DNA of 64,000 nucleotides, taken from the NCBI RefSeq assembly GCF_033100095.1, contig NZ_CP136921.1, positions 1,520,501 to 1,584,500 of the forward strand. Reading direction: 5' to 3'. Shown here one piece after another: positions 1-64,000 of this stretch. The translations under genes were made by a program, and so were the position numbers. The notes under the pieces are model-generated. The model did no database searches, was not told where the DNA came from, and saw nothing but the letters and a program-made list of their open reading frames with translations. Position 1 is the stretch's first letter. Each line of letters begins with the position of its first letter. The DNA is from Diaphorobacter limosus (lineage in GTDB: Bacteria; Pseudomonadota; Gammaproteobacteria; Burkholderiales; Burkholderiaceae_C).

Positions 1-900
1 GCCATTGACGACAACGTGGCCCACCCCATCCTCATCGGTCGCCCGGCGGTGATTGCCGCGCGCATCGCCAAGGCCGGCCTGCGCATGGAGCCTGGCAAGG
101 ATGTGGAAGTGTGCGACCCCTCGGACGACCCGCGCTTTCGCCAGTACTGGGAAACCTACTACCAGCTCATGAAGCGCGACGGCGCCACGCCCGAGATGGC
201 CAAGGCCGCCGTGCGCCGCTCCAACACCATCATCGCCTCGCTGATGGTGAAGCTGGGCGACGCCGATGCCATGATCTGCGGCCTGGTCGGCACCTACGAG
301 ACGCATCTGGAGCGCATCCACCACATCCTGGGCCACTCCCCGGACGCCAAACAATACGCGGCGCTGAACGCGCTGATGACTCCCAACAACGGAACACTGT
401 TCATCACCGACACCTACGTCAACGAAGACCCCACCGCCGAGGAGCTGGCCGACATCGCCTGGGCCGCCGTGCAGGAGGTGCAGCGCTTTGGCATCCCGCC
501 GAAGGTGGCATTCCTGTCGCACTCCAGCTTTGGCTCGTCCAAGCGTGCCTCGGCACGCAAGATGCGCGCCGCGCGCGACCTGTTCGTGGCGCGCCATCCC
601 GACATCGAATGCGATGGCGAACTGCACGGCGACGCGGCGCTGGAGCCCAAGGTGCGCAACACCTACTTGCAGGATTCCACGCTCACCGCCCCAGCGAACC
701 TGCTGGTCTGCCCGAACATCGACGCGGCCAACATTCTCTACAACGTACTCAAAACCACGACCAGCGGTGGCGTGACCGTGGGCCCCGTGCTCATGGGCAC
801 CTCAGCGTCGGCCCATATCCTCACGCCCGCTGCCACCGTGCGCCGCGTGCTGAACATGACCGCCCTGGCCGTGGTCAACAGCGCCACGCGCAATCAGTAA
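1..900 (+). CDS. maeB: NADP-dependent malic enzyme, C-terminal phosphotransacetylase-like domain (5' truncated by window edge)
   Basis: The frame is open from base 1 to a TAA at 898-900, so only the last 299 residues of a protein that is normally about 760 residues are present. What remains matches the phosphate acetyltransferase-like domain at the C-terminus of MaeB-type malic enzymes (for example GLVGTYETHLERIHHILG, and MGTSASAHILTPAATVRRVLN close to the end). MaeB oxidatively decarboxylates malate to pyruvate with NADP; the PTA-like part is thought to be regulatory rather than catalytic. The N-terminal malic and NAD-binding domains lie outside the window. A stand-alone phosphotransacetylase cannot be strictly excluded without the upstream sequence, but the wording of the domain fits MaeB better. 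A strong terminator follows directly. Confidence 0.85.
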   Translation, partial: AIDDNVAHPILIGRPAVIAARIAKAGLRMEPGKDVEVCDPSDDPRFRQYWETYYQLMKRDGATPEMAKAAVRRSNTIIASLMVKLGDADAMICGLVGTYETHLERIHHILGHSPDAKQYAALNALMTPNNGTLFITDTYVNEDPTAEELADIAWAAVQEVQRFGIPPKVAFLSHSSFGSSKRASARKMRAARDLFVARHPDIECDGELHGDAALEPKVRNTYLQDSTLTAPANLLVCPNIDAANILYNVLKTTTSGGVTVGPVLMGTSASAHILTPAATVRRVLNMTALAVVNSATRNQ

Positions 901-917
901 GCTCCATTACTGACAAC

Positions 918-957
918 AAAAAGGGCTGGCGCCACTCGCGGCGCCAGCCCTTTTTTT
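918..957. terminator. Bidirectional Rho-independent terminator
   Basis: A perfect 11-bp GC-rich stem (GGGCTGGCGCC at 923-933 with its complement at 940-950) closes a 6-nt loop, with an A-run before and seven T after. It sits between the convergent maeB and yceI genes and can serve both strands. Confidence 0.9.
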
Positions 958-978
958 CAGGCGGTCTCAATCCCGTAC

Positions 979-1551
979 TTACTGCTTGATGGCCTCGATC
1001 TGCGCCACGATGCGCACATTCTTCGGAAAACCGTACTGCACGCCATAGTCCGCGCCAAAGGCCGTGCGATCTATCGTGGTTTCAAAGTCGCCACCGCAAA
1101 CCTCGCGCTTGAGCATGGGGCTGTCGTAGCAGGCGAACTGATTGGCCTTGAAGGTCACGGGCTGGGTCTTGCCCTTGATCGTCAGGTTGCCCGAGACAGC
1201 CGTGAGCTTGTCGCCCTCATAGGTGAACTTGTCACCGACGAACTGCGCCGTGGGGAACTTGGCGGCATCAAAAATTTCGGCACTCTGCAGGTGTTTGTCG
1301 AACTGCGCCGTGCCGGTATTGATGGAGTTGATGTGGAACGTCAGCTCCACCTTGCCCACCCGGCCAGCCTTGTCGAACTGCACCGAACCCTCCTTCTTGT
1401 CGAAGCGGCCGCGGTTCACGCTGGCGCCAAAGTGCCCGATCTCAAAGGTGGCAAAGGTGTGCGTCGGGTCAATGGCATAGGTCGCAGGCTCGGCATGCAC
1501 GGCGGTGGCGGTCAATGCAGCAGCGGCAATGGTGAGGAAGGCAGAACGCAT
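979..1551 (-). CDS. YceI-family periplasmic lipocalin-like protein (copy 1)
   Basis: A 190-residue protein with a Sec signal peptide (MRSAFLTIAAAALTATAVHA) followed by the YceI beta-barrel (TYAIDPTHTFATFEIGHFG; later GNLTIKGKTQPVTF). YceI proteins form a lipocalin-like barrel that binds isoprenoid lipids such as polyisoprenoids or quinone precursors in the periplasm. I chose the ATG at 1549-1551 because it opens the signal peptide and has GGAG about nine bases upstream; a start further upstream would add 17 residues that do not look like a signal. It is the last gene of a minus-strand cluster with a second YceI and a cytochrome b561. The ligand is unknown. Confidence 0.9.
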   Translation of the reverse strand: MRSAFLTIAAAALTATAVHAEPATYAIDPTHTFATFEIGHFGASVNRGRFDKKEGSVQFDKAGRVGKVELTFHINSINTGTAQFDKHLQSAEIFDAAKFPTAQFVGDKFTYEGDKLTAVSGNLTIKGKTQPVTFKANQFACYDSPMLKREVCGGDFETTIDRTAFGADYGVQYGFPKNVRIVAQIEAIKQ

Positions 1552-1602
1552 GAATCGGTACTCCAGAGTTGTTTGAACAGTCGTGTTGAGAAAAAGTCGC
1601 AA

Positions 1603-2184
1603 TCAAAGTTTCGGCACGCCGGTCAAGGCCAGCTTGAATTTGACCTGGACGTCATCGGCCACCATGGACGTATCCGCCCATTCGTTTTCGCCAATTTTGA
1701 AAGCCAGGCGCTTGATGACAAAGCTGCCGGCGGCCGTGGTGTTGCCACCGGCCTGGGTCAATGTGACGGGCACCAGCACATCATGCACCGCCCCCTTGAT
1801 GCTGAGCTTGCCCGCCACCTCGTACCTGCCAGCGCCCACCGCCTTGATGGCAGTGGACTCGAAGGTGGCCTGAGGGAACTTGGGCACATTGAACCAGACG
1901 GCCTTCGGCAGTTCGGCATCCGTCTCACGCACACCCAATGTGGCGCTACTGGTATCCACCGTGAAAGCCACCTTGCTCGTTGCCGGCTTGGCAGGGTCGA
2001 ACGCCACCTGTGCGTCGAATTTCTTGAACCGGCCCTCGACGGGAACGCCCATTTGCTTGCTGACAAAGGCGATTTCGCTGTTCTCGGCTATCAGTTTTTG
2101 CTGAGCGAGAGCGGGGCCAGTGGCCAGGCAGGCCGCGCCAGCCAGGGCCCAGGCCATGTGTCGGGAAAAAACCATGGTTGTCAT
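1603..2184 (-). CDS. YceI-family periplasmic lipocalin-like protein (copy 2)
   Basis: A 193-residue YceI-family protein with a signal peptide ending near GPALAQ, followed by the barrel (IAENSEIAFVSKQMGVPVEGRF, GKLSIKGAVHDVLVPVTL). It is clearly divergent from the copy 50 bases downstream, so this is an old paralogue pair and not a recent tandem duplication. AGGA about ten bases upstream supports the ATG at 2184; an ATG three codons further in is an alternative. It lies between cytochrome b561 and the other YceI with short gaps, consistent with one transcript. The likely role is periplasmic isoprenoid or quinone-type lipid binding linked to b561 redox chemistry; that link is inference from the known yceJ-yceI pairing. 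Confidence 0.88.
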   Translation of the reverse strand: MTTMVFSRHMAWALAGAACLATGPALAQQKLIAENSEIAFVSKQMGVPVEGRFKKFDAQVAFDPAKPATSKVAFTVDTSSATLGVRETDAELPKAVWFNVPKFPQATFESTAIKAVGAGRYEVAGKLSIKGAVHDVLVPVTLTQAGGNTTAAGSFVIKRLAFKIGENEWADTSMVADDVQVKFKLALTGVPKL

Positions 2185-2222
2185 TCAAAAATCCTGTGTG
2201 CGTTATTGGATGAAGGCGGGCA

Positions 2223-2789
2223 TCAGCCGCGGCCAGGCAGCATGCGTGCCATCAAGCCGTCACGGTCAATGAAGTGATGCTTCACGGCCGCCGCCACATG
2301 GAGCACCACCAGCAACGCCAATGCATAGGCAGCCAACCCATGCAAGGGCTTGAGGGCATCTGCCAATTCAGGGCTGACGGGCACAAAGTCGGGCAACGGC
2401 AGCCAGCCCAGAAACACAATCGGAAAACCCGCCGCGGAGCTATATGCCCAACCCAGCAAGGGGACGATGAAGAACAAGCCGTACATCAGGTGGTGCGTAC
2501 CGTGTTGTGCCCGCTGCTGCCAGCGCGGCATGGCCGCCTGCATGTCTGCGGGCAGCGCGGGCGGTCTGCGAATGAAACGCCACACCAGGCGCAGCACCGA
2601 CAAGGCCAGCACCGCCATGCCCGCCCACTTGTGCCAGTTGTAAAGCTTGAGGCGCTGCGGCGAAAACGGCAGCCCGGTCATGTACCAGCCCGCGACCAGC
2701 ATGACCACGATGGCCAGCCCCAGCACCCAATGCAGGGCGATAGCAGGGGCACCATAGCGTGCGGGGCGTTGCGTAGTAACAGGGCTCAT
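2223..2789 (-). CDS. Cytochrome b561 family membrane protein (YceJ-like)
   Basis: A 188-residue, four-helix membrane protein of the bacterial cytochrome b561 family. The expected heme-ligand histidines are visible: HWVLG in helix 1, NWHKWAG ahead of helix 2, HHLMYGLFF before helix 3 and VVLHVAAAVKHHF in helix 4. These proteins carry two b hemes and exchange electrons with the quinone pool; E. coli YceJ is encoded next to YceI, as here. The ATG at 2787-2789 is preferred over an in-frame TTG five codons upstream; neither has a good ribosome-binding site. It is first in the b561-yceI-yceI cluster. The roughly 230 bases between it and the divergent CheX-like gene hold no gene I can recognise. Confidence 0.88.
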   Translation of the reverse strand: MSPVTTQRPARYGAPAIALHWVLGLAIVVMLVAGWYMTGLPFSPQRLKLYNWHKWAGMAVLALSVLRLVWRFIRRPPALPADMQAAMPRWQQRAQHGTHHLMYGLFFIVPLLGWAYSSAAGFPIVFLGWLPLPDFVPVSPELADALKPLHGLAAYALALLVVLHVAAAVKHHFIDRDGLMARMLPGRG

Positions 2790-3023
2790 GGAATATGCGT
2801 ACAAGAAACTGGATCGTCGGTCTTTTGTGCCATTGCCCCTTCAAGGGTTCAAAAATCAATGACTTATGAAGTTTAGGGGGCGACCAATGCGCCTGGTTTC
2901 AATCGAATTGTTGTTTTAGTTCAAATTTTATGAACATCCAGGGCTCCCATGTTGCGGCGGCGCACCAGATCAACGCATGGCCACCCAAAGATTGCCTCGG
3001 CTTGATTACACTCTGATACAGCG

Positions 3024-3713
3024 ATGAATCCCCCAAACACCCCCGTCGTTTTCGGCACCGAGAACATCCTGCTGTCCCTGTGCAACTCCGTCACGCGTGT
3101 GCTTTCCGTGGCCACGCAAGGGCCGGTGCACTACTCGGCCATGGTGCAGCGCATCACCAAGACCTGCCTCAAACCGGACATTGGCTGCTTTGTGCTGTTC
3201 GATGGCGGCTTCTCCGGGCTGGTCATCATCAACTTTTCGGCCGCCGCTGCCATGGAGATCTACGAGCGCTACATGCTCAGCATGGGAATGGCACGCGAAG
3301 AACTGGCCAGCTCCTTCACTTCGGACGAGGTGAGCAACGTCATGGGCGAGCTGATGAATCAGGTGGTGGGCGACTTCACGGGCAAGGTGCGGCGCGAGCT
3401 GCAGACCCACATCACACAAAACCAGCCCAAGATGCTGGTGATCAACCAGCAGGTGATGCTGAGCGTGGACGCCAATCTGGATCAGCCCGAGGCGCGCCGC
3501 GTCTCCTTCTACACCGCCAACAACAACATCTTCTACCTGGAACTGGCGATAGACCGCACGCAGTTCATCAAGCTCTACGATTTCGAGCCCCAGGATGCGC
3601 CCGACCCCGACGCCCTGATGGCCCAGGCCGCCGGGGCTGCGGCAACGGCCACGGCGGCCCTTCCCGATCCGGACGCAGACACCGAGGCATTGCTCAAATC
3701 CCTGGGTATGTAG
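3024..3713 (+). CDS. CheX-like / DUF3334 family protein
   Basis: A soluble 229-residue protein. The central part (CLKPDIGCFVLFDGGFSGLV, then SDEVSNVMGELMNQVVGDFT) is very characteristic of a conserved family I recall as DUF3334, related to the CheX/CheC phosphatase fold; the E-x-x-N-type motif ELMNQ resembles the CheX catalytic signature. Such proteins are suspected of dephosphorylating response regulators or acting in chemotaxis, but no function is established to my knowledge. The last 35 residues are Ala/Asp rich and end in a short helix (TEALLKSLGM). No ribosome-binding site precedes the ATG. No chemotaxis genes are nearby, so context does not help. Confidence 0.7.
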   Translation: MNPPNTPVVFGTENILLSLCNSVTRVLSVATQGPVHYSAMVQRITKTCLKPDIGCFVLFDGGFSGLVIINFSAAAAMEIYERYMLSMGMAREELASSFTSDEVSNVMGELMNQVVGDFTGKVRRELQTHITQNQPKMLVINQQVMLSVDANLDQPEARRVSFYTANNNIFYLELAIDRTQFIKLYDFEPQDAPDPDALMAQAAGAAATATAALPDPDADTEALLKSLGM

Positions 3714-3907
3714 ATCGCCGGCGGCCGGGCAGCGCCGCTCGCGCCAGCGGCCAATGCCCTCCCGCGGGCATGCATATCGGGCACGACAAGGGGTTTCAGG
3801 GTAAAATCGCCTGTTGCGGTCGGGGGCACCATGCCTAGAGTCCACCACCCCACTCCCCCGGCTTTTCGTCGACTTTTGTCGACTAATACCTGTGAGATAG
3901 AAGTGCC

Positions 3908-4396
3908 ATGGCGATCGTTGTCAACAAACCCCTTCCCGAATTTGAAGCCAATGCGACCGGCGGAATCAAGGTTTCCAATGTATCGCACCAGGGCCAGATC
4001 CTGATTCTGTACTTCTACCCCAAGGACAATACACCGGGTTGCACCACCGAGGCCATGCAATTCCGTGACAAGTTCAAGGACTTTGAAAAAGCCGGTGCCG
4101 TGGTATTTGGCGTGTCGCGCGACAACATGAAGTCGCACGACGACTTCAAGGAGAAGCTGGAGCTGCCCTTCGAGCTCATTGCCGACACCGAAGAGAAGAT
4201 GTGCCACATGTTCGGCGTGGTCAAGAACAAGATCATGTACGGCAAGAAGGTCAAGGGCATAGAGCGCAGCACCTTCCTCATCAATCCCGAGGGCATCCTG
4301 GTGCAGGAATGGCGCGGCCTGAAGGTGCCCGGCCATGTGGACGAGGTACTCAAGGCCGTGAAGGCCATCAAGGCACCCGTCAAGAAGGCCGCGTAA
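3908..4396 (+). CDS. bcp: PrxQ/BCP-type peroxiredoxin (thiol peroxidase)
   Basis: A 162-residue peroxiredoxin of the PrxQ/bacterioferritin-comigratory-protein class. These reduce H2O2 and organic hydroperoxides in the cytoplasm using thioredoxin. The peroxidatic motif is intact (YPKDNTPGCTTEA, Cys45), with the conserved Arg in GVSRDN. The resolving cysteine that E. coli BCP carries five residues later is absent (Met50), and the only other cysteine is Cys99 (KMCHMF), so this looks like a 1-Cys enzyme or one that uses a different resolving partner. The C-terminus is Lys/Ala rich. The gene stands alone and ends at a strong terminator. Confidence 0.92.
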   Translation: MAIVVNKPLPEFEANATGGIKVSNVSHQGQILILYFYPKDNTPGCTTEAMQFRDKFKDFEKAGAVVFGVSRDNMKSHDDFKEKLELPFELIADTEEKMCHMFGVVKNKIMYGKKVKGIERSTFLINPEGILVQEWRGLKVPGHVDEVLKAVKAIKAPVKKAA

Positions 4397-4480
4397 ACCC
4401 GGTACGACACGACCCGGAGCCGTCACATGGGGCATGCATAATGAATTCATGCGGCTGAAAAACGCTACCTGCCCCTCTCC

Positions 4481-4521
4481 ACACAAAGCCGCCTCGGTCT
4501 CCAGGCGGCTTTGTGTTTTTT
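4481..4521 (+). terminator. Rho-independent terminator of the peroxiredoxin gene
   Basis: A perfect 14-bp stem (4481-4494 with 4503-4516) and 8-nt loop are followed by a T-run to 4521. An in-frame GTG for the next gene lies inside this stem at 4513, which argues against that start. Confidence 0.9.
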
Positions 4522-4551
4522 GAATGCCCCTCCAGCGAGGCCTTTCACACC

Positions 4552-6321
4552 ATGCCCCTGCCCCCCGCCCCGACCAAGCGCGCCGCCCTGCTCTCTCCCG
4601 ATGCCTACCGTCTGGCAGCACCCCAGGAAGAAGCACCCAACAGCGCCGACACAGAGACATTGCCCAGCGCCACGCGCAAGCGCGCCACCAGCAAAAACAA
4701 GGCCGGCAGCGTGGCAGGCCCAGCCATCACCGGCACCGCCACGGCAACACCTGCGGTCGCCGCTGCCCCGGCCAAGCCGGCCATCACCGGCCCCGCCCCC
4801 GTCACACAGGCACGCAGCCGGCCCGCAGCGGACAAACCCGCCAGCGATGGCAGTGACGCCACGCCCAGCAACGTCATGCCGCTGCGCGCCGCACCCGCCG
4901 GCGCAGCACGCAAGCGCCGCGCCACGGGCCCGAAAAAGATGTTCGTGCTCGACACCAATGTGCTGCTGCACGACCCGACCAGCCTGTTCCGCTTCGAGGA
5001 GCACGACATCTTCCTGCCGATGATCGTGCTCGAGGAACTGGACGCCCACAAAAAGGGCATGACCGAGGTGGCACGCAACGGCCGCCAGGCCAGCCGCACG
5101 CTGGACGCGCTGGCCGCAGCCCATGGCGCGGCCGACATGGCGCATGGCCTGAAGCTGGATGCGACGGGCCAGCGCGCTGCCACGGGCAGCCTGTTCTTTC
5201 AGACGGCCCCGCTGTCCTATCAGCTGCCCGCCAGCCTGCCCCAGGGCAAGGCCGACAACCAGATCCTGGGCGTGGTCGAGGCCCTGCGCAAGCTGCACGC
5301 GCCGCGCGAGGTGGTGCTGGTGTCCAAGGACATCAACATGCGCGTCAAGGCCCGCGCCCTGGGCCTGGCGGCCGAGGACTACCAGAACGACAAGACGCTG
5401 GAGGATGGCGACCTGCTGTACTCCGGCAGCCTGGCCCTGCCCCAGGACTTCTGGAGCAAGGCCGGCAAGAACGTGGAGAGCTGGCAAAGCGGCGTGCACA
5501 TGTACTACCGCATCGGCGGGCCGGTGGTGGCACAGCTGATGATCAACCAGTTCGTCTACTTCGAGGCACCGGGCGAGCCCAGCCTGTACGCGCGCGTGAC
5601 CGAGATCCGCGACAAGACGGCGGTGCTGGAGACGCTCAAGGACTACGGCTCGGCCAAGAACGCCGTCTGGGGCGTGAACACGCGCAACCGCGAGCAGAAC
5701 TTCGCCATGAACCTGCTCATGGATCCCGACGTGGACTTCGTCACCCTGACCGGCACGGCCGGCACGGGCAAGACGCTGATGGCCCTGGCCGCCGGCCTGA
5801 CCCAGGTGCTGGACGAGCGCCGCTATACCGAGATCATCATGACCCGCGCGACGGTGAGCGTGGGCGAGGACATAGGCTTTCTGCCCGGCACCGAGGAGGA
5901 AAAGATGGGCCCCTGGATGGGTGCGCTGGACGACAACCTCGAATTTTTGGCCAAGGGTGACGGCGGCAACGCTGGCGAATGGGGGCGTGCTGCAACGAAC
6001 GAGCTGATCCGAAGCCGCATCAAGATCAAGAGCATGAACTTCATGCGCGGGCGCACCTTCCTGAACAAGTACGTCATCATCGACGAGGCGCAGAACCTGA
6101 CGCCGAAGCAGATGAAGACCCTGATCACGCGCGCCGGCCCCGGCACCAAGATCATCTGCATGGGCAATCTGGCGCAGATCGACACGCCCTACCTGACCGA
6201 GGGCAGCTCGGGCCTGACCTACGCCGTGGATCGCTTCAAGGGCTGGCCGCACAGCGGCCATATCCTGCTGGCGCGCGGCGAACGCTCGCGCCTGGCGGAC
6301 TTTGCTAGCGAGGTGCTGTGA
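4552..6321 (+). CDS. PIN-PhoH family protein (PhoH2-type ATPase/ribonuclease)
   Basis: A 589-residue protein in three parts. Residues 1 to about 125 are an Ala/Pro/Thr-rich, probably disordered extension. Residues about 130-280 are a PIN nuclease domain (FVLDTNVLLHDPTSLFRFEE, with acidic residues continuing in VLEELDAHKKG). Residues about 375-589 are the PhoH ATPase, with Walker A GTAGTGKT near residue 400 and Walker B VIIDEAQNLTPKQ. This is the PhoH2/YlaK arrangement, in which related proteins act as RNA helicase-nucleases, and not the short E. coli PhoH. The ATG at 4552 was chosen because the upstream GTG is buried in the terminator hairpin. Followed by a terminator. The RNA target is unknown. 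Confidence 0.88.
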   Translation: MPLPPAPTKRAALLSPDAYRLAAPQEEAPNSADTETLPSATRKRATSKNKAGSVAGPAITGTATATPAVAAAPAKPAITGPAPVTQARSRPAADKPASDGSDATPSNVMPLRAAPAGAARKRRATGPKKMFVLDTNVLLHDPTSLFRFEEHDIFLPMIVLEELDAHKKGMTEVARNGRQASRTLDALAAAHGAADMAHGLKLDATGQRAATGSLFFQTAPLSYQLPASLPQGKADNQILGVVEALRKLHAPREVVLVSKDINMRVKARALGLAAEDYQNDKTLEDGDLLYSGSLALPQDFWSKAGKNVESWQSGVHMYYRIGGPVVAQLMINQFVYFEAPGEPSLYARVTEIRDKTAVLETLKDYGSAKNAVWGVNTRNREQNFAMNLLMDPDVDFVTLTGTAGTGKTLMALAAGLTQVLDERRYTEIIMTRATVSVGEDIGFLPGTEEEKMGPWMGALDDNLEFLAKGDGGNAGEWGRAATNELIRSRIKIKSMNFMRGRTFLNKYVIIDEAQNLTPKQMKTLITRAGPGTKIICMGNLAQIDTPYLTEGSSGLTYAVDRFKGWPHSGHILLARGERSRLADFASEVL

Positions 6322-6343
6322 CGCGAGCATCACTTCTAAAAGA

Positions 6344-6382
6344 ATAGCTGCTTGCGCAGCACAAATAAGCCTAAAGGCGGGT
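6344..6382. repeat. 39-bp palindromic intergenic repeat, copy 1 (degenerate)
   Basis: The left arm ATAGCT and a TAAGC-type right arm keep the 6-3-8-5-8-3-6 spacing seen in the perfect copy at 43596-43634. Its right end merges with the terminator hairpin that follows. Confidence 0.6.
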
Positions 6383-6407
6383 TTTGATTCAAAACCCGCC
6401 TTTTTTT
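6373..6407. terminator. Bidirectional terminator between phoH and the ALDH gene
   Basis: A 13-bp stem (AAAGGCGGGTTTT at 6373-6385 with its complement at 6391-6403), 5-nt loop and T-run to 6407, between convergent genes. Confidence 0.85.
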
Positions 6408-6412
6408 ATGCC

Positions 6413-7945
6413 TCACACGTCAAAACGCACGCCCTGCGCCAGCGGCAGCGCGCCGCTGTAGTTGATGGTGTTGGTGGCGCGGCGCATATAGCCCTTCCAG
6501 GCGTCCGATCCCGACTCGCGCCCGCCGCCGGTTTCCTTCTCGCCACCGAAGGCGCCACCGATCTCGGCGCCCGAGGTGCCGATGTTGACGTTGGCAATGC
6601 CGCAGTCGCTGCCCGCAGCGGACATGAAGCGCTCGGCATCCATCAGGCTCTGCGTGAAGATGGCAGACGACAGACCCTGGGGCACAGCATTCTGCAGCGC
6701 GATGGCCATGTCGGTGTCGCCGTCGTAACGCAGCACATAAAGGATGGGCGCGAAGGTCTCGTGCTGCACCACCGCGGACTGCTGCGGCATCTGCACCAGC
6801 GCCGGGCGCACATACCAGGCCTCCTGCCCCAGATCCTCGCGCACGCGTTCGCCGCCCAGCACCTGGCCGCCCTCGGCCCGGGCCTGGGCCAGTGCCTGCT
6901 GCATGGCATCAAACGCGGCGCGGTCGATCAGCGGGCCGACCAGGGTGCCGTCCGTCAGCGGGTCGCCGATGGCGATGCTGCCGTAGATCGCCGCCAGCCG
7001 CGCCAGCAGCGCGTCGGCTACGGACTCATGCACGATCAAGCGGCGCAGCGTGGTGCAGCGCTGGCCGGCCGTGCCGACGGCGGCAAAGGTGATGGCGCGC
7101 GCCGCCAGCTCCAGGTCGGCCGTGGGCGTGACGATCATGGCGTTGTTGCCGCCCAGCTCCAGGATGGCGCGGCCAAAGCGCTCGGCCACCTTTACCGCGA
7201 CTTGGCGGCCCATGCGCGTGGAGCCCGTGGCGCTGACCACCGCCACCTGCGCACTGGCGGCAAGCAGTTCGCCCAGCTCGCGCCCGCCGATCAAGAGCTG
7301 GCTCAGACCCTCGGGCACCGTGCCTGGCCTGTCGGCATTGAAGGCTGCCATGGCCTGCAGCAGCAGATGCTGGCAGGCGATGGCCGTGAGCGGCGTTTTT
7401 TCCGACGGCTTCCAGACGATGGCATTGCCGCAGACCAGGGCCAGGGCGGCATTCCACGACCACACGGCGACAGGGAAGTTGAAGGCCGAGATGATGCCCA
7501 CCACGCCCATGGGGTGCCAAGTTTCCATCATGCGGTGGCCGGGCCGCTCGCTGGCAATCGTCAGGCCGTGCAGCTGGCGCGACAGGCCGACGGCGAAGTC
7601 GCAGATGTCGATCATCTCCTGCACCTCGCCCAGGCCCTCGGCAGTGATCTTGCCCGCCTCCAGCGACACCAGGGCGCCCAGGGCCGCCTTGTGCCGGCGC
7701 AGCAGCTCACCCAGGCGGCGCACCAGATCGCCACGCACGGGGGCGGGAACATTGCGCCAGGTCTGGCTGGCGCGCTGTGCGTTGGCGATCTGCGCCTGGG
7801 CCTGCGCGGCACCGCACCATTTCAAGTGGGCCAGTACCGCCCCATCGCGCGGCGCACGGATGGTGCAGTCGCTGCCCGCGAAGGCCTGGAGGTTCAGGCC
7901 CAGATCCTGCAATACCTGCTGCAAATACGTGTGCGAATCGGGCAT
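6413..7945 (-). CDS. amaB: ALDH7-family aldehyde dehydrogenase, probable L-piperidine-6-carboxylate dehydrogenase
   Basis: A 510-residue NAD(P)-dependent aldehyde dehydrogenase. The general-base motif (ILELGGNN) and the nucleophile motif (GTAGQRCTTLRR) are intact, and the sequence style (antiquitin-like ends, GEVQEMIDICDFAVGLSRQL, GGEKETGGGRESGSDAWK) fits the ALDH7 family. In Pseudomonas the family oxidises L-piperidine-6-carboxylate (alpha-aminoadipate semialdehyde) to alpha-aminoadipate in lysine catabolism. GAGGAGG six bases before the ATG supports the start. No other lysine-catabolic gene is adjacent, so the substrate is family inference; betaine-aldehyde or other semialdehyde activity is possible. 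Confidence 0.8.
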   Translation of the reverse strand: MPDSHTYLQQVLQDLGLNLQAFAGSDCTIRAPRDGAVLAHLKWCGAAQAQAQIANAQRASQTWRNVPAPVRGDLVRRLGELLRRHKAALGALVSLEAGKITAEGLGEVQEMIDICDFAVGLSRQLHGLTIASERPGHRMMETWHPMGVVGIISAFNFPVAVWSWNAALALVCGNAIVWKPSEKTPLTAIACQHLLLQAMAAFNADRPGTVPEGLSQLLIGGRELGELLAASAQVAVVSATGSTRMGRQVAVKVAERFGRAILELGGNNAMIVTPTADLELAARAITFAAVGTAGQRCTTLRRLIVHESVADALLARLAAIYGSIAIGDPLTDGTLVGPLIDRAAFDAMQQALAQARAEGGQVLGGERVREDLGQEAWYVRPALVQMPQQSAVVQHETFAPILYVLRYDGDTDMAIALQNAVPQGLSSAIFTQSLMDAERFMSAAGSDCGIANVNIGTSGAEIGGAFGGEKETGGGRESGSDAWKGYMRRATNTINYSGALPLAQGVRFDV

Positions 7946-7965
7946 GACGCCTCCTCAAGGTCAAA

Positions 7966-8004
7966 CAAGGTTCCAGCGCTTATCCATCAAGCGCAAGCAG
8001 CTAT
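7966..8004. repeat. 39-bp palindromic intergenic repeat, copy 2
   Basis: AGCGCTTA at 7975-7982, CAAGCGC from 7988 and AGCTAT at 7999-8004 match the family geometry exactly; the outer left arm is degraded. It fills the gap between dnaB and the ALDH gene. Confidence 0.75.
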
Positions 8005-8017
8005 CAATTAAGTAGTA

Positions 8018-9433
8018 TCAATAGTCGTCACCCGAACCCATGGCCAGGTTTTCGAATCTTGTCTGGTTCTTCTGGAAGAACAGCTTCACCGTGCCCGTGG
8101 GGCCGTTACGCTGCTTGCCGATGATGACCTCGGCGATGTTCGGCTCCTTGCTGTCCTTGTTGTAGTAATCGTCGCGGTAGATGAACATGATGATGTCCGC
8201 GTCCTGCTCGATGGCGCCCGATTCGCGCAGGTCGCTCATCATCGGGCGCTTGTCGGTGCGCTGCTCCACGGATCGGTTCAACTGCGACAGCGCGATCACC
8301 GGGCATTGCAGCTCTTTCGCCAGCATCTTCAGGCCACGCGAGATCTCGCCCAGTTCGGTGGCGCGGTTGTCCGAGCTGCTGGAGCCGGAGCCGCTCATCA
8401 GCTGCAGGTAGTCCACCACGATCAGCCCCAGCTTGCCGCACTGGCGCGCCAGGCGGCGCGCGTTGGCGCGCAACTCGGACGGCGTCAGGCCCGGGGTCTC
8501 GTCGATGTGCAGAGACACCGTGCGCAAGCGCTCTATGGCCTCGGTCAGGCGCGGCCATTCCTCGTCGCTGAGCTTGCCGGTGCGCAAGTTGCCCTGGTTC
8601 ACGCGGCCGATGGAGCCCACGATACGCACGGCCAGTTGGGCCGCGCCCATTTCCATGGAGAAGATGGCCACGGGCAGGCCCTCATTCAGCGCCACATGCT
8701 CGGCGATGTTCACGGCGAACGAGGTCTTGCCCATCGAGGGCCGCGCCGCCAGCACCACCAGGTCGCCGGCCTGCAGGCCGCTGGTCATGCGGTCCAGATC
8801 GACGAAGCCCGAGGGCACGCCGGTCACGTCCATGGGGTTGTCGGCCATCTCCTGCACGCGGTCCAGCAGGTCGATGACCAGGGTGTCGAGCGACTGGAAG
8901 CCCTGCTTCATGCGCGAGCCCTCTTCGCCGATGGCGAAGATCTTCTGCTCGGCCTCGTCCAGGATGCGCTCCACCGGCTTGCCCTGGGGGTTGAAGGCGT
9001 TGGTGGCGATATCGTCGCTGGCCGTGACCAACTTTCTCAGGATGGCGCGCTCGCGCACGATCTCGGCATAGCGGCGGATGTTGCTGGCGCTGGGCACGTA
9101 CTGCGCCAGGCTGTTCAGGTAGGCCAGGCCGCCCGTCTCCTCGGCCTTGCCCAGGCTTTGCAGTTGCTCGTACACGGTGATCACGTCGGCAGGCTTGCTG
9201 GCGTTGACCAGGGCGCCTATGGCGGCGTAGATCTGCTGGTGCTCGTGGCGGTAGAAGTCGCCATCGACCAGCAGGTCGCCCACACGATCCCAGGCCATGT
9301 TGTCCAGCAACAGGCCGCCGAGCACGCTGGACTCGGCCTCTATCGAATGCGGCGGCACGCGCAGCTGGGCCACCTCGCGGTCGGGTGGCACGGCAAGGTA
9401 GCCATCGATGGGCAGGGGCAGAACGGCTGACAT
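8018..9433 (-). CDS. dnaB: Replicative DNA helicase DnaB
   Basis: A 471-residue hexameric replicative helicase of usual length. The N-terminal DnaB domain begins at VPPHSIEAESSVLGGLLLD. The RecA-like C-terminal motor has Walker A ARPSMGKTSFAVNIAEH and Walker B LIVVDYLQLMSG, followed by the H3/H4 region (ALSQLNRSVEQRTDKRPMMS). It unwinds the chromosome ahead of the fork. It is last in the minus-strand rpsF-priB-rpsR-rplI-dnaB order, but a terminator lies between rplI and dnaB and the gap is 185 bases, so dnaB may also have its own promoter. The ribosome-binding site is weak. Confidence 0.97.
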   Translation of the reverse strand: MSAVLPLPIDGYLAVPPDREVAQLRVPPHSIEAESSVLGGLLLDNMAWDRVGDLLVDGDFYRHEHQQIYAAIGALVNASKPADVITVYEQLQSLGKAEETGGLAYLNSLAQYVPSASNIRRYAEIVRERAILRKLVTASDDIATNAFNPQGKPVERILDEAEQKIFAIGEEGSRMKQGFQSLDTLVIDLLDRVQEMADNPMDVTGVPSGFVDLDRMTSGLQAGDLVVLAARPSMGKTSFAVNIAEHVALNEGLPVAIFSMEMGAAQLAVRIVGSIGRVNQGNLRTGKLSDEEWPRLTEAIERLRTVSLHIDETPGLTPSELRANARRLARQCGKLGLIVVDYLQLMSGSGSSSSDNRATELGEISRGLKMLAKELQCPVIALSQLNRSVEQRTDKRPMMSDLRESGAIEQDADIIMFIYRDDYYNKDSKEPNIAEVIIGKQRNGPTGTVKLFFQKNQTRFENLAMGSGDDY

Positions 9434-9558
9434 GGGACTATTGCTTTCGATACGGACAAACGTGAAATGCTAGCCGCCACGCGGGCGGACGTCATTGCAC
9501 AACCCTGTGGATAAGGAGTGCACAGGCGGTGGGCCGCAGGTGCAAAACGCGGTCGTGC

Positions 9559-9592
9559 AAAAAGCAAAAGCCGCCCATGGGGCGGCTTTTGC
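9559..9592 (-). terminator. Terminator downstream of rplI, before dnaB
   Basis: A 13-bp perfect stem (9564-9576 with 9580-9592) with a 3-nt loop. Read on the minus strand it is followed by five T. It would reduce read-through from the ribosomal genes into dnaB. Confidence 0.8.
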
Positions 9593-9618
9593 GTGGCGCA
9601 ACCGAAGTTGCGTGGCGA

Positions 9619-10071
9619 TCAGGCGGTTTCGCCGTAGACCGACACCGTGACCTCGACGGCCACGTCGGTGTGCAGCGACACCGTGATGGTGTTGTCGCCC
9701 ACCGTCTTGATGGGGCCATTGGGCAGGCGCACCTGCGACTTCACCAGGCCATAGCCTTGCTTGTTCAGCTCTTCGGCGATGTCCTGGTTGGTGACGGAGC
9801 CGAACAGGCGGCCATCGACACCCGCCTTTTGCGTCAGCTTGACCGAGGAGCCGGCCAGCTTTTCGCCTTGTGCCTGGGCGGCAGCCAGCTTCTCGGCGGC
9901 AGCCTTTTCCAGTTCGGCGCGGCGCGCTTCAAACTCGGCCTTGGCGGCGGTGGTGGCGCGGCGGGCGCGGCCCGTAGGGATCAGGAAGTTGCGGGCGTAG
10001 CCGTCCTTGACCTTGACGATTTCGCCCAGGTTGCCGAGGTTCACGACCTTGTCGAGCAGAATGATTTGCAT
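9619..10071 (-). CDS. rplI: 50S ribosomal protein L9
   Basis: A 150-residue L9 of normal length. It starts [19 protein letters not shown], the rRNA-binding N-domain signature, followed by the connecting helix and the C-domain ([20 protein letters not shown]). L9 binds 23S rRNA near the L1 stalk and helps maintain reading-frame fidelity. It sits 12 bases downstream of rpsR in the same transcript and is followed by a terminator. Confidence 0.97.
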
Positions 10072-10083
10072 GGTTCCGGCTCC

Positions 10084-10365
10084 TTAGATCTTGTGCTGGT
10101 CGCTGTAGGGCACCAGGGCCAGGAAGCGCGCGCGCTTGATGGCGGTGTTCAGCTGGCGCTGGTAAATGGCGCGCGTGCCGGTCAGGCGTGCGGGAATGAT
10201 CTTGCCGTTTTCGGCGATGAAGTCACGCAGGGTGTCGACATCCTTGTAGTCGATTTCTTCGACGCCGGCGACGGTGAAGCGGCAGAAGCGCTTGCGCTTG
10301 AACAGCAGCGATTGGGTGTTGCGCTTAGGACGCTTGTCCTTGTTGAATTTCTTGAATGCGGCCAT
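10084..10365 (-). CDS. rpsR: 30S ribosomal protein S18
   Basis: A 93-residue S18 with the typical basic N-terminus, the core [16 protein letters not shown] and the RNA-binding C-terminal part ([20 protein letters not shown]). S18 forms a heterodimer with S6 on the 30S platform; rpsF lies two genes upstream, as is usual. The gap to priB is 17 bases. Confidence 0.97.
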
Positions 10366-10382
10366 TTGAAGCCTCTTGGAAG

Positions 10383-10673
10383 TTAATTTTGTTGAATATC
10401 CTGGATGTGAAACACCAAACCCTTGCCGCCGCGTCCCATGGCCAGAAAGCCCTGGAATGTCCAGCTGCTTCCGAGTGCCTGTCGCGCCAGCCGCTCGGCC
10501 AGAGTGCCAAAGGCAATCGCCTTGACGCTGGCCTTGACCTGGCGCTCGCTACCTGCCTCGCGCTGCAATGACTCATGCTCGAGTCGCAGATCCAACGCTG
10601 GCAGACCGGCGGGCGTGTACCGCAGGGGCTGGGCCTCGGCGATACAGGCAGTCAGGGTGCAATGGTTGCTCAC
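10383..10673 (-). CDS. priB: Primosomal replication protein N (PriB)
   Basis: A 96-residue single OB-fold protein ([20 protein letters not shown], then [20 protein letters not shown]). PriB binds single-stranded DNA and couples PriA to DnaT/DnaC-type loaders during replication restart. Its place between rpsF and rpsR is the classical one in beta- and gammaproteobacteria, and is the main reason it can be told from an ordinary SSB paralogue. Confidence 0.93.
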
Positions 10674-10685
10674 ATCCTCCGGTGA

Positions 10686-11060
10686 TCAGCGCTCGGTGGC
10701 GGCAAACTCGGCCTGGCTGGCCTTGCGTGCCTCTTCGCGCTCGACGGTCTTCATCATGGAAGACGGGCCGGTGTCGGCCTTCTTCTTTTGCACCGTCAGG
10801 TGGCGCAGCACGGCGTCGTTGAACTTGAAGGCATGCTCCAGCTCGGCCATCACGGCCTGGTCGGCTTCGATGTTCAGGCACAGGTAATGGGCCTTGGCCA
10901 GCTTGTTGATCAGGTAGGCCAGTTGGCGGCGACCCCAATCTTCCACGCGGTGCACCTGACCACCGCCGGCGGTGATCATGCCCTTGTAGCGCTCCAGCAT
11001 GGCCGGAACCTGCTCGCTTTGATCCGGATGGATCAACAAAATGATTTCGTAGTGACGCAT
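10686..11060 (-). CDS. rpsF: 30S ribosomal protein S6
   Basis: A 124-residue S6 starting [19 protein letters not shown], with the conserved [19 protein letters not shown] core. S6 binds S18 and 16S rRNA. The reading frame extends far upstream, but the ATG at 11058-11060 has a strong AAGGAG site and gives the standard N-terminus, so longer starts are rejected. It is first in the rpsF-priB-rpsR-rplI(-dnaB) operon, with a good promoter about 70 bases upstream. Confidence 0.97.
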
Positions 11061-11127
11061 GCAAACTCCTTTTGGATGACACCACCCGCCGCGTCTTGTG
11101 TAGCGGTGTGGCAAGGCAAAGCCCGGC

Positions 11128-11156
11128 ATTATAACCACTATCCCCAAGCCTGTACA
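11128..11156 (-). promoter_or_regulatory. Sigma-70 promoter of the rpsF operon
   Basis: On the minus strand a perfect TATAAT (11128-11133) lies 17 bases after TGTACA (11151-11156), a 4/6 match to TTGACA. The leader to rpsF would be about 60 bases. Confidence 0.7.
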
Positions 11157-11216
11157 CTTGGCGCCTGCCAACCGGGGGGACACCACAGGCACCGAACGGG
11201 ACGGGGCGTCTTGTCG

Positions 11217-11244
11217 CTTGAAGTCTGCCGAACCGCCCCCATGT
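11217..11244 (+). promoter_or_regulatory. RpoH (sigma-32) heat-shock promoter of grpE
   Basis: CTTGAA (11217-11222), a 14-base spacer and CCCCATGT (11237-11244) match the RpoH consensus almost perfectly. Transcription would start near 11250, about 40 bases before grpE. Confidence 0.8.
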
Positions 11245-11288
11245 AGCCGCGCATCAAGCTGCATTAATCAAAGCCAACCCTAGCCGAC

Positions 11289-11819
11289 ATGTCCGACATC
11301 CAGAATCCAGCCCCCGAAGAAATCGAAGCCGCACTGGCGGCCAATGCCGCCGACGAGCTGGCCCGCCTGCAGGGCGAGCTGGCCGAACTCAAGTCCAAGA
11401 GCGCCGAGCTGGCTGACCAGTTCCTGCGTGCCAAGGCCGAGGCCGAAAACGCCCGCCGCCGCGCCGAGGAAGAGGTCGCCAAGGCGCGCAAGTTCGGTAT
11501 CGAAAGCTTTGCCGAAAGCCTGCTGCCCGTGTGCGACAGCCTGGACGCGGCCCTGGCCATCGAAAGCGCCACCGCCGAGCAGCTGCGCGAGGGCTCCGAC
11601 GCCACGCTGCGCCAGCTGGTCGGTGCGCTGGAGCGCAACAAGGTGGTGGTGATCAACCCCGCCGGCGGCGACAAGTTCGACCCGCACCAGCACCAGGCCA
11701 TCAGCATGGTGCCGGCCGAGCAGGAGGCCAACACCGTGGTGACCGTGCTGCAAAAGGGCTACCTGATTGCCGACCGCGTGCTGCGCCCGGCGCTGGTGAC
11801 GGTGGCGGCGCCCAAGTGA
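11289..11819 (+). CDS. grpE: Nucleotide exchange factor GrpE
   Basis: A 176-residue GrpE. The long N-terminal helix ([20 protein letters not shown]) gives the dimer coiled coil, and the C-terminal beta-domain carries the conserved [13 protein letters not shown]. GrpE releases ADP from DnaK. It is the first gene of grpE-dnaK-dnaJ on the plus strand and is preceded by a near-consensus RpoH promoter. The length is slightly short of E. coli GrpE (197), as is common in this group. Confidence 0.96.
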
Positions 11820-11879
11820 GGTTGAGCGTTGAGCGCATGGCGGTATTGACGCCAGACGCAACACGCAACGCGCTCAACC

Positions 11880-11908
11880 CTTGAAAGCCAGACCAGCTAT
11901 CCACACAT
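11880..11908 (+). promoter_or_regulatory. Probable second RpoH promoter, upstream of dnaK
   Basis: CTTGAAA at 11880-11886 and CCACACAT at 11901-11908, with a 14-15 base spacer, fit the RpoH -35/-10 pattern; the -10 is imperfect. It would let dnaK be induced independently of grpE. Confidence 0.55.
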
Positions 11909-11949
11909 AACCGTCATCCACATTTTTGAAAAAACCTTCGGAGAAAAAC

Positions 11950-13893
<1,944 letters not shown>

Positions 13894-13920
13894 TCATCCA
13901 GCGCTTGCGCTGAAACACAC

Positions 13921-13960
13921 CGCCGCGCCGGCCTCCCCCACAAGGAGAGCCCGCGCGGCG
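13921..13960 (+). promoter_or_regulatory. Intercistronic hairpin between dnaK and dnaJ
   Basis: CGCCGCGC (13921-13928) pairs perfectly with GCGCGGCG (13953-13960) around a 24-base loop. There is no T-run, so it is more likely an mRNA-processing or partial-attenuation structure than a terminator. Confidence 0.4.
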
Positions 13961-13988
13961 TTCCTCTTCCAAGCAGGCGAATCCAACC

Positions 13989-15122
13989 ATGTCGAAACGA
14001 GACTATTACGAAGTCCTGGGCGTTCCCAAGAACGCCAGCGAGGACGACATCAAGAAGGCCTATCGCAAGCTGGCGATGAAGCACCACCCGGATCGCAACC
14101 AGGGTGATGCGGCCAAGAATGCCGAGGAGAAATTCAAGGAGGCCAAAGAGGCCTACGAGATGCTCTCCGACGGGCAGAAGCGTGCCGCCTACGACCAGTA
14201 CGGCCACGCCGGGGTTGACCCCAACATGCGCGGCGGCATGGGCGGCACCGAGGGCTTTGGCGGCTTTGCCGAAGCCTTTGGCGACATCTTTGGCGACATG
14301 TTCGGCGGTCAGCGCGGCGGGCGCGGCGGGCGCCAGGTGTATCGCGGCAACGACCTGTCCTACGCCATGGACGTCACGCTCGAAGAAGCCGCCCACGGCA
14401 AGGACGCGCAGATCCGCATCCCGAGCTGGGAGTCCTGCGACACCTGCCACGGCAGCGGCGCCAAACCCGGCACCAGCGCCAAGACCTGCGGCACCTGCCA
14501 GGGCAGCGGCGCGGTGCAGATGCGCCAGGGCTTTTTCAGCGTGCAGCAGACCTGCCCGCATTGCCGCGGCACCGGCAAGATCATTCCCGAGCCCTGCACC
14601 AGCTGCCACGGCCAGGGCAAGATCAAGAAGCAAAAGACGCTGGAGGTGAAGATCCCCGCCGGCATCGACGACGGCATGCGCATACGCTCGACCGGCAACG
14701 GCGAGCCCGGCACCAACGGCGGCCCACCGGGCGACCTGTACATCGAGATCCGCGTCAGAAAGCACGACATATTCGAGCGCGACGGCGACGACCTGCACTG
14801 CCAGGTGCCGGTGAGCTTCATCACCGCGGCCCTGGGCGGCGAGATCGAGGTGCCCACGCTGGCCGGCAAGGCCGCCATCGACATCCCCGAGGGCACGCAG
14901 GCCGGCAAGCAGTTCCGCCTGCGCGGCAAGGGCATCAAGGGCGTGCGCGCCAGCTACCCCGGCGACCTGTACTGCCACATCGTCGTCGAGACGCCGGTCA
15001 AGCTCACCGAGCACCAGCGCAAGCTGTTCAAGGAGCTGGACGAGTCGCTGAAAAAAGGCGGCGCCAAGCATTCGCCCAGCACCGATAGCTGGACCGACCG
15101 GCTGAAGAGCTTCTTCAGCTGA
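13989..15122 (+). CDS. dnaJ: Chaperone DnaJ (Hsp40)
   Basis: A 377-residue class-I Hsp40. The J-domain has the HPD motif ([11 protein letters not shown]). A Gly/Phe-rich stretch follows ([19 protein letters not shown]), then four zinc-binding CxxCxGxG repeats ([32 protein letters not shown]) and the C-terminal client domains. It stimulates DnaK ATPase and delivers substrates. The last zinc repeat has Gln in place of the usual variable residue and is still canonical. It ends grpE-dnaK-dnaJ and is followed by a terminator. Confidence 0.98.
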
Positions 15123-15145
15123 GCGCGCTCAAGCCGCTTCTTCGC

Positions 15146-15183
15146 AAAGGCCATGCCCCGCCCGGTATGGCCTTTGTCTTTTA
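15146..15183 (+). terminator. Terminator of the grpE-dnaK-dnaJ operon
   Basis: AAAGGCCAT (15146-15154) pairs with ATGGCCTTT (15167-15175) around a 12-base loop, followed by a T-rich tail. Confidence 0.75.
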
Positions 15184-15223
15184 GCGGATTCGCCACACCC
15201 CAACGGCCCAGCCCCCAGCTTCC

Positions 15224-15445
15224 ATGAACCAGCAAACCCTCTCCGCCTTCCTCTGGTCCGTTGCCGACCTGCTGCGTGGCGACTACAAGCAGTCCGACTA
15301 CGGCAAGGTCATCCTGCCCTTCACCGTGCTGCGCCGCCTGGACTGCGTGCTCGAATCCACCAAAGCCGCGGTGCTGGCCGAGCTGGCCGCCAAGCACCTG
15401 CTGTTCCCGGCACAACGCCAACGTGCAGCACCCTCTGTTCCCTGA
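15224..15445 (+). pseudogene. hsdM remnant: N-terminal stub of a type I DNA methyltransferase subunit
   Basis: The first 55 or so codons ([20 protein letters not shown], then [20 protein letters not shown]) are the conserved N-terminus of HsdM modification subunits. Homology then stops at about 15400 and the frame ends after 73 codons, whereas an intact HsdM has about 500-800 residues with an NPPF catalytic motif. The catalytic domain and any hsdS are gone. Together with the deleted hsdR downstream this is the left end of a collapsed type I restriction-modification locus. It could still be translated as a short peptide, but there is no reason to think it functions. Confidence 0.75.
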
Positions 15446-15589
15446 GCTGGCGGCCATGACCCGCAAGGCGCATTCTCTATTCGTGAATAGCAAATGCCAC
15501 CATGGAGCCCAAACCCCAAGACCTGCTGGTGCTGCTGGAGGTGACCGTCAGCGGGAAGATCAGCGCGCGCGGGCGGATTCTTGAAATTC
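15446..15589 (+). other. Decayed region with a perfect 14-bp palindrome and a possible regulator remnant
   Basis: CTATTC-GT-GAATAG at 15477-15490 is a perfect palindrome of operator type. Fourteen bases after it a short frame begins at 15502 (MEPKPQDLLVLLEV), reminiscent of the start of small winged-helix proteins encoded beside restriction or toxin loci. It is lost within about 30 codons where the repeat at 15590 begins. I read this as the promoter and first codons of a lost regulator; confidence is low. Confidence 0.3.
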
Positions 15590-15628
15590 ATAGCTGCCAA
15601 GGCTTATCTGGCAGTCATTTCAAGCCAG
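15590..15628. repeat. 39-bp palindromic repeat, copy 3 (degenerate)
   Basis: ATAGCT at 15590-15595 and a GGCTTA-type inner arm keep the family spacing; the right half is decayed. Confidence 0.45.
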
Positions 15629-15691
15629 TTTTTGCACCATTCGACCATACTCCAGATGATGGATATGCCAGCACCCGTGCTAGCATGAGCC

Positions 15692-16111
15692 ATGCGCACC
15701 ATCGTTCTGGACACCAACGTTTTTGTCTCCGCTTTGCGCTCGGGCGGCGGGGCGGCGCGCCAGGTGTTGCGTCGCATCCTGCAAGGGCAGGCTACGCCGC
15801 TGTTTGGCAATACGCTGTGGCAGGAGTACCAAGACCTGCTGGGGCGCGACGTCTGGACGAGCGCCACCACGCCCGAAGAGCGCTTGCAGGTGCTGGCCGC
15901 CCTGGCGCGTGCGGGCCGCTGGGTGCAGGTGTATTACGGCTGGCGCCCCAATCTGCGCGATGAGGGCGATAACCACCTGATCGAGCTGGCCGTGGCGGGC
16001 AATGCCCAGGCCGTGGTGACGCACAACGTGCGCGACCTGGCGCGGGGCGAGCTGGCCTGGCCGCGCTTGCGCATTTTGACCCCCGCCCAATTTTTGGAGG
16101 AGCAGCCATGA
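15692..16111 (+). CDS. PIN-domain toxin of a type II toxin-antitoxin pair
   Basis: A 139-residue PIN-domain protein (MRTIVLDTNVFVSALRSGGG). The acidic active-site residues expected for a Mg-dependent ribonuclease are present: Asp7, Glu45 (WQEYQDLL), Asp90/Asp93 (RDEGDNH) and Asp115 (NVRDL). It matches the family annotated as putative toxin component, PIN family. The stop codon overlaps the ATG of the ribbon-helix-helix antitoxin (ATGA), so they are translationally coupled, with the toxin first, which is the less common order. The pair is intact although the restriction genes around it are ruined. The RNA target is unknown. Confidence 0.85.
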   Translation: MRTIVLDTNVFVSALRSGGGAARQVLRRILQGQATPLFGNTLWQEYQDLLGRDVWTSATTPEERLQVLAALARAGRWVQVYYGWRPNLRDEGDNHLIELAVAGNAQAVVTHNVRDLARGELAWPRLRILTPAQFLEEQP

Positions 16112-16338
16112 GCACCCTGACCATCCGCCTGCCCGACGACACCGCGCAGCGCCTGAAGAACCTGGCCCACACCCGGGGCCTGAGCATCAACAAGCTGATG
16201 GAAGAACTCAGCACCCAGGCCATTGCTGCCTTTGATGCGGAAACCCGCTTTCGCACCCTGGCCGCCAGTGGCGATGCCGCGCAGGCGCTGGCGATTCTGG
16301 ATCGGCTGGACCAGCAAGACGCAGACTCCACCCACTGA
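16108..16338 (+). CDS. Ribbon-helix-helix antitoxin
   Basis: A 76-residue protein. The first 45 residues form a ribbon-helix-helix DNA-binding domain (TLTIRLPDDTAQRLKNLAHT, then GLSINKLMEEL), followed by a C-terminal tail that would wrap the PIN toxin. It overlaps the toxin gene by four bases. Such antitoxins neutralise the toxin and repress their own promoter as a complex. GGAGGAG immediately upstream is a strong ribosome-binding site, which would favour antitoxin excess despite its second position. Confidence 0.82.
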   Translation: MSTLTIRLPDDTAQRLKNLAHTRGLSINKLMEELSTQAIAAFDAETRFRTLAASGDAAQALAILDRLDQQDADSTH

Positions 16339-16351
16339 ACCACGGTTTGCC

Positions 16352-17691
16352 ATGGCCCTGCACCAAGAAATCGCGTTTGAAACCGACATCTGCAACCATC
16401 TGGCGCAGCATGGCTGGCTCTACGGCGCACCCGGCGCCGAGGGCGACGCCAGCGGCTACGACACCGCCCGCGCCCTGTACCCCGCCGACCTGCTGACCTG
16501 GGTGCAGCAGACGCAGCCGCAGGCCTGGGAGGTGCTGGCCAAGAACCACGGCGCGGCGGCCCCCGCCATGCTGCTCGATCGCCTGCGCCGCGCGCTGGAC
16601 GAGCGCGGCACGCTCGAAGTCCTGCGTGTGGGCATAGACCTGCTGGGGCTGAAAAGCCCTTTGAGGCTCGCGCAGTTCAAGCCCGCGCTGGCCATGAACC
16701 CGGATTTGCAGGCGCGCTACGGCGCCAACCGCCTGCGCGTGGTGCGCCAGTGGCCGCGTTCAAGACCTATTACGACACCGCCGAGCTGGCCGGGGTGACC
16801 GCCCCGCACCTGGTCTACGACCTGCGCGCCAAGCTCGACGCGGCGGGGCATTACGACGACTTCGAGGTCGAGCGCGTGGTACTGGCCGAGCTCAACCCCA
16901 GGGCCACGCAGGCCATGCTGGCCGCCGCCATCGAGCCCGTGGCCGACCGGCTGCTCAGGCGCTACCGTGCAGCGCAACAGGCACAGCAGGCGGATTCAGA
17001 CGGCCCGGGCACGCAGGCCGCCAAGGACGAACAAGAGGCGCTGCAACTGTTCAAGCGCGACCTGGGCAGCTTTGTGCGCGTGTATGCCTTTCTGGGCCAG
17101 GTGTTCGACTACGGCAACACGGCTATCGAGAAGCGCGCCATCTTCTTCAAGCGCCTGCTGCCGCTCTTGGACTTTGGCCGCGAGCGGGAGGGGGTGGACC
17201 TCTCCAAGGTGGTGCTGACCCACCATCGGCTGAAAGACCAGGGCGCACGCAGCCTGGCGCTGCACGATATGGCCAGCGAGTACAAGCTGCAGCCCCTGAC
17301 CGAAACAGGCGCCGGCGCGGTGCAGGACAAGCAAAAGCTGCTGCTGTCGGAGATCGTCGCCAAGGTCAACGACCTGTTCGACGGGGATCTCTCCGACGAC
17401 GACCGGCTGGTGTATGTGAACCACGTCAAGGGCAAGTTGCTCGAATCGGACATCCTGGTGCAGCAGGCCAGCAACAACAGCAAGGCCCAGTTCGACAACT
17501 CGCCCGACCTGGATCGCGCGTTGATTGACGCCATCATCGACGGGTTCACCAAGTACACAACGATGAGCAAACAGTCGCTGGACAGCGAGCGCGTGCGCGC
17601 CGGGCTCAAGTCCATTTTGCTGGGGCCGGCGCAGCTATATGAGGCGCTGCGCGAGCGGGGCGGCAACGGCGCCATGCGGCGCACTGGTTAA
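16352..17691 (+). pseudogene. hsdR remnant: type I restriction endonuclease subunit with large internal deletion
   Basis: Two parts of one HsdR are fused out of frame. From 16352 (MALHQEIAFETDICNHLAQH) to about 16749 (NRLRVVRQ) is the normal N-terminus leading into the nuclease domain. From about 16750 (VAAFKTYYDTAELAGVT) to the TAA at 17691 is the helical C-terminal domain. The junction changes reading frame, and the nuclease core and both helicase/translocase domains, several hundred codons, are missing, so no restriction activity is possible. The 313-residue downstream frame remains open, so the lesion is mainly one deletion and may be recent, or the piece may still be expressed as a fragment. 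Confidence 0.85.
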
Positions 17692-17706
17692 CCCGCCGCA
17701 CCTGCC

Positions 17707-19077
17707 TCACACCCAGGCGCACTCGCAGGTGAAGTGGCGCAGGAACTTCGGCTGCTTGATGATCTTCACGCCGCGGATGTGATCGGCCTTTTGCCTGACC
17801 TCGGCAATCACCTCGGCCGCGTAGTCGAAATGGCTTTGCGTGTACATGCGGCGCGGGAAGGCCAGGCGCACCAGTTCCATGCTGTGGTAGGTCTCGCTGC
17901 CATCCTGCAGGCGCTTGCCGAACATGACCGAGCCTATCTCCACGCCGCGTATGCCGCCCTCCAGGTACAGCGCGTTGCACAGCGCCCAGGCCGGGTAGTG
18001 TTCAACCGACATATTCGGCAGCACGCTCTTGGCGTCGATGTAGACCGCGTGCCCGCCCGTGGGACGCACAAAGCCCACGCCCGCAGCGTCCAGCTTCTCG
18101 CCCAGGTACTCGGCCGTTCGCAGGCGATAGCGCAGGTAGTCCTCATCCAGCCCCTCCTCAAGGCCCACGGCCAGCGCCTCCAGGTCGCGCCCGGCCATGC
18201 CGCCGTAGGTGGGAAAGCCTTCCATCATGATCAGGTCGCTGCGCACCTCGTCCAGCCATTCGTCGGAGCGCAGCACGATGAAGCCGCCGATGTTGACCAT
18301 GCCGTCCTTCTTGGCGCTCATGGTGGCGCCGTCGGCGTAGCTGAACATCTCTTGCGCGATGGCCTTGATGGAGGTGTTTTCGTAGCCCGGCTCGCGCATC
18401 TTGATGAACATGGCGTTCTCGGCGAAGCGGCACACGTCCATGATGAAGGGTTTGCCGTATTTTTTGAGCAGCTGCGCATAGGCGCGGATGTTGGCCATGG
18501 AAACCGGCTGACCGCCGCCGGTGTTGTTGGTCACGGTGAGCATGCCGAACGGGATGCGCTGGCCCTCCTTTTTCAAGACCTCCTCGGCGCGCGCCAGGTC
18601 GATGTTGCCCTTGAAGGGGGCGATGGTGGCCGGCTGCAGGCCCACGGCCTCGACCAGGTCCAGCGCCTCGACGCCCAGGTACTCCAGGTTGCCGCGCGTG
18701 GTGTCAAAGTGGCAGTTGTTGGGCACCAGGTCGCCCTGCTTGCACACCGCCGTGAACAACACCTTCTCGGCCGCGCGGCCCTGATGCGTGGGCACGAAAT
18801 ACTGCATGCCGGTGATGTCCTGGATCACCTTCTCCAGCCTAAAGAAGCTGCGCGCGCCGGCGTAGCTCTCGTCGCCCTCCATGATGGCGCCCCACTGGCG
18901 CGCCGACATGGCGCCGGTGCCCGAGTCGGTGAGCCAGTCGATGAGCACGTCCTCGGCGCGCAACTTGAAGACATTCAGCCTGGCCTCTTCAAGCAGGCGC
19001 GCACGCTCGGCGGCGGTAGTCATGCGTATGGGCTCTACGCTCTTGATGCGAAAGGGTTCGATCAGGGTCTTGGGCAT
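17707..19077 (-). CDS. tnaA: Tryptophanase (beta-eliminating PLP lyase)
   Basis: A 456-residue PLP enzyme of the tryptophanase / tyrosine phenol-lyase family, of normal length. The PLP lysine is in MSAKKDGMVNIGG, and the conserved GGQPVSMAN and FPTYGGMAGRDLEA are present. The specificity loop reads RGVEIGS, as in tryptophanase (E. coli AVEIGS), not the MERG with substrate-binding Arg of tyrosine phenol-lyase; I therefore prefer indole-producing tryptophanase. Some stretches (FSYADGATMS) look more like the lyase. No tnaB permease or TnaC leader is visible. It is divergent from ubiU across 230 bases. Confidence 0.78.
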   Translation of the reverse strand: MPKTLIEPFRIKSVEPIRMTTAAERARLLEEARLNVFKLRAEDVLIDWLTDSGTGAMSARQWGAIMEGDESYAGARSFFRLEKVIQDITGMQYFVPTHQGRAAEKVLFTAVCKQGDLVPNNCHFDTTRGNLEYLGVEALDLVEAVGLQPATIAPFKGNIDLARAEEVLKKEGQRIPFGMLTVTNNTGGGQPVSMANIRAYAQLLKKYGKPFIMDVCRFAENAMFIKMREPGYENTSIKAIAQEMFSYADGATMSAKKDGMVNIGGFIVLRSDEWLDEVRSDLIMMEGFPTYGGMAGRDLEALAVGLEEGLDEDYLRYRLRTAEYLGEKLDAAGVGFVRPTGGHAVYIDAKSVLPNMSVEHYPAWALCNALYLEGGIRGVEIGSVMFGKRLQDGSETYHSMELVRLAFPRRMYTQSHFDYAAEVIAEVRQKADHIRGVKIIKQPKFLRHFTCECAWV

Positions 19078-19216
19078 GGTGGGCTATCCACGTATCTGTT
19101 GGGTGGGTGAAGGTAGCCCCGCGACAAAAACCATGGTGTCGGTCTTTTCCAACAGTTCACGAAAAAACCTGCTGCCCGCCCATGCCCGAGAGTTTTCCTC
19201 GGAAATACCCCCTGTC

Positions 19217-19258
19217 TTGACAAAAATCAGGCTGTGGTCTTTCGCATCGTCCTATGGT
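19217..19258 (+). promoter_or_regulatory. FNR/ANR-type site and promoter of the ubiUVT cluster
   Basis: TTGAC-AAAA-ATCAG (19217-19230) matches the FNR consensus TTGAT-N4-ATCAA at 8 of 10 positions. A -10-like TATGGT lies at 19253-19258, giving a start near 19265. The site is then centred at -41.5, the class II activator position. The leader to the GTG of ubiU would be 45 bases. Confidence 0.65.
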
Positions 19259-19309
19259 GTGCGGCCTCAGGAGCCAAGCCTCCCGACACAGATTGCATCG
19301 AGACCCACA

Positions 19310-20371
19310 GTGAACGCCATACTCAGTCCCTCCACCCCCATAGAGACCGGCACCAGCCCCGCCCGCACAGCCCCCGAGCTGGTCTGCCCCGCCGGCAGCC
19401 TGCCGGCCCTGAAAACTGCCGTTGACCACGGCGCCGACTGCGTCTACCTGGGCCTGCGCGACGCCACCAATGCGCGCAACTTTGCTGGCCTGAACTTTGA
19501 CGAGGCCGCCATCCAGACCGGCATTGCCTACGCCCACCAGCGCGGCCGCAAGGTGCTGATGGCACTCAACACCTACCCACAGGCAAGCAACTCCACGCCC
19601 TGGCGCTCGGCCCTGGATCGCGCTAGCGCCTGGGGCATAGACGCGGTGATCCTGGCCGACCCGGGCCTGATGCGCTACGCCAACGAGCACCACCCCGACT
19701 TGCGCCTGCACCTGTCCGTGCAGGGCTCGGCCACGAATGCCGACGCCATCAACCTGTACCAGCAGCAGTTCAACATCCAGCGCGCCGTGCTGCCACGCGT
19801 GCTTTCGCTGGAGCAGGTCAAGCAGGTGACGCAGCGCACCGACGTGGAGATCGAGGTGTTTGGCTTTGGCAGCCTGTGCGTGATGGTGGAGGGGCGCTGC
19901 GCCCTGTCGTCCTACGCCACGGGCGAATCACCCAACACCCATGGCGTGTGCTCGCCCCCGAAGTCCGTGCGCTGGCAGGAGACGCCCAGAGGCCTGGAGT
20001 CGCGCCTGAACGGCGTGCTCATCGACCGCTACGCCCAGGGCGAGAACGCCGGCTACCCGACGCTGTGCAAGGGGCGCTTTGACGTGGAGGGCGAGAGCAA
20101 CTACTACGCGCTGGAGGAACCCACCAGCCTGAACACGCTGGAGCTCTTGCCCCAGCTGGTGAAGATGGGCGTGCGCGCCTTCAAGATCGAGGGCCGCCAG
20201 AGGAGCCCCGCCTACGTGGCCCAGGTCACCAAGGTCTGGCGCGAGGCCATCGACCATTGCATGGCGCAGGGCCATTTGTACGCCCCCAAGACCGCCTGGA
20301 TGGCCAGCCTGGACCAGGTGGCCGAGGGCCAGCAGCACACGCTGGGGGCTTATCACCGGCCATGGAAGTGA
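19310..20371 (+). CDS. ubiU: O2-independent ubiquinone hydroxylation protein UbiU (U32 peptidase-like)
   Basis: A 353-residue U32-family protein ([39 protein letters not shown]). Cysteines 190, 197, 214 and 253 have exactly the spacing I recall for the [4Fe-4S] ligands of E. coli UbiU. With UbiV and UbiT it replaces the oxygen-dependent UbiI/H/F hydroxylases so that ubiquinone can be made without O2, using prephenate as oxygen donor. I chose the GTG at 19310: it gives a UbiU-like N-terminus and a start 45 bases after the putative promoter. The frame is open upstream into the divergent region but that part is not UbiU-like. Followed by a REP-type repeat and ubiV. Confidence 0.9.
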
Positions 20372-20392
20372 CACCCTATTGCCTCGCCAACT

Positions 20393-20494
20393 CCCTCTCC
20401 CGCACGCGGGAGAGGGTTGGGGTGAGGGTGCCAGGCAAGACCACCGCCGCGCCTCGCCCCCTCACCCCTGCCCTCTCCCCCAGGGGGGAGAGGG
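20393..20494. repeat. REP/BIME-like double palindrome between ubiU and ubiV
   Basis: Two hairpins (CCCTCTCCCGC at 20393-20403 with 20406-20416; CCCTCTCCCCC at 20471-20481 with 20483-20494) flank complementary GGGGTGAGGG (20419-20428) and CCCTCACCCC (20459-20468). The whole is an inverted pair of REP-type units inside an operon, able to form strong mRNA secondary structure. Confidence 0.8.
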
Positions 20495-20513
20495 AGAGAA
20501 CAACCAAACCACC

Positions 20514-21416
20514 ATGATGAAACTAGCCCTAGGCCCCCTTCAGTACTACTGGCACCGCGACACCGTCTTCGAGTTCTACCAACAAATGGCCGAGTCGCCG
20601 GTGGACATCGTCTACCTGGGCGAGGCCGTGTGCTCGCGCCGCCGCGAGCTGCGCCAAAGCGACTGGCTGGACATTGCCCGCATGCTGCGTGATGCCGGCA
20701 AGCAGGCCGTGATGTCCACCATGGTGCTGCTCGAATCCACCAGCGACGTGGCCGACATGCACAAGATCGTGCGCGATGAAGAATTCTTGATCGAGGCGAA
20801 CGACATGGGCGCGGTGCACAAGCTGGCGGGCAAGCGCCCCTTCGTGGCCGGGCCGCAGCTCAACCTCTTCAATGCCGATTCCCTGGCCTGGATGGCCGGC
20901 CTGGGCGCCAGTCGCTGGGTGATGCCGCTGGAGATGAAGCACAGCGACCTGGCCGTGCTGCTGCAGACCCGGCCCGCAGGACTGGAGACCGAGGTCTTCG
21001 CCTACGGCCGCATGCCGCTGGCCTTCTCGGCACGCTGCTTCACGGCGCGGCACTACAACCTGCCCAAGGACGATTGCGGTTTTCGCTGCATCGAGCACCC
21101 CGACGGCCAGCTCTTGCAGACGCGCGAGAAGGAATCCTTTCTGGTCATCAACGGCATACAGACGCAGTCGGCCAAGGTGCACAACCTGGTGGGCGACATG
21201 CCCGCGCTGCGCGCCGCCGGCGTGGACATCCTGCGCATCTCGCCACAGTCGCAGCACACCGACAAGATCATTGCCGCGTTCGACGCCGCGCGCCGCGCCG
21301 CGCAGCCCAACCCGGCCGCGCTGCAAGCCATGCGCCCCTTCATGCCCGAGGCGTCCTGCAACGGCTACTGGCATGGCCGCCCGGGCCTGGACCTGATCGA
21401 ACCCGCCCTGGCCTGA
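20514..21416 (+). CDS. ubiV: O2-independent ubiquinone hydroxylation protein UbiV (U32 peptidase-like)
   Basis: A 300-residue U32-family protein ([34 protein letters not shown]). Cysteines 40, 175, 188 and 192 reproduce the pattern I recall for the [4Fe-4S] cluster of E. coli UbiV (39, 180, 193, 197). It forms a heterodimer with UbiU in the anaerobic ubiquinone pathway. Two consecutive ATGs (20514, 20517) are possible starts; there is no other difference between them. The 142-base gap from ubiU is filled by a REP-like repeat, so relative expression of UbiU and UbiV may be set by that structure. Confidence 0.9.
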
Positions 21417-21434
21417 AAAACTGAGAGGCCCCCC

Positions 21435-21953
21435 ATGACCACCACCCCGCCCGCCCCCTTCACCCTGCCCGCCCCCGTGGGCGCGCTGCTCTCGCGTCTG
21501 CCGGCCTACCCGGGCTCCATGCTGCTGGTCACGGCCATCAACTTCGCCCTGGCCAAACAGCTGCCGCAGGACGTGAAAGACATCCTGCGCGCCAAGCGTC
21601 TGGCGATTCGTGTGCGCGATGCACGCGTGGCGTTCGACTTCTCATGGAACGGCCAGCGCTTTGTGCCCTGCAAGCCGCAGGCCGAAACCGATCTGGCCAT
21701 CAGCGCCAACGCCCAGGACTTCCTGCTGCTGGCGCAGCGCCGGCAAGACCCGGACACGCTGTTCTTCAACCGCCGCCTGGTGATGGAGGGCGACACCGAG
21801 CTCGGCCTGGTGGTCAAAAACGCGCTGGACGCGCTCGAGCTGCCCGTGCTCGACCCGCGCGAGTGGACGCCGCGCGCGGTGCTCGAGCGCAAGGCGCCGC
21901 AGCTGCTGCGCCAGCTGCCACCGCTGCCGCGCTTTCTGAGGGGACGGCCATGA
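21435..21953 (+). CDS. ubiT: SCP2-domain ubiquinone accessory factor UbiT
   Basis: A 172-residue protein with a sterol-carrier-protein-2 domain (ILRAKRLAIRVRDARVAFDF, then RRLVMEGDTELGLVVKNALD). In E. coli UbiT replaces UbiJ in holding polyprenyl intermediates for the oxygen-independent ubiquinone pathway. It follows ubiV by 18 bases, giving the ubiU-ubiV-ubiT order. Its stop overlaps the start of the next gene by four bases (ATGA), so the DGC protein belongs to the same transcript. Confidence 0.87.
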   Translation: MTTTPPAPFTLPAPVGALLSRLPAYPGSMLLVTAINFALAKQLPQDVKDILRAKRLAIRVRDARVAFDFSWNGQRFVPCKPQAETDLAISANAQDFLLLAQRRQDPDTLFFNRRLVMEGDTELGLVVKNALDALELPVLDPREWTPRAVLERKAPQLLRQLPPLPRFLRGRP

Positions 21954-22345
21954 CCGACCCGGCCCCTGTGCCCCTGCCGCCGCTGGTCTATTCCTGCTCG
22001 GGCTGCTCCAGCGCGGCGCAGCTGGCCAACCATGTGGCGGTGCAAATGGACAGGCGCGGCCTGGCCGAGATGTCATGCATTGCCGGCGTCGGCGGCGACG
22101 TGCCCAAGCTGGTGCAGCTCGCCAAGAGCGGCCGCCCCGTCATCGCACTGGACGGCTGCCCGCTGGAATGCGTGCGCAATTCACTGGCGCGCCACAGCGT
22201 CACGCCGGCACGCCACTACCAGCTGCACAAGTACGGCGTGAAGAAGCGCAACCACCAGGACTTCGACCCGGCCCAGGCCGACGAGGTGCTGGCACATGTG
22301 CAGGCCGACCTGGCTGCAGCCCCGCTGGTGCCTGCGCATGGCTGA
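21950..22345 (+). CDS. DGC-domain putative zinc-binding protein
   Basis: A 131-residue protein with the conserved cysteines of the DGC family (CSGC at residues 16-19, Cys43, and the signature LDGCPLEC at 68-74). The family is predicted to bind zinc or a similar metal, with no proven function that I know. It overlaps both neighbours (ubiT by 4 bases, ubiX by 8), which ties it to the anaerobic ubiquinone operon. A role in metal or Fe-S supply, or as a redox-sensing partner for UbiU/UbiV, is only a suggestion from context. AGGGG upstream of the ATG supports the start. Confidence 0.8.
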
Positions 22346-22922
22346 GGCACGCCGCATCATCGTCGGCATATCGGGCGCCAGCGGCGCCGTCTATGGCGTG
22401 GCCCTGCTGCAGGCGCTGCGCGCCATGCCGGACGTGCAGACGCACCTGGTCGTCTCCGATGCCGGCTGGCTCAACATCCAGCACGAGACCGCCCTGTCGC
22501 GCGAGCAGGTGCTGGCCCTGGCGCACCAGGCGCATGACAACGCCAGCATTGGCGCCAGCATTGCCAGCGGCTCCTTCGGCGCGCAGGCCATGGTGGTGGC
22601 GCCCTGCTCCATGCGCACGCTGGCGGCCATCGCCCATGGCCTGGCGGACAACCTGCTGACGCGCGCCGCCGACGTGATCCTGAAAGAGCGCCGCCGCCTG
22701 GTGCTGCTGGCGCGCGAGACCCCGCTGCACCTGGTGCACCTGCGCAACATGACCACGGTGACCGAGATGGGCGGCATCATCTGCCCGCCCGTGCCCGCCT
22801 TCTACCAGCGGCCGCAGACCGTCGAGGACATCGTGCAGCACAGCGTGGCACGGGCTCTGGACCTGCTGGGGCTGGAGCATGCACTGGCGCCGCGCTGGCA
22901 GGGCCTGCATGATCAGTCCTGA
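22338..22922 (+). CDS. ubiX: Flavin prenyltransferase UbiX
   Basis: A 194-residue flavoprotein of usual length ([58 protein letters not shown]). UbiX joins dimethylallyl phosphate to FMN to make prenylated FMN, the cofactor required by UbiD, whose gene follows at once. The ATG at 22338 overlaps the preceding DGC gene by 8 bases and gives the standard N-terminus. Confidence 0.95.
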
Positions 22923-22926
22923 ATTG

Positions 22927-22965
22927 ATAGCTGCTTGCCCTTGATACATAAGCGCTGGAGCCCGT
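22927..22965. repeat. 39-bp palindromic repeat, copy 4, abutting the ubiD start
   Basis: ATAGCT (22927-22932), TGCCCTTG (22936-22943) and TAAGCGCT (22949-22956) keep the exact family spacing. The following bases GGAG (22957-22960) sit six bases before the TTG start of ubiD. Confidence 0.75.
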
Positions 22966-22966
22966 T

Positions 22967-24460
22967 TTGACGCAAATCCACTACCGCGACCTGCGCGACT
23001 TCATGGCCCAGCTGGAGGCCGCGGGCGAGCTGCGCCGCATTGCTGCCCCGGTCTCGCCACACCTGGAGATGACGGCCCTCAGCGACCGCGTGCTGCGCGC
23101 GGGCGGCCCGGCGCTGCTATTCGAAAACCCCACGGGCCACGCCATGCCGGTGCTGGCCAACCTGTTTGGCACGCCGGCGCGCGTGGCGCGGGCGCTGGGC
23201 GTGGCGGGGCTGCCTGAGATCCGCGCCTTTGGCGAGGTGCTGGCGTCCTTGAAAGAGCCCGAGCCGCCGCGCGGCATGAAGGATCTGTGGGGCCGGCGCG
23301 AGCTGGTCAAGACGCTGTGGAGCATGGCCCCGTCCACCGTGCGCCGCCCGCCCTGCCAGGAGGGGGTGATCGAGGGCGACGAGGTCGATCTGTCCCAGTT
23401 GCCGATACAGCACTGCTGGCCCGGCGACGTGGCGCCGCTGGTCACCTGGGGCCTGACGATCACGCGCGGGCCGCACAAGCGCCGGCAAAACCTGGGCATC
23501 TACCGCCAGCAGGTCATCGGCAAAAACCAGCTCATCATGCGCTGGCTCTCGCACCGCGGCGGCGCGCTCGACTTTGCCGAGCATTGCCGGCAACACCCTA
23601 GCCAACCCTACCCCGTGGCTGTGGCGATTGGCGCCGACCCGGCGACCATCCTGGGCGCCGTCACCCCCGTGCCCGACAGCCTGTCGGAATACCAGTTCGC
23701 CGGCCTGCTGCGCGGCGCGCGCACCGAGGTGGCCGACGCGCTGGGCGTGCCGCTCCAGGTGCCGGCCCAGGCCGAGATCGTCCTGGAAGGCCACATCCAC
23801 CCCGATGCCAGTCACCAAAGCGGCTGGCAGCACGCACTCGAAGGCCCGTACGGCGACCACACCGGCTACTACAACGAATGCGCCGAGTTCCCGGTGTTCA
23901 CCGTGGAGCGCATCACGCAGCGCCGCGACGCCATCTACCACAGCACCTACACCGGCAAGCCGCCGGACGAGCCGGCCATGCTGGGCCTGGCGCTCAACGA
24001 ATTGTTCGTGCCGCTGTTGCAGCGCGCCTTTCCCGAGATCGTCGATTTCTACCTGCCGCCCGAGGCCTGCAGCTATCGCATGGCGGTGGTCAGCATCAAG
24101 AAGGCCTACGCCGGCCACGCGCGGCGCGTGATGATGGGCGTGTGGAGCCATCTGCGCCAGTTTCTGTACACCAAGTTCGTCGTCATCGTCGACGACGATA
24201 TCGACGTGCGCGATTGGAAAGAAGTGATTTGGGCCATGACCACGCGCATGGACCCGGTGCGCGACACCATGCTGATAGCGAACACCCCCATCGACTACCT
24301 CGACTTTGCTTCCCCCGTCAGCGGCCTAGGGGGCAAGATGGGGCTGGACGCCACCAACAAATGGCCCGGCGAGACCCAGCGCGAATGGGGCCGCACCATG
24401 GCCATGGACGCAGCGGTCAAGGCGCGCATGGATGCACTGGCCGACGACCTGGGCCTGTAA
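22967..24460 (+). CDS. ubiD: 4-hydroxy-3-polyprenylbenzoate decarboxylase UbiD
   Basis: A 497-residue prFMN-dependent decarboxylase, matching the E. coli length of about 494. It starts [20 protein letters not shown], which aligns with the conserved YxDLRDF start of UbiD and so supports the TTG at 22967; the next ATG, 12 codons in, would cut into the conserved start. Internal landmarks include [20 protein letters not shown] and [13 protein letters not shown]. It removes the carboxyl group of polyprenyl-hydroxybenzoate in ubiquinone synthesis. GGAG six bases before the TTG is contributed by an intergenic repeat. It is preceded by ubiX and followed 12 bases later by a P450. Confidence 0.93.
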
Positions 24461-24472
24461 AAGGAGAACGCC

Positions 24473-25621
24473 ATGAGCAGCACCCCCACCCCCTGGGACC
24501 CGCAAGCCCCCGAGGTGCAGCGCGACCAGCGCGCCGCCTTCGACCAGCTGCGCGCGCGCTGCCCGCTAGCGCACAGCGCAAGCCAGCACACCACGGTGTT
24601 CGGCCACCCCGAAGTCATGCAGGTGCTGCTCGACCACGCCACCTACAGCAGCGCCGTGTCGCAGCATCCGGCCGTGCCCAACGGCTACGACCAGCCGCAG
24701 CACACGCGCTACCGCCAGGCGCTCGATCATTTCTTCGCACCCGAACGCATGGCGCGCTTCGAGCCGGTGTGCCGTGCGCTCTCCGCCGCCACCGTGCAAG
24801 AGGCGCTGCAGCTGGGCGGCAGCCTGGAGATCACGCAGGAGTTCGCCCTGCCCTTTGCCGTGCGCGTGCAGTCGGCGTTTCTGGGCTGGCCGACGCTGCT
24901 GCAGGACGAGCTGCTGCAGTGGCTACGCCGCAGCCAGGCGGCCACCCGCTCGGGCGAGCGCGCGCAGACCGCCGCCGTGGCGCAGGAATTTGAAGACCTG
25001 GTGCAGCGCGTGCGCCAAGCGCGCCAGGGCGTGCCGGCCACGCAGGACATCAGCAGCGAGCTGATGCACACGCGCGTCGACGGGCGCCTGCTGGATCTGC
25101 GCGAACTCGCCAGCGTGCTGCGCAACTGGACGGTGGGCGAGGTCGGCACGATTACCGCGTCCATAGGCATATTGCTGCACTGGCTGGCCAGCCACCCCGA
25201 CTGGCAGCAGCGCCTGCGCGGCCAGCCCGGCCTCTTGGGCGCCGCCATCGACGAGGTGCTGCGCATCGACGGCCCGCTGGTCGGCAACCGCCGCATCACC
25301 ACGCGCCCGGTCACGCTGGGCGGCTGCCCGCTGCCCGCAGGCGAGCGCGTGGCCATCAACTGGATCGCCGCCAACCGCGACCCGCGCGTGTTCGACCAGC
25401 CGGGCGAGTTCCGCCTGGAGCGCGACCCGGCGCTGAACCTGCTCTACGGCGCCGGCATCCACGTCTGCCCCGGGGCGCCGCTGGCGCGGCTGGAACTGCG
25501 CGTGCTGATCGAGGAAGTGCTGGCGCGCACCCAGGCCATCACGCTCAGCCCCAGCCACGCCCCGACCCGCGCCGTGGCGCCGGACGCCGGCTACGCCACG
25601 CTGCACATGCGGCTGCAATAG
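24473..25621 (+). CDS. Cytochrome P450
   Basis: A 382-residue soluble bacterial P450. The heme-ligand loop is LLYGAGIHVCPGAPLARLEL, with the thiolate Cys in place and Tyr instead of the usual Phe. The K-helix ExxR is at DEVLRIDGPLVGNRR. The I-helix reads NWTVGEVGTITAS, in which, by eye, the usual acid-alcohol pair that delivers protons for O2 activation is not at the expected place; peroxide-driven or atypical chemistry is possible. It follows ubiD by 12 bases with an AAGGAG site, so it is probably co-transcribed with the ubiquinone genes, but no ferredoxin or reductase is nearby. The substrate is unknown. Confidence 0.85.
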   Translation: MSSTPTPWDPQAPEVQRDQRAAFDQLRARCPLAHSASQHTTVFGHPEVMQVLLDHATYSSAVSQHPAVPNGYDQPQHTRYRQALDHFFAPERMARFEPVCRALSAATVQEALQLGGSLEITQEFALPFAVRVQSAFLGWPTLLQDELLQWLRRSQAATRSGERAQTAAVAQEFEDLVQRVRQARQGVPATQDISSELMHTRVDGRLLDLRELASVLRNWTVGEVGTITASIGILLHWLASHPDWQQRLRGQPGLLGAAIDEVLRIDGPLVGNRRITTRPVTLGGCPLPAGERVAINWIAANRDPRVFDQPGEFRLERDPALNLLYGAGIHVCPGAPLARLELRVLIEEVLARTQAITLSPSHAPTRAVAPDAGYATLHMRLQ

Positions 25622-25649
25622 ATCTTTCGCCCGGTCTTTTCACACCCCC

Positions 25650-25713
25650 TTGCCACGGCACCAGGCGTCGCATACACTCACCTCATCATTTCCATAATTA
25701 TCGAATAATGGAA
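25650..25713 (+). promoter_or_regulatory. arsR promoter and operator
   Basis: TTGCCA (25650-25655), a 17-base spacer and TACACT (25673-25678) form a good sigma-70 promoter. Downstream, TTCCAT at 25690 and ATGGAA ending at 25713 are the outer arms of an imperfect 24-bp palindrome that covers the arsR start codon, the expected place for ArsR binding. Confidence 0.65.
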
Positions 25714-26028
25714 GAACAAACCGTACTCAAGGCCCTGACAGCCCTCTCGCAAGCGCACCGGCTGCGCGTGTTCCGCGCCCTGGTGGTCGCCGGCCAGGCC
25801 GGCCTGACGCCGGGGCAGATCGCCGAGGCGCAGCAGATACCGGCGGCCACGCTGTCGTTTCACCTCAAGGAGCTGGTGCAGGCCGGCCTGCTGACGCAAG
25901 AGCGCCAGGGCCGCAGCCTGATCTACCGCGCCGACTTCGCGCAGATGAACGCGCTGCTGACCTTTCTGACCGAGAACTGCTGCCAGGGCGACGCCTGCGC
26001 CGCCACCCCATCCGCACCCTGCTGCTGA
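25708..26028 (+). CDS. arsR: ArsR-family arsenic-responsive repressor
   Basis: A 106-residue winged-helix repressor (LSQAHRLRVFRALVVAGQAG, ATLSFHLKELVQAGLLTQER). The classical CxC motif in helix 3 is missing. Instead cysteines cluster at the C-terminus: Cys91, Cys92, Cys97 and Cys105-106, similar to the CC-x5-C arsenite site of Acidithiobacillus ferrooxidans ArsR. It should release the operator when As(III) binds. The ATG lies inside the palindromic operator and has no ribosome-binding site, so the mRNA leader is only about 25 bases. First gene of [11 protein letters not shown]3-arsM. Confidence 0.92.
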   Translation: MEEQTVLKALTALSQAHRLRVFRALVVAGQAGLTPGQIAEAQQIPAATLSFHLKELVQAGLLTQERQGRSLIYRADFAQMNALLTFLTENCCQGDACAATPSAPCC

Positions 26029-26032
26029 CCCC

Positions 26033-26518
26033 ATGACCACCCACATTCTCATCCTGTGCACGCACAACTCGGCGCGCAGCGTGCTGGCCGAGGCCATGCT
26101 CAACCACCTGGCCGCCGCGCAAGGGCTGGACGTGCGCGCGCACAGCGCCGGCAGCGCGCCCAGCGGGCGCGTCAACCCGCAGGCGCTGGAGGTGCTGGCC
26201 GCCGCCGGCGTGGCCACACAGGGCCTGCGCAGCAAGAGCTGGGACGAATTCAGCGCCGCCGATGCGCCGCCCATGGACATCGTCATCACCGTCTGCGACA
26301 GCGCGGCCGAGGAGGCCTGCCCGCTGTGGCCCGGCAACCCGGTGCGGCTGCACTGGGGCTACGCCGACCCGTCCAGCGCGCCGGGCGGCGCGGCCGGCCA
26401 ACGCGCCGCCTTCGAGCACACGCGCCAGACCCTGGCCGAGCGCCTGCAACGCCTGCTGGCGCTGCCGCTGGCGTCCCGGGGCGCAGCCGCCCTGCACACC
26501 GAACTCTCCCGCCTTTGA
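26033..26518 (+). CDS. arsC: Arsenate reductase, low-molecular-weight phosphatase type
   Basis: A 161-residue reductase of the LMW tyrosine-phosphatase fold. The P-loop CTHNSARS has the catalytic Cys9 and Arg, and the redox cysteines are Cys88 and Cys96 ([12 protein letters not shown]), as in thioredoxin-coupled ArsC enzymes, not the glutaredoxin-coupled E. coli R773 type. It converts As(V) to As(III) for export by Acr3. The start lies 4 bases after the arsR stop. Confidence 0.93.
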
Positions 26519-26535
26519 CCCGCCGCCAACCCGCC

Positions 26536-27633
26536 ATGAGCCAGCTCACCCGCAAACTCTCTTTCCTCGACCGCTATCTCACGCTGTGGATCTTCGCCGC
26601 CATGGCGCTGGGCCTGGCCCTGGGCTGGCTGGTGCCGGACATCGAGGCCATCATCGGCCGCTACCAGGTCGGCAGTACCAACATCCCCATCGCCATCGGT
26701 CTGGTGCTGATGATGTACCCGCCGTTTGCCAAGGTGCGCTACGAAGACCTGCCCGCCGTGTGGCGCGACACGCGCGTGCTGTGGCTGTCGCTGCTGCAAA
26801 ACTGGGTCATAGGCCCGGTGCTGATGTTCGTGCTGGCCGTCGTCTTTCTTCCCGACCAGCCCGAATACATGGCCGGGCTGATCCTCATCGGGCTGGCGCG
26901 CTGCATCGCCATGGTCATCGTCTGGAACGACCTGGCGCGCGGCTCGACCGAATACGCCGCTGCGCTGGTCGCGTTCAACGCCTTCTTCCAGGTGCTGTTC
27001 TACAGCGTCTATGCCTGGCTGTTTTTGACCGTGCTGCCGCCGCTGTTTGGGCTGGGCGGCTCGGTCGTCGCCATCTCCATGGGCCAGATCGCCGAAAGCG
27101 TGTTCATCTACCTGGGCATTCCCTGCATCGCCGGCCTGCTCACGCGCTGGGTGCTGCTGCGCTTTGTCAGCAAAGACTGGTACCACACCCGTTTCGTGCC
27201 GCGCATCGCGCCGCTGACGCTGGTGGCGTTGCTGCTGACCATCGTCGTGCTGTTCAGCCTCAAGGCGCGCACGGTGCTGGCCCTGCCGCTCGATGTGCTG
27301 CGCATCGCGCTGCCGCTGCTCATCTACTTCGTGCTGATGTTCGTGCTGTCCTTCGCCATGGGCCGGCGCGCCGGCGCCGACTACCCGCGCTGCGTGACGC
27401 TGTCGTTCACCGCCGCGTCGAACAACTTCGAGCTGGCCATTGCCGTGGCGGTGGCCGTCTACGGCATTCATTCCGGCGCGGCGTTTGCCGCCGTCATCGG
27501 CCCGCTGGTCGAGGTGCCGGTGATGATCGCGCTGGTGGCCCTGGCACTGCGTTGGCAGCAGCGCTGGTTTGCCGGCGAGAAGGCGGGCCCGTCCGTGGCC
27601 CAGGCATGTACCCCCATAGGAGAACCGCGATGA
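26536..27633 (+). CDS. acr3: Arsenite efflux permease Acr3
   Basis: A 365-residue membrane protein with about ten transmembrane helices and the ACR3 signature [20 protein letters not shown], whose cysteine is essential in the family, and [20 protein letters not shown]. It expels As(III) using the proton gradient. The ATG at 26536 gives the standard [20 protein letters not shown] start. The stop overlaps the start of arsM by four bases. Confidence 0.94.
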
Positions 27634-28487
27634 CACAAACCCAGGACATCCAGCAAATCGTCAAGGAAAAGTACGGTGAGGCGGCGCGCCGCGTCACGCA
27701 GGGCGGCGCTGCCTCCTCCTGCCGCGGCGCCGTGGCGGCGCCCAGCAGCTCATGCTGCGCCACCGGGTCGCTGGCCGGAACCGACCCGATCACGCGCGAC
27801 CTGTACGACGCCGTGCAGACCGGCGGCCTGCCCGAGGCCGCCGTGCTGGCCTCGCTGGGCTGCGGCAACCCGACGGCGCTGGCCGAGCTGCGCGCCGGCG
27901 AGGTGGTGCTGGACCTGGGCTCGGGGGGCGGCATCGACGTGCTGCTGTCGGCCAAGCGCGTCGGCCCCACGGGCCGCGCCTACGGCCTGGACATGACCGA
28001 CGAGATGCTGGCGCTGGCGCGCGACAACCAGCGCCAGGCGGGCGCGACCAACGTGGAATTCTTGAAGGGCGAGATCGAGCATATCCCGCTGCCCGACGCC
28101 TCGGTGGACGTGATCATCTCCAACTGCGTCATCAACCTCTCGGCCGACAAGGACCGCGTGCTGGCCGAGGCGTTTCGCGTGCTCAAGCCCGGCGGGCGCT
28201 TTGCCGTGTCCGACGTGGTCACGCGCGGCGCCATCCGAGCCGAGATTCGCGCCAGCGCCATGGCCTGGGTGGGCTGCGTGGCCGGCGCGCTTCATGAAGA
28301 CGACTACCGCCACAAGCTGGCCGCCGCCGGCTTTTCCGACATCGGCGTGGAGCCCACGCGCATCTACACGGCGCAGGACGCGCGCGAATTTCTGAGCGCC
28401 AACGGGCTCGACACCTCGGTGGTTTCCGACGAGATGGACGGCAAATTCCTCAGCGCCTTCATTCGCGCCGTCAAGCCCGCGCATTGA
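27630..28487 (+). CDS. arsM: Arsenite S-adenosylmethionine methyltransferase ArsM
   Basis: A 285-residue SAM-dependent methyltransferase with motif [16 protein letters not shown]. The three conserved arsenite-binding cysteines are recognisable: Cys78 (SLGCGNP), Cys166 (ISNCVINLS) and Cys216 (WVGCVAGAL); further cysteines near the N-terminus (Cys31, Cys42, Cys43) are typical too. It methylates As(III) to mono-, di- and trimethyl species. AGGAG eight bases upstream supports the start, which overlaps acr3. Last gene of the ars operon; no arsH or arsI follows. Confidence 0.93.
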
Positions 28488-28592
28488 GCCAGCAGGTCGC
28501 ACCGCCGCGCTTGAGTGCGGGCGGCAGCGGGAGACTGCCCCATGACCGCCCAAGCCTGCTACCCTGGCAGGCATAGCAGCACGGAGGGCGCC

Positions 28593-29957
28593 ATGCCAGT
28601 CAGCCTCACCTTCCTCGGCGGTGCCGGCACCGTCACCGGCTCCAAATACCTGGTGCGTCACGGCGGCCAGGTGCTGATGGTCGATTGCGGGCTGTTCCAG
28701 GGCTACAAGCTCTTGCGCCAGCGCAACTGGCGGCCATTGCCGGTGGCGCCGCAGGAGATCGATGCCGTCATCCTGACCCACGCCCATCTGGACCATTCGG
28801 GCTACCTGCCGCTGCTGGCGCGGGACGGCTTTGGCGGGCCGGTGTTCTGTACCAGCGGCACGCGTGCGCTGTGCGCCATCCTGCTGCCCGACAGCGGCCA
28901 CCTGCAGGAGGAAGAGGCCGCCTACCTCAACCGCCACCGACTGAGCAAGCACGAGCCCGCGCTGCCGCTGTACACGCGGCTGGACGCGCAGCACAGCCTG
29001 GCTCTGCTGCAGGTGCAGCCCGTGCACCAGCAGTTCGAGCCCCTGCCCGGCTGGCGTGCCACCTTCACGCGCGCCGGCCATATCCTGGGCGCGGCCAGCG
29101 TGCTGCTGGAGGTGGGCGGGCGCCGCATCCTGTTCTCGGGCGACCTGGGCCGGCCGGACGACCTGCTGATGTGCGCGCCCGACGCGCCGCCCGCGGCCGA
29201 CACGGTGCTGGTCGAATCCACCTACGGTGACCGCAGTCACCCCGCCGGATCGGTGCTCGATGAACTGGGGCCACCGCTGGCGCGCCTGGCCGCGCGCGGC
29301 GGCGTGGCCGTGGTGCCGGTGTTTGCCGTGGGGCGGGCGCAGACGGTGCTGCACGCCATCGCCCGGTTGAAGGCCCGTGGCGAGCTGCCCACCGGCCTGC
29401 CCGTGTACCTGGACAGCCCCATGGCGGTAAGCGCCACCGAGCTGTTCCAAAACCATGTAGGCGAGCATTGCCTGAACCGCGCCGACCTGCAGGCCATGGC
29501 GCGCGGCACCACGCTGGTGCACAGCGTGGACCAGTCCAAGGCCCTGGCGCGCCTGCACGGGCCGCGCGTCATCCTCTCGGCCAGCGGCATGGCCACCGGC
29601 GGGCGCGTGCTGCACCACCTGGCCTTGCATGCGGGCGACCACCGCAACATGATCATCCTCACTGGCCACCAGGCCGGCGGCACGCGCGGCGCGCGCATCG
29701 CGGCGGGCGAAAAGACCATCCGCATCCTGGGCCGCGAGGTGCAGATCCGTGCCGAGGTGGTGCAGCTGGCCACGGCCTCGGCCCATGCCGACGGCAACCA
29801 GCTGCTGGACTGGCTGCGCGCCCTGCCCGCCGCGCCGCGCCGCATCTATGTGGTGCATGGCGAGCTGCCTGCGGCCGACCAGCTGCGCCAGCGCGTGGAG
29901 CATGAGCTGCTCTGGCCGGCCGAAGTACCCGAGCATGGGGATACCGTGGCCTTTTGA
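28593..29957 (+). CDS. Metallo-beta-lactamase fold beta-CASP hydrolase (CPSF/RNase J-like)
   Basis: A 454-residue protein with the MBL fold (TFLGGAGTVTGSKYLV, then zinc motif HAHLDHSGYLP), the beta-CASP cap (VPVFAVGRAQTVLHAIARLK, SASGMATGGRVLHHL) and the C-terminal RNA-specificity motif (TASAHADGNQLLDWL, VVHGE). Relatives are ribonucleases processing mRNA or other RNA. GGAGG just before the ATG at 28593 fixes the start. It is not obviously connected to the ars genes 105 bases upstream. Confidence 0.87.
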   Translation: MPVSLTFLGGAGTVTGSKYLVRHGGQVLMVDCGLFQGYKLLRQRNWRPLPVAPQEIDAVILTHAHLDHSGYLPLLARDGFGGPVFCTSGTRALCAILLPDSGHLQEEEAAYLNRHRLSKHEPALPLYTRLDAQHSLALLQVQPVHQQFEPLPGWRATFTRAGHILGAASVLLEVGGRRILFSGDLGRPDDLLMCAPDAPPAADTVLVESTYGDRSHPAGSVLDELGPPLARLAARGGVAVVPVFAVGRAQTVLHAIARLKARGELPTGLPVYLDSPMAVSATELFQNHVGEHCLNRADLQAMARGTTLVHSVDQSKALARLHGPRVILSASGMATGGRVLHHLALHAGDHRNMIILTGHQAGGTRGARIAAGEKTIRILGREVQIRAEVVQLATASAHADGNQLLDWLRALPAAPRRIYVVHGELPAADQLRQRVEHELLWPAEVPEHGDTVAF

Positions 29958-29970
29958 AATATTGATCAAG

Positions 29971-30009
29971 TACGGATCTAACGCCCTTCAATAAAGCGCA
30001 AACAGCTAT
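29971..30009. repeat. 39-bp palindromic repeat, copy 5 (right half)
   Basis: The AAGCGC inner arm and AGCTAT at 30004-30009 are preserved with correct spacing; the left half is degraded. Confidence 0.5.
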
Positions 30010-30139
30010 TGATTCAGGAGTAATTTCGGAGCCCATGCGCACAGCGATGCACAAGTCATCGCATTTGACGATGGCAAGACGTGAATATTGAGGGAAAATA
30101 CACAAATTCTTCTCCAAACGAGAAGCCAACCCATCCCCC

Positions 30140-31081
30140 ATGAAAAGCTCCGAGCGCAGTTTTGCGCGCCGTATCGACCTGACCTCGCTGCAACTGTTCG
30201 TCGCCGTGTGCGAGCTGGGCAGCATTGGCCGCGCGGCCGAGCGCGAGTTCATCGCCGCCTCGGCCGTGAGCAAACGCCTGTCGGATCTGGAGGCGGCCGT
30301 GGACACGGCCTTGCTCTACCGCCACAGCCGCGGCGTGACGCTCACCCCCGCCGGCGAGAGCCTGCTGCACCACGCGCGCACCGTGCTCTTCGGGCTGGAA
30401 CGCATGCAGGGCGAGCTGTCGGAGTACGCCGAGGGCGTGCGCGGCCATGTGCGCATGCACGCCAACATCTCGGCCATCGTGCAGTTTCTGCCCGAGGACC
30501 TGGGGCATTTCGCGCGCGCCCACAGCCAGATCAAGATCGACCTGCAGGAGCATCTCTCGCCCGAGGTGCTGCAGGCCGTGCAGGAGGGCGCGGCCGACCT
30601 GGGCATCTGCAGCCTGGGCAACGCCAGCCAGGGCAACGGCGCCGCCGAACTGCAAAGCCGCCCCTACCGCAGTGACAGATTGGTGCTGGTCATGCCGCAA
30701 ACGCATGCCCTGTCTGCGCGAGAAGCTATCAAATTTGATGAGGTGCTGGACTGGGACATCGTCGGCCTGCATGCCGGCAGTTCCATCAGCCTGGCGATGC
30801 GCGCCGCCGCCGCCCAGGCCGGGCGGCCGCTGCGCCAGCGCATACAGGTGACCAGCCTGGACACCATGTGCCGCATGATCGACAACGGCCTGGGCGTGGG
30901 CCTGCTGCCCGACCGCGCCTTTGCCCTGATGCAGGGCCTGGGGCGCCTGGCCGCCGTGCGCCTGGATGAACCCTGGGCCGAGCGTGAGCTGCGCCTGGTG
31001 GCGCGCGACTTCGACGCCCTGCCGGTCACCGCGCGCCTGCTGGTGGAGCACCTGGCGCCTAAAATTTCACCATCCCCCTGA
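30140..31081 (+). CDS. LysR-family transcriptional regulator
   Basis: A 313-residue LysR-type regulator: N-terminal winged helix ([40 protein letters not shown]) and C-terminal substrate-binding domain. It lies 29 bases upstream of leuC on the same strand, an arrangement widespread in Burkholderiales, so regulation of the leu genes or read-through with them is plausible but unproven. The stretch at 30712-30745 (AREAIKFDE) is encoded by DNA resembling the right arm of the palindromic repeat family. Confidence 0.9.
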
Positions 31082-31110
31082 ACCCAAGACCCCCACGAAA
31101 CGAGACCGCC

Positions 31111-32532
31111 ATGGGACGCACCCTGTACGACAAGATCTTCGACGAGCACGTCGTCCACACCGAAGAGGACGGCACGGCCGTGCTCTACATCGACCGCCAC
31201 CTGGTGCACGAGGTCACCAGCCCGCAGGCCTTCGAGGGCCTGCGCGAGGCGGGCCGCAAGGTCTGGCGCACCAGCTCCATCGTCGCCACCGCCGACCACA
31301 ACACGCCCACCACCGGCTGGGAGCGCGGCTACGACGGCATTGCCGACCCGATCAGCAAGGAGCAGATCACCACGCTCGATAAAAACATTGCGGCATCGGG
31401 CGCGGCCGCCTTCTTCCCCTTCCTGCACAAGCGCCAGGGCATCGTGCATGTGATCGGCCCGGAAAACGGCGCCACCCTGCCCGGCATGACGGTAGTCTGC
31501 GGCGACAGCCACACCAGCACCCACGGCGCCTTTGGCGCGCTGGCGCATGGCATTGGCACGTCGGAAGTCGAGCATGTCATGGCCACGCAGACCCTGCTGG
31601 CCAAGAAGGCGAAGAACATGCTGGTGCGCGTGAACGGCCATGTGGCCCCGGGCATCACCGCCAAGGACATCGTGCTGGCCATCATCGGCAAGATAGGCAC
31701 GGCCGGCGGCACGGGCTACACGATTGAATTTGCCGGCCAGGCGATACGCGACCTGTCCATGGAAGGCCGCATGACGGTGTGCAACATGGCCATCGAGGGC
31801 GGCGCGCGCGCGGGCCTGGTGGCCGTGGACGAGAAGACCATCGCCTACGTCAAGGGCCGGCCGCTGGCCCCCACGGGCGTGGAATGGGACCAGGCCGTGC
31901 AGTATTGGCAGACGCTGCACTCCGATGCCGACGCGCAATTTGACGCCGTGGTGGAACTGAACGGCGCCGAGATCGTGCCCCAGGTCACCTGGGGCACCAG
32001 CCCCGAAATGGTGCTGGGCGTGGATGCCCGCGTGCCCGACCCGGACAAGGAAAAGGACGCCAACAAACGCGGCGCCATGGAGCGCGCCCTGGCCTATATG
32101 GCGCTCACACCCGGCAAGCCGCTGCAGGACATCTTCGTGGACAAGGTCTTCATCGGCTCTTGCACCAACAGCCGCATCGAGGACATGCGCGAGGCCGCCG
32201 CCTTGGTGAAAAAGCTGGGCCAGAAGGTGGCCAAGAACATCAAGCTGGCCATGGTGGTGCCGGGCTCGGGCCTGGTGAAGGCGCAGGCCGAGGCCGAGGG
32301 GCTGGACAAGATCTTCACCGCCGCCGGCTTCGAGTGGCGCGAGCCCGGCTGCAGCATGTGCCTGGCCATGAACGCCGACCGGCTGGAACCGGGCGAGCGC
32401 TGCGCGTCCACCAGCAACCGCAACTTCGAGGGCCGCCAGGGCGCCGGCGGGCGCACCCACCTGGTCAGCCCGGCCATGGCGGCTGCCGCGGCCATCCACG
32501 GTCATTTCGTCGATATCCGCAAATTTGCCTGA
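31111..32532 (+). CDS. leuC: 3-isopropylmalate dehydratase large subunit
   Basis: A 473-residue aconitase-family protein of normal length. The three [4Fe-4S] cysteines are in [16 protein letters not shown] and [10 protein letters not shown], and [20 protein letters not shown] is intact. With LeuD it isomerises 2- to 3-isopropylmalate in leucine synthesis. It starts the leuC-ecn-leuD-leuB series; the small lipoprotein gene sits between leuC and leuD. Confidence 0.97.
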
Positions 32533-32555
32533 ACCCGACAGAAGCGAGCGCCCCC

Positions 32556-32681
32556 ATGAAGCCCTCTTTCTCCATCATCCTGATCGGCCTGGCCCTGACC
32601 CTGGCGGCCTGCAACACCATCAAGGGCATTGGCCAGGACGTGCAAAGTGCCGGCGGCGCCATAGAGCGCGCCGCGCGCTGA
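32556..32681 (+). CDS. Entericidin A/B-family small lipoprotein
   Basis: A 41-residue lipoprotein: a hydrophobic signal (SIILIGLALTLAAC) with a perfect LAAC lipobox, then NTIKGIGQDVQSAGGAIERA, the entericidin signature. Entericidins are small outer-membrane lipoproteins related to a stress-induced toxin/antidote pair; function in this group is unclear. It is inserted between leuC and leuD with gaps of about 25 bases, so it should be co-transcribed with leucine genes. Confidence 0.85.
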   Translation: MKPSFSIILIGLALTLAACNTIKGIGQDVQSAGGAIERAAR

Positions 32682-32705
32682 CAACCCTCTCACTACCCAA
32701 CCGCC

Positions 32706-33359
32706 ATGCAGAAATTCACCGTGCACCAGGGCCTCGTCGCCCCCATGGACCGCGAGAACGTCGACACCGACGCCATCATCCCCAAGCAGTTCCTGAAATC
32801 CATCAAGAAGACCGGCTTCGGCCCGAATCTGTTCGACGAATGGCGCTACCTGGACCAGCCGGGCGAACCCGGCGTGCCCGAATCAGCGCGCAAGCCCAAT
32901 CCCGACTTCGTGCTGAACCAGCCACGGTACAAGGGTGCCAGCATCCTGATCGCGCGCAAGAACTTCGGCTGCGGCTCCAGCCGCGAGCACGCCCCCTGGG
33001 CGCTGGACCAGTACGGCTTTCGCGCCGTCATCGCACCCAGCTTTGCCGACATCTTCTTCAACAACTGCTTCAAGAACGGCCTGCTGCCCATCGTCCTGCC
33101 CGAGTCGGTGGTGGCCCAGCTGTTCGATGAGGTGGCGGCCTTCCCCGGCTATGAGCTGAAGATCGACCTGGAGCGCCAGGTCGTCATCCGCCCGCAGGGT
33201 GAAGAAATAGCCTTCGACGTGCTGCCGTTTCGCAAGTACTGCCTGCTCAACGGCTTCGACGACATCGGCCTGACCCTGCGCCACAAGGACAAGATCGCCG
33301 CATTCGAGGCCGAGCGCCTGGCCACCAAGCCCTGGCTGGCGCACACCATGGCGGGTTGA
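32706..33359 (+). CDS. leuD: 3-isopropylmalate dehydratase small subunit
   Basis: A 217-residue LeuD of normal length ([57 protein letters not shown]). It carries the swivel domain that completes the active site of LeuC. Followed by a palindromic repeat and leuB. Confidence 0.97.
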
Positions 33360-33373
33360 AATTTTAAGCAAAA

Positions 33374-33412
33374 CAAGCCTCTGGCGCTTATCCAACAAGC
33401 GCCAATAGCTAT
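33374..33412. repeat. 39-bp palindromic repeat, copy 6
   Basis: GGCGCTT (33383-33389) and AAGCGCC (33397-33403) are complementary; AGCTAT is at 33407-33412. It fills the leuD-leuB gap and would form a hairpin in the leu mRNA. Confidence 0.75.
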
Positions 33413-33432
33413 CAATTTAATAGTTCATCGAC

Positions 33433-34503
33433 ATGAAAATCGCAGTTCTCCCTGGTGACGGCATAGGCACCGAAATCGTCGCCGAGGCCGTCAAGGTGCT
33501 CAAGGCCCTGGACTTGAAGTTCGAGATGGAAACCGCCCCCGTTGGCGGCGCCGCCTACGAGGCCGCAGGTCACCCCCTGCCCGAGTCCACCCTGGCCCTG
33601 GCCAAAAGCGCCGACGCCATTCTGTTCGGCGCCGTGGGCGACTGGAAGTACGACAAGCTCGATCGCCCGCTGCGCCCCGAGCAAGCCATCCTGGGCCTGC
33701 GCAAGGCGCTCGGCCTGTTCGCCAACTTCCGCCCTGCCATCTGCTACGAACAACTGACGCACGCCAGCAGCCTGAAGCCCGAGCTGGTCGCGGGCCTGGA
33801 CATCCTCATCATTCGCGAGCTGACGGGCGACATCTACTTCGGCCAGCCGCGCGGCCGCCGCACGGCGGTAGACGGCCACTTCCCCGGCGCAGAAGAAGCC
33901 TTCGACACCATGCGCTACAGCCGCCCGGAGATCGAGCGCATCGCCCGCGTGGCCTTCGAGGCCGCACGCAAGAGGAGCAAGCGCGTCACCAGCGTGGACA
34001 AGGCCAACGTGCTGGAGACCTTCCAGCTGTGGAAGGACGTGGTCACCGAAGCCCATAAAGACTATCCGGACGTGGCGCTGGACCACATGTACGTGGACAA
34101 CGCTGCCATGCAGCTGGTCAAGGCGCCCAAGGCCTTCGACGTGATCGTCACCGGCAACATGTTTGGCGACATCCTCTCGGACGAAGCCTCGATGCTGACG
34201 GGCTCCATCGGCATGCTGCCCTCGGCATCGCTCAATGACAAAAAGCAGGGCCTGTACGAGCCCAGCCACGGCAGCGCCCCGGACATCGCCGGCAAGGGCG
34301 TGGCCAACCCGCTGGCCACCATCCTGTCCGCGGCCATGATGCTGCGCTTCTCCCTGAACCAGCCCGAGGCCGCCGACCGCATCGAGACCGCCGTGAAAAA
34401 GGTGCTGGCGCAAGGCCTGCGCACGCCCGACATCTACAGCGACGGCACGACCAAAGTCGGCACGGTGCAGATGGGCGACGCCGTGGTCAACGCGTTGCGT
34501 TGA
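33433..34503 (+). CDS. leuB: 3-isopropylmalate dehydrogenase
   Basis: A 356-residue NAD-dependent dehydrogenase ([54 protein letters not shown]). It oxidatively decarboxylates 3-isopropylmalate, the step before the final transamination to leucine. It lies 73 bases after leuD, across a repeat. No strong ribosome-binding site is visible. Confidence 0.97.
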
Positions 34504-34561
34504 CGCATCGTTAACAATCAGGGGGCGGTGCCCGCCATCGCATCCCCTACAATGTTTTGTC

Positions 34562-34663
34562 ATGTTTGCCGCGCAACCCTTCCCCCTGAAGAACAAGCCC
34601 GCCGCCCTGGCCGGCCATAGTGCGCGAGCAAGCACCACCAAAACCACGACCATTAAGGGCTGA
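34562..34663 (+). CDS. Possible small protein between leuB and asd
   Basis: A 33-codon frame (MFAAQPFPLKNKPAALAGHS, then a Thr/Lys-rich end) in the 266-base gap between leuB and asd. A -10-like TACAAT at 34548-34553 lies just upstream, so this may be the transcribed leader of asd and not a gene. I do not recognise the peptide. Basic and Ala/Pro rich; no membrane segment. Confidence 0.25.
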   Translation: MFAAQPFPLKNKPAALAGHSARASTTKTTTIKG

Positions 34664-34769
34664 TCCAGCTCCGGTATCGTCGTGCGCCCTCCCTGGCCAG
34701 ACGAGCCGGGGCCAGAAAAGCAGCCACCGGTCGCGTGTGATCTGTTTTTAACTTGAAAGGGCGTTTGAA

Positions 34770-35882
34770 ATGAGCAAGCAATTGGTAGGTCTGGTCGGCT
34801 GGCGCGGCATGGTCGGCTCGGTGTTGATGGATCGCATGCAGGCCGAGGGCGACTTCGACCTCATCGAGCCGGTGTTCTTCTCCACCTCCAACGCCGGCGG
34901 CAAGGCGCCCGCCATGGCCAGGACACATACCGAGCTGAAAGACGCGAACGACGTCGCCGAGCTCGCAAAGTGCGACATCATCATCACCTGCCAGGGTGGC
35001 GACTACACCAAGGAAGTCTTCCCCAAGCTGCGCGCCGCCGGCTGGCAGGGCCACTGGATCGACGCCGCCAGCGCCCTGCGCATGGAGGGCGACGCCGTCA
35101 TCGTGCTCGACCCGGTGAACGACGGCCTGATCCGGCAAAAGCTTGCCGCCGGCGGCAAGAACTGGATTGGCGGCAACTGCACCAACTCCATCCTGCTGAT
35201 GGGCCTGGCCGGGCTGTTCAAGGCCGGCCTGGTGGACTGGGTGTCTTCCATGACCTACCAGGCGGCCTCGGGCGGCGGCGCCAACCACATGCGCGAGCTC
35301 TTGAAGGGCATGGGCGTCGTGCATGGCGCCGTCGCCGATGAGCTGGCCACGCCCGCCTCCGCCATCCTGGAGATCGACCGCAAGGTGGCCAGCACCATCC
35401 GCGAGGACGTGCCCACCGAGCACTTTGGCGCGCCGCTGGCCGGCGGCCTGATCCCGTGGATCGACGCGCAGCTGGACAACGGCCAGTCCAAGGAAGAGTG
35501 GAAGGGCCAGGCCGAGGTGAACAAGATCCTGGGCACGGCCGCCACCATCCCCGTCGACGGCCTGTGCGTACGCATTGGCGCCATGCGCTGCCACTCGCTG
35601 GCGCTCACGCTCAAGCTCAAGAAGGACATGCCGCTGGCCCAGATCGAGGCCCTGATCAAGGACGGCAACCCCTGGGTGAAGTTCGTGCCCAACGAGCGCG
35701 CCATCACCGTCAAGGAGCTCACCCCGGCGGCCATCACCGGCGGCCTGGAGGTCGGCGTGGGCCGCGTGCGCAAGCTCAACATGGGGCCTGAATACGTGTC
35801 CGCCTTCGTCATCGGCGACCAGCTGCTGTGGGGCGCGGCCGAGCCGCTGCGCCGCATGCTGCGCATCCTGCTGAGCGCCTGA
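34770..35882 (+). CDS. asd: Aspartate-semialdehyde dehydrogenase
   Basis: A 370-residue enzyme of the Gram-negative ASADH type ([20 protein letters not shown]). The catalytic Cys137 is in [17 protein letters not shown]; the active-site His is in [16 protein letters not shown]. It reduces aspartyl phosphate to aspartate semialdehyde, the branch point to lysine/diaminopimelate, threonine and methionine. Its place after leuB and before fimV is the usual Burkholderiales order. Confidence 0.97.
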
Positions 35883-36098
35883 CGCAGGGCAACGGCGCCC
35901 CTGGCCGGGCGCTGTTTATCATCCGCCTCCAACCCTACCCTGTTCGGCCCCATCGTTGCCTGTTACCAACATGAAAGACAACTTTTGGCTCCTGCCAACA
36001 GGGTAGGGAATGCCGGCGCATGGCCTCGGCTTGTCAGTGCAAGGCATTGATGCTATGGTGCTTTTTACATATTTTCACGTCTCGGAGCGGCTCTAGGC

Positions 36099-38813
36099 AT
36101 GACTCGAACAACAACGCTCCGCACGACCGCACCACAACATTCACTTGTCGCACACATGCATCGCTGGAAATTTTCTGCACTGGCCACAGCGGCCATTCTG
36201 TCGGCCGGACTGCTCGGCACCGATGCCAACGCCCTGACCCTGGGGCGCGTGAATGTGCAATCGGCCTTGGGTGAACCGCTGCGTGCCGAGATCGAATTGC
36301 CCCAGATCACGGCCGCCGAGGCCGAGTCGCTGCGCGTGAGCACCGCCAATGCGGCCGTGTTCCGCAGCCAGGGACTGGAATACTCGCCCACGGTCGGCAA
36401 CGTGCAGGTGCAGGTGCATCGCCGTGCCGATGGCTCCATGGTGCTGCGCCTGAGCAGCAGCCGCCCGATCAACGAACCGTTTGTGGATCTGGTGCTGGAC
36501 GCCACCTGGAGCTCGGGCCATATCGTGCGCAGCTACACCATGCTGTTCGACCCGCCGGCACAGGCCGGCAAGCCCGCCGATGTGACGGTTGCGCCGCAAG
36601 TCGCTGCGCCACGCGCCGAGAGCGTGCCGGCAGCGCCCCGCGCATCCTCGGCGCGGCCCGCGGCGCCCCCGGCGGCGGCACCGGCGGCAGCTGCCACCCG
36701 GCCATCTCCACGGGTGGCCCCAGCGCCCAGCCGGGCCCCTGCCGCAACAGAGGCTGCCGCAGGCGGCAACGACACCGTGACGGTACGCCCGGGCGATACG
36801 GCCGGACGCATTGCCAATACCCATAGACCGGCCAGCGTGTCGCTCGATCAGATGCTGGTCGCCATGGCGCAGGCCAACCCCAAGGCCTTCATCAATGGCA
36901 ACGTGAACCGGCTGCGCTCGGGTGCGGTGCTGCAGATGCCCAGCGAGTCCGATGCCCAGGCCACCCCGGCCAGCGAGGCACGCCAGATCGTCGCTGCGCA
37001 AAGCCGCGACTTCAACGAGTTCCGCCGCCGGCTGGCCGGCGCGGCCCCCACCGCACAGGTGGCTGCGGCCGAGCGTTCCGCCAGCGGATCGGTGCAGGCG
37101 CAGGTGGAAGAGGCCAAGCCCGCGGCTGCCAGCCCCGACAAGCTGACTCTGTCCAAGGGCGGCGTGCAAGCCCGCAAGGCCGACGAGCAGATGGCCCGCG
37201 ACAAGCAGTCCGATCAGAACACGGCCCGCATGGCCGAGCTGTCCAAGAACATCGCCGAGCTCAACCAGTTGAGTGGCGCATCCACACAGCCCGCCGCACC
37301 TGCAGCAGATACCAGCGCCGCAGCGCCAAACGCGGCTGGCAGTCAGTCCACGGTTGCCGTCCCTGCTCCTACCGGGCTGCCCGGGGCGGTTGCGCCGGCG
37401 CAGACCAACGCCATTCCCGATGCCCCGGCAACAGCCGAACAGGCGCCCACGGCCCCGCAAGCCACGCCACAGGAAGCGGCACCCACTCCGGCAGCCGCAG
37501 CAGCCCCGGCGCCCAAGCCCGCACCTCCGCCAGAGACCTATGAGGAGCCCAGCTTCCTGGGCTCGCTCACCGAAGACCCGCTGCTGGCCGGTGGCGCACT
37601 CGCGCTGGTGCTGGCGCTGCTCGGCTACGGTGGCTACCGCGTGGCGCAAAGCCGTCGGCAACAGGCGCAGCTGGACAGATCCTTCCAGGACAGCGGCAAC
37701 CCCGACTCCTTCTTCGGGGCCAGTGGTGGCCAGCATGTGGACACGGCCAACAGCAGCCTGACCACCGGCGCGTCGTCGATGTCCTATTCGCCCAGCCAAC
37801 TCGACGTGGGCGGCGACGTGGATCCCGTGGCCGAAGCCGACGTGTACCTGGCCTATGGCCGTGATCTGCAGGCCGAAGAAATCCTCAAGGAGGCCATGCG
37901 CCACAATCCCGAGCGCGTCGCCATACCCGTCAAGCTGGCCGAGATCTATGCCAAGCGCCAGGATCGCAAGGCGCTGGAGTCGGCCGCCAGCGATGTCTTC
38001 CGGCTGACCAACGGGCAAGGCCCCGACTGGTCGCGCGTTGCGGATCTGGGCCGCACACTGGACGCGGACAACACCCTGTACCAGCCCGGCGGCCGTCCCG
38101 CCGCAAACCCTGACAACGAGCACGACATCACCCCCCTGACCAATTTCCCCAGCACCGTGGGCGTGGGCGCGCCAACCAGCGCCGGCCCCGACTCCGTCCT
38201 GCCCGACCTGGATCTGGATCTGGATCTGGATCTGGATCTCGACCTGCACGATGCACCGCCAGCTCCGGCACCTGCACCCAGCGCCTTCGCCATGGCCGCT
38301 GCCGCGAGCGAGCTGGCCGCAACGCAAGGCGCAGCGGCCACGCCTTCCGCCAGCGAAGTCCTTCCCTCTCCGCTGGACGCCATCGACCTGGAATTGCCAC
38401 AGGCAGAGCCCGAGACCGAGAAGGCTCCGGGTGCCACCGGGGCCGCATCGCTGACGACCGAACCCGCGCCCCTGGACTTTGACACCGACAACCTGCTGCT
38501 GGCCGACTCGGCAGCCACCCCGCTGGCGGCCAGCGATGCCAAGGACTCGGCCCCTGCGGCACTGGAATTCGACCTGGGGGATCTGAACCTTGACCTGAGC
38601 CTGCCCGCTGCCCCCACTGCTGCTGCGCAAGCGGATGCCGGCGCTGCGGAGCCCCTGCCCGACGATCCGCTGACCACCAAGCTGGCACTGGCCGAAGAAT
38701 TCAACACCATTGGCGACAGCGAGGGTGCCCGCACCCTGGTCGAGGAAGTCATCGCCGAATCGACCGGCGAACTCAAGGCCCGCGCCCAGCGCCTGCTGGC
38801 CGAGCTGGGCTGA
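36099..38813 (+). CDS. fimV: FimV/HubP-like polar landmark protein
   Basis: A 904-residue protein. Signal-type segment at about 28-45 (FSALATAAILSAGLLG), conserved N-domain (LTLGRVNVQSALGEPLRAEI), LysM peptidoglycan-binding domain (about 225-285: NDTVTVRPGDTAGRIANTHR), a long Ala/Pro/Gln-rich linker, one membrane helix near 490-510 (GGALALVLALLGYGGYRVA), an acidic cytoplasmic part with a seven-unit Asp-Leu run, and the C-terminal FimV TPR-like motif (LALAEEFNTIGDSEGARTLV). FimV/HubP organise type IV pili, chemotaxis or chromosome proteins at the pole. An ATG at 36156 would give a shorter, more standard signal peptide. Confidence 0.9.
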   Translation: MTRTTTLRTTAPQHSLVAHMHRWKFSALATAAILSAGLLGTDANALTLGRVNVQSALGEPLRAEIELPQITAAEAESLRVSTANAAVFRSQGLEYSPTVGNVQVQVHRRADGSMVLRLSSSRPINEPFVDLVLDATWSSGHIVRSYTMLFDPPAQAGKPADVTVAPQVAAPRAESVPAAPRASSARPAAPPAAAPAAAATRPSPRVAPAPSRAPAATEAAAGGNDTVTVRPGDTAGRIANTHRPASVSLDQMLVAMAQANPKAFINGNVNRLRSGAVLQMPSESDAQATPASEARQIVAAQSRDFNEFRRRLAGAAPTAQVAAAERSASGSVQAQVEEAKPAAASPDKLTLSKGGVQARKADEQMARDKQSDQNTARMAELSKNIAELNQLSGASTQPAAPAADTSAAAPNAAGSQSTVAVPAPTGLPGAVAPAQTNAIPDAPATAEQAPTAPQATPQEAAPTPAAAAAPAPKPAPPPETYEEPSFLGSLTEDPLLAGGALALVLALLGYGGYRVAQSRRQQAQLDRSFQDSGNPDSFFGASGGQHVDTANSSLTTGASSMSYSPSQLDVGGDVDPVAEADVYLAYGRDLQAEEILKEAMRHNPERVAIPVKLAEIYAKRQDRKALESAASDVFRLTNGQGPDWSRVADLGRTLDADNTLYQPGGRPAANPDNEHDITPLTNFPSTVGVGAPTSAGPDSVLPDLDLDLDLDLDLDLHDAPPAPAPAPSAFAMAAAASELAATQGAAATPSASEVLPSPLDAIDLELPQAEPETEKAPGATGAASLTTEPAPLDFDTDNLLLADSAATPLAASDAKDSAPAALEFDLGDLNLDLSLPAAPTAAAQADAGAAEPLPDDPLTTKLALAEEFNTIGDSEGARTLVEEVIAESTGELKARAQRLLAELG

Positions 38814-38880
38814 TGCCGCATGCCATGCGCAGGGACGGCGCCTGCCGCCGCGCCGCACCGTTCGCGCCAGGGGGCCTGGC

Positions 38881-39705
38881 ATGAGGGTGGCCCTGGGCGT
38901 CAGCTACAACGGCCAGGCCTATAGCGGCTGGCAAAGCCAGCCCGGCGGGAATACCGTTCAAGACCATCTCGAAGCGGCCCTGGGCCGCTTTGCCACGCAC
39001 AAGGTGGCAACCATTTGCGCCGGCCGTACCGATGCCGGCGTGCATGGGCTGATGCAGGTGGTGCACTTCGACACGGCGCTCGAGCGCGCGCCGTTTTCCT
39101 GGGTGCGCGGCACCAACACCTTTTTGCCTGCCGACATCGCCGTGCAATGGGCGCAGCCCGTACCCGACAGCTTTCACTCGCGCGCCTGCGCCGTGGCGCG
39201 CCGTTATGCCTATGTACTGCTGCAGTCACCCGTGCGCCCCAGCGTGGATGCGGGCCGCGTCGGCTGGGTGTTCCATGCGCTGGACGAAGAGGCCATGCAG
39301 GCGGCCGTGCAACACCTGCTGGGCGAGCATGACTTCACGTCGTTTCGCGCCAGCGCCTGCCAGGCCAAGTCGCCCATCAAGACGCTGCAGCGCATCAGCA
39401 TCACGCGGCGCAGCCCGCCCGCCGGAGAATCCGCCGGCGACCATGGCTGCGCGCCCTGCTACTGGCGCTTCGAGTTCGAGGGCAATGCTTTTTTGCACCA
39501 CATGATCCGCAACATCATGGGCTGCATCGTCGCCATAGGCCAGGGGCTGTACCCGCCCGACTGGATGCGCCAGGTGCTGGAGGCACGTTCGCGCGACGCG
39601 GCGGCGCCCACCTTCTCGCCCGATGGCCTGTACTTTCAGGGGCCGGTATACGCCGCCGAGTGGGGCCTGCCCACGCGCACGGCTGCGTATGATTGGCTGC
39701 CATGA
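38881..39705 (+). CDS. truA: tRNA pseudouridine(38-40) synthase
   Basis: A 274-residue TruA (RVALGVSYNGQAYSGWQSQP). The catalytic Asp51 is in CAGRTDAGVHGLMQVVHFD, and EGNAFLHHMIRNIMGC is intact. It modifies the anticodon arm of many tRNAs. The ATG at 38881 gives the canonical start; an upstream ATG would add an Arg-rich tail. Its stop overlaps the trpF start by four bases. Confidence 0.96.
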   Translation: MRVALGVSYNGQAYSGWQSQPGGNTVQDHLEAALGRFATHKVATICAGRTDAGVHGLMQVVHFDTALERAPFSWVRGTNTFLPADIAVQWAQPVPDSFHSRACAVARRYAYVLLQSPVRPSVDAGRVGWVFHALDEEAMQAAVQHLLGEHDFTSFRASACQAKSPIKTLQRISITRRSPPAGESAGDHGCAPCYWRFEFEGNAFLHHMIRNIMGCIVAIGQGLYPPDWMRQVLEARSRDAAAPTFSPDGLYFQGPVYAAEWGLPTRTAAYDWLP

Positions 39706-40424
39706 GCAGCGCCCCTCCCTCTTCCATACCCGTACGTACCCGCATCAAGATCTGCGGCCTGACGCGCGAGCAGGACGTGGACGCCGCCGTGGCCGCGGGA
39801 GCAGACGCCATCGGTTTCGTGCTCTACCCCAAGAGCCCGCGCGCAGTCAGCCCTGCGCGCGCTGCCGAGCTGGCCCGGCGCCTGCCGCCCTTCGTCACGC
39901 CGGTACTGCTGTTCGTCAACGCAAAAGCTACTGAAGTGATAGCTGCAAGCGCCTATGTATCGGGCGCTACAGTGCAATTTCATGGTGATGAATTGCCCGC
40001 AGACTGCTGGGCCGCCAGCGACCAGGGGCGCATCCCCTTTCTGTGTGCGGCGCGCATACCCCTGGGCGACGGTGCGGCAAGGTTTGACCTCGTAAAATAC
40101 GCGCAGGACTACTCTCACGCCCGTGCCATCCTGCTCGACGCCCATGTCGAAGGCTATGGCGGCGGCGGCAAGGCATTCAATTGGTCACTCCTGCCACCAA
40201 GCGTCAACTCTCACCTCGTTTTGTCTGGTGGACTCACGCCTGCAAACGTGACCGATGGCATCAGCCAAGTACGCCCGCGTTGCAAGACGCTGGCGGTTGA
40301 TGTCAGCTCCGGCGTGGAACTTGACGGCCCCGATGGCCGGCCCCTCAAGGGCATCAAGGACGCCGGCAAGATCCAGCGCTTCGTCGCCGCCGTGCGTGCG
40401 GCCGACGCAGCACCAGCCATATGA
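39702..40424 (+). CDS. trpF: Phosphoribosylanthranilate isomerase
   Basis: A 240-residue TIM-barrel isomerase (TRIKICGLTREQDVDAAVAA, DAIGFVLYPKSPRAVS, LSGGLTPANVTDGI, AVDVSSGVE). It catalyses the Amadori step of tryptophan synthesis. The ATG at 39702 overlaps the truA stop. Codons about 80-92 are encoded by a sequence with the full geometry of the 39-bp palindromic repeat, yet the spacing between FVN and QFHGDE is the normal 18 residues, so the barrel should be intact. Confidence 0.95.
   Translation: MSSAPPSSIPVRTRIKICGLTREQDVDAAVAAGADAIGFVLYPKSPRAVSPARAAELARRLPPFVTPVLLFVNAKATEVIAASAYVSGATVQFHGDELPADCWAASDQGRIPFLCAARIPLGDGAARFDLVKYAQDYSHARAILLDAHVEGYGGGGKAFNWSLLPPSVNSHLVLSGGLTPANVTDGISQVRPRCKTLAVDVSSGVELDGPDGRPLKGIKDAGKIQRFVAAVRAADAAPAI
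39939..39977. repeat. 39-bp palindromic repeat inside trpF (copy 7)
   Basis: ATAGCT (39939-39944), AGCGCCTA (39948-39955) and GGGCGCT (39962-39968) keep the exact spacing of the family, in frame within the trpF coding sequence. Confidence 0.6.
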
Positions 40425-40430
40425 ATCCGA

Positions 40431-41699
40431 ATGTCTGAATACCACCAACCCGATGCCTCGGGCCACTTTGGCCCCTATGGCGGCAGCTTCGTCAGCGAGA
40501 CGCTGACGCATGCCATCGATGAATTGCGCCAGGCCTATGCGCGCTACCAGCACGACCCTGAGTTCCTGGCCGAATTTCATTACGAGCTGGCACATTTCGT
40601 CGGTCGCCCCTCGCCCGTCTACCACGCCGCGCGCACCAGCCGCGAGATCGGCGGCGCGCAGATCTACTTGAAGCGCGAGGATCTGAACCACACCGGCGCG
40701 CACAAGATCAACAACGTCATCGGCCAGGCCATGCTGGCCCGGCGCATGGGCAAGCCGCGCATCATTGCCGAGACCGGCGCCGGCCAGCACGGCGTGGCCA
40801 CGGCCACCATCTGCGCGCGCTACGGCCTGGAATGCGTGGTCTACATGGGCTCCGAGGACGTGAAGCGCCAAAGCCCCAACGTCTATCGCATGAAGCTGCT
40901 GGGCGCCACCGTCGTGCCGGTTGAATCCGGCAGCAAGACGCTCAAGGACGCCCTCAACGAGGCCATGCGCGACTGGGTGGCGAACGTGGACAACACCTTC
41001 TACATCATCGGCACCGTGGCCGGCCCCCACCCCTACCCGATGATGGTGCGCGACTTCCAGAGCGTGATCGGCCAGGAATGCCTGACGCAGATGCCGGCCA
41101 TGCTGGCCGAGCAAAAAATTGCCGCCGAGCAGCCCGACGCCGTGGTCGCCTGCGTGGGCGGGGGCAGCAATGCCATGGGCATCTTCCACCCCTATATCCC
41201 GTTCGAGAACACGCGCCTGATCGGCGTCGAGGCCGCCGGCGAGGGGCTCGATAGCGGCAAGCATTCGGCCAGCCTGCAGCGGGGCAGCAGCGGCGTGCTG
41301 CACGGCAACCGCACCTTCATATTGCAGGACGAAAACGGCCAGATCACCGAGACGCACAGCATCAGCGCCGGCCTGGACTACCCCGGCGTCGGCCCCGAGC
41401 ATGCCTGGCTGCAAGAGATCGGGCGCGCCGAGTACGTGGGCATCACCGACGCCGAGGCGCTGGCCGCCTTCCACCACCTGTGCCGCACCGAGGGCATCAT
41501 CCCGGCCCTCGAATCCAGCCACGCCATGGCCTACGCCATGAAGCTTGCCAAGACCATGGGCCCCGATCAGTCCATCCTCGTGAACCTGTCCGGCCGCGGC
41601 GACAAGGACATTGGCACGGTGGCCGACCTGTCGGGCGTCGATTTCTATGACCGCCCCTCGATGCGGGGTTTGACCGTCAAGGGAGGGCCCGCTGCATGA
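40431..41699 (+). CDS. trpB: Tryptophan synthase beta chain
   Basis: A 422-residue PLP enzyme. The PLP lysine is in [16 protein letters not shown], the phosphate loop is [10 protein letters not shown], and [20 protein letters not shown] is conserved. It condenses indole with serine. It follows trpF by 6 bases and overlaps trpA by four (ATGA), giving tight coupling of the two subunits. Confidence 0.98.
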
Positions 41700-42514
41700 G
41701 CCACCCACAACGCATTGCAAGCACCTTTGCCGAACTCCAGGCCAAGGGCCGCAAGGCCCTCATCCCCTATGTGACGGCCGGCTTCCCGTTCGCCGACATC
41801 ACGCCCGCCCTGATGCACGGCATGGTCGAGGCCGGCGCCGACGTGATCGAGCTGGGCGTGCCCTTTTCCGACCCCATGGCCGACGGCCCGGTGATCCAGA
41901 AGGCGGGCGAAAAAGCCCTGGCCCTGGGCATAGGCCTGGCCCAGGTGCTGGACATGGTGCGCACCTTTCGCCAACGCAACGACAGCACGCCCGTGGTGCT
42001 GATGGGCTACGCCAACCCGGTGGAGCGCTACGAGCAGCGCCATGGCCAGGGCTCTTTTGCCCGCGATGCCGGCGCGGCTGGCGTCGATGGCGTGCTGGTC
42101 GTGGACTACCCACCCGAGGAATGCGAGCAGTTCGCCGCCGACCTGCGCGCCCACGGCATCGACCTGATCTTTTTGCTGGCCCCGACCTCCACACCCGAGC
42201 GCATGCAGCAGGTGGCCAAGGTCGCCAGCGGCTATGTGTACTATGTCTCGCTCAAGGGCGTGACGGGCTCGGGCGCACTCGACACCGCAGCGGTGGAGGC
42301 CATGCTGCCGCGCATCCGCGAGCATGTGAAGATCCCTGTCGGCGTGGGCTTCGGCATCCGCGACGCGGCCACGGCCCAGGCGATTAGCCGCGTGGCCGAC
42401 GCAGTGGTCATAGGCAGCCGCATCATCGGCCTGATCGAAGACCAGCCGCACGAGCGGGTGGTTGGGGTCACCGTGGACTTCCTGCGCCAGGTGCGCAAGG
42501 CGCTGGACGCATAA
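41696..42514 (+). CDS. trpA: Tryptophan synthase alpha chain
   Basis: A 272-residue TIM-barrel lyase that splits indole-3-glycerol phosphate and passes indole to TrpB. The catalytic Glu is in [20 protein letters not shown] and the Asp in [14 protein letters not shown]; the C-terminal phosphate site is [20 protein letters not shown]. The coding sequence overlaps trpB. Usual length. Confidence 0.98.
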
Positions 42515-42548
42515 TTCGGGACGCAACCCCCTGAGCGGCTGCGCCGCT

Positions 42549-42638
42549 TCCCCCTTCTCTCGCGCGATGCGCGGGAAGGGGGACGCCGCCAGTGCGGCGG
42601 GGCGGCCCTTGCACGGCGGCCCTTGCACGGCGGCCCTC
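42549..42638. repeat. REP-like hairpin plus tandem 14-mers between trpA and accD
   Basis: TCCCCCTTC (42549-42557) is complementary to 42575-42583. Downstream, GGCGGCCCTTGCAC is repeated at 42601-42614 and 42615-42628, with a partial third copy to 42638. Confidence 0.7.
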
Positions 42639-42712
42639 GCCCGGGTCGCGCCAGTTTCATAGGCTGCGGCGTAATGCGACGCAGCTTGGCAAATTCATAC
42701 AAAGGAACACCC

Positions 42713-43585
42713 ATGTCCTGGCTCGAAAAACTCCTGCCTTCCAAAATCCAGCAGACCAACGCCACCGAGCGTCGCCAGATGCCCGAGGGCCTGTGGACCA
42801 AGTGCCCCAGTTGCGAGACCGTGCTCTACAAGAGCGACCTGGAGCAGAACCAGAACGTCTGCCCCAAGTGCAGCCACCACCACCGCATCGGCGCGCGCGC
42901 GCGGCTCAATGCCTTTCTCGACGGCGAGGGCCGCTACGAGATCGGCCAGGAGGTGCTGCCCGTCGATGCGCTCAAGTTCAAGGACAGCCGCAAGTACCCC
43001 GAGCGCCTGAAGGAGGCGCTGGAGAACACCGGCGAGACCGACGCGCTCATCGTCATGGGCGGCGCGGTCAAGAGCATCAACCTGGTCGCCGCCTGCTTCG
43101 AGTTCGACTTCATGGGCGGCTCCATGGGCAGCGTGGTCGGCGAGCGCTTCGTGCGCGGCGTCGAGACCGCCATCGAGCAGAAGGTGCCCTTCATCTGCTT
43201 TACCGCCACCGGCGGCGCGCGCATGCAGGAGGGCCTGCTGTCGCTGATGCAGATGGCCAAGACCAACGCCGCCCTCACGCGCCTGGCCAAGAAGGGCCTG
43301 CCCTATATCAGCGTGCTAACCGACCCGACGATGGGCGGCGTCTCGGCCGGCTTTGCCTTTGTTGGCGACATCGTGATTGCCGAGCCCAAAGCGCTGATCG
43401 GCTTTGCCGGCCCGCGCGTGATCGAGTCCACCGTGCGCGTGACCCTGCCCGAGGGCTTTCAACGCGCCGAATTCCTGCAGACCAAGGGCGCGGTGGACTT
43501 CATCTGCGACCGCCGCGAACTGCGCGAGACCGTGGCGCAATGCCTGTCCATGCTGCAGCGCCTGCCTGCGGACGCCGTAGCATGA
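42713..43585 (+). CDS. accD: Acetyl-CoA carboxylase carboxyltransferase subunit beta
   Basis: A 290-residue AccD with the N-terminal zinc ribbon (CPSC ... CPKCSHHHR) and carboxyltransferase core ([37 protein letters not shown]). With AccA it transfers CO2 from biotin to acetyl-CoA, the first step of fatty-acid synthesis. AAGGA before the ATG at 42713 fixes the start. In many Burkholderiales folC follows; here a repeat and the convergent yggT follow. Confidence 0.97.
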
Positions 43586-43595
43586 TATGAAAATA

Positions 43596-43634
43596 ATAGC
43601 TGTCAGCGCTTGCCCAGCAAGCGCTAGAAGCTAT
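43596..43634. repeat. 39-bp palindromic repeat, copy 8 (type copy, fully symmetric)
   Basis: ATAGCT-N3-AGCGCTTG-N5-CAAGCGCT-N3-AGCTAT, every paired arm complementary. It lies between the convergent accD and yggT, where it could also act as a bidirectional terminator because A- and T-runs flank it. Confidence 0.9.
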
Positions 43635-43645
43635 TTTGTTCAAAT

Positions 43646-44200
43646 TTATTGGCCCATCATGACGCTGGCCTGCAAATGGCCCAGCACGATGGACAGCACC
43701 TGCAGCAGCACCAGCAGCACCAGCGGTGATAGATCAATGCCGCCCAGCAGCGGCACGACGCGCCGCACCGGTTGCAGCAGCGGCTCGCTCAGGCGGGCAA
43801 TGACGTCGCTGATGGGTGTGCGCGTCTGCATCCACGACAAGATGGCATAGGCAATCAGCAGGCCCATCAGGCCCGACACGGTGACGCGCGCCAGACTGAA
43901 CAGCGCCATCCACGGCAGCCAGGCCAGGCCCAGGCCTGCCCCCACCAGCAACCACAGAAGCAGGTACTGCACCAGCTGCAGCAAAAAGGCCGCAACCAGG
44001 CAAGACAAATCCCAGCGCCCCGCAGCCGGTATCAGCTTGCGCAGCGGCAGCACCAGCCAGTCGGTGAGAGCAAAGACCAGCCGCCCCACCGGGTTGCCAA
44101 AAGGCACGCGCTGCAACTGCATGTACAGACGCAGCAGACAGGCGCCGGTCAGCAGCCCGCTCACGACTTCAAGAAGATAGGAAATGATCTGAAACAGCAT
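43646..44200 (-). CDS. YggT-family integral membrane protein
   Basis: A 184-residue membrane protein consisting of two YggT repeats, each with a hydrophobic helix pair and the motif NPVGRLVFALTDWLVLPLRK or ISDVIARLSEPLLQPVRRVV. The family (also YlmG/CCB3) is linked to membrane-protein or cell-division functions and osmotic tolerance; its biochemistry is unclear. I chose the ATG at 44200, which gives MLFQIISYLLEVVSGLLTGA, the usual family start; ATG 44218 is possible. Confidence 0.88.
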   Translation of the reverse strand: MLFQIISYLLEVVSGLLTGACLLRLYMQLQRVPFGNPVGRLVFALTDWLVLPLRKLIPAAGRWDLSCLVAAFLLQLVQYLLLWLLVGAGLGLAWLPWMALFSLARVTVSGLMGLLIAYAILSWMQTRTPISDVIARLSEPLLQPVRRVVPLLGGIDLSPLVLLVLLQVLSIVLGHLQASVMMGQ

Positions 44201-44291
44201 GGGGATCGACAAATGCATGCGCCCAACAAGCGCCACGGCGCCGACGGTGGCGCAGCGTGGGATGATAGCGAGGCTGCCTGGGCCCAACGCC

Positions 44292-44927
44292 ATGCCGGAT
44301 CCCCTGACATTGACATCGCTCCCGCTGTTCCCGCTGAACACCGTGTTGTTTCCGGGCGGCTTGCTGGCGCTGCGCGTGTTCGAGGTACGTTACTTGGACA
44401 TGGTGCGCAAATGCCGACAGACCGGCTCTCCCTTTGGCGTGGTCACGCTCACAGCAGGGCAGGAGGTGCGCAGCGCCGCAGCCCCCGAGGAGCGGTTCCA
44501 GCCCCAGGGCACACTGGCCGTCATCGAACAGCTGCAGACGCCGCAACCCGGCCTGATCACCCTGCGCTGCCGCGGTACCGAGCGCTTTCACATCACGCAG
44601 CAACACCAGCTGCCCTACGGCCTGTGGCTGGCAGACGTACAGCAATTGCCCGACGACCCGCAGGTACCGCTGCCCGCCGACTTGCAAAGCCTTGCGGCCA
44701 AGCTGGGGCTGCTGCTGGCAGCGCAGCATCAGCGCGGCAGCACGCCTGGCCACCCCATTCCCCCCACGCCTGCGCAACTGCAGGACTGCGGCTGGGTCGC
44801 CAACCGCTGGTGCGAGCTGCTGCCCGTGCCGCTGGAACTGAAACACCACCTGATGACGCTGGACAGCCCGCTGTTGCGCCTGGAGCTGGTGGGCGATGTG
44901 CTGGAGCGCCTGGGAATTGCACCGTGA
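44292..44927 (+). CDS. LON substrate-binding domain protein (stand-alone)
   Basis: A 211-residue protein consisting of only the N-terminal LON domain ([35 protein letters not shown]) with no ATPase or protease part. Stand-alone LON-domain proteins are common in Burkholderiales and are of unknown function, presumed to bind peptides or misfolded proteins. The ATG at 44292 begins the conserved domain just before [17 protein letters not shown]. It is divergent from yggT and 142 bases upstream of lysS. Confidence 0.85.
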
Positions 44928-45069
44928 ACATGGCGCGATCGAGCACCCACACACACGGCGGCTGGGTGGTTCCTGCCATACCCGGCCGGCCGGTCAACCC
45001 AGCCCCGGACACCTGGCATGCGCGAAAACCCTAAAATCGCCGGTTTGCCCCTTCTTGCCCGACGGCACC

Positions 45070-46617
45070 ATGTCTGAACAAAACCAAGCCCCCATCCAGC
45101 CCCAGGACGAAAACCAGCTCATCGCCGAACGCCGCGAGAAGCTCAAGGCACTGCGCGCGGGCCAGGCCCAGGGCCGGGGTGTGGCGTTTCCCAATGACTT
45201 CAAGCCGCGGGACCACGCCGCCAGCCTGCAGCAGCGCTACGGCAGCCTCGCTGCCGAGGCGCTGGAGACGGAGAACATATCGGTCAGCCTGGGCGGCCGC
45301 ATGATGCTCAAGCGCGTCATGGGCAAGGCCAGCTTTGCCACGCTGCAGGACGGTTCGCTGGGTGACACGGGCGGTCGCATACAGCTGTATGTGACACGCG
45401 ATGCCGTCGGCGAAGAGGTCTACGCCGACTTCAAACGCTGGGATCTGGGCGACATCGTGGGCGCGGAGGGCCAGCTCATGAAGACCAAGACCGGCGAGCT
45501 GTCGGTCAAGGTGACCACCTTGCGCCTGCTCACCAAGAGCCTGCGCCCCATGCCCGACAAATTCCATGGCGTGGCCGACCAGGAGGTCAAGTACCGCCAG
45601 CGCTATGTCGATCTGATGACCGACGACGCCGCGCGCCGGCGCTTCGTGGCGCGCAGCAAGGCGGTCGGCTCGATCCGCAACTTCATGGTCGAGCATGGCT
45701 TCCTGGAGGTGGAGACGCCCATGCTGCACCCCATCCCGGGCGGCGCCAACGCCCGCCCCTTCGTTACACACCACAACGCGCTGGAGCAGGAGATGTTCCT
45801 GCGCATCGCCCCCGAGCTGTACTTGAAGCGCCTGGTGGTCGGCGGCTTCGAGCGCGTGTTCGAGATTAACCGCAACTTCCGCAACGAAGGTATCTCGGTA
45901 CGCCACAACCCCGAGTTCACGATGATGGAGTTCTACGCGGCCTACTGGAACTACCGCGACCTGATGGACTTCACGGAACAGCTGGTACGCGACGCGGCGC
46001 TCAAGGCCACGGGTACGCTGCAACTCACCTATGGCGGGCGCGCCGTCGATCTGTCCCAACCCTTCCAGCGCCTGACGATTCGCGAGGCCATCTACCAGTA
46101 CACCGAGGCAGGCGCCCATGTGGACGATGCCGCCTGGCTCATCGGCGCGCTGAAAAAGCTCGGCATGAGCGAGGAAAAGGATCGCCTGTCCACCCGCAGC
46201 CTGGCCAGCCTGCAGGTGCTGTACTTCGAGGAAACGGTGGAGGACAAGCTCTGGCAGCCGACCTTCATCATGGAACACCCGACCGAGATCAGCCCGCTGG
46301 CGCGCGCCAATGATGCCCGCCCTGAGGTCACCGAGCGCTTCGAGCTCTACATCACCGGCCGCGAGTTCGGCAACGGCTTCAGTGAGCTGAATGACGCCGA
46401 GGACCAGGCCGCACGCTTCAACGCCCAGGTGGCTGCCAAGGACAGCGGCGACGACGAGGCCATGTTCTTCGACCACGACTTCGTGCGCGCGCTCGAATAC
46501 GGCATGCCCCCCACGGGCGGCTGCGGCATCGGCATAGACCGGCTGATGATGCTGCTCACCGACAGCCCCAGCATCCGCGACGTGATCCTGTTCCCGGCAC
46601 TGCGCCGCGAGCAATAA
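45070..46617 (+). CDS. lysS: Lysyl-tRNA synthetase, class II
   Basis: A 515-residue class II synthetase with the N-terminal OB-fold anticodon domain ([20 protein letters not shown]), motif 2 ([20 protein letters not shown]) and motif 3 ([20 protein letters not shown]). It charges tRNA-Lys. The ATG at 45070 gives the expected start [20 protein letters not shown]. Followed 10 bases later by an MscS-type gene. Confidence 0.98.
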
Positions 46618-46627
46618 GCCAGGACCC

Positions 46628-47284
46628 ATGCTGGAGCGCCTGAAGACCCTGCTGCCGCCATGGATGCACGACTGGCTGGACATCATCGTGCCCGGCGTGC
46701 AGATCGCGCTCATCGTGCTGGCAGCGCTGCTGCTGCAGCATCTGGTGCGCCGCATCATCCGGCGCGCAAGCGACCACTACCAGTTTCCGCACGAGCTCCT
46801 CACCCCCATCAACGGCGTGGTGCGCTGGCTCATCCTGGGCGGCGCCGGCCTGCTGGCGCTGGAGCGCCTGGGGGTTTCGGCAGCGGTGCTGTGGACGGCC
46901 TTCACCAGCTTCGCCGCCGTCGGCGCCGTGGCCTTCTTCGCGGCGTGGAGCGTGCTGTCGAACCTGTTCTGTGCCTTCCTGATCTTCACCGTGGGGCCGT
47001 TTCGCGTGGGCGACCATATCGAGCTGCTGGACACGGCGGAGAAGCCCGGCGCCCTGGGCCGCGTGGTGGACATCAACCTGCTGTACACCACGCTGGAAGA
47101 CGCCACGGCACCAGAGCCCGGCTCACTGCTGCAGATCCCCAATGCACTGATATTCCAGCGCGTGCTGCGCCGCTGGCCAGCGGGCGTTCCAGTGCCGCAG
47201 GGCAAGCTGCACCCTGTGCCGCCCAGTGGGGGTGCGGCAACCACGGAATCTGCCGCGGCACCCAAGGGTGCTAGTTTTCCCTGA
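46628..47284 (+). CDS. Small MscS-family mechanosensitive channel protein
   Basis: A 218-residue membrane protein with helices at about 22-40, 63-82 and 90-120 and the MscS pore/beta region (GAVAFFAAWSVLSNLFCAFL, then FTVGPFRVGDHIELLDTAEK). It is shorter than E. coli MscS and lacks most of the C-terminal cage; the last 40 residues are Pro/Ala rich. It presumably opens under membrane tension. It follows lysS by 10 bases and may share its transcript. Confidence 0.85.
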   Translation: MLERLKTLLPPWMHDWLDIIVPGVQIALIVLAALLLQHLVRRIIRRASDHYQFPHELLTPINGVVRWLILGGAGLLALERLGVSAAVLWTAFTSFAAVGAVAFFAAWSVLSNLFCAFLIFTVGPFRVGDHIELLDTAEKPGALGRVVDINLLYTTLEDATAPEPGSLLQIPNALIFQRVLRRWPAGVPVPQGKLHPVPPSGGAATTESAAAPKGASFP

Positions 47285-47417
47285 GGCTTCCAGCTTCCGC
47301 AGGCGCAAACAGCCTGTCACAATCGGCGCCGCCGTAGCAAAAAAATGGCAGCAGCGCCAGCCTTGGTTTCCCTGTTGTCAACAAAATGCGCATGGTGAAT
47401 CATGTCGGTCTTGATCG

Positions 47418-47446
47418 CAGGCCCCTACCCGGGGCCTGATGATTTT
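47418..47446 (+). promoter_or_regulatory. Terminator-like hairpin in the livK leader
   Basis: CAGGCCCC (47418-47425) pairs perfectly with GGGGCCTG (47431-47438), followed by a T-rich tract, 35 bases before livK. A TTGTCA box lies upstream at 47375-47380. It could attenuate livK transcription or end transcripts from mscS. Confidence 0.5.
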
Positions 47447-47480
47447 TCAGACCGCTTTACCCAAAGTTGGAGATCGTTTT

Positions 47481-48599
47481 ATGAGCATTCCGTTTCGCAT
47501 GCATTCCGTCGTCGCCGCACTGGGCCTGGCCAGCGCCGCTTTGTTGTCCACCGCGCATGCGCAGGTCAAGATCGCCATGGTGATCCCGGCCACCGGCCCG
47601 GTCACCCAGTACGGTGACATGATCAAGGAAGGCGTGAACACCGCCGTGGAGCAGGCCAACGCCGCCGGCGGCATCAACGGCAAGAAGATCGAACTCGTCA
47701 CCGTGGACGATGCCTGCGAACCCAAGCAGGGCCCCGTTGCCGCCAACCGCGTGATCAACGACAAGATCCACTACGTGGTCGGCCCCGTGTGCTCGGGCGC
47801 AGCCATTGCCGCAGCGCCCATCTACAACAACGAAGGCGTGGTCGTCGTGACTCCGTCCGCCACCTCGCCCGCTCTGACCGAGGGCAAGAACTTCCACTTC
47901 ATCTTCCGTACCATCGGCCGTGACGACCAGCAAGGCCCCGCCGCCGCCAAGTTCATCGCCGAGAAGATCAAGCCCAAGAAGGTCGCCATCCTGCACGACA
48001 AGCAGTCCTACGGCCAGGGCATTGCCGCCTCGGTGCGCGACGACCTGAAGAAGGCCGGCGTGAACGTAGCGCTGTTCGAGGGCATCAACGCCGGCGACAG
48101 CGACTACTCCGCCGTCATCACCAAGCTCAAGAGCGCTGGCGTGGACTTCGTCTACTACGGCGGCTACCACCCCGAAATGGGTCTGCTGCTGCGCCAGGCA
48201 GGCGAGCAGGGCCTGAAGGTCAAGCTGATGGGCCCCGAGGGCGTGGGCAACCCCGAGGTCAACGCCATCGCCGGTCCGGCCGTCGAAGGCATGTTGCTGA
48301 CGCTGCCCGCCGACTTCTCCACCAACCCGAAGAACGCCGCCATCGTCAAGGCCTTCAAGGACAAGAAGCGCGACGCCGGTGGCGCCTTCCAGATGACGGC
48401 GTACGCCGCTGCGCAAGTCATCATCGACAGCATCAAGGCCGTGGGCGACAACCCCGCCAAGGTGGCCGATCACATGCACAAGGCCACCTTTGAGACGCCC
48501 CTGGGCCCCATCAGCTGGAACAAGAGCGGCGACCTGAAGTCCTTCGACTTCCAGATCTTCGAATGGCACAAGGACGGCAGCAAGTCCGTCGCCAAGTAA
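47481..48599 (+). CDS. livK: Branched-chain amino-acid ABC transporter, periplasmic binding protein
   Basis: A 372-residue periplasmic binding protein with signal peptide (AALGLASAALLSTAHAQ) and a Leu/Ile/Val-binding type I fold (VKIAMVIPATGPVTQYGDMI, VVGPVCSGAAIAAAPIYNNE, VDFVYYGGYHPEMGLLLRQA). It delivers branched-chain or related amino acids to LivHM. GGAG before the ATG at 47481 fixes the start. It is separated from livH by 177 bases containing a hairpin, which would allow the binding protein to be made in excess over the membrane parts. Confidence 0.93.
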   Translation: MSIPFRMHSVVAALGLASAALLSTAHAQVKIAMVIPATGPVTQYGDMIKEGVNTAVEQANAAGGINGKKIELVTVDDACEPKQGPVAANRVINDKIHYVVGPVCSGAAIAAAPIYNNEGVVVVTPSATSPALTEGKNFHFIFRTIGRDDQQGPAAAKFIAEKIKPKKVAILHDKQSYGQGIAASVRDDLKKAGVNVALFEGINAGDSDYSAVITKLKSAGVDFVYYGGYHPEMGLLLRQAGEQGLKVKLMGPEGVGNPEVNAIAGPAVEGMLLTLPADFSTNPKNAAIVKAFKDKKRDAGGAFQMTAYAAAQVIIDSIKAVGDNPAKVADHMHKATFETPLGPISWNKSGDLKSFDFQIFEWHKDGSKSVAK

Positions 48600-48690
48600 G
48601 TCCTTAGTCGCTGACACCCCGACGCCCTTCCCTCCAGGAGCCAGGCGATCGGGGTTTTTGCCGTTTTCTCCTGAGTCTGTGAAAAAATCT

Positions 48691-48719
48691 CCCGTGCTCG
48701 TTCTGAGCGCGGGGGCTTT
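48691..48719 (+). terminator. Possible partial terminator between livK and livH
   Basis: CCCGTGCTC (48691-48699) pairs with GAGCGCGGG (48705-48713) with one G-T pair, followed by CTTTT. Typical of attenuation after a binding-protein gene. Confidence 0.5.
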
Positions 48720-48776
48720 TCACAGCCCCTGCGCGGCAGTCTTTTTTGTTCCCATCTCTTTATCGAGAGGCCCAGG

Positions 48777-49702
48777 ATGTCTGAATTCCTGCCGCAGCTG
48801 ATACAGCAGCTCTTCAACGGCCTGTCGCTCGGAGCGATCTACGCCTTGATTGCCATTGGCTACACCATGGTGTACGGCATCATCGGCATGATCAACTTCG
48901 CGCACGGCGAGATTTATATGATCGGCGCCTACGCCGGCCTGGTCACCCTGGCCGCCGTGGGCACACAAAGTGGCCTGCCGGTGGCCGTGCTGATTGCCCT
49001 GATGTTGTTGGTGGCCGTGCTGGTCACGGGCACCTACGGCTTCGTCGTAGAGCAGATCGCGTACAAGCCACTGCGCAATGGCCCGCGCCTGGTGGCCCTG
49101 ATCTCGGCCATTGGCATGTCCATCTTCCTGCAAAACTGGGTGGCCCTGGGCCAGGGCGCGCGCGACATGGCCGTGCCCGCCCTGCTGCCCGGTGCGCTGC
49201 GCTTTGGCGACGAAGGCGGCTTCGAGATCTTCGTGCCCTATGCCCGCGTGCTGATCATCGCCGTCACCGTGGTGCTGATGATCGCCCTCACGCTCTACAT
49301 CAGGCATTCGCGCATGGGCCGGGCATCACGCGCCTGTTCGCAGGACATGCACATGGCGGGCCTGCTGGGCATTGACGTGAACCGCGTGATCTCCTTCACC
49401 TTCATCCTGGGCGCGGTGCTGGCCGCCGTCGGCGGCGTGCTGATCGCGTTGGCAGTGGGCAAGCTCAACCCGTTCATCGGCTTCATCGTCGGCGTGAAGG
49501 CCTTCACCGCGGCCGTGCTGGGCGGCATCGGCTCAATTCCCGGCGCCATGCTGGGCGGAGTGCTGCTGGGCATCGCCGAGACTTTTGCCGCCGCCTATAT
49601 TTCTTCGGAATACAAGGACATCGTGGCCTTTGGCCTGCTGGTGCTGATCCTGCTGTTCCGCCCCACGGGCCTGCTCGGCAAACCTGAAGTGGAGAAAGTC
49701 TG

Positions 49703-49703
<1 letters not shown>
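48777..49703 (+). CDS. livH: Branched-chain amino-acid ABC transporter permease LivH
   Basis: A 308-residue permease with about eight membrane helices ([40 protein letters not shown]; later [20 protein letters not shown]). One half of the membrane channel of the Liv importer. Its stop overlaps the livM start (TGATG). AGGCCCAGG upstream is a weak ribosome-binding site. Confidence 0.94.
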
Positions 49704-50961
<1,258 letters not shown>

Positions 50962-50962
<1 letters not shown>

Positions 50963-51741
50963 TGGCCGGTAGCGACAAAAATAGTTTCTTGCAGATCGAA
51001 GGCCTGAGCATGCGCTTTGGCGGTCTGCTGGCCGTCGATGGCATCGCCTTCGACGTCAAGGAACGCGAGATCTTCGCCATCATCGGCCCCAACGGCGCGG
51101 GCAAGACCACGGTGTTCAACTGCATCAGCGGCTTTTACCGCCCGACCACGGGCGCCATCCGCCTGCAGGGACGGGACATCGCCGGCCAGGGCAGCCACAG
51201 CGTGGCGCTGCACGGCCTGGTGCGCACCTTTCAGAACGTGCGCCTGTTCAAGCACATGACGGCGCTGGAAAACCTGCTGGTGGCCCAGCACCGCCATCTG
51301 TCCACCAACCTGCTCACCGGCCTGTTCAAGACCCGCGGCTATCGCGAAAGCGAAGAAAGGGCCTTGCAGAACGCACTGTTCTGGCTGGACTACATGGGCC
51401 TGCGCGAATTTGCCAACCGCGAAGCCGGCAACCTGGCCTACGGCCACCAGCGGCGTCTGGAAATCGCCCGCTGCATGGTGACCCAGCCGCGTGTACTGAT
51501 GCTCGACGAGCCGGCCGCCGGCCTGAACCCGCAGGAAAAGAAGGACTTGCAGAGCCTGATCGAAAAGCTGCGCCAGGAATACGGCGTGGCCGTGCTGCTC
51601 ATCGAGCACGACATGAGCCTGGTGATGGGCGTGTCCGAGCGCATCCTGGTGATGGAATATGGCCGCCCGATTGCGTTGGGCACGCCAGAGGCCATCCAGA
51701 AGGATGAACGCGTGATCAAGGCCTACCTGGGAGAAGAATGA
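50962..51741 (+). CDS. livG: Branched-chain amino-acid ABC transporter ATPase LivG
   Basis: A 259-residue ABC ATPase: Walker A IIGPNGAGKTTVFNCISGFY; the signature is degenerate (NLAYGHQRRLEIARCMVTQP where LSGGQ is usual, as is common in LivG); Walker B VLMLDEPAAGLNP; H-loop VLLIEHDMSLVM. It overlaps livM by one base and livF by four. Confidence 0.95.
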
Positions 51742-52451
51742 TGCAAGCCATGCTGGAACTGAAGGGCATCAGCACCCACTACGGCGCCATCTGCGCCGTG
51801 AACAACGTGAGCCTGCACGTCAACCAGGGCGAGATCGTCTCCCTCATCGGCTCCAACGGCGCGGGCAAGACCTCGCTGCTGATGACGCTGTGCGGCAACC
51901 CGCGCGCCAGCAGCGGCCAGGTGCTGTACGAGGGAGAGGACATCACCAACGCCCCCTCGCATCTGATCATGCGCAAGGGCATCGCCATCTCGCCCGAGGG
52001 GCGACGCATCTTCCCGGCGCTCACCGTGGTCGAAAACCTGCAGATGGGCGGCTTCTTCCAGTCCAAGGACGCGATCGCCGAGGGCATGGAATACGCCTTC
52101 AAGCTGTTTCCGCGCCTGAAGGACCGCGCCAACCAGCGCGCCGGCACCATGAGCGGCGGCGAGCAGCAGATGCTGGCCATTGGCCGCGCGTTGATGAGCA
52201 AGCCACGCCTGCTGTTGCTCGACGAGCCCACGCTGGGCCTGGCGCCGCTGATCATTGCGCAGATCTTCGAGATCATCCAGGCCATCCGCGCCCAGGGCGT
52301 GACGGTATTCCTGGTGGAGCAGAACGCCAACCGGGCGCTGTCGATTGCCGACCGCGGCTATGTGCTGGAGACGGGCCGCCTGGTGCTGGAAGACACGGGC
52401 GCCAATCTTCTGATCAACCCGGAAGTGCGCAAGGCGTATCTGGGGCACTGA
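51738..52451 (+). CDS. livF: Branched-chain amino-acid ABC transporter ATPase LivF
   Basis: A 237-residue ABC ATPase: Walker A LIGSNGAGKTSLLMTLCGNP, signature TMSGGEQQMLAIGRALMSKP, Walker B LLLLDEPTLGLAP, H-loop VEQNANRALSIADRGYVLET. It forms the heterodimeric motor with LivG. Two adjacent in-frame ATGs (51738, 51741) are possible. Last gene of livKHMGF, ended by a terminator. Confidence 0.95.
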   Translation: MMQAMLELKGISTHYGAICAVNNVSLHVNQGEIVSLIGSNGAGKTSLLMTLCGNPRASSGQVLYEGEDITNAPSHLIMRKGIAISPEGRRIFPALTVVENLQMGGFFQSKDAIAEGMEYAFKLFPRLKDRANQRAGTMSGGEQQMLAIGRALMSKPRLLLLDEPTLGLAPLIIAQIFEIIQAIRAQGVTVFLVEQNANRALSIADRGYVLETGRLVLEDTGANLLINPEVRKAYLGH

Positions 52452-52472
52452 GGACTCACCACAAGCGCCCCC

Positions 52473-52500
52473 AAAGCGGCCTTTGGCCGCTTTATTTATT
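52473..52500 (+). terminator. Terminator of the liv operon
   Basis: AAAGCGGCC (52473-52481) and GGCCGCTTT (52485-52493) pair around a 3-nt loop, followed by an A/T-rich tail. Confidence 0.8.
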
Positions 52501-52501
52501 T

Positions 52502-52540
52502 CTAGGCCAAAGCGCTTACCAGATAAGCGCTTGATGCTAT
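52502..52540. repeat. 39-bp palindromic repeat, copy 9
   Basis: AGCGCTTA (52511-52518) and TAAGCGCT (52524-52531) are perfectly complementary with a 5-base centre; TGCTAT follows at 52535-52540. The 52541-52681 stretch after it, up to the end of the DUF2149 gene, holds nothing I recognise. Confidence 0.8.
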
Positions 52541-52681
52541 AAAAATAACAGTAACTTCGGCACTTGGAGCATCCTCAACGCCGCCCCGGAAAATCTCTCC
52601 AAGTGCTCAGAACCTGTCTCGTGGGACAGACTGCTGAACAGAGGCTCGCATCCGCCACCGGGGCGAGGTCACCGTCCGTCA

Positions 52682-53008
52682 GTGTGCCTCCCCCGCCTCC
52701 GGCACATAAACCATCGACCCGTCCTTGAGCCGATAGGCCACGCCGGCCTTGGCGCCCTGGCCTTCGCCGATCTCGCCGCTGGCCTTGTAGTGGGCGACCT
52801 TCTGGCCGTCCTTGACGATGATTTCCATGTTGTCCTTGCCCGGGTTCTTGATGATGGTCACCGACTCGGTGCTGAACGGGTTGACCGAGCTGTTGGCCAC
52901 GGCCAGCAGCAGCGCGGCGATGACGACCAGGAACACGTCGATCAGGTTGACGACCGAGAGGATGGGGTCGTCGGCCTCCAGGTCTTCCATCAGGCGCAGG
53001 CGGCTCAT
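52682..53008 (-). CDS. DUF2149 small membrane protein, ExbD-like
   Basis: A 109-residue protein: short cytoplasmic N-terminus, one membrane helix (about 16-38, SVVNLIDVFLVVIAALLLAV) and a small periplasmic domain. I place it in DUF2149. The helix carries an aspartate (Asp24, in NLIDVFLVV) where ExbD/TolR/MotB have their proton-carrying Asp, so it looks like a minimal ExbD. It overlaps the ExbB-like gene by four bases. In hmu heme clusters of Bacteroidota, as I recall, a DUF2149 protein accompanies an ExbB-like protein and a CobN-like chelatase, the same set as here. Function is inferred. Confidence 0.8.
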
Positions 53009-53541
53009 CGCGCACCCTCCAGGGCCATGACGGCCACCGGATCATGGTCGCGTTGGGGCTGGGGCGCGTCATGCTCTATCGCCGCCAGATCCACGGCGTA
53101 CCAGCGCCGGCGCACGTTGACCACGGTGTAGCTGATCGATGCCGCCATGAGCGCCAGGATCACCGCCGAAAACGCCACCGTGAGGTTGCGCGACACGTCG
53201 GCCATCTGGCCGTCGGACAGCGCCATCAGCGCCGGGCCCATGGGGATCATGGTGGCCACCAGGCCCAGCATGGGGGCGATGCGCGTGGCAATGCGCGCGA
53301 ACTCCATGCGCTTGGTGGCCAGGGCTTCGAGCTCGGTCAGCGTCATTTGGGGGTTGCGCGAGAGCGCTGCCGCTAGCTCAAAGCCGCCGGCCTGGCCGTT
53401 GTGGCGCTGCCAGGCCTGCCAGATGAAGGCGCCCAGGGCGTAGAAGGCGTGCACGAACAACAGGCCGATGAGGATGAGCACCGGCGTCAGAAACAGCTGG
53501 CTGGCGGAGTACATCGCCAATTCGATGGGATTTGCGGTCAT
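53005..53541 (-). CDS. MotA/TolQ/ExbB-family proton channel protein
   Basis: A 178-residue protein with three membrane helices: about 12-40 (LTPVLILIGLLFVHAFYALG), 87-107 (ATRIAPMLGLVATMIPMGPA, the TolQ/ExbB signature TM2) and 120-145 (AFSAVILALMAASISYTVVN). Such proteins form a pentameric proton channel with an ExbD/TolR partner; the overlapping DUF2149 protein is the evident partner. Upstream lie an 8-C tract and heptamer tandem repeats instead of a visible ribosome-binding site, so expression may be variable. The neighbouring chelatase is the likely client. Confidence 0.85.
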   Translation of the reverse strand: MTANPIELAMYSASQLFLTPVLILIGLLFVHAFYALGAFIWQAWQRHNGQAGGFELAAALSRNPQMTLTELEALATKRMEFARIATRIAPMLGLVATMIPMGPALMALSDGQMADVSRNLTVAFSAVILALMAASISYTVVNVRRRWYAVDLAAIEHDAPQPQRDHDPVAVMALEGAR

Positions 53542-53544
53542 GGT

Positions 53545-53599
53545 GGGGGGGGTAAGTGGTAAGTGGTAAGTGGTAAGTGGTAAATGGAAAGTGGTGAGT
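53545..53599. repeat. G8 tract and tandem heptamer repeats upstream of the ExbB-like gene
   Basis: Eight G (53545-53552) are followed by GGTAAGT repeated four times from 53551, then degenerate units (GGTAAAT, GGAAAGT, GGTGAGT) to 53599. This lies only a few bases before the start codon on the minus strand. Confidence 0.85.
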
Positions 53600-53629
53600 C
53601 GTAGATAGTGCGTGGTGCGTAGCCTTACT

Positions 53630-53740
53630 CCCTCCCCCTCTGGGGGAGGGTTGGGGTGGGGGCCAGCGGCGCTGATAAGTGAAAGGGAGATGCGCTAGCC
53701 GGCAGCCCCCATCCCCACCTTCCCCCAGAGGGGGAAGGGG
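53630..53740. repeat. REP/BIME-like double palindrome overlapping the 3' end of the cobN-like gene
   Basis: CCCTCCCCC-T-CTGGGGGAGGG-type hairpin at 53630-53650 with GGGGTGGGGG, and an inverted unit CCCCATCCCCACC ... GGGGGAAGGGG at 53706-53740. It is the same family as the ubiU-ubiV repeat. The right unit is translated as the tail of the CobN-like protein. Confidence 0.75.
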
Positions 53741-56700
53741 CCAGAGCGGCGGCGCTGTTGCCAGGCACCGGCACAACTCACGCCAGCCAGCGCAACGGCG
53801 AACAGCAGCGTGGCGGGGTTGAAGGGCGGCAGCTCCTTGGGCTGGACCTTTTGCATGCGCATGCCGGTGACCATGGGCGGCGGCGGTGGCTCTGGCGGCG
53901 CGGCTTCGGGCTGGGCCTCGGCCTGCTCCTGGGGCTGCGCTGCAGCCCGGGCCGGCGCAGCGGCTGCGGCCGTGGCCTGCAGGCCAAAGCCGGCCTGGGC
54001 CGCGCCCTCGGCGACAAACTCGGAGAAGCGCGCGTTGTCGCTCTGCACGTCGTAGCGCTCGGACAGGTCGCGCCAGCGCTCCCTCAGCTCCTTCACCGTG
54101 GCGGCGTCGGCCTTCCAGTAGCCCTGGCGCGCGGCTTCGAGCATGCGCTCCATGGTCTGCGCCAGCGCGTGCGGGTTCTTGGACTCGAACCATTTCTTCA
54201 GGCCCAGCTTGTGCTTGTCGCGCACATAGACGTCGACCATCTCCTGCCACTGGTCGTCGCGCACGATCTCGCGTGCGGTGGCCGTCCAGCCCCAAAAATT
54301 GTTGGTCGCGTCCAGCACCTGCAGCGCGCCGGCGTAGCCCTCCTTCATCAGGCCCTGGATGTAGCCGGGGTGGAACTGGCGCGTGGCCAGCTCCTTGGCC
54401 AGGAACTGCGCCGCGCCCTCGACCTTGCCCGAGCCGCTGCCGCGCAGGTTGCTGATGTACAGTTCGGGCGCCTTGCCGTCCAGGTGACGCACGGCCATGG
54501 CGATGCCGCCCAGGTACTGGAAGGGGTCGTCGGTGGTCAGCATGCCGTAGAGGTTGGAGCTGCGCGAGAGCACCGCGCCCTCGGTGCCGCTCAGGTGCTC
54601 GGCGTACAGGTTCACGCCCTTGCCGCCCTTGCCACCTTTGCCGTCACCTACGCCCGCCACACCGGCCTGGCCCCATTCCTTCTCGTCCGGGCCGTAGGCG
54701 AACTGCATCTTCGACAGATACAGCTCGGCCATCTTGCGGTCGCCCTCTTTCTTGCCCTTCCAGGTGTCAGTGGCCTGCGTGGCCTCGTCCAGGCCGGTGC
54801 CGTAGCGCCCGCTCTCAGAGGCAAAAATGCGCGTGGCGCCGGCCATCTCGGCCGCCTTGGCGTCGGCCCCCTGGGCGATGAGCTTTTGCGCGATGCGCTG
54901 GGCGTTCTGCGCCACCGGGTTATCTATCTCTGTAGCACGAGACGCAAGCAACACGGCCTGTGCAAGCTGTTTCATCACATTGGGGAAATGGTCGCGGTAC
55001 AGGCCGGTGGCCGACAGCACCACGTCCACGCGCGGGCGGCCGAGCTGCTCGCGCGGCACCAGTTTCACGCCGGTGACGCGCCCGCCCTTGTCCCACACCG
55101 GCTCCACACCCAAGAGCCACAGCGCCTGGGCCTCGAGCATGCCGAAGTGGCGCATGGTCTCGACCGACCAGAGCGTGAAGGTCAGCTTGGACGGCTGCTT
55201 GCCGTGCAGCTTCCGGTGCTCGGCCAGCAGGTTGTCGGCCGCCAGCTTGCCGGCCTCCCAGGCCTGCTTCGTGGGCACGCGCGAGGGGTCGAAGCCGTAG
55301 AGGTTGCGGCCGGTGGGGTAGGCATCGGGGTTCTTGATCGGGTCGCCGCCGTAGGAGGTGGGCAGGTAGCGGCCGGCCAGCACATCGAGCAGGCCCTTCA
55401 ACTCGCCCTGCGCACCCAGGTTGTCGTAGGCCGTTTGGGCCTGCGCCAGGGCTTGCTGCAGGTCGGCGGGCAGGCCGGTCATGGGTTCACCGGCCACCAC
55501 ATGCTTTTGCAAGAGCTGGTACGGCACGGTCTGCGCCAGCTTGTCCCAGGGGCCAACCAGGGCCTCATCCAGGTCGGCCGCGCTCACGCCGGCATGCAGC
55601 GCGGCGGCTTCCCAGAAATTTTTGCCCAGCGTGAGCAGCACCGTGCCCAGGCGGTGCAGCTCCTCTGGCGCCTGGCCCAGGCGGTGCAGGCCCTGGGGCT
55701 GGGCGGTCTGCGCCAGCTCGTGCAGGTGGTTGTGCAGTTCATGAACAAAGCCGGCAAAGTCAGTTTTCACCCGCGCCTCGGTCCAGCCCATGTCGGCAAT
55801 CACGCGCTCCTTGCGCGCGGCGGCCAGCAGGTCGGCGGCCATGCGATCTCGCACCGCGCCTTCGTCCTGCGCCTGCCACTGGTGCAGCAGGTCGTGCATT
55901 TGCGTCAGCGCGTCGTGCAGCCCCCCGGGGGCAAAGGGCGGCGTCTGGTGGCTGACGATGGTGGCGCGCCCACGGCGCTTGGCCTGCGTGGCCTCGCCGA
56001 TGTTGTCTGCAATGTAGGGGTAGGCCACGGGGATGTCGCCCAGCGCCAGCAGCGGCGCGTCATGCACCGACAGGCCGCGCTCCTTGCCCGGCAGCCATTC
56101 CTGCGTGCCGTGCGTGCCAAAGTGCACCAGCGCGTCGTTCTTCTGACGCGTCCACAGATAGGTGGCCAGGTAGTGGTGCGGCGGCAGGTCAACGGTGGAG
56201 TGGTAGATCTCCTTCTCTTTGGCGCGCGCGTCAGTGCTGCCGGGGGCCGCTCCGCTGCGGCCAGGCTGGGGCAGCAGTGTCACCTTGCCCAGCTGCAGGC
56301 GCGGGATGATGAAGTAGGCCTGGCCGTTCTGGCGCAGCACCCAGGGGGATTTTTCGGGATCACCCCAAGCGCGGCGCAGCTCGTCCTGCGTGGCCTGGGG
56401 CAGGCTGGCCAGCCAGGCGCGGTAGTCCTTCACCGGCAGCAACTCAGCCAGGCCGTCGCGCAACAGCGGCTCCAGCAGCCCCGGGCGGTAGCTGGGCGCC
56501 AGCAGGCGCTGCAGCAGCGTGATGAGCATGGCCTCGTCGGGCGACTCGGTCTGGTAGCCGGCGCGTGCCATGGCGCTCAGGGTGTTTTGCAGGCTGCGCG
56601 GCACGTTCAAAAACGACGCGCTCAGGTTCTTCTCGCCGGCGGGGTAGTTCCAGAACATCACGGCGACGTTCTTGTCGGCATTGGGCGTGCGCTGCAGCTT

Positions 56701-57771
56701 GACCAGGTTGAGTGCCTTGGCGGCCACGGCGGCGGCCTGCGCGGCTATCGGCATGATCTGCTCGTCGCCCTTGCGCACGGCGGACGCGACCTGGATGTCG
56801 GTCACGCCGGCGTATTCGGCCTGCGCCAGGTAGAACGGCACGTCCATCGCCGCCACGCCCTGCCGGCTGGCGGCCCAATCCGCTTCGTCGCCACGGCGGT
56901 GCGTCATGGCCTGGATGACCGGGAACCCTAAGCGCTCGAATTCTTCGCGGCGCTCGTCGGCGTTCAGCATGATCTGCGTGTTGATCAGCACGTCGGCCAG
57001 CACGGGCGTGCCGGGGCCGCCGGGCTGCAGCACCTTGGCAAACCCGCCATCGCCCATCATGGGCGTGTAGAACGGCAGCGCCACGGCGCCGCCGGCCTCG
57101 ATGCGCGCCACCATGTCGTCGATGTAGGCGGTCTGCATCGAGCCTATGTATTGCTGGTGCAGCGAAATGGCCACCACCGGCTTGCGCTGCGCGGCCTTCA
57201 TTTCCACACCCTGGCCACGCAGAAAGGCCACGGGGTCGGCCATGACGGTGCCGGGCAGGCGCGGGTGGTAGATGCCGGTCTTGGGGAAGACCACCGGGTC
57301 GGGCGCCGCCGTCAGGGCGTTGCCGCCCTTGAGCTGCGCAGCCAGTGTGGCGAAGAAACCCTCGTAATTCTGCCGCCCGCCGCTGCCGTAGTAGGCAATC
57401 AGGCGCCGCGCCACTGCCTCGGGCAGGCCCCCGCCCCAGGCCGGCTGCTGGTCGTACAGCCAGGCGTTGGGTGCCTTCAGGGCCGGCAGCGCGCGCGTCA
57501 GGCGCGCACGCACCTCGTCTTGCAGATAGCTGTCGAAGAACACCGCGTCGCGTCCGGCCCACAGGCCGGCGTCCACATCGGCCGGCAGGCTGTTGATGTA
57601 GCGCACCTCGACGTCGATGCCGTGCGGCCGTGCAATCTCCTGCAGCTGGTGGAACTTGCCCTGCGGCACGTTGCCGGTGGCGACGAACAGCACCGACGCG
57701 GCGCGCGCCGCGCCGCCCAGCAGCAGCAACGCGGTGCACAGCAGCCAGCGCAGCTTTTGGTTTTGAAACAA
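53695..57771 (-). CDS. CobN-like (HmuS-type) exported, membrane-anchored tetrapyrrole chelatase
   Basis: A 1358-residue CobN/BchH-superfamily protein. Residues 1-24 (LRWLLCTALLLLGGAARA) are a signal peptide, and the body follows the CobN fold throughout (VHFGTHGTQEWLPGKERGLS, SGSGKVEGAAQFLAKELATR, TNNFWGWTATAREIV). Near 1283-1301 is a Pro-rich linker (PPEPPPPP), then one membrane helix at about 1318-1337 and a short basic cytoplasmic tail. True cobaltochelatase CobN is cytoplasmic and works with ATP-driven CobS/CobT; this one is exported and no cobS/cobT is present. With the receptor and ExbB/DUF2149 genes it matches HmuS-type heme (de)chelatases. The TTG start has a strong GGAGG. Substrate and direction are inference. 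Confidence 0.85.
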   Translation of the reverse strand: MFQNQKLRWLLCTALLLLGGAARAASVLFVATGNVPQGKFHQLQEIARPHGIDVEVRYINSLPADVDAGLWAGRDAVFFDSYLQDEVRARLTRALPALKAPNAWLYDQQPAWGGGLPEAVARRLIAYYGSGGRQNYEGFFATLAAQLKGGNALTAAPDPVVFPKTGIYHPRLPGTVMADPVAFLRGQGVEMKAAQRKPVVAISLHQQYIGSMQTAYIDDMVARIEAGGAVALPFYTPMMGDGGFAKVLQPGGPGTPVLADVLINTQIMLNADERREEFERLGFPVIQAMTHRRGDEADWAASRQGVAAMDVPFYLAQAEYAGVTDIQVASAVRKGDEQIMPIAAQAAAVAAKALNLVKLQRTPNADKNVAVMFWNYPAGEKNLSASFLNVPRSLQNTLSAMARAGYQTESPDEAMLITLLQRLLAPSYRPGLLEPLLRDGLAELLPVKDYRAWLASLPQATQDELRRAWGDPEKSPWVLRQNGQAYFIIPRLQLGKVTLLPQPGRSGAAPGSTDARAKEKEIYHSTVDLPPHHYLATYLWTRQKNDALVHFGTHGTQEWLPGKERGLSVHDAPLLALGDIPVAYPYIADNIGEATQAKRRGRATIVSHQTPPFAPGGLHDALTQMHDLLHQWQAQDEGAVRDRMAADLLAAARKERVIADMGWTEARVKTDFAGFVHELHNHLHELAQTAQPQGLHRLGQAPEELHRLGTVLLTLGKNFWEAAALHAGVSAADLDEALVGPWDKLAQTVPYQLLQKHVVAGEPMTGLPADLQQALAQAQTAYDNLGAQGELKGLLDVLAGRYLPTSYGGDPIKNPDAYPTGRNLYGFDPSRVPTKQAWEAGKLAADNLLAEHRKLHGKQPSKLTFTLWSVETMRHFGMLEAQALWLLGVEPVWDKGGRVTGVKLVPREQLGRPRVDVVLSATGLYRDHFPNVMKQLAQAVLLASRATEIDNPVAQNAQRIAQKLIAQGADAKAAEMAGATRIFASESGRYGTGLDEATQATDTWKGKKEGDRKMAELYLSKMQFAYGPDEKEWGQAGVAGVGDGKGGKGGKGVNLYAEHLSGTEGAVLSRSSNLYGMLTTDDPFQYLGGIAMAVRHLDGKAPELYISNLRGSGSGKVEGAAQFLAKELATRQFHPGYIQGLMKEGYAGALQVLDATNNFWGWTATAREIVRDDQWQEMVDVYVRDKHKLGLKKWFESKNPHALAQTMERMLEAARQGYWKADAATVKELRERWRDLSERYDVQSDNARFSEFVAEGAAQAGFGLQATAAAAAPARAAAQPQEQAEAQPEAAPPEPPPPPMVTGMRMQKVQPKELPPFNPATLLFAVALAGVSCAGAWQQRRRSGPFPLWGKVGMGAAG

Positions 57772-57772
57772 A

Positions 57773-57811
57773 TTGGCCTCCTGCGCCCTATTTATGAGCG
57801 CCAGCAGCTAC
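57773..57811. repeat. 39-bp palindromic repeat, copy 10 (degenerate), beside the cobN-like start
   Basis: The GAGCGCC and AGCTAC right arms keep family spacing; the left arm overlaps the ribosome-binding site of the TTG start at 57771. Confidence 0.45.
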
Positions 57812-57830
57812 TATTTTTATAGCTAACAAA

Positions 57831-59783
57831 TCAGAAATCCAGACGTGCCGAAACAAAGACCCGGCGGCCCAGCTCGGCGTAGCCGAAGTTGGGCGACTTC
57901 TCGGCCAGGCGCACATTGCCCAGGTTCTCCAGGCCGGCGCGAAGATGAAGGTTTTGCGTGGCATTGAGCTTCATGGCGTAGCCCGCGCTGACGTTGAACA
58001 GGGTGTAGGCCGGCAGCTTGTTGCCGTAGTTCTCCTGGCTGCCGGTGTATTGCAGGCCCATGCGGGCGTCCCAGCCGCCGCGCTTCCAGGTCAGGTGCGA
58101 GGCCACGCTGGTCGTGGGCCGGTCGTTCAGGCGCTTGCCCGTGGCCTTGTCGCGCGTGTGCAGCAAGGTGGCATCGCTGCCCCAGGACAGCTGCCTGGAG
58201 AGCTGCAGGGTGAAGCCCGCCTCCAGCCCCTGGATGCGCGCGGCGTCGATGTTGTCGTACTGGTAGACGCGGCGTATGCCGATCTGCTGCAGCAGCTTGT
58301 AGGTGATCAGGTCCTTGACCTCGGTGTGGAAGGCCGTGGCGCGCAGCGACAGCGCGCTGCTGGCCTGCCAGTCGGCACCGATCTCCAGCGAGTTGGACGT
58401 CTCGGGCTTGACGTTGGCGTTGCCCAGGAAGCTGTGCGGCCCCTCGGCCCCGACGTAGTTGGGCGAGATCTGCTTGAGCGTCGGCGCCTTGAAGGCGTGG
58501 CCCCAGCCACCCTTGACGACGAGCTGCGGGCTGGCCTCCCAGACCAGGTAGGCGCGCGGGCTCAGCTCGGAGCCAAACAGGCCATGGTGGTCGGCGCGCA
58601 GGCCCAGGGTGGCCATCAGATTCGCGCCCAGCGAGAACTCGTCCTGCACGAACAGCGCCTTGTGCGTCACGTCGTCACGGCCGCCCTTCAGGCCGGCGTT
58701 GACCAGCTCCTCATTGCGCCATTCGCCGCCCAGGGCGATGTTGTGGCTGCCGCGGCGCAGCGTGACATGGCCGTCAACGACATCGTCCTGCATGTCCTGC
58801 GGGCGCGTCGGCGCCACGCCGTTGCTGCGGCTGTTGATGACGCTCATCTCGCTGCGGTAGGCGCGCAGCTGGGCCTTCAGGTCACCAAAGTCGCCCGTCC
58901 AGCCGACATGGGTCTGGCGCCGATCCAGGTCGTAGCGGTTGACATAGGCGCGGCCGGCGGTGTTCACGTCGTCGTACAGGCGCCGTTCCTGGCCGTCGCT
59001 GATGCCGGCCTGCAGGCGCTGGCTGGCCGTCAGGTCGAACTCGGCGTTCACGCCCAGGTTGCGCGGCCTGCGGCCTTCGACCTCGCTGTAGCGCAGGTCA
59101 TCAATGTCTGGCGTGGGGTTACTGCGCGCGTACTCGGCGTTGACCGACAGGCGCGCACGCTGGCCCAGCGGGCCCGCGGCGTAGACCGAACTGCCGAACT
59201 GGCTGGCCGCGTCGCTCTTGAGGCCGGTGCCGCCGGAGACACCGATGGAGCCGCTCCAGTGATCCTTGGGCTTCTTGCTGATGACGTTGATCACCCCGCC
59301 CAGCGCCTCGGAGCCATACAGCGCCGACATCGGGCCGCGGATGATCTCGATGCGCTCGATGGCCGAGATTGGCAGCCAGCCGTACTGGTAGTCGGAGTGG
59401 CCGATCACGTCGTCGCTGGCGCTGATGCGCCGGCCGTCGATCAGCGTCAGCGTGTGCTTGCCCTCCAGGCCGCGCAGCGCCAGCGTCTTGCGCCCGCCCA
59501 CCTGGCGCGCCTGCAGGGTGATGCCGGGCGCGCCGCGCACGGCGTCCAGCAGGTCGGTGGCGTTCTTCTCGGCCAGCTCTTCGGCGCTGATGACGGTGAC
59601 GCTGGCCGGCGCGGTGCGCGCGTCCTGCTCGGTCATGGTGGCGGTGACGGTGACGGCGGGCAGGCCCTGGGCGGGCGCCAGGGCCAGGGTCTCGGTCTGC
59701 GCCTGGGCGGCGCCGGTCGCCAGCAGCAGGGCGGCCAGGGCCAGCGGATGGCGGCGGCAGGGTACGGCAAATGGGATACGCAT
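57831..59783 (-). CDS. TonB-dependent outer-membrane receptor, candidate heme/metallophore receptor
   Basis: A 650-residue receptor. Signal peptide about 1-28 (LALAALLLATGAAQAQ), plug domain (VTVISAEELAEKNATDLLDA, RGLEGKHTLTLIDGRRIS, IRGPMSALYGSEALGGVINV), then a 22-strand barrel ending in Phe (VFVSARLDF). The plug is of CirA/FepA style. In the barrel FKAPTLKQ and NANVKPETS correspond to the FRAP and NPNL boxes of heme receptors, with a His between them (GPHSFLG), which would fit heme. It is first of the receptor/CobN/ExbB/DUF2149 set. I chose the ATG at 59783 because it gives the signal peptide; a longer frame exists. B12 or siderophore transport cannot be excluded. Confidence 0.88.
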   Translation of the reverse strand: MRIPFAVPCRRHPLALAALLLATGAAQAQTETLALAPAQGLPAVTVTATMTEQDARTAPASVTVISAEELAEKNATDLLDAVRGAPGITLQARQVGGRKTLALRGLEGKHTLTLIDGRRISASDDVIGHSDYQYGWLPISAIERIEIIRGPMSALYGSEALGGVINVISKKPKDHWSGSIGVSGGTGLKSDAASQFGSSVYAAGPLGQRARLSVNAEYARSNPTPDIDDLRYSEVEGRRPRNLGVNAEFDLTASQRLQAGISDGQERRLYDDVNTAGRAYVNRYDLDRRQTHVGWTGDFGDLKAQLRAYRSEMSVINSRSNGVAPTRPQDMQDDVVDGHVTLRRGSHNIALGGEWRNEELVNAGLKGGRDDVTHKALFVQDEFSLGANLMATLGLRADHHGLFGSELSPRAYLVWEASPQLVVKGGWGHAFKAPTLKQISPNYVGAEGPHSFLGNANVKPETSNSLEIGADWQASSALSLRATAFHTEVKDLITYKLLQQIGIRRVYQYDNIDAARIQGLEAGFTLQLSRQLSWGSDATLLHTRDKATGKRLNDRPTTSVASHLTWKRGGWDARMGLQYTGSQENYGNKLPAYTLFNVSAGYAMKLNATQNLHLRAGLENLGNVRLAEKSPNFGYAELGRRVFVSARLDF

Positions 59784-60088
59784 GAACGTCCAGAAGTAAG
59801 AACCGCAGTGGCTGGACGCTGGCGCCGCAAGGGTGCGCGTGGGGCTGGGCGGAAAGTTGAAAAAACCCGATATCGACGCCAAGCACCAGACCGGTCAGCA
59901 GAGTGTTTTGCCCCCGGGACTTGCCTCCTGGAGTGGCGAACACGGCACCCACAGGCGGTGGCAGCGCGAAACTGGGCGGAAGTGTAAACGCAAGTCGTTC
60001 GCATTCGCATCAATATTTAAAGAAAATGCGACCGAATGATCTTTGTCAATAACGCCCAGGCGCGCTGCAGCCCGCCTGGGCGCAGATA
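59784..60088 (-). promoter_or_regulatory. Leader and promoter region of the receptor operon
   Basis: 305 bases without a gene, shared with the divergent DUF2946 gene. On the minus strand a perfect TTGACA lies at 60044-60049, and 59994-60040 is A/T-rich with repeated GCGAAT/GCGAAC units (59996-60009) that resemble a GC-rich Fur box; no clean -10 was found. The roughly 200-base transcribed leader has GC-rich inverted segments (59920-59965), but the conserved B12-box of a cobalamin riboswitch was not found. Confidence 0.35.
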
Positions 60089-60538
60089 ATGCGCATCACC
60101 ATGCCTCTCTTGCGCAACGCTCCCCGCCTGGCCCGCCTGCTGCTGGCCTGCTTTGCGCTGTCGCTCGCGGTGGCCATGGCCGCGCCGCTGGTGCAGGCCC
60201 GGCCCATGGAACGCGTGTGCACTGCATCGGGCGATGAACGCTGGGTGGCGGCCGGCGGCAACCAGGTCGGCACCCTGCCCTATGAGGGCCACCAGTTCAG
60301 CTGCGCGCTGTGCCTGCCGCCCATGCTGCCCGGCGCGCAAGCGGCCACCCTTCCCCAGCCCCAGGGCCAGCCCTTCATGGCCCAGGCACTACGCGTGCGC
60401 ATCGGCCATGTGCCGGCACTCAGCCGCGCCGCCTTTCCGCCACGCGCCCCGCCGGCGCCCGCGCCATCGCCTTGCAATCTTTCTGAGTGCGGCGGGGCCA
60501 TCTGCGCCCCGCCCCGATGCGCGCATGGGCCGGGATGA
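60089..60538 (+). CDS. DUF2946-like secreted protein
   Basis: A 149-residue protein with a signal peptide (LARLLLACFALSLAVAMAAP) followed by VCTASGDERWV and the motif CALCLPPM typical of DUF2946 proteins, which are found beside copper-transport genes. The C-terminal third is Pro/Ala/Cys rich. It precedes a PCuAC copper chaperone by 44 bases, so a role in periplasmic copper handling is likely but unproven. It is divergent from the TonB-dependent receptor. Confidence 0.7.
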   Translation: MRITMPLLRNAPRLARLLLACFALSLAVAMAAPLVQARPMERVCTASGDERWVAAGGNQVGTLPYEGHQFSCALCLPPMLPGAQAATLPQPQGQPFMAQALRVRIGHVPALSRAAFPPRAPPAPAPSPCNLSECGGAICAPPRCAHGPG

Positions 60539-60581
60539 CCCGTCGCGCTCGCCCTCCACCGATCCAATCAAGAGACTTTTT

Positions 60582-61067
60582 ATGAACTTCCAACCCATTG
60601 CCACCCGTATCACCCTCGCCGCCGCCCTGCTGCTGACCGGCTTCGCCCATGCCCAGGTCAGCGTGCAGGACGCCTGGGTGCGCGCCACCGTGCCGCAGCA
60701 AAAGGCCACCGGCGCCTTCATGCGCCTGACCGCTGCCCAGGACATGCGCCTAGTCGCCGCCAGCAGCCCCGTGGCCGGCATTACCGAGGTGCACGAGATG
60801 AAGATGGTGGACAACGTGATGAAGATGCGCGCCGTGCCGGCTCTGGATCTGCCGGCCGGCCAGGCCGTGGAGCTCAAGCCCGGCGGCTACCACATCATGC
60901 TGCTGGACCTGAAGCAGCCCGTGGCCCAGGGCGCCAGCGTGCCTCTGACCCTGGTCTTCGAGGGCAAGGACGGCCAGCGCCAGACCCAGGAGCTGCAGGC
61001 CCCCGTGCGCGCCCTGGGCGCCACGGCGGCACCCGCCATGGGGCATGGCAAGCACAGCGGGCACTGA
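60582..61067 (+). CDS. PCuAC-type periplasmic copper chaperone
   Basis: A 161-residue periplasmic protein with signal peptide ending TGFAHAQ. The Cu(I) site is complete: His71-X10-Met82-X21-His104-X-Met106, exactly the PCuAC H-X10-M-X21-H-X-M pattern (TEVHEMKMVDNVMKM; GGYHIMLLDL). These proteins deliver Cu(I) to the CuA site of cytochrome oxidase, or to other cuproenzymes, often with Sco. A His/Gly-rich tail (GHGKHSGH) may bind a second copper. Follows DUF2946. Confidence 0.92.
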   Translation: MNFQPIATRITLAAALLLTGFAHAQVSVQDAWVRATVPQQKATGAFMRLTAAQDMRLVAASSPVAGITEVHEMKMVDNVMKMRAVPALDLPAGQAVELKPGGYHIMLLDLKQPVAQGASVPLTLVFEGKDGQRQTQELQAPVRALGATAAPAMGHGKHSGH

Positions 61068-61081
61068 TATATTGATACTTT

Positions 61082-61120
61082 TATGGCTGTAGCGTTTTAC
61101 CAATAAGCGCCTAAAGCTAT
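61082..61120. repeat. 39-bp palindromic repeat, copy 11
   Basis: TAAGCGCC and AGCTAT (61115-61120) with an AGCGTTTTA left arm, flanked by AT-rich DNA, between the PCuAC and MFS genes. Confidence 0.65.
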
Positions 61121-61230
61121 AAAATATATAGCATCAAAGACACAGGCCGGACGCCTGCCGGCAGAGGCTTGACCCATAATCAAGCGCTTTTGCGTGCGGC
61201 CCGCTGCGCACGCCCTCCTCTGCCACCACC

Positions 61231-62463
61231 ATGCCCCCTGACGCCCAACATCTCTGGCGCGGCCCGCGCTGGGCCCTGGCCATCCTGCTGGCATTGCTGG
61301 GCATGGTGGGGCCGTTCTCCATAGACACCTATCTGCCGGCCTTTCCGGCCATCAGCCAGGCGCTTGGCGCCACGCCGGTGCAGATGCAGCAAACGCTGTC
61401 GGCCTATCTGTTTGCCTTTGCCTTCATGGCGCTATTCCATGGCGCGCTGTCTGACAGCCTTGGCCGCCGGCCCGTGGTGCTGTGGGGGCTGGCGCTGTTC
61501 ACGCTGGCCTCGGCCGGCTGCGCGCTGGCGCAGACCACGGGGCAGCTGGTGGCGTTCCGCGCGCTGCAGGGGCTGTCGGCGGGTGCCGGCATCGTAGTTT
61601 CGCGCGCGGTGATTCGCGACCTGTTCCCGCCGGCCCAGGCGCAGCAGGTGATGAGCCAGGTGACCATCTTCTTCGGTGTGGCGCCGGCGATCGCCCCCAT
61701 CGTCGGCGGCTGGCTGTCGGTGCACCTGGGCTGGCACAGCGTGTTCTGGTTTCTGACCGGGGTGGGCGTGTTTCTGTGGCTGGCCAACTGGCGGCTGCTA
61801 CCCGAGTCGCTGCCGCCCGAGGGTCGCCAGTCCATCCATCTGGGGCACCTGTTGCGCGGCTATTGGGAGCTGATTTCCAGCCCGCGCTTCATGCTGTTGG
61901 CACTGGCCAGCGGCGTTCCCTTCAATGGCATGTTTTTGTACGTGCTGTCGGCTCCGGCCTTTCTGGGCGACCTGCTGGGGCTGGCGCCACAGCAGTTCTT
62001 CTGGTTCTTTCTGTGCACCATCTCCGGCATCATGGGCGGCGCCTGGATGAGCGGGCGGCTGGCGGGCCGCATACCGCCCAAGCGCCAGATCCGCCACGGC
62101 TTCGTGATCATGCTGGCCATGGGGCTCTTGAACCTGGGCGCCAACCTGCTGTTCACGGCCCATGCTGCGTGGGCGATGTGGCCCATCGGCATCTTCTCGT
62201 TTGGCTGGGCGCTGATGGTGCCGGTGGTCACGCTGCTGGTGCTGGATCTGTTTCCGGCACGCCGCGGCATGGCGTCCTCGCTGCAGGCCTTTGTCGGCTC
62301 CACGGCCAACGGGCTGGTCGCAGGTGTGGTAGCGCCGCTGGTGATGCACTCCACGGCGCTACTGGCCACGGCCTCGCTGCTGATGATGTGCGTGGGCCTG
62401 GTGTCCTGGATCTACCTGCACCATCGCTGGCCCGAGATCGGGCGCACCGCCACGCATTCCTGA
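61231..62463 (+). CDS. Bcr/CflA-type multidrug MFS exporter
   Basis: A 410-residue, 12-helix major-facilitator transporter of the DHA1 drug/H+ antiporter type. It has the Bcr/CflA hallmarks: FSIDTYLPAFPAISQALGAT in helix 1, the motif A region GALSDSLGRRPVVLWGLALF, and motif C-like VAPAIAPIVGGWLSVHLGWH. Family members export bicyclomycin, chloramphenicol or sulfonamides; the actual substrate is unknown. It is convergent with the diguanylate cyclase, only 7 bases apart. Confidence 0.9.
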   Translation: MPPDAQHLWRGPRWALAILLALLGMVGPFSIDTYLPAFPAISQALGATPVQMQQTLSAYLFAFAFMALFHGALSDSLGRRPVVLWGLALFTLASAGCALAQTTGQLVAFRALQGLSAGAGIVVSRAVIRDLFPPAQAQQVMSQVTIFFGVAPAIAPIVGGWLSVHLGWHSVFWFLTGVGVFLWLANWRLLPESLPPEGRQSIHLGHLLRGYWELISSPRFMLLALASGVPFNGMFLYVLSAPAFLGDLLGLAPQQFFWFFLCTISGIMGGAWMSGRLAGRIPPKRQIRHGFVIMLAMGLLNLGANLLFTAHAAWAMWPIGIFSFGWALMVPVVTLLVLDLFPARRGMASSLQAFVGSTANGLVAGVVAPLVMHSTALLATASLLMMCVGLVSWIYLHHRWPEIGRTATHS

Positions 62464-62470
62464 AACAGCT

Positions 62471-63928
62471 TCAGGCGTGGCGACGGTCGAGCCCCATGGC
62501 CGCGTAGTAGCGAGCCTTCTCGGCGTACATGGCCTGGTCGGCCTGGTGCGCGGCGGCCTCGATCTGATCGCCTGACATGGCCACGGCCACGCCCATGGAC
62601 AGGCTCAGGGCCTGGCCCGGGTAGAACTGGTTGTTCAGCTCCTGCAGGCTGATGATGCGCTCCATCAGTGCCTGCGCGCCGCGCTCGTCGGTCATGGGCA
62701 GCAGTACGCAGAACTCGTCCCCGCCTATGCGCGCCGTGCATGCCGAGGCATCGACGGCCTTGGCCAGCACCTCGCCTGCGCGACGCAGCATGGCGTCGCC
62801 AGCGGCATGGCCATGCTCGTCGTTGATGGCCTTCAGGCCATTGAGATCGATGGCGATCACCGCCACCGGCCAGGGCCCCTTGCGCGTGAGCCGGTTGAGC
62901 TCCTCCACGTAGTAGGCGCGGTTGCGCAGGCCGGTGAGCACATCATGCTTGCCCAGGTATTCCAGATAGGCCTCGGCCTTCTTGCGCGCCGAGATGTCCA
63001 CCATGGACAGCAGCACCATGCCCCAGTCGTGGCGGTGCTCCTGCAGCACGGCAAACTGCATGTGCAGATGCACCGGCTCGCCGATCAGGCTGTAGTTGAC
63101 CGCCTCGCGCTGCTGGAACAGCTTGCCCTCCCACAGATCAAGCAGCTGCTCGCTGAACGAATCATGCATCTCGCCACGGAACACCTTGTCCAGGCCGGCC
63201 AGCAGGGTCTGCTTGTCGGGGGCGCCAAACATGCTCAGCGTGAGCTGGTTCACATCCAGCACACGGATCTCGCGCATGCAGCGCGAGACGAACTCTGGAT
63301 GCACCTTCAGAAAGGTCTTCAGGTCGCTGATGCCCTGGGCACGCACCTCATCGAGCAGGGGCTTGACGGCGCTGAAATCCTCCACCCATAGCGACACGGG
63401 CGAATGCTCGAACAGGCCGCGCGCGTATTTCTCGCTGCGCTCCAGGCGCAGCCGTGCCTGCACGCGCTCGGTCACGTCCTCCAGCGACACCAGCACCCGG
63501 CTCCAGCAGCCCTCGTAGCCGGGCAGGATGCGCCCGCGGATGCGCACGTCCAGGCGCCGCCCGTCGAGCGCATAGTTCACCGTCTGGTTGGCATACTCGG
63601 GCACCCCGTCCCACAGCTGCGCGATCTCGGCAATGGCGCTCTCGAACATGTCGCCGCGAAACACCTGATCCAGCGAAGCCTCCAGCGTCGCCTGGTCGGG
63701 CGCGGCAAACAGCTCCAGCGTGCGCCGGTTCACGCGCAGCAGCCGGATGCTGGCGCCATAGGCGCGCACGCACTCGGGGTGCCGACGCAGATGCGGCACC
63801 ACGTCCACCACGCCTGCGGCGCGCCACTGCTCGAACAGCCGGCGCACGGCGCTGTAGTCCTCCAGCCAGAGCGAGACAGGGGCGAGCTCGAACATATGCT
63901 CGAAATCGGTTGACGGGACAGGCAGCAT
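62471..63928 (-). CDS. PAS-PAS-GGDEF diguanylate cyclase
   Basis: A 485-residue cytoplasmic protein with two similar sensor halves (about 8-160 and 170-320), each starting FELAPVSLWLEDYSAV or FEHSPVSLWVEDFSAV and ending in LVSLEDVTERVQ or LLSMVDISARKK, so the sensor is an internal PAS duplication. It is followed by a GGDEF domain (about 325-485) with an intact active site (TARIGGDEFCVLL), so it should make cyclic-di-GMP. No inhibitory RxxD site is obvious. No membrane helix. The ATG at 63928 has GGAG six bases upstream. Bases 63929-64000 hold only its upstream region. Confidence 0.92.
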   Translation of the reverse strand: MLPVPSTDFEHMFELAPVSLWLEDYSAVRRLFEQWRAAGVVDVVPHLRRHPECVRAYGASIRLLRVNRRTLELFAAPDQATLEASLDQVFRGDMFESAIAEIAQLWDGVPEYANQTVNYALDGRRLDVRIRGRILPGYEGCWSRVLVSLEDVTERVQARLRLERSEKYARGLFEHSPVSLWVEDFSAVKPLLDEVRAQGISDLKTFLKVHPEFVSRCMREIRVLDVNQLTLSMFGAPDKQTLLAGLDKVFRGEMHDSFSEQLLDLWEGKLFQQREAVNYSLIGEPVHLHMQFAVLQEHRHDWGMVLLSMVDISARKKAEAYLEYLGKHDVLTGLRNRAYYVEELNRLTRKGPWPVAVIAIDLNGLKAINDEHGHAAGDAMLRRAGEVLAKAVDASACTARIGGDEFCVLLPMTDERGAQALMERIISLQELNNQFYPGQALSLSMGVAVAMSGDQIEAAAHQADQAMYAEKARYYAAMGLDRRHA

Positions 63929-64000
63929 GCACAACTCCAGATATCCAGGAATTATCGGCAGCGGCCGGCCGGTCTTGATGCAAAAAAGCCAGCCGCGTTG

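Follow-up and report, generated by a model that had tools for sequence, protein, structure and literature searches.

A candidate iron-acquisition cassette with an exported CobN-like protein in Diaphorobacter limosus

Locus organization and occurrence of the gene set

Open reading frames and Pfam searches place four consecutive genes on the minus strand of the window, the 64-kb stretch of Diaphorobacter limosus DNA that was analysed. They encode a TonB-dependent outer-membrane receptor of the CirA-like "type i" (57831..59783; Pfam plug 98.7 bits, barrel 188.9 bits), an exported CobN-like protein of 1358 aa (53695..57771; PF02514, 973 bits), an ExbB/TolQ/MotA-like channel protein of 178 aa (53005..53541; PF01618, 31.3 bits, cut-off 22.9), and a DUF2149 protein of 109 aa (52679..53008; PF09919, 103.4 bits, cut-off 27.1). 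The receptor frame is open to 59882, with a likely start at the methionine at 59783 (MRIPF). The CobN-like gene has a TTG start and its exact beginning is uncertain, and the ExbB-like and DUF2149 genes overlap by 4 bases. No HmuY or HmuT gene was found in the four-gene run. The order of genes given in the original prediction was confirmed by Pfam and hydropathy. Genes were annotated between about 47.4 and 64 kb of the window, and the remainder was searched for CobN, CobT, and riboswitches; the results are consistent with the predicted lack of cobalamin genes in the window.

Of 399 genomes searched in the order, 30 have a DUF2149 match (27 above the Pfam cut-off). The neighbourhood survey covered samples of the order and the class and gave 52 places, of which 48 DUF2149 loci were kept; L062, L063, and L065 fall under the Pfam cut-off and L142 was not found again. 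ExbB lies within 1 kb of DUF2149 in all 48 loci. In 46/48 a CobN gene of the same orientation is found no more than 4 kb away, and a same-strand receptor is present in 35/48. Since DUF2149 is this infrequent and CobN nearly always adjoins it, the gene set is not a chance assembly.

A link to copper, suggested by divergent PCuAC and DUF2946 genes, was rejected, as the compared loci that match are near relatives only (L084, L098, and L066). A PCuAC gene also lies near the unrelated cassette L129. The copper genes are therefore not part of the cassette.

The CobN-like protein

A hydropathy scan of the CobN-like protein predicts a hydrophobic segment at the N-terminus and a membrane helix at the C-terminus (53761..53820, minus strand). 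At the chosen threshold, 101 of the 105 exported relatives show such a C-terminal helix, but none of six cytoplasmic CobN/BchH proteins, one of which is incomplete. These predicted export features support processing outside the cytoplasm, as originally proposed. The proline-rich linker before the helix carries a conserved motif found by pattern search, VTGMRMQKV (53845..53871, minus strand). The pattern [VIMK].G..[ML] occurs near the C-terminus in 84/89 exported CobN proteins that are not of the cobalamin type, 2/16 of the cobalamin type, and 0/6 cytoplasmic ones. Among 40 chosen representatives 30 possess it, against a shuffle mean of 0.8 and a maximum of 5.

The predicted fold is that of a six-domain class I chelatase, as in CobN, HmuS, and ChlH. 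In alignments, His-554 of the HFGTHG motif (56107..56124, minus strand) is the counterpart of the catalytic His-538 of HmuS, and the Glu-577 partner of that histidine is also kept. One clade member, L102, lacks the THG of this motif. At the second site Asp-1082 and Gln-1085 of DDPFQYLGG (54505..54531, minus strand) align in place of HmuS His-1209 and Glu-1212: where HmuS has LSLDHxxEFMGG, the D. limosus protein reads LTTDDPFQYLGG. Asp and Gln occupy these positions throughout the window's clade, as they do in CobN, while the three Bacteroidota HmuS proteins compared keep DH..E. The neck heme ligand His-254 of HmuS would correspond to Ile-267 through the L050 alignment, although the multiple alignment puts this column elsewhere. 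The Met-rich stretch of the HmuS domain IV insertion is not evident, with at most 5 Met per 60 residues compared to 18 in Prevotella HmuS and 7 in B. finegoldii HmuS.

The structure comparison placed the model closer to CobN (Z 49.4) than to HmuS (Z 40.7). Foldseek and VIA-align both ranked CobN above HmuS, which speaks against a simple HmuS label. The identification with HmuS in the original prediction was thus not supported, given this ranking, the Asp/Gln pair, and the missing HmuY and HmuT. In the phylogeny the five canonical CobN proteins form their own clade (support 1.0) with the D. limosus protein outside, and the node uniting all exported proteins is weak (0.088). Only CobN readings longer than 1200 aa entered the tree, which leaves out L042, L045, L075, L110, L125, L126, L128, and L135 among others. 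The first and second trees disagree in deep nodes of weak support, and conclusions are drawn only from groups with strong support. The best reading is a putative demetallase cassette that resembles HmuS but is distinct from it, with heme or a related iron chelate as substrate.

Receptor types

The D. limosus receptor scores 203 bits with TIGR01785 (cut-off 316.85) and 188 bits with TIGR01786 (cut-off 323.75), below both heme/hemoglobin cut-offs, a point that the original prediction overlooked. The best-scoring model is a catecholate siderophore receptor (300 bits, below its cut-off of 745), and the B12 receptor model scores slightly higher than the heme model (222 vs 203 bits), both again below cut-off. 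His-483 (ORF numbering; 58434..58436, minus strand) lies between the FKAP and N.N[IV]KPE boxes and is invariant in 22/22 aligned type-i receptors. It is a candidate heme ligand, by analogy with heme receptors.

Receptors of other types beside the same CobN clade are of the heme kind: 30/31 match TIGR01785 and 30/31 match TIGR01786 at E≤1e-96. Seven receptors with scores (L109, L089, L085, L080, L111, L048, and L112) pass both curated heme cut-offs. On the CobN tree the receptor types alternate, with type-i L039 next to heme-type L041 and the type-i L104 group next to heme-type L111. Because of this alternation, both types may serve one substrate class.

The ExbB-like and DUF2149 pair

The membrane helix of DUF2149 (NLIDVFLV) resembles that of ExbD, and its Asp-24 is present in at least 90% of 35 aligned sequences. 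In hhalign the DUF2149 and ExbD profiles match over 21 columns (probability 39.5, E 3e-4); 20 column shuffles gave 0.45 or less and an ExbB alignment 0.64. PF02472 (ExbD) matched none of six DUF2149 proteins, yet one ExbD protein matches PF09919 at 24.8 bits. A fold search with a low-confidence model of DUF2149 gave no match at E≤0.001, and thus no ExbD-like fold for its soluble part. The D. limosus genome has four ExbD proteins elsewhere. In Trichlorobacter lovleyi an ExbB-DUF2149-CobN run is followed by a separate exbB-exbD-tonB. The CobN and DUF2149 families, but not ExbD, are matched in the control genome of Methanosarcina acetivorans, as a genome-wide presence that does not imply adjacency. 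This organism is not known to have an outer membrane.

Promoter regions

Upstream of the receptor gene a consensus scan found a weak Fur-like box (59986..60006, minus strand) with 14/21 positions matching. The scans used the general Fur and Zur consensus sequences. The shuffle p is 0.016 here and 0.049 for the near-identical L084, and the genus alignment shows this block to be conserved. At a threshold of 15/21, Fur-like boxes are present in 30/52 clade promoters compared to 8/491 control windows (3/98 of the AT-rich ones); the other 22/52 promoters score lower. The score of the window's own box, 14/21, is reached in 13/491 control windows. The 52 promoters are those of the 60 listed clade loci minus seven without a receptor and one with too little upstream sequence. 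The compared loci were selected by similarity and are not independent of one another. A GCCACTG heptamer is found upstream in three clade loci (L080, L082, and L102).

The Zur-like scan of the D. limosus promoter reached 12/22 (shuffle p 0.28), which is not a good site. One clade locus, L041, has a Zur-like regular-expression match. In the related Z clade a Zur-like palindrome was found in L050.

No RNA family was detected at gathering score within the 64-kb window, and a relaxed search, to E 10, revealed no cobalamin riboswitch around the locus either, so riboswitch control was dropped. None precedes the window-type cassettes of L081, L085, L089, L109, L104, L072, L043, L099, and L105 either. 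The cobalamin riboswitch of L089 precedes its second cassette.

Genome and clade context

The D. limosus genome contains two CobN proteins. The second one is clustered with cobW and with genes of the ChlI-like and VWA kinds, near a cobalamin riboswitch, so the exported copy is not the cobaltochelatase the cell needs. CobT (PF11775) was not found genome-wide. A second cobN, no CobT, and a position outside the canonical clade all agree with the original view that the label "cobaltochelatase subunit CobN" is misleading. The two heme-degradation families searched, heme oxygenase (PF01126) and HemS (PF05171), were not found in the genome; one FeoB was.

ChaN (PF04187), a heme-binding family, matches at 136.7 bits in L085. 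ChaN-like genes are present in 15 of the 60 listed clade loci and in L110; the 37 tree loci from other clades have none. The 60 exclude the window and the same-type loci L127, L163, L110, and L153-L157, of which only L110 has a ChaN-like gene. ChaN is absent from the window's cassette and from the genus loci, and one copy lies elsewhere in the D. limosus genome. The clade's receptors, Fur-like boxes, and ChaN favour iron and probably heme, in agreement with the proposed uptake of a metallated tetrapyrrole.

Comparison with known systems

The likeness to the hmu operon that had been noted was borne out in gene content. As in hmuYRSTUV of Bacteroidota (HmuS: PDB 9d26, 9p4s), a receptor, an exported membrane-anchored CobN-like protein, an ExbB-like protein, and DUF2149 occur together, and HmuS shares the chelatase fold, the HFGTHG histidine, and predicted membrane helices at both ends. 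The six-gene operon is however incomplete in D. limosus, the active-site pair differs, the protein is on a separate tree branch, and its control by iron would follow from the Fur-like box.

Among described loci of Pseudomonadota, PA1922-PA1925 of Pseudomonas aeruginosa is the nearest; the original prediction overlooked it. Its gene content is the same: a TonB receptor, a CobN-like protein, an ExbB/ExbD-annotated protein, and a DUF2149 protein (PA1925 is so named in PMC9431628) in one operon. In a znuA mutant the four genes were induced 147-, 122-, 45-, and 56-fold, and a Zur site was reported (PMC4542158). The operon is thus Zur-controlled and zinc-responsive, unlike the D. limosus locus with its Fur-like site. 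According to a review PA1922 is frequent in the stutzeri group, and its control by Zur is found only in P. aeruginosa.

In contrast to cytoplasmic aerobic CobN (PDB 7c6o, 9uk9, 9fpc), the D. limosus protein is predicted to be exported and membrane-anchored, and lies beside receptor and proton-channel genes. It has no CobST/ChlID partner alongside, whereas the other CobN of the genome does have ChlI-like and VWA genes. The cobalamin-riboswitch cassettes (L134, L137, and L141) share the CobN-ExbB-DUF2149 core, but have an ND.FD-type signature, 1433-1502 aa, a divergent DUF2149, mostly no pre-membrane motif, a riboswitch instead of a Fur-like box, and a BtuB-like receptor (TIGR01779 best, below cut-off). 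The same core is also found in nickel neighbourhoods, inside a hyp cluster and beside nikR. No nickel genes were seen among ten proteins scanned at the Runella-like loci L036 and L037.

Discussion

The locus is probably an iron-acquisition cassette (we give this a probability of roughly 0.58), in which heme or a similar iron chelate would be imported and its iron removed in the periplasm by the CobN-like protein. The analysis itself establishes which genes are present, the export features and predicted fold of the CobN-like protein, its clade and neighbours, and the boxes in the promoters; the substrate, the direction of the reaction, Fur binding, and the motor role are inferred. When iron is scarce, Fur would leave the promoter, and an iron-tetrapyrrole (heme is the likeliest) or some comparable iron chelate would reach the periplasm through the receptor, powered by the cell's ordinary TonB system. 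There the CobN-like protein, with its C-terminal helix fixed in the inner membrane, would bind the macrocycle in its cleft and extract the iron as a chelatase run in reverse. The released iron(II) could then enter the cytoplasm through FeoB. The ExbB-like protein and DUF2149 probably make up a proton-driven unit whose target is the CobN-like protein and which replaces the ATP-driven CobST/ChlID that cytoplasmic chelatases have. Against this reading stand the receptor below the heme cut-offs, the weak Fur-like box of the locus itself, the Asp/Gln pair, and the absence of ChaN from the cassette. The zinc regulation of the similar locus that has been studied in Pseudomonadota also counts against it.

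Zinc (or cobalt) acquisition, with the metal removed from an imported chelate by the CobN-like protein, is unlikely. It would explain the shared gene content with PA1922-PA1925, the palindrome in the related Z clade, and the CirA-like receptor, a kind also seen in the scanned Z-clade loci L049 and L050; the loci found in the stutzeri group, moreover, are of the window's type. However, the D. limosus promoter shows a Fur-like box but lacks a good match to the Zur consensus, the Z-type protein belongs to a different clade, and Zur control appears confined to P. aeruginosa. None of the 120 listed relatives of the window-type protein of Pseudomonas schmalbachii is named P. aeruginosa, but most of them bear no species name, and PA1923 may fall in either clade. 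A corrinoid system, in which cobalamin or another corrinoid is imported and its cobalt handled outside the cytoplasm, is very unlikely. The Asp-Asp..Gln signature is shared with cytoplasmic CobN, CobN is the best structural match of the predicted fold, and cousins stand behind cobalamin riboswitches, two scanned ones with BtuB-like receptors. But no such riboswitch precedes this cassette or those of the nine scanned clade loci, heme-type receptors accompany the clade, and the B12 cluster of the genome lies elsewhere.

It is also quite unlikely that ExbB and DUF2149 merely energise the receptor, with TonB supplied from elsewhere, while the CobN-like protein binds or stores heme with the iron kept in. 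HmuU/HmuV of Bacteroides thetaiotaomicron are described as energising the receptor in PMC10100974, and likewise in PMC12583661. The loss of the HmuS-type residue pair would also fit. Yet the catalytic histidine and its glutamate partner are retained, the ExbB-DUF2149 pair is tied to CobN more often than to a receptor, and T. lovleyi carries both systems side by side. M. acetivorans, which is not known to have an outer membrane, has both the CobN and DUF2149 families.

In the literature found, heme dechelation by a CobN-like protein has been demonstrated in Bacteroidota alone, and recently. A listing-level search of the open literature returned no paper on a betaproteobacterial cassette of this kind or on an ion-driven chelatase. 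In Betaproteobacteria, a branch linked to Fur that has another active-site pair would reveal which residues are truly required, and many proteins now called "cobaltochelatase CobN" would need relabelling. New here are the pre-helix motif, the resemblance of the DUF2149 helix to ExbD, and the recurrence of the core under B12 riboswitches, next to a Zur-like box, and in neighbourhoods with nickel genes. The occurrence of DUF2149 (HmuV) behind B12 riboswitches argues against it as a marker of heme transport, and the survey offers a testable partner for ExbB-DUF2149, which is the CobN-like protein and not the receptor. The spread of the core across these contexts suggests a proton-driven demetallation module for several metals. 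More tentatively, and on balance doubtfully, exported CobN, ExbB, and DUF2149 could form one proton-driven demetallase, in which an ion-powered motor stands in for the ATP-using AAA+ partner that cytoplasmic chelatases have. The motor would dock via the pre-helix motif, and the whole would have been paired with several receptors and switches. The machine would take iron from heme under Fur (the window's clade), zinc under Zur, cobalt or corrinoids under the B12 riboswitch with BtuB-like receptors, and perhaps nickel.

Organization and distribution of the cassette

The CobN-like system of the window represents a distinct form within the HmuS/CobN group, HmuS being the heme dechelatase of the hmuYRSTUV operon of Bacteroidota. 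The window (1520501-1584500) is part of a single 4.10-Mb contig. The four minus-strand genes named in the original prediction were borne out (52679..59783): a TonB-dependent receptor, a CobN-like protein of 1358 residues, an ExbB-like protein and a DUF2149 protein. Only 59 bases separate the receptor gene from cobN, and exbB and duf2149 overlap by 4 bases, a spacing that fits a single transcription unit. At the N-terminus of the CobN-like protein lies a hydrophobic segment resembling a signal sequence; at its C-terminus, a linker rich in proline leads into a hydrophobic helix. Scored with a hydropathy threshold, this C-terminal helix is found in 101 of 105 exported relatives vs none of 6 cytoplasmic CobN/BchH proteins (one of them cut short).

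Between cobN and exbB there is a hairpin (53630-53738) with 41-base arms that are 83% complementary, one of which encodes the final residues of the CobN-like protein. It belongs to a dispersed repeat with at least 40 matches in the genome (both strands counted, itself included). At 60089-61067 lie two divergently oriented genes, one DUF2946-like (slightly below its Pfam cut-off) and one for a PCu(A)C copper chaperone. Among the loci compared, this pair adjoins the cassette in near relatives only; one further PCuAC gene lies near locus L129.

Among named records an Alicycliphilus MAG (L084, 99%) comes closest, and 6/7 genomes of the genus, including that of the window, carry a window-type CobN. 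DUF2149 served as a search handle independent of CobN. Counting the window's genome, the 399 genomes from the order include 30 with a match (27 above the Pfam cut-off), and the 369 from the class include 21 (20 above). Three sub-cut-off matches are ExbD-like proteins, from L062 and its relatives L063 and L065; the L062 protein scores 96.8 bits with PF02472 and 24.8 bits with DUF2149. These matches hint at kinship between DUF2149 and ExbD.

Phylogeny of the CobN-like proteins

Sequence was taken from around 31 + 20 DUF2149 matches and from 53 named loci encoding near relatives of the CobN-like protein, and a tree of 111 proteins was built. Its groups are a cobalamin type (16 proteins), a small Runella and T. 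lovleyi group, an Asp-His..Glu group and the window's clade (63). The node of the last is weakly supported (0.37); 55 members including the window protein are united at 1.0, and all 63 carry the signature DDPFQYLGG. In the cobalamin type, a riboswitch was found in all three loci scanned, and both receptors scanned score best with the B12 receptor model (476 and 466 bits, under its cut-off of 599.7).

The window's CobN-like protein is not the cell's cobaltochelatase. The same genome encodes a second CobN, whose neighbours are cobW and genes for a ChlI-like AAA protein and a VWA protein. The cluster around it further comprises TonB receptors, a cobalamin riboswitch and an ABC importer of FecCD type. 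A search of the genome for CobT found none. Five canonical CobN proteins (four plasmid, one from this genome) cluster with a support of 1.0 in this tree, rooted on a BchH, and the window protein falls outside.

Receptors and probable substrate

The original prediction, uptake of a metallated tetrapyrrole and its processing outside the cytoplasm, is supported in part. The putative substrate is heme or another iron chelate. A receptor lies directly upstream in 53 of the 60 listed clade loci, 22 of window type (CirA-like) and 31 others. With a threshold of E<=1e-96, set in this analysis as a stand-in for the curated cut-offs, 30 of these others are hits to the heme/hemoglobin receptor model TIGR01785, and 30 are hits to TIGR01786; the seven for which scores are given exceed both curated values. 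None of the 22 window-type receptors scanned reaches the threshold (best 1.8e-68). The two receptor types alternate along the CobN tree, which suggests that they share a substrate class. In the 22 aligned window-type receptors a His is invariant between the FKAP and N.N[IV]KPE boxes; a His at this site is known as a mark of heme receptors.

L085 encodes a ChaN protein, a member of the heme-binding family PF04187. Genes resembling it occur at 15/60 clade loci and at L110, mostly within the cassette (2.6 kb away in L112), and at none of 37 tree loci of other clades. The window's cassette and its genus loci have no such gene. Fur-like palindromes of at least 15/21 are found in 30/52 clade promoters vs 8/491 control windows and 3/98 AT-rich controls. 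That of the window scores 14/21, and the block is conserved when six promoters from the genus are aligned (two from the window's species). Judged from the clade's receptors, ChaN-like genes and Fur-like boxes, iron and heme are the theme with most support. The genome lacks heme oxygenase (PF01126) and HemS (PF05171), the two heme-breaking families searched, and FeoB is present.

Zinc or cobalt is a competing proposal. The PA1922-PA1925 operon of P. aeruginosa has the same gene content as the window's cassette; it is strongly induced under zinc starvation, and zinc or cobalt import is guessed for it (PMC4542158, PMC10393844, PMC9431628, PMC11761036). According to a review, PA1922 is common in the stutzeri group, and its control by Zur is confined to P. 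aeruginosa. The Stutzerimonas loci L105 and L115 belong to the window's type and have Fur-like boxes.

The ExbB-DUF2149 pair

In the published view the ExbB-DUF2149 pair energises the receptor (PMC10100974, PMC12583661). A same-strand receptor was found anywhere in the fetched stretch in 35 of the 48 DUF2149 loci kept for neighbour counts; of the 13 loci without one, 3 sit on contigs shorter than 10 kb. All 48 have an ExbB no more than 1 kb from DUF2149, and 46 have a same-strand CobN no more than 4 kb away. DUF2149 has a single membrane helix with an Asp conserved in at least 90% of sequences (NLIDxFLV), and this helix matches that of ExbD (probability 39.5, E 3e-4; 20 column shuffles gave at most 0.45 and an ExbB alignment 0.64).

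On the CobN side, the linker is variable except for the motif [VIMK].G..[ML], which lies just N-terminal of the C-terminal helix. It occurs in 30/40 chosen representatives, where shuffles average 0.8 and reach 5 at most; a stricter form, [VI].G..[ML]..[VTAEQ], occurs in 22/40 (shuffle average 0.16). Outside the cobalamin type 84/89 exported CobN proteins carry the shorter form, vs 2/16 within it; the cobalamin type also has low DUF2149 scores. In T. lovleyi, the stretch with ExbB-DUF2149-CobN also carries cobalamin genes, and a full exbB-exbD-tonB-receptor set comes after the cassette. Methanomicrobia are not known to have an outer membrane. Among control genomes, Methanosarcina acetivorans has CobN and DUF2149 matches and no ExbD match, and two other archaea have a CobN match without DUF2149; relatives of HmuS and of HmuV (the DUF2149 protein of the hmu operon) are tabulated for Methanomicrobia in PMC10100974. 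Because of the ExbD-like helix, the linkage to CobN, the pre-helix motif and the archaeal occurrence, the pair probably acts on the CobN-like protein, in place of CobST/ChlID.

Related cassettes

HmuV has been described as a mark of heme transport only (PMC10100974). Cobalamin riboswitches (RF00174) precede CobN-ExbB-DUF2149 cassettes in L134, L137, L141 and L089, which runs counter to this. L089 (Azonexus hydrophilus, 5235-19434) holds two opposite-strand cassettes, one of window type and one behind the riboswitch. Named plasmid loci extend the set. Cassettes of Bacteroides, Prevotella and Aureibacter resemble complete hmu operons. That of an Azospirillum brasilense Sp 7 plasmid (L170, 4596-16554) has an iron ABC transporter, a siderophore receptor and nikR nearby. 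The Runella cassette sits between hypABF and hypCDE, the nickel-enzyme maturation genes: on pRUNSL01 (L160, 5182-13216) receptor, ExbB, DUF2149 and CobN lie within this hydrogenase-maturation cluster, and a membrane protein faintly like NicO/DsbD (below cut-off) is also encoded. The Runella cassette is possibly a nickel version. A Zur-like palindrome, GCAATGTTATAACATTGC, stands ahead of the cassette in L050, whose CobN retains the HmuS-type His/Glu pair. In L036 (10979-12238) a PepSY-type membrane protein, possibly a reductase, is encoded between the receptor and ExbB.
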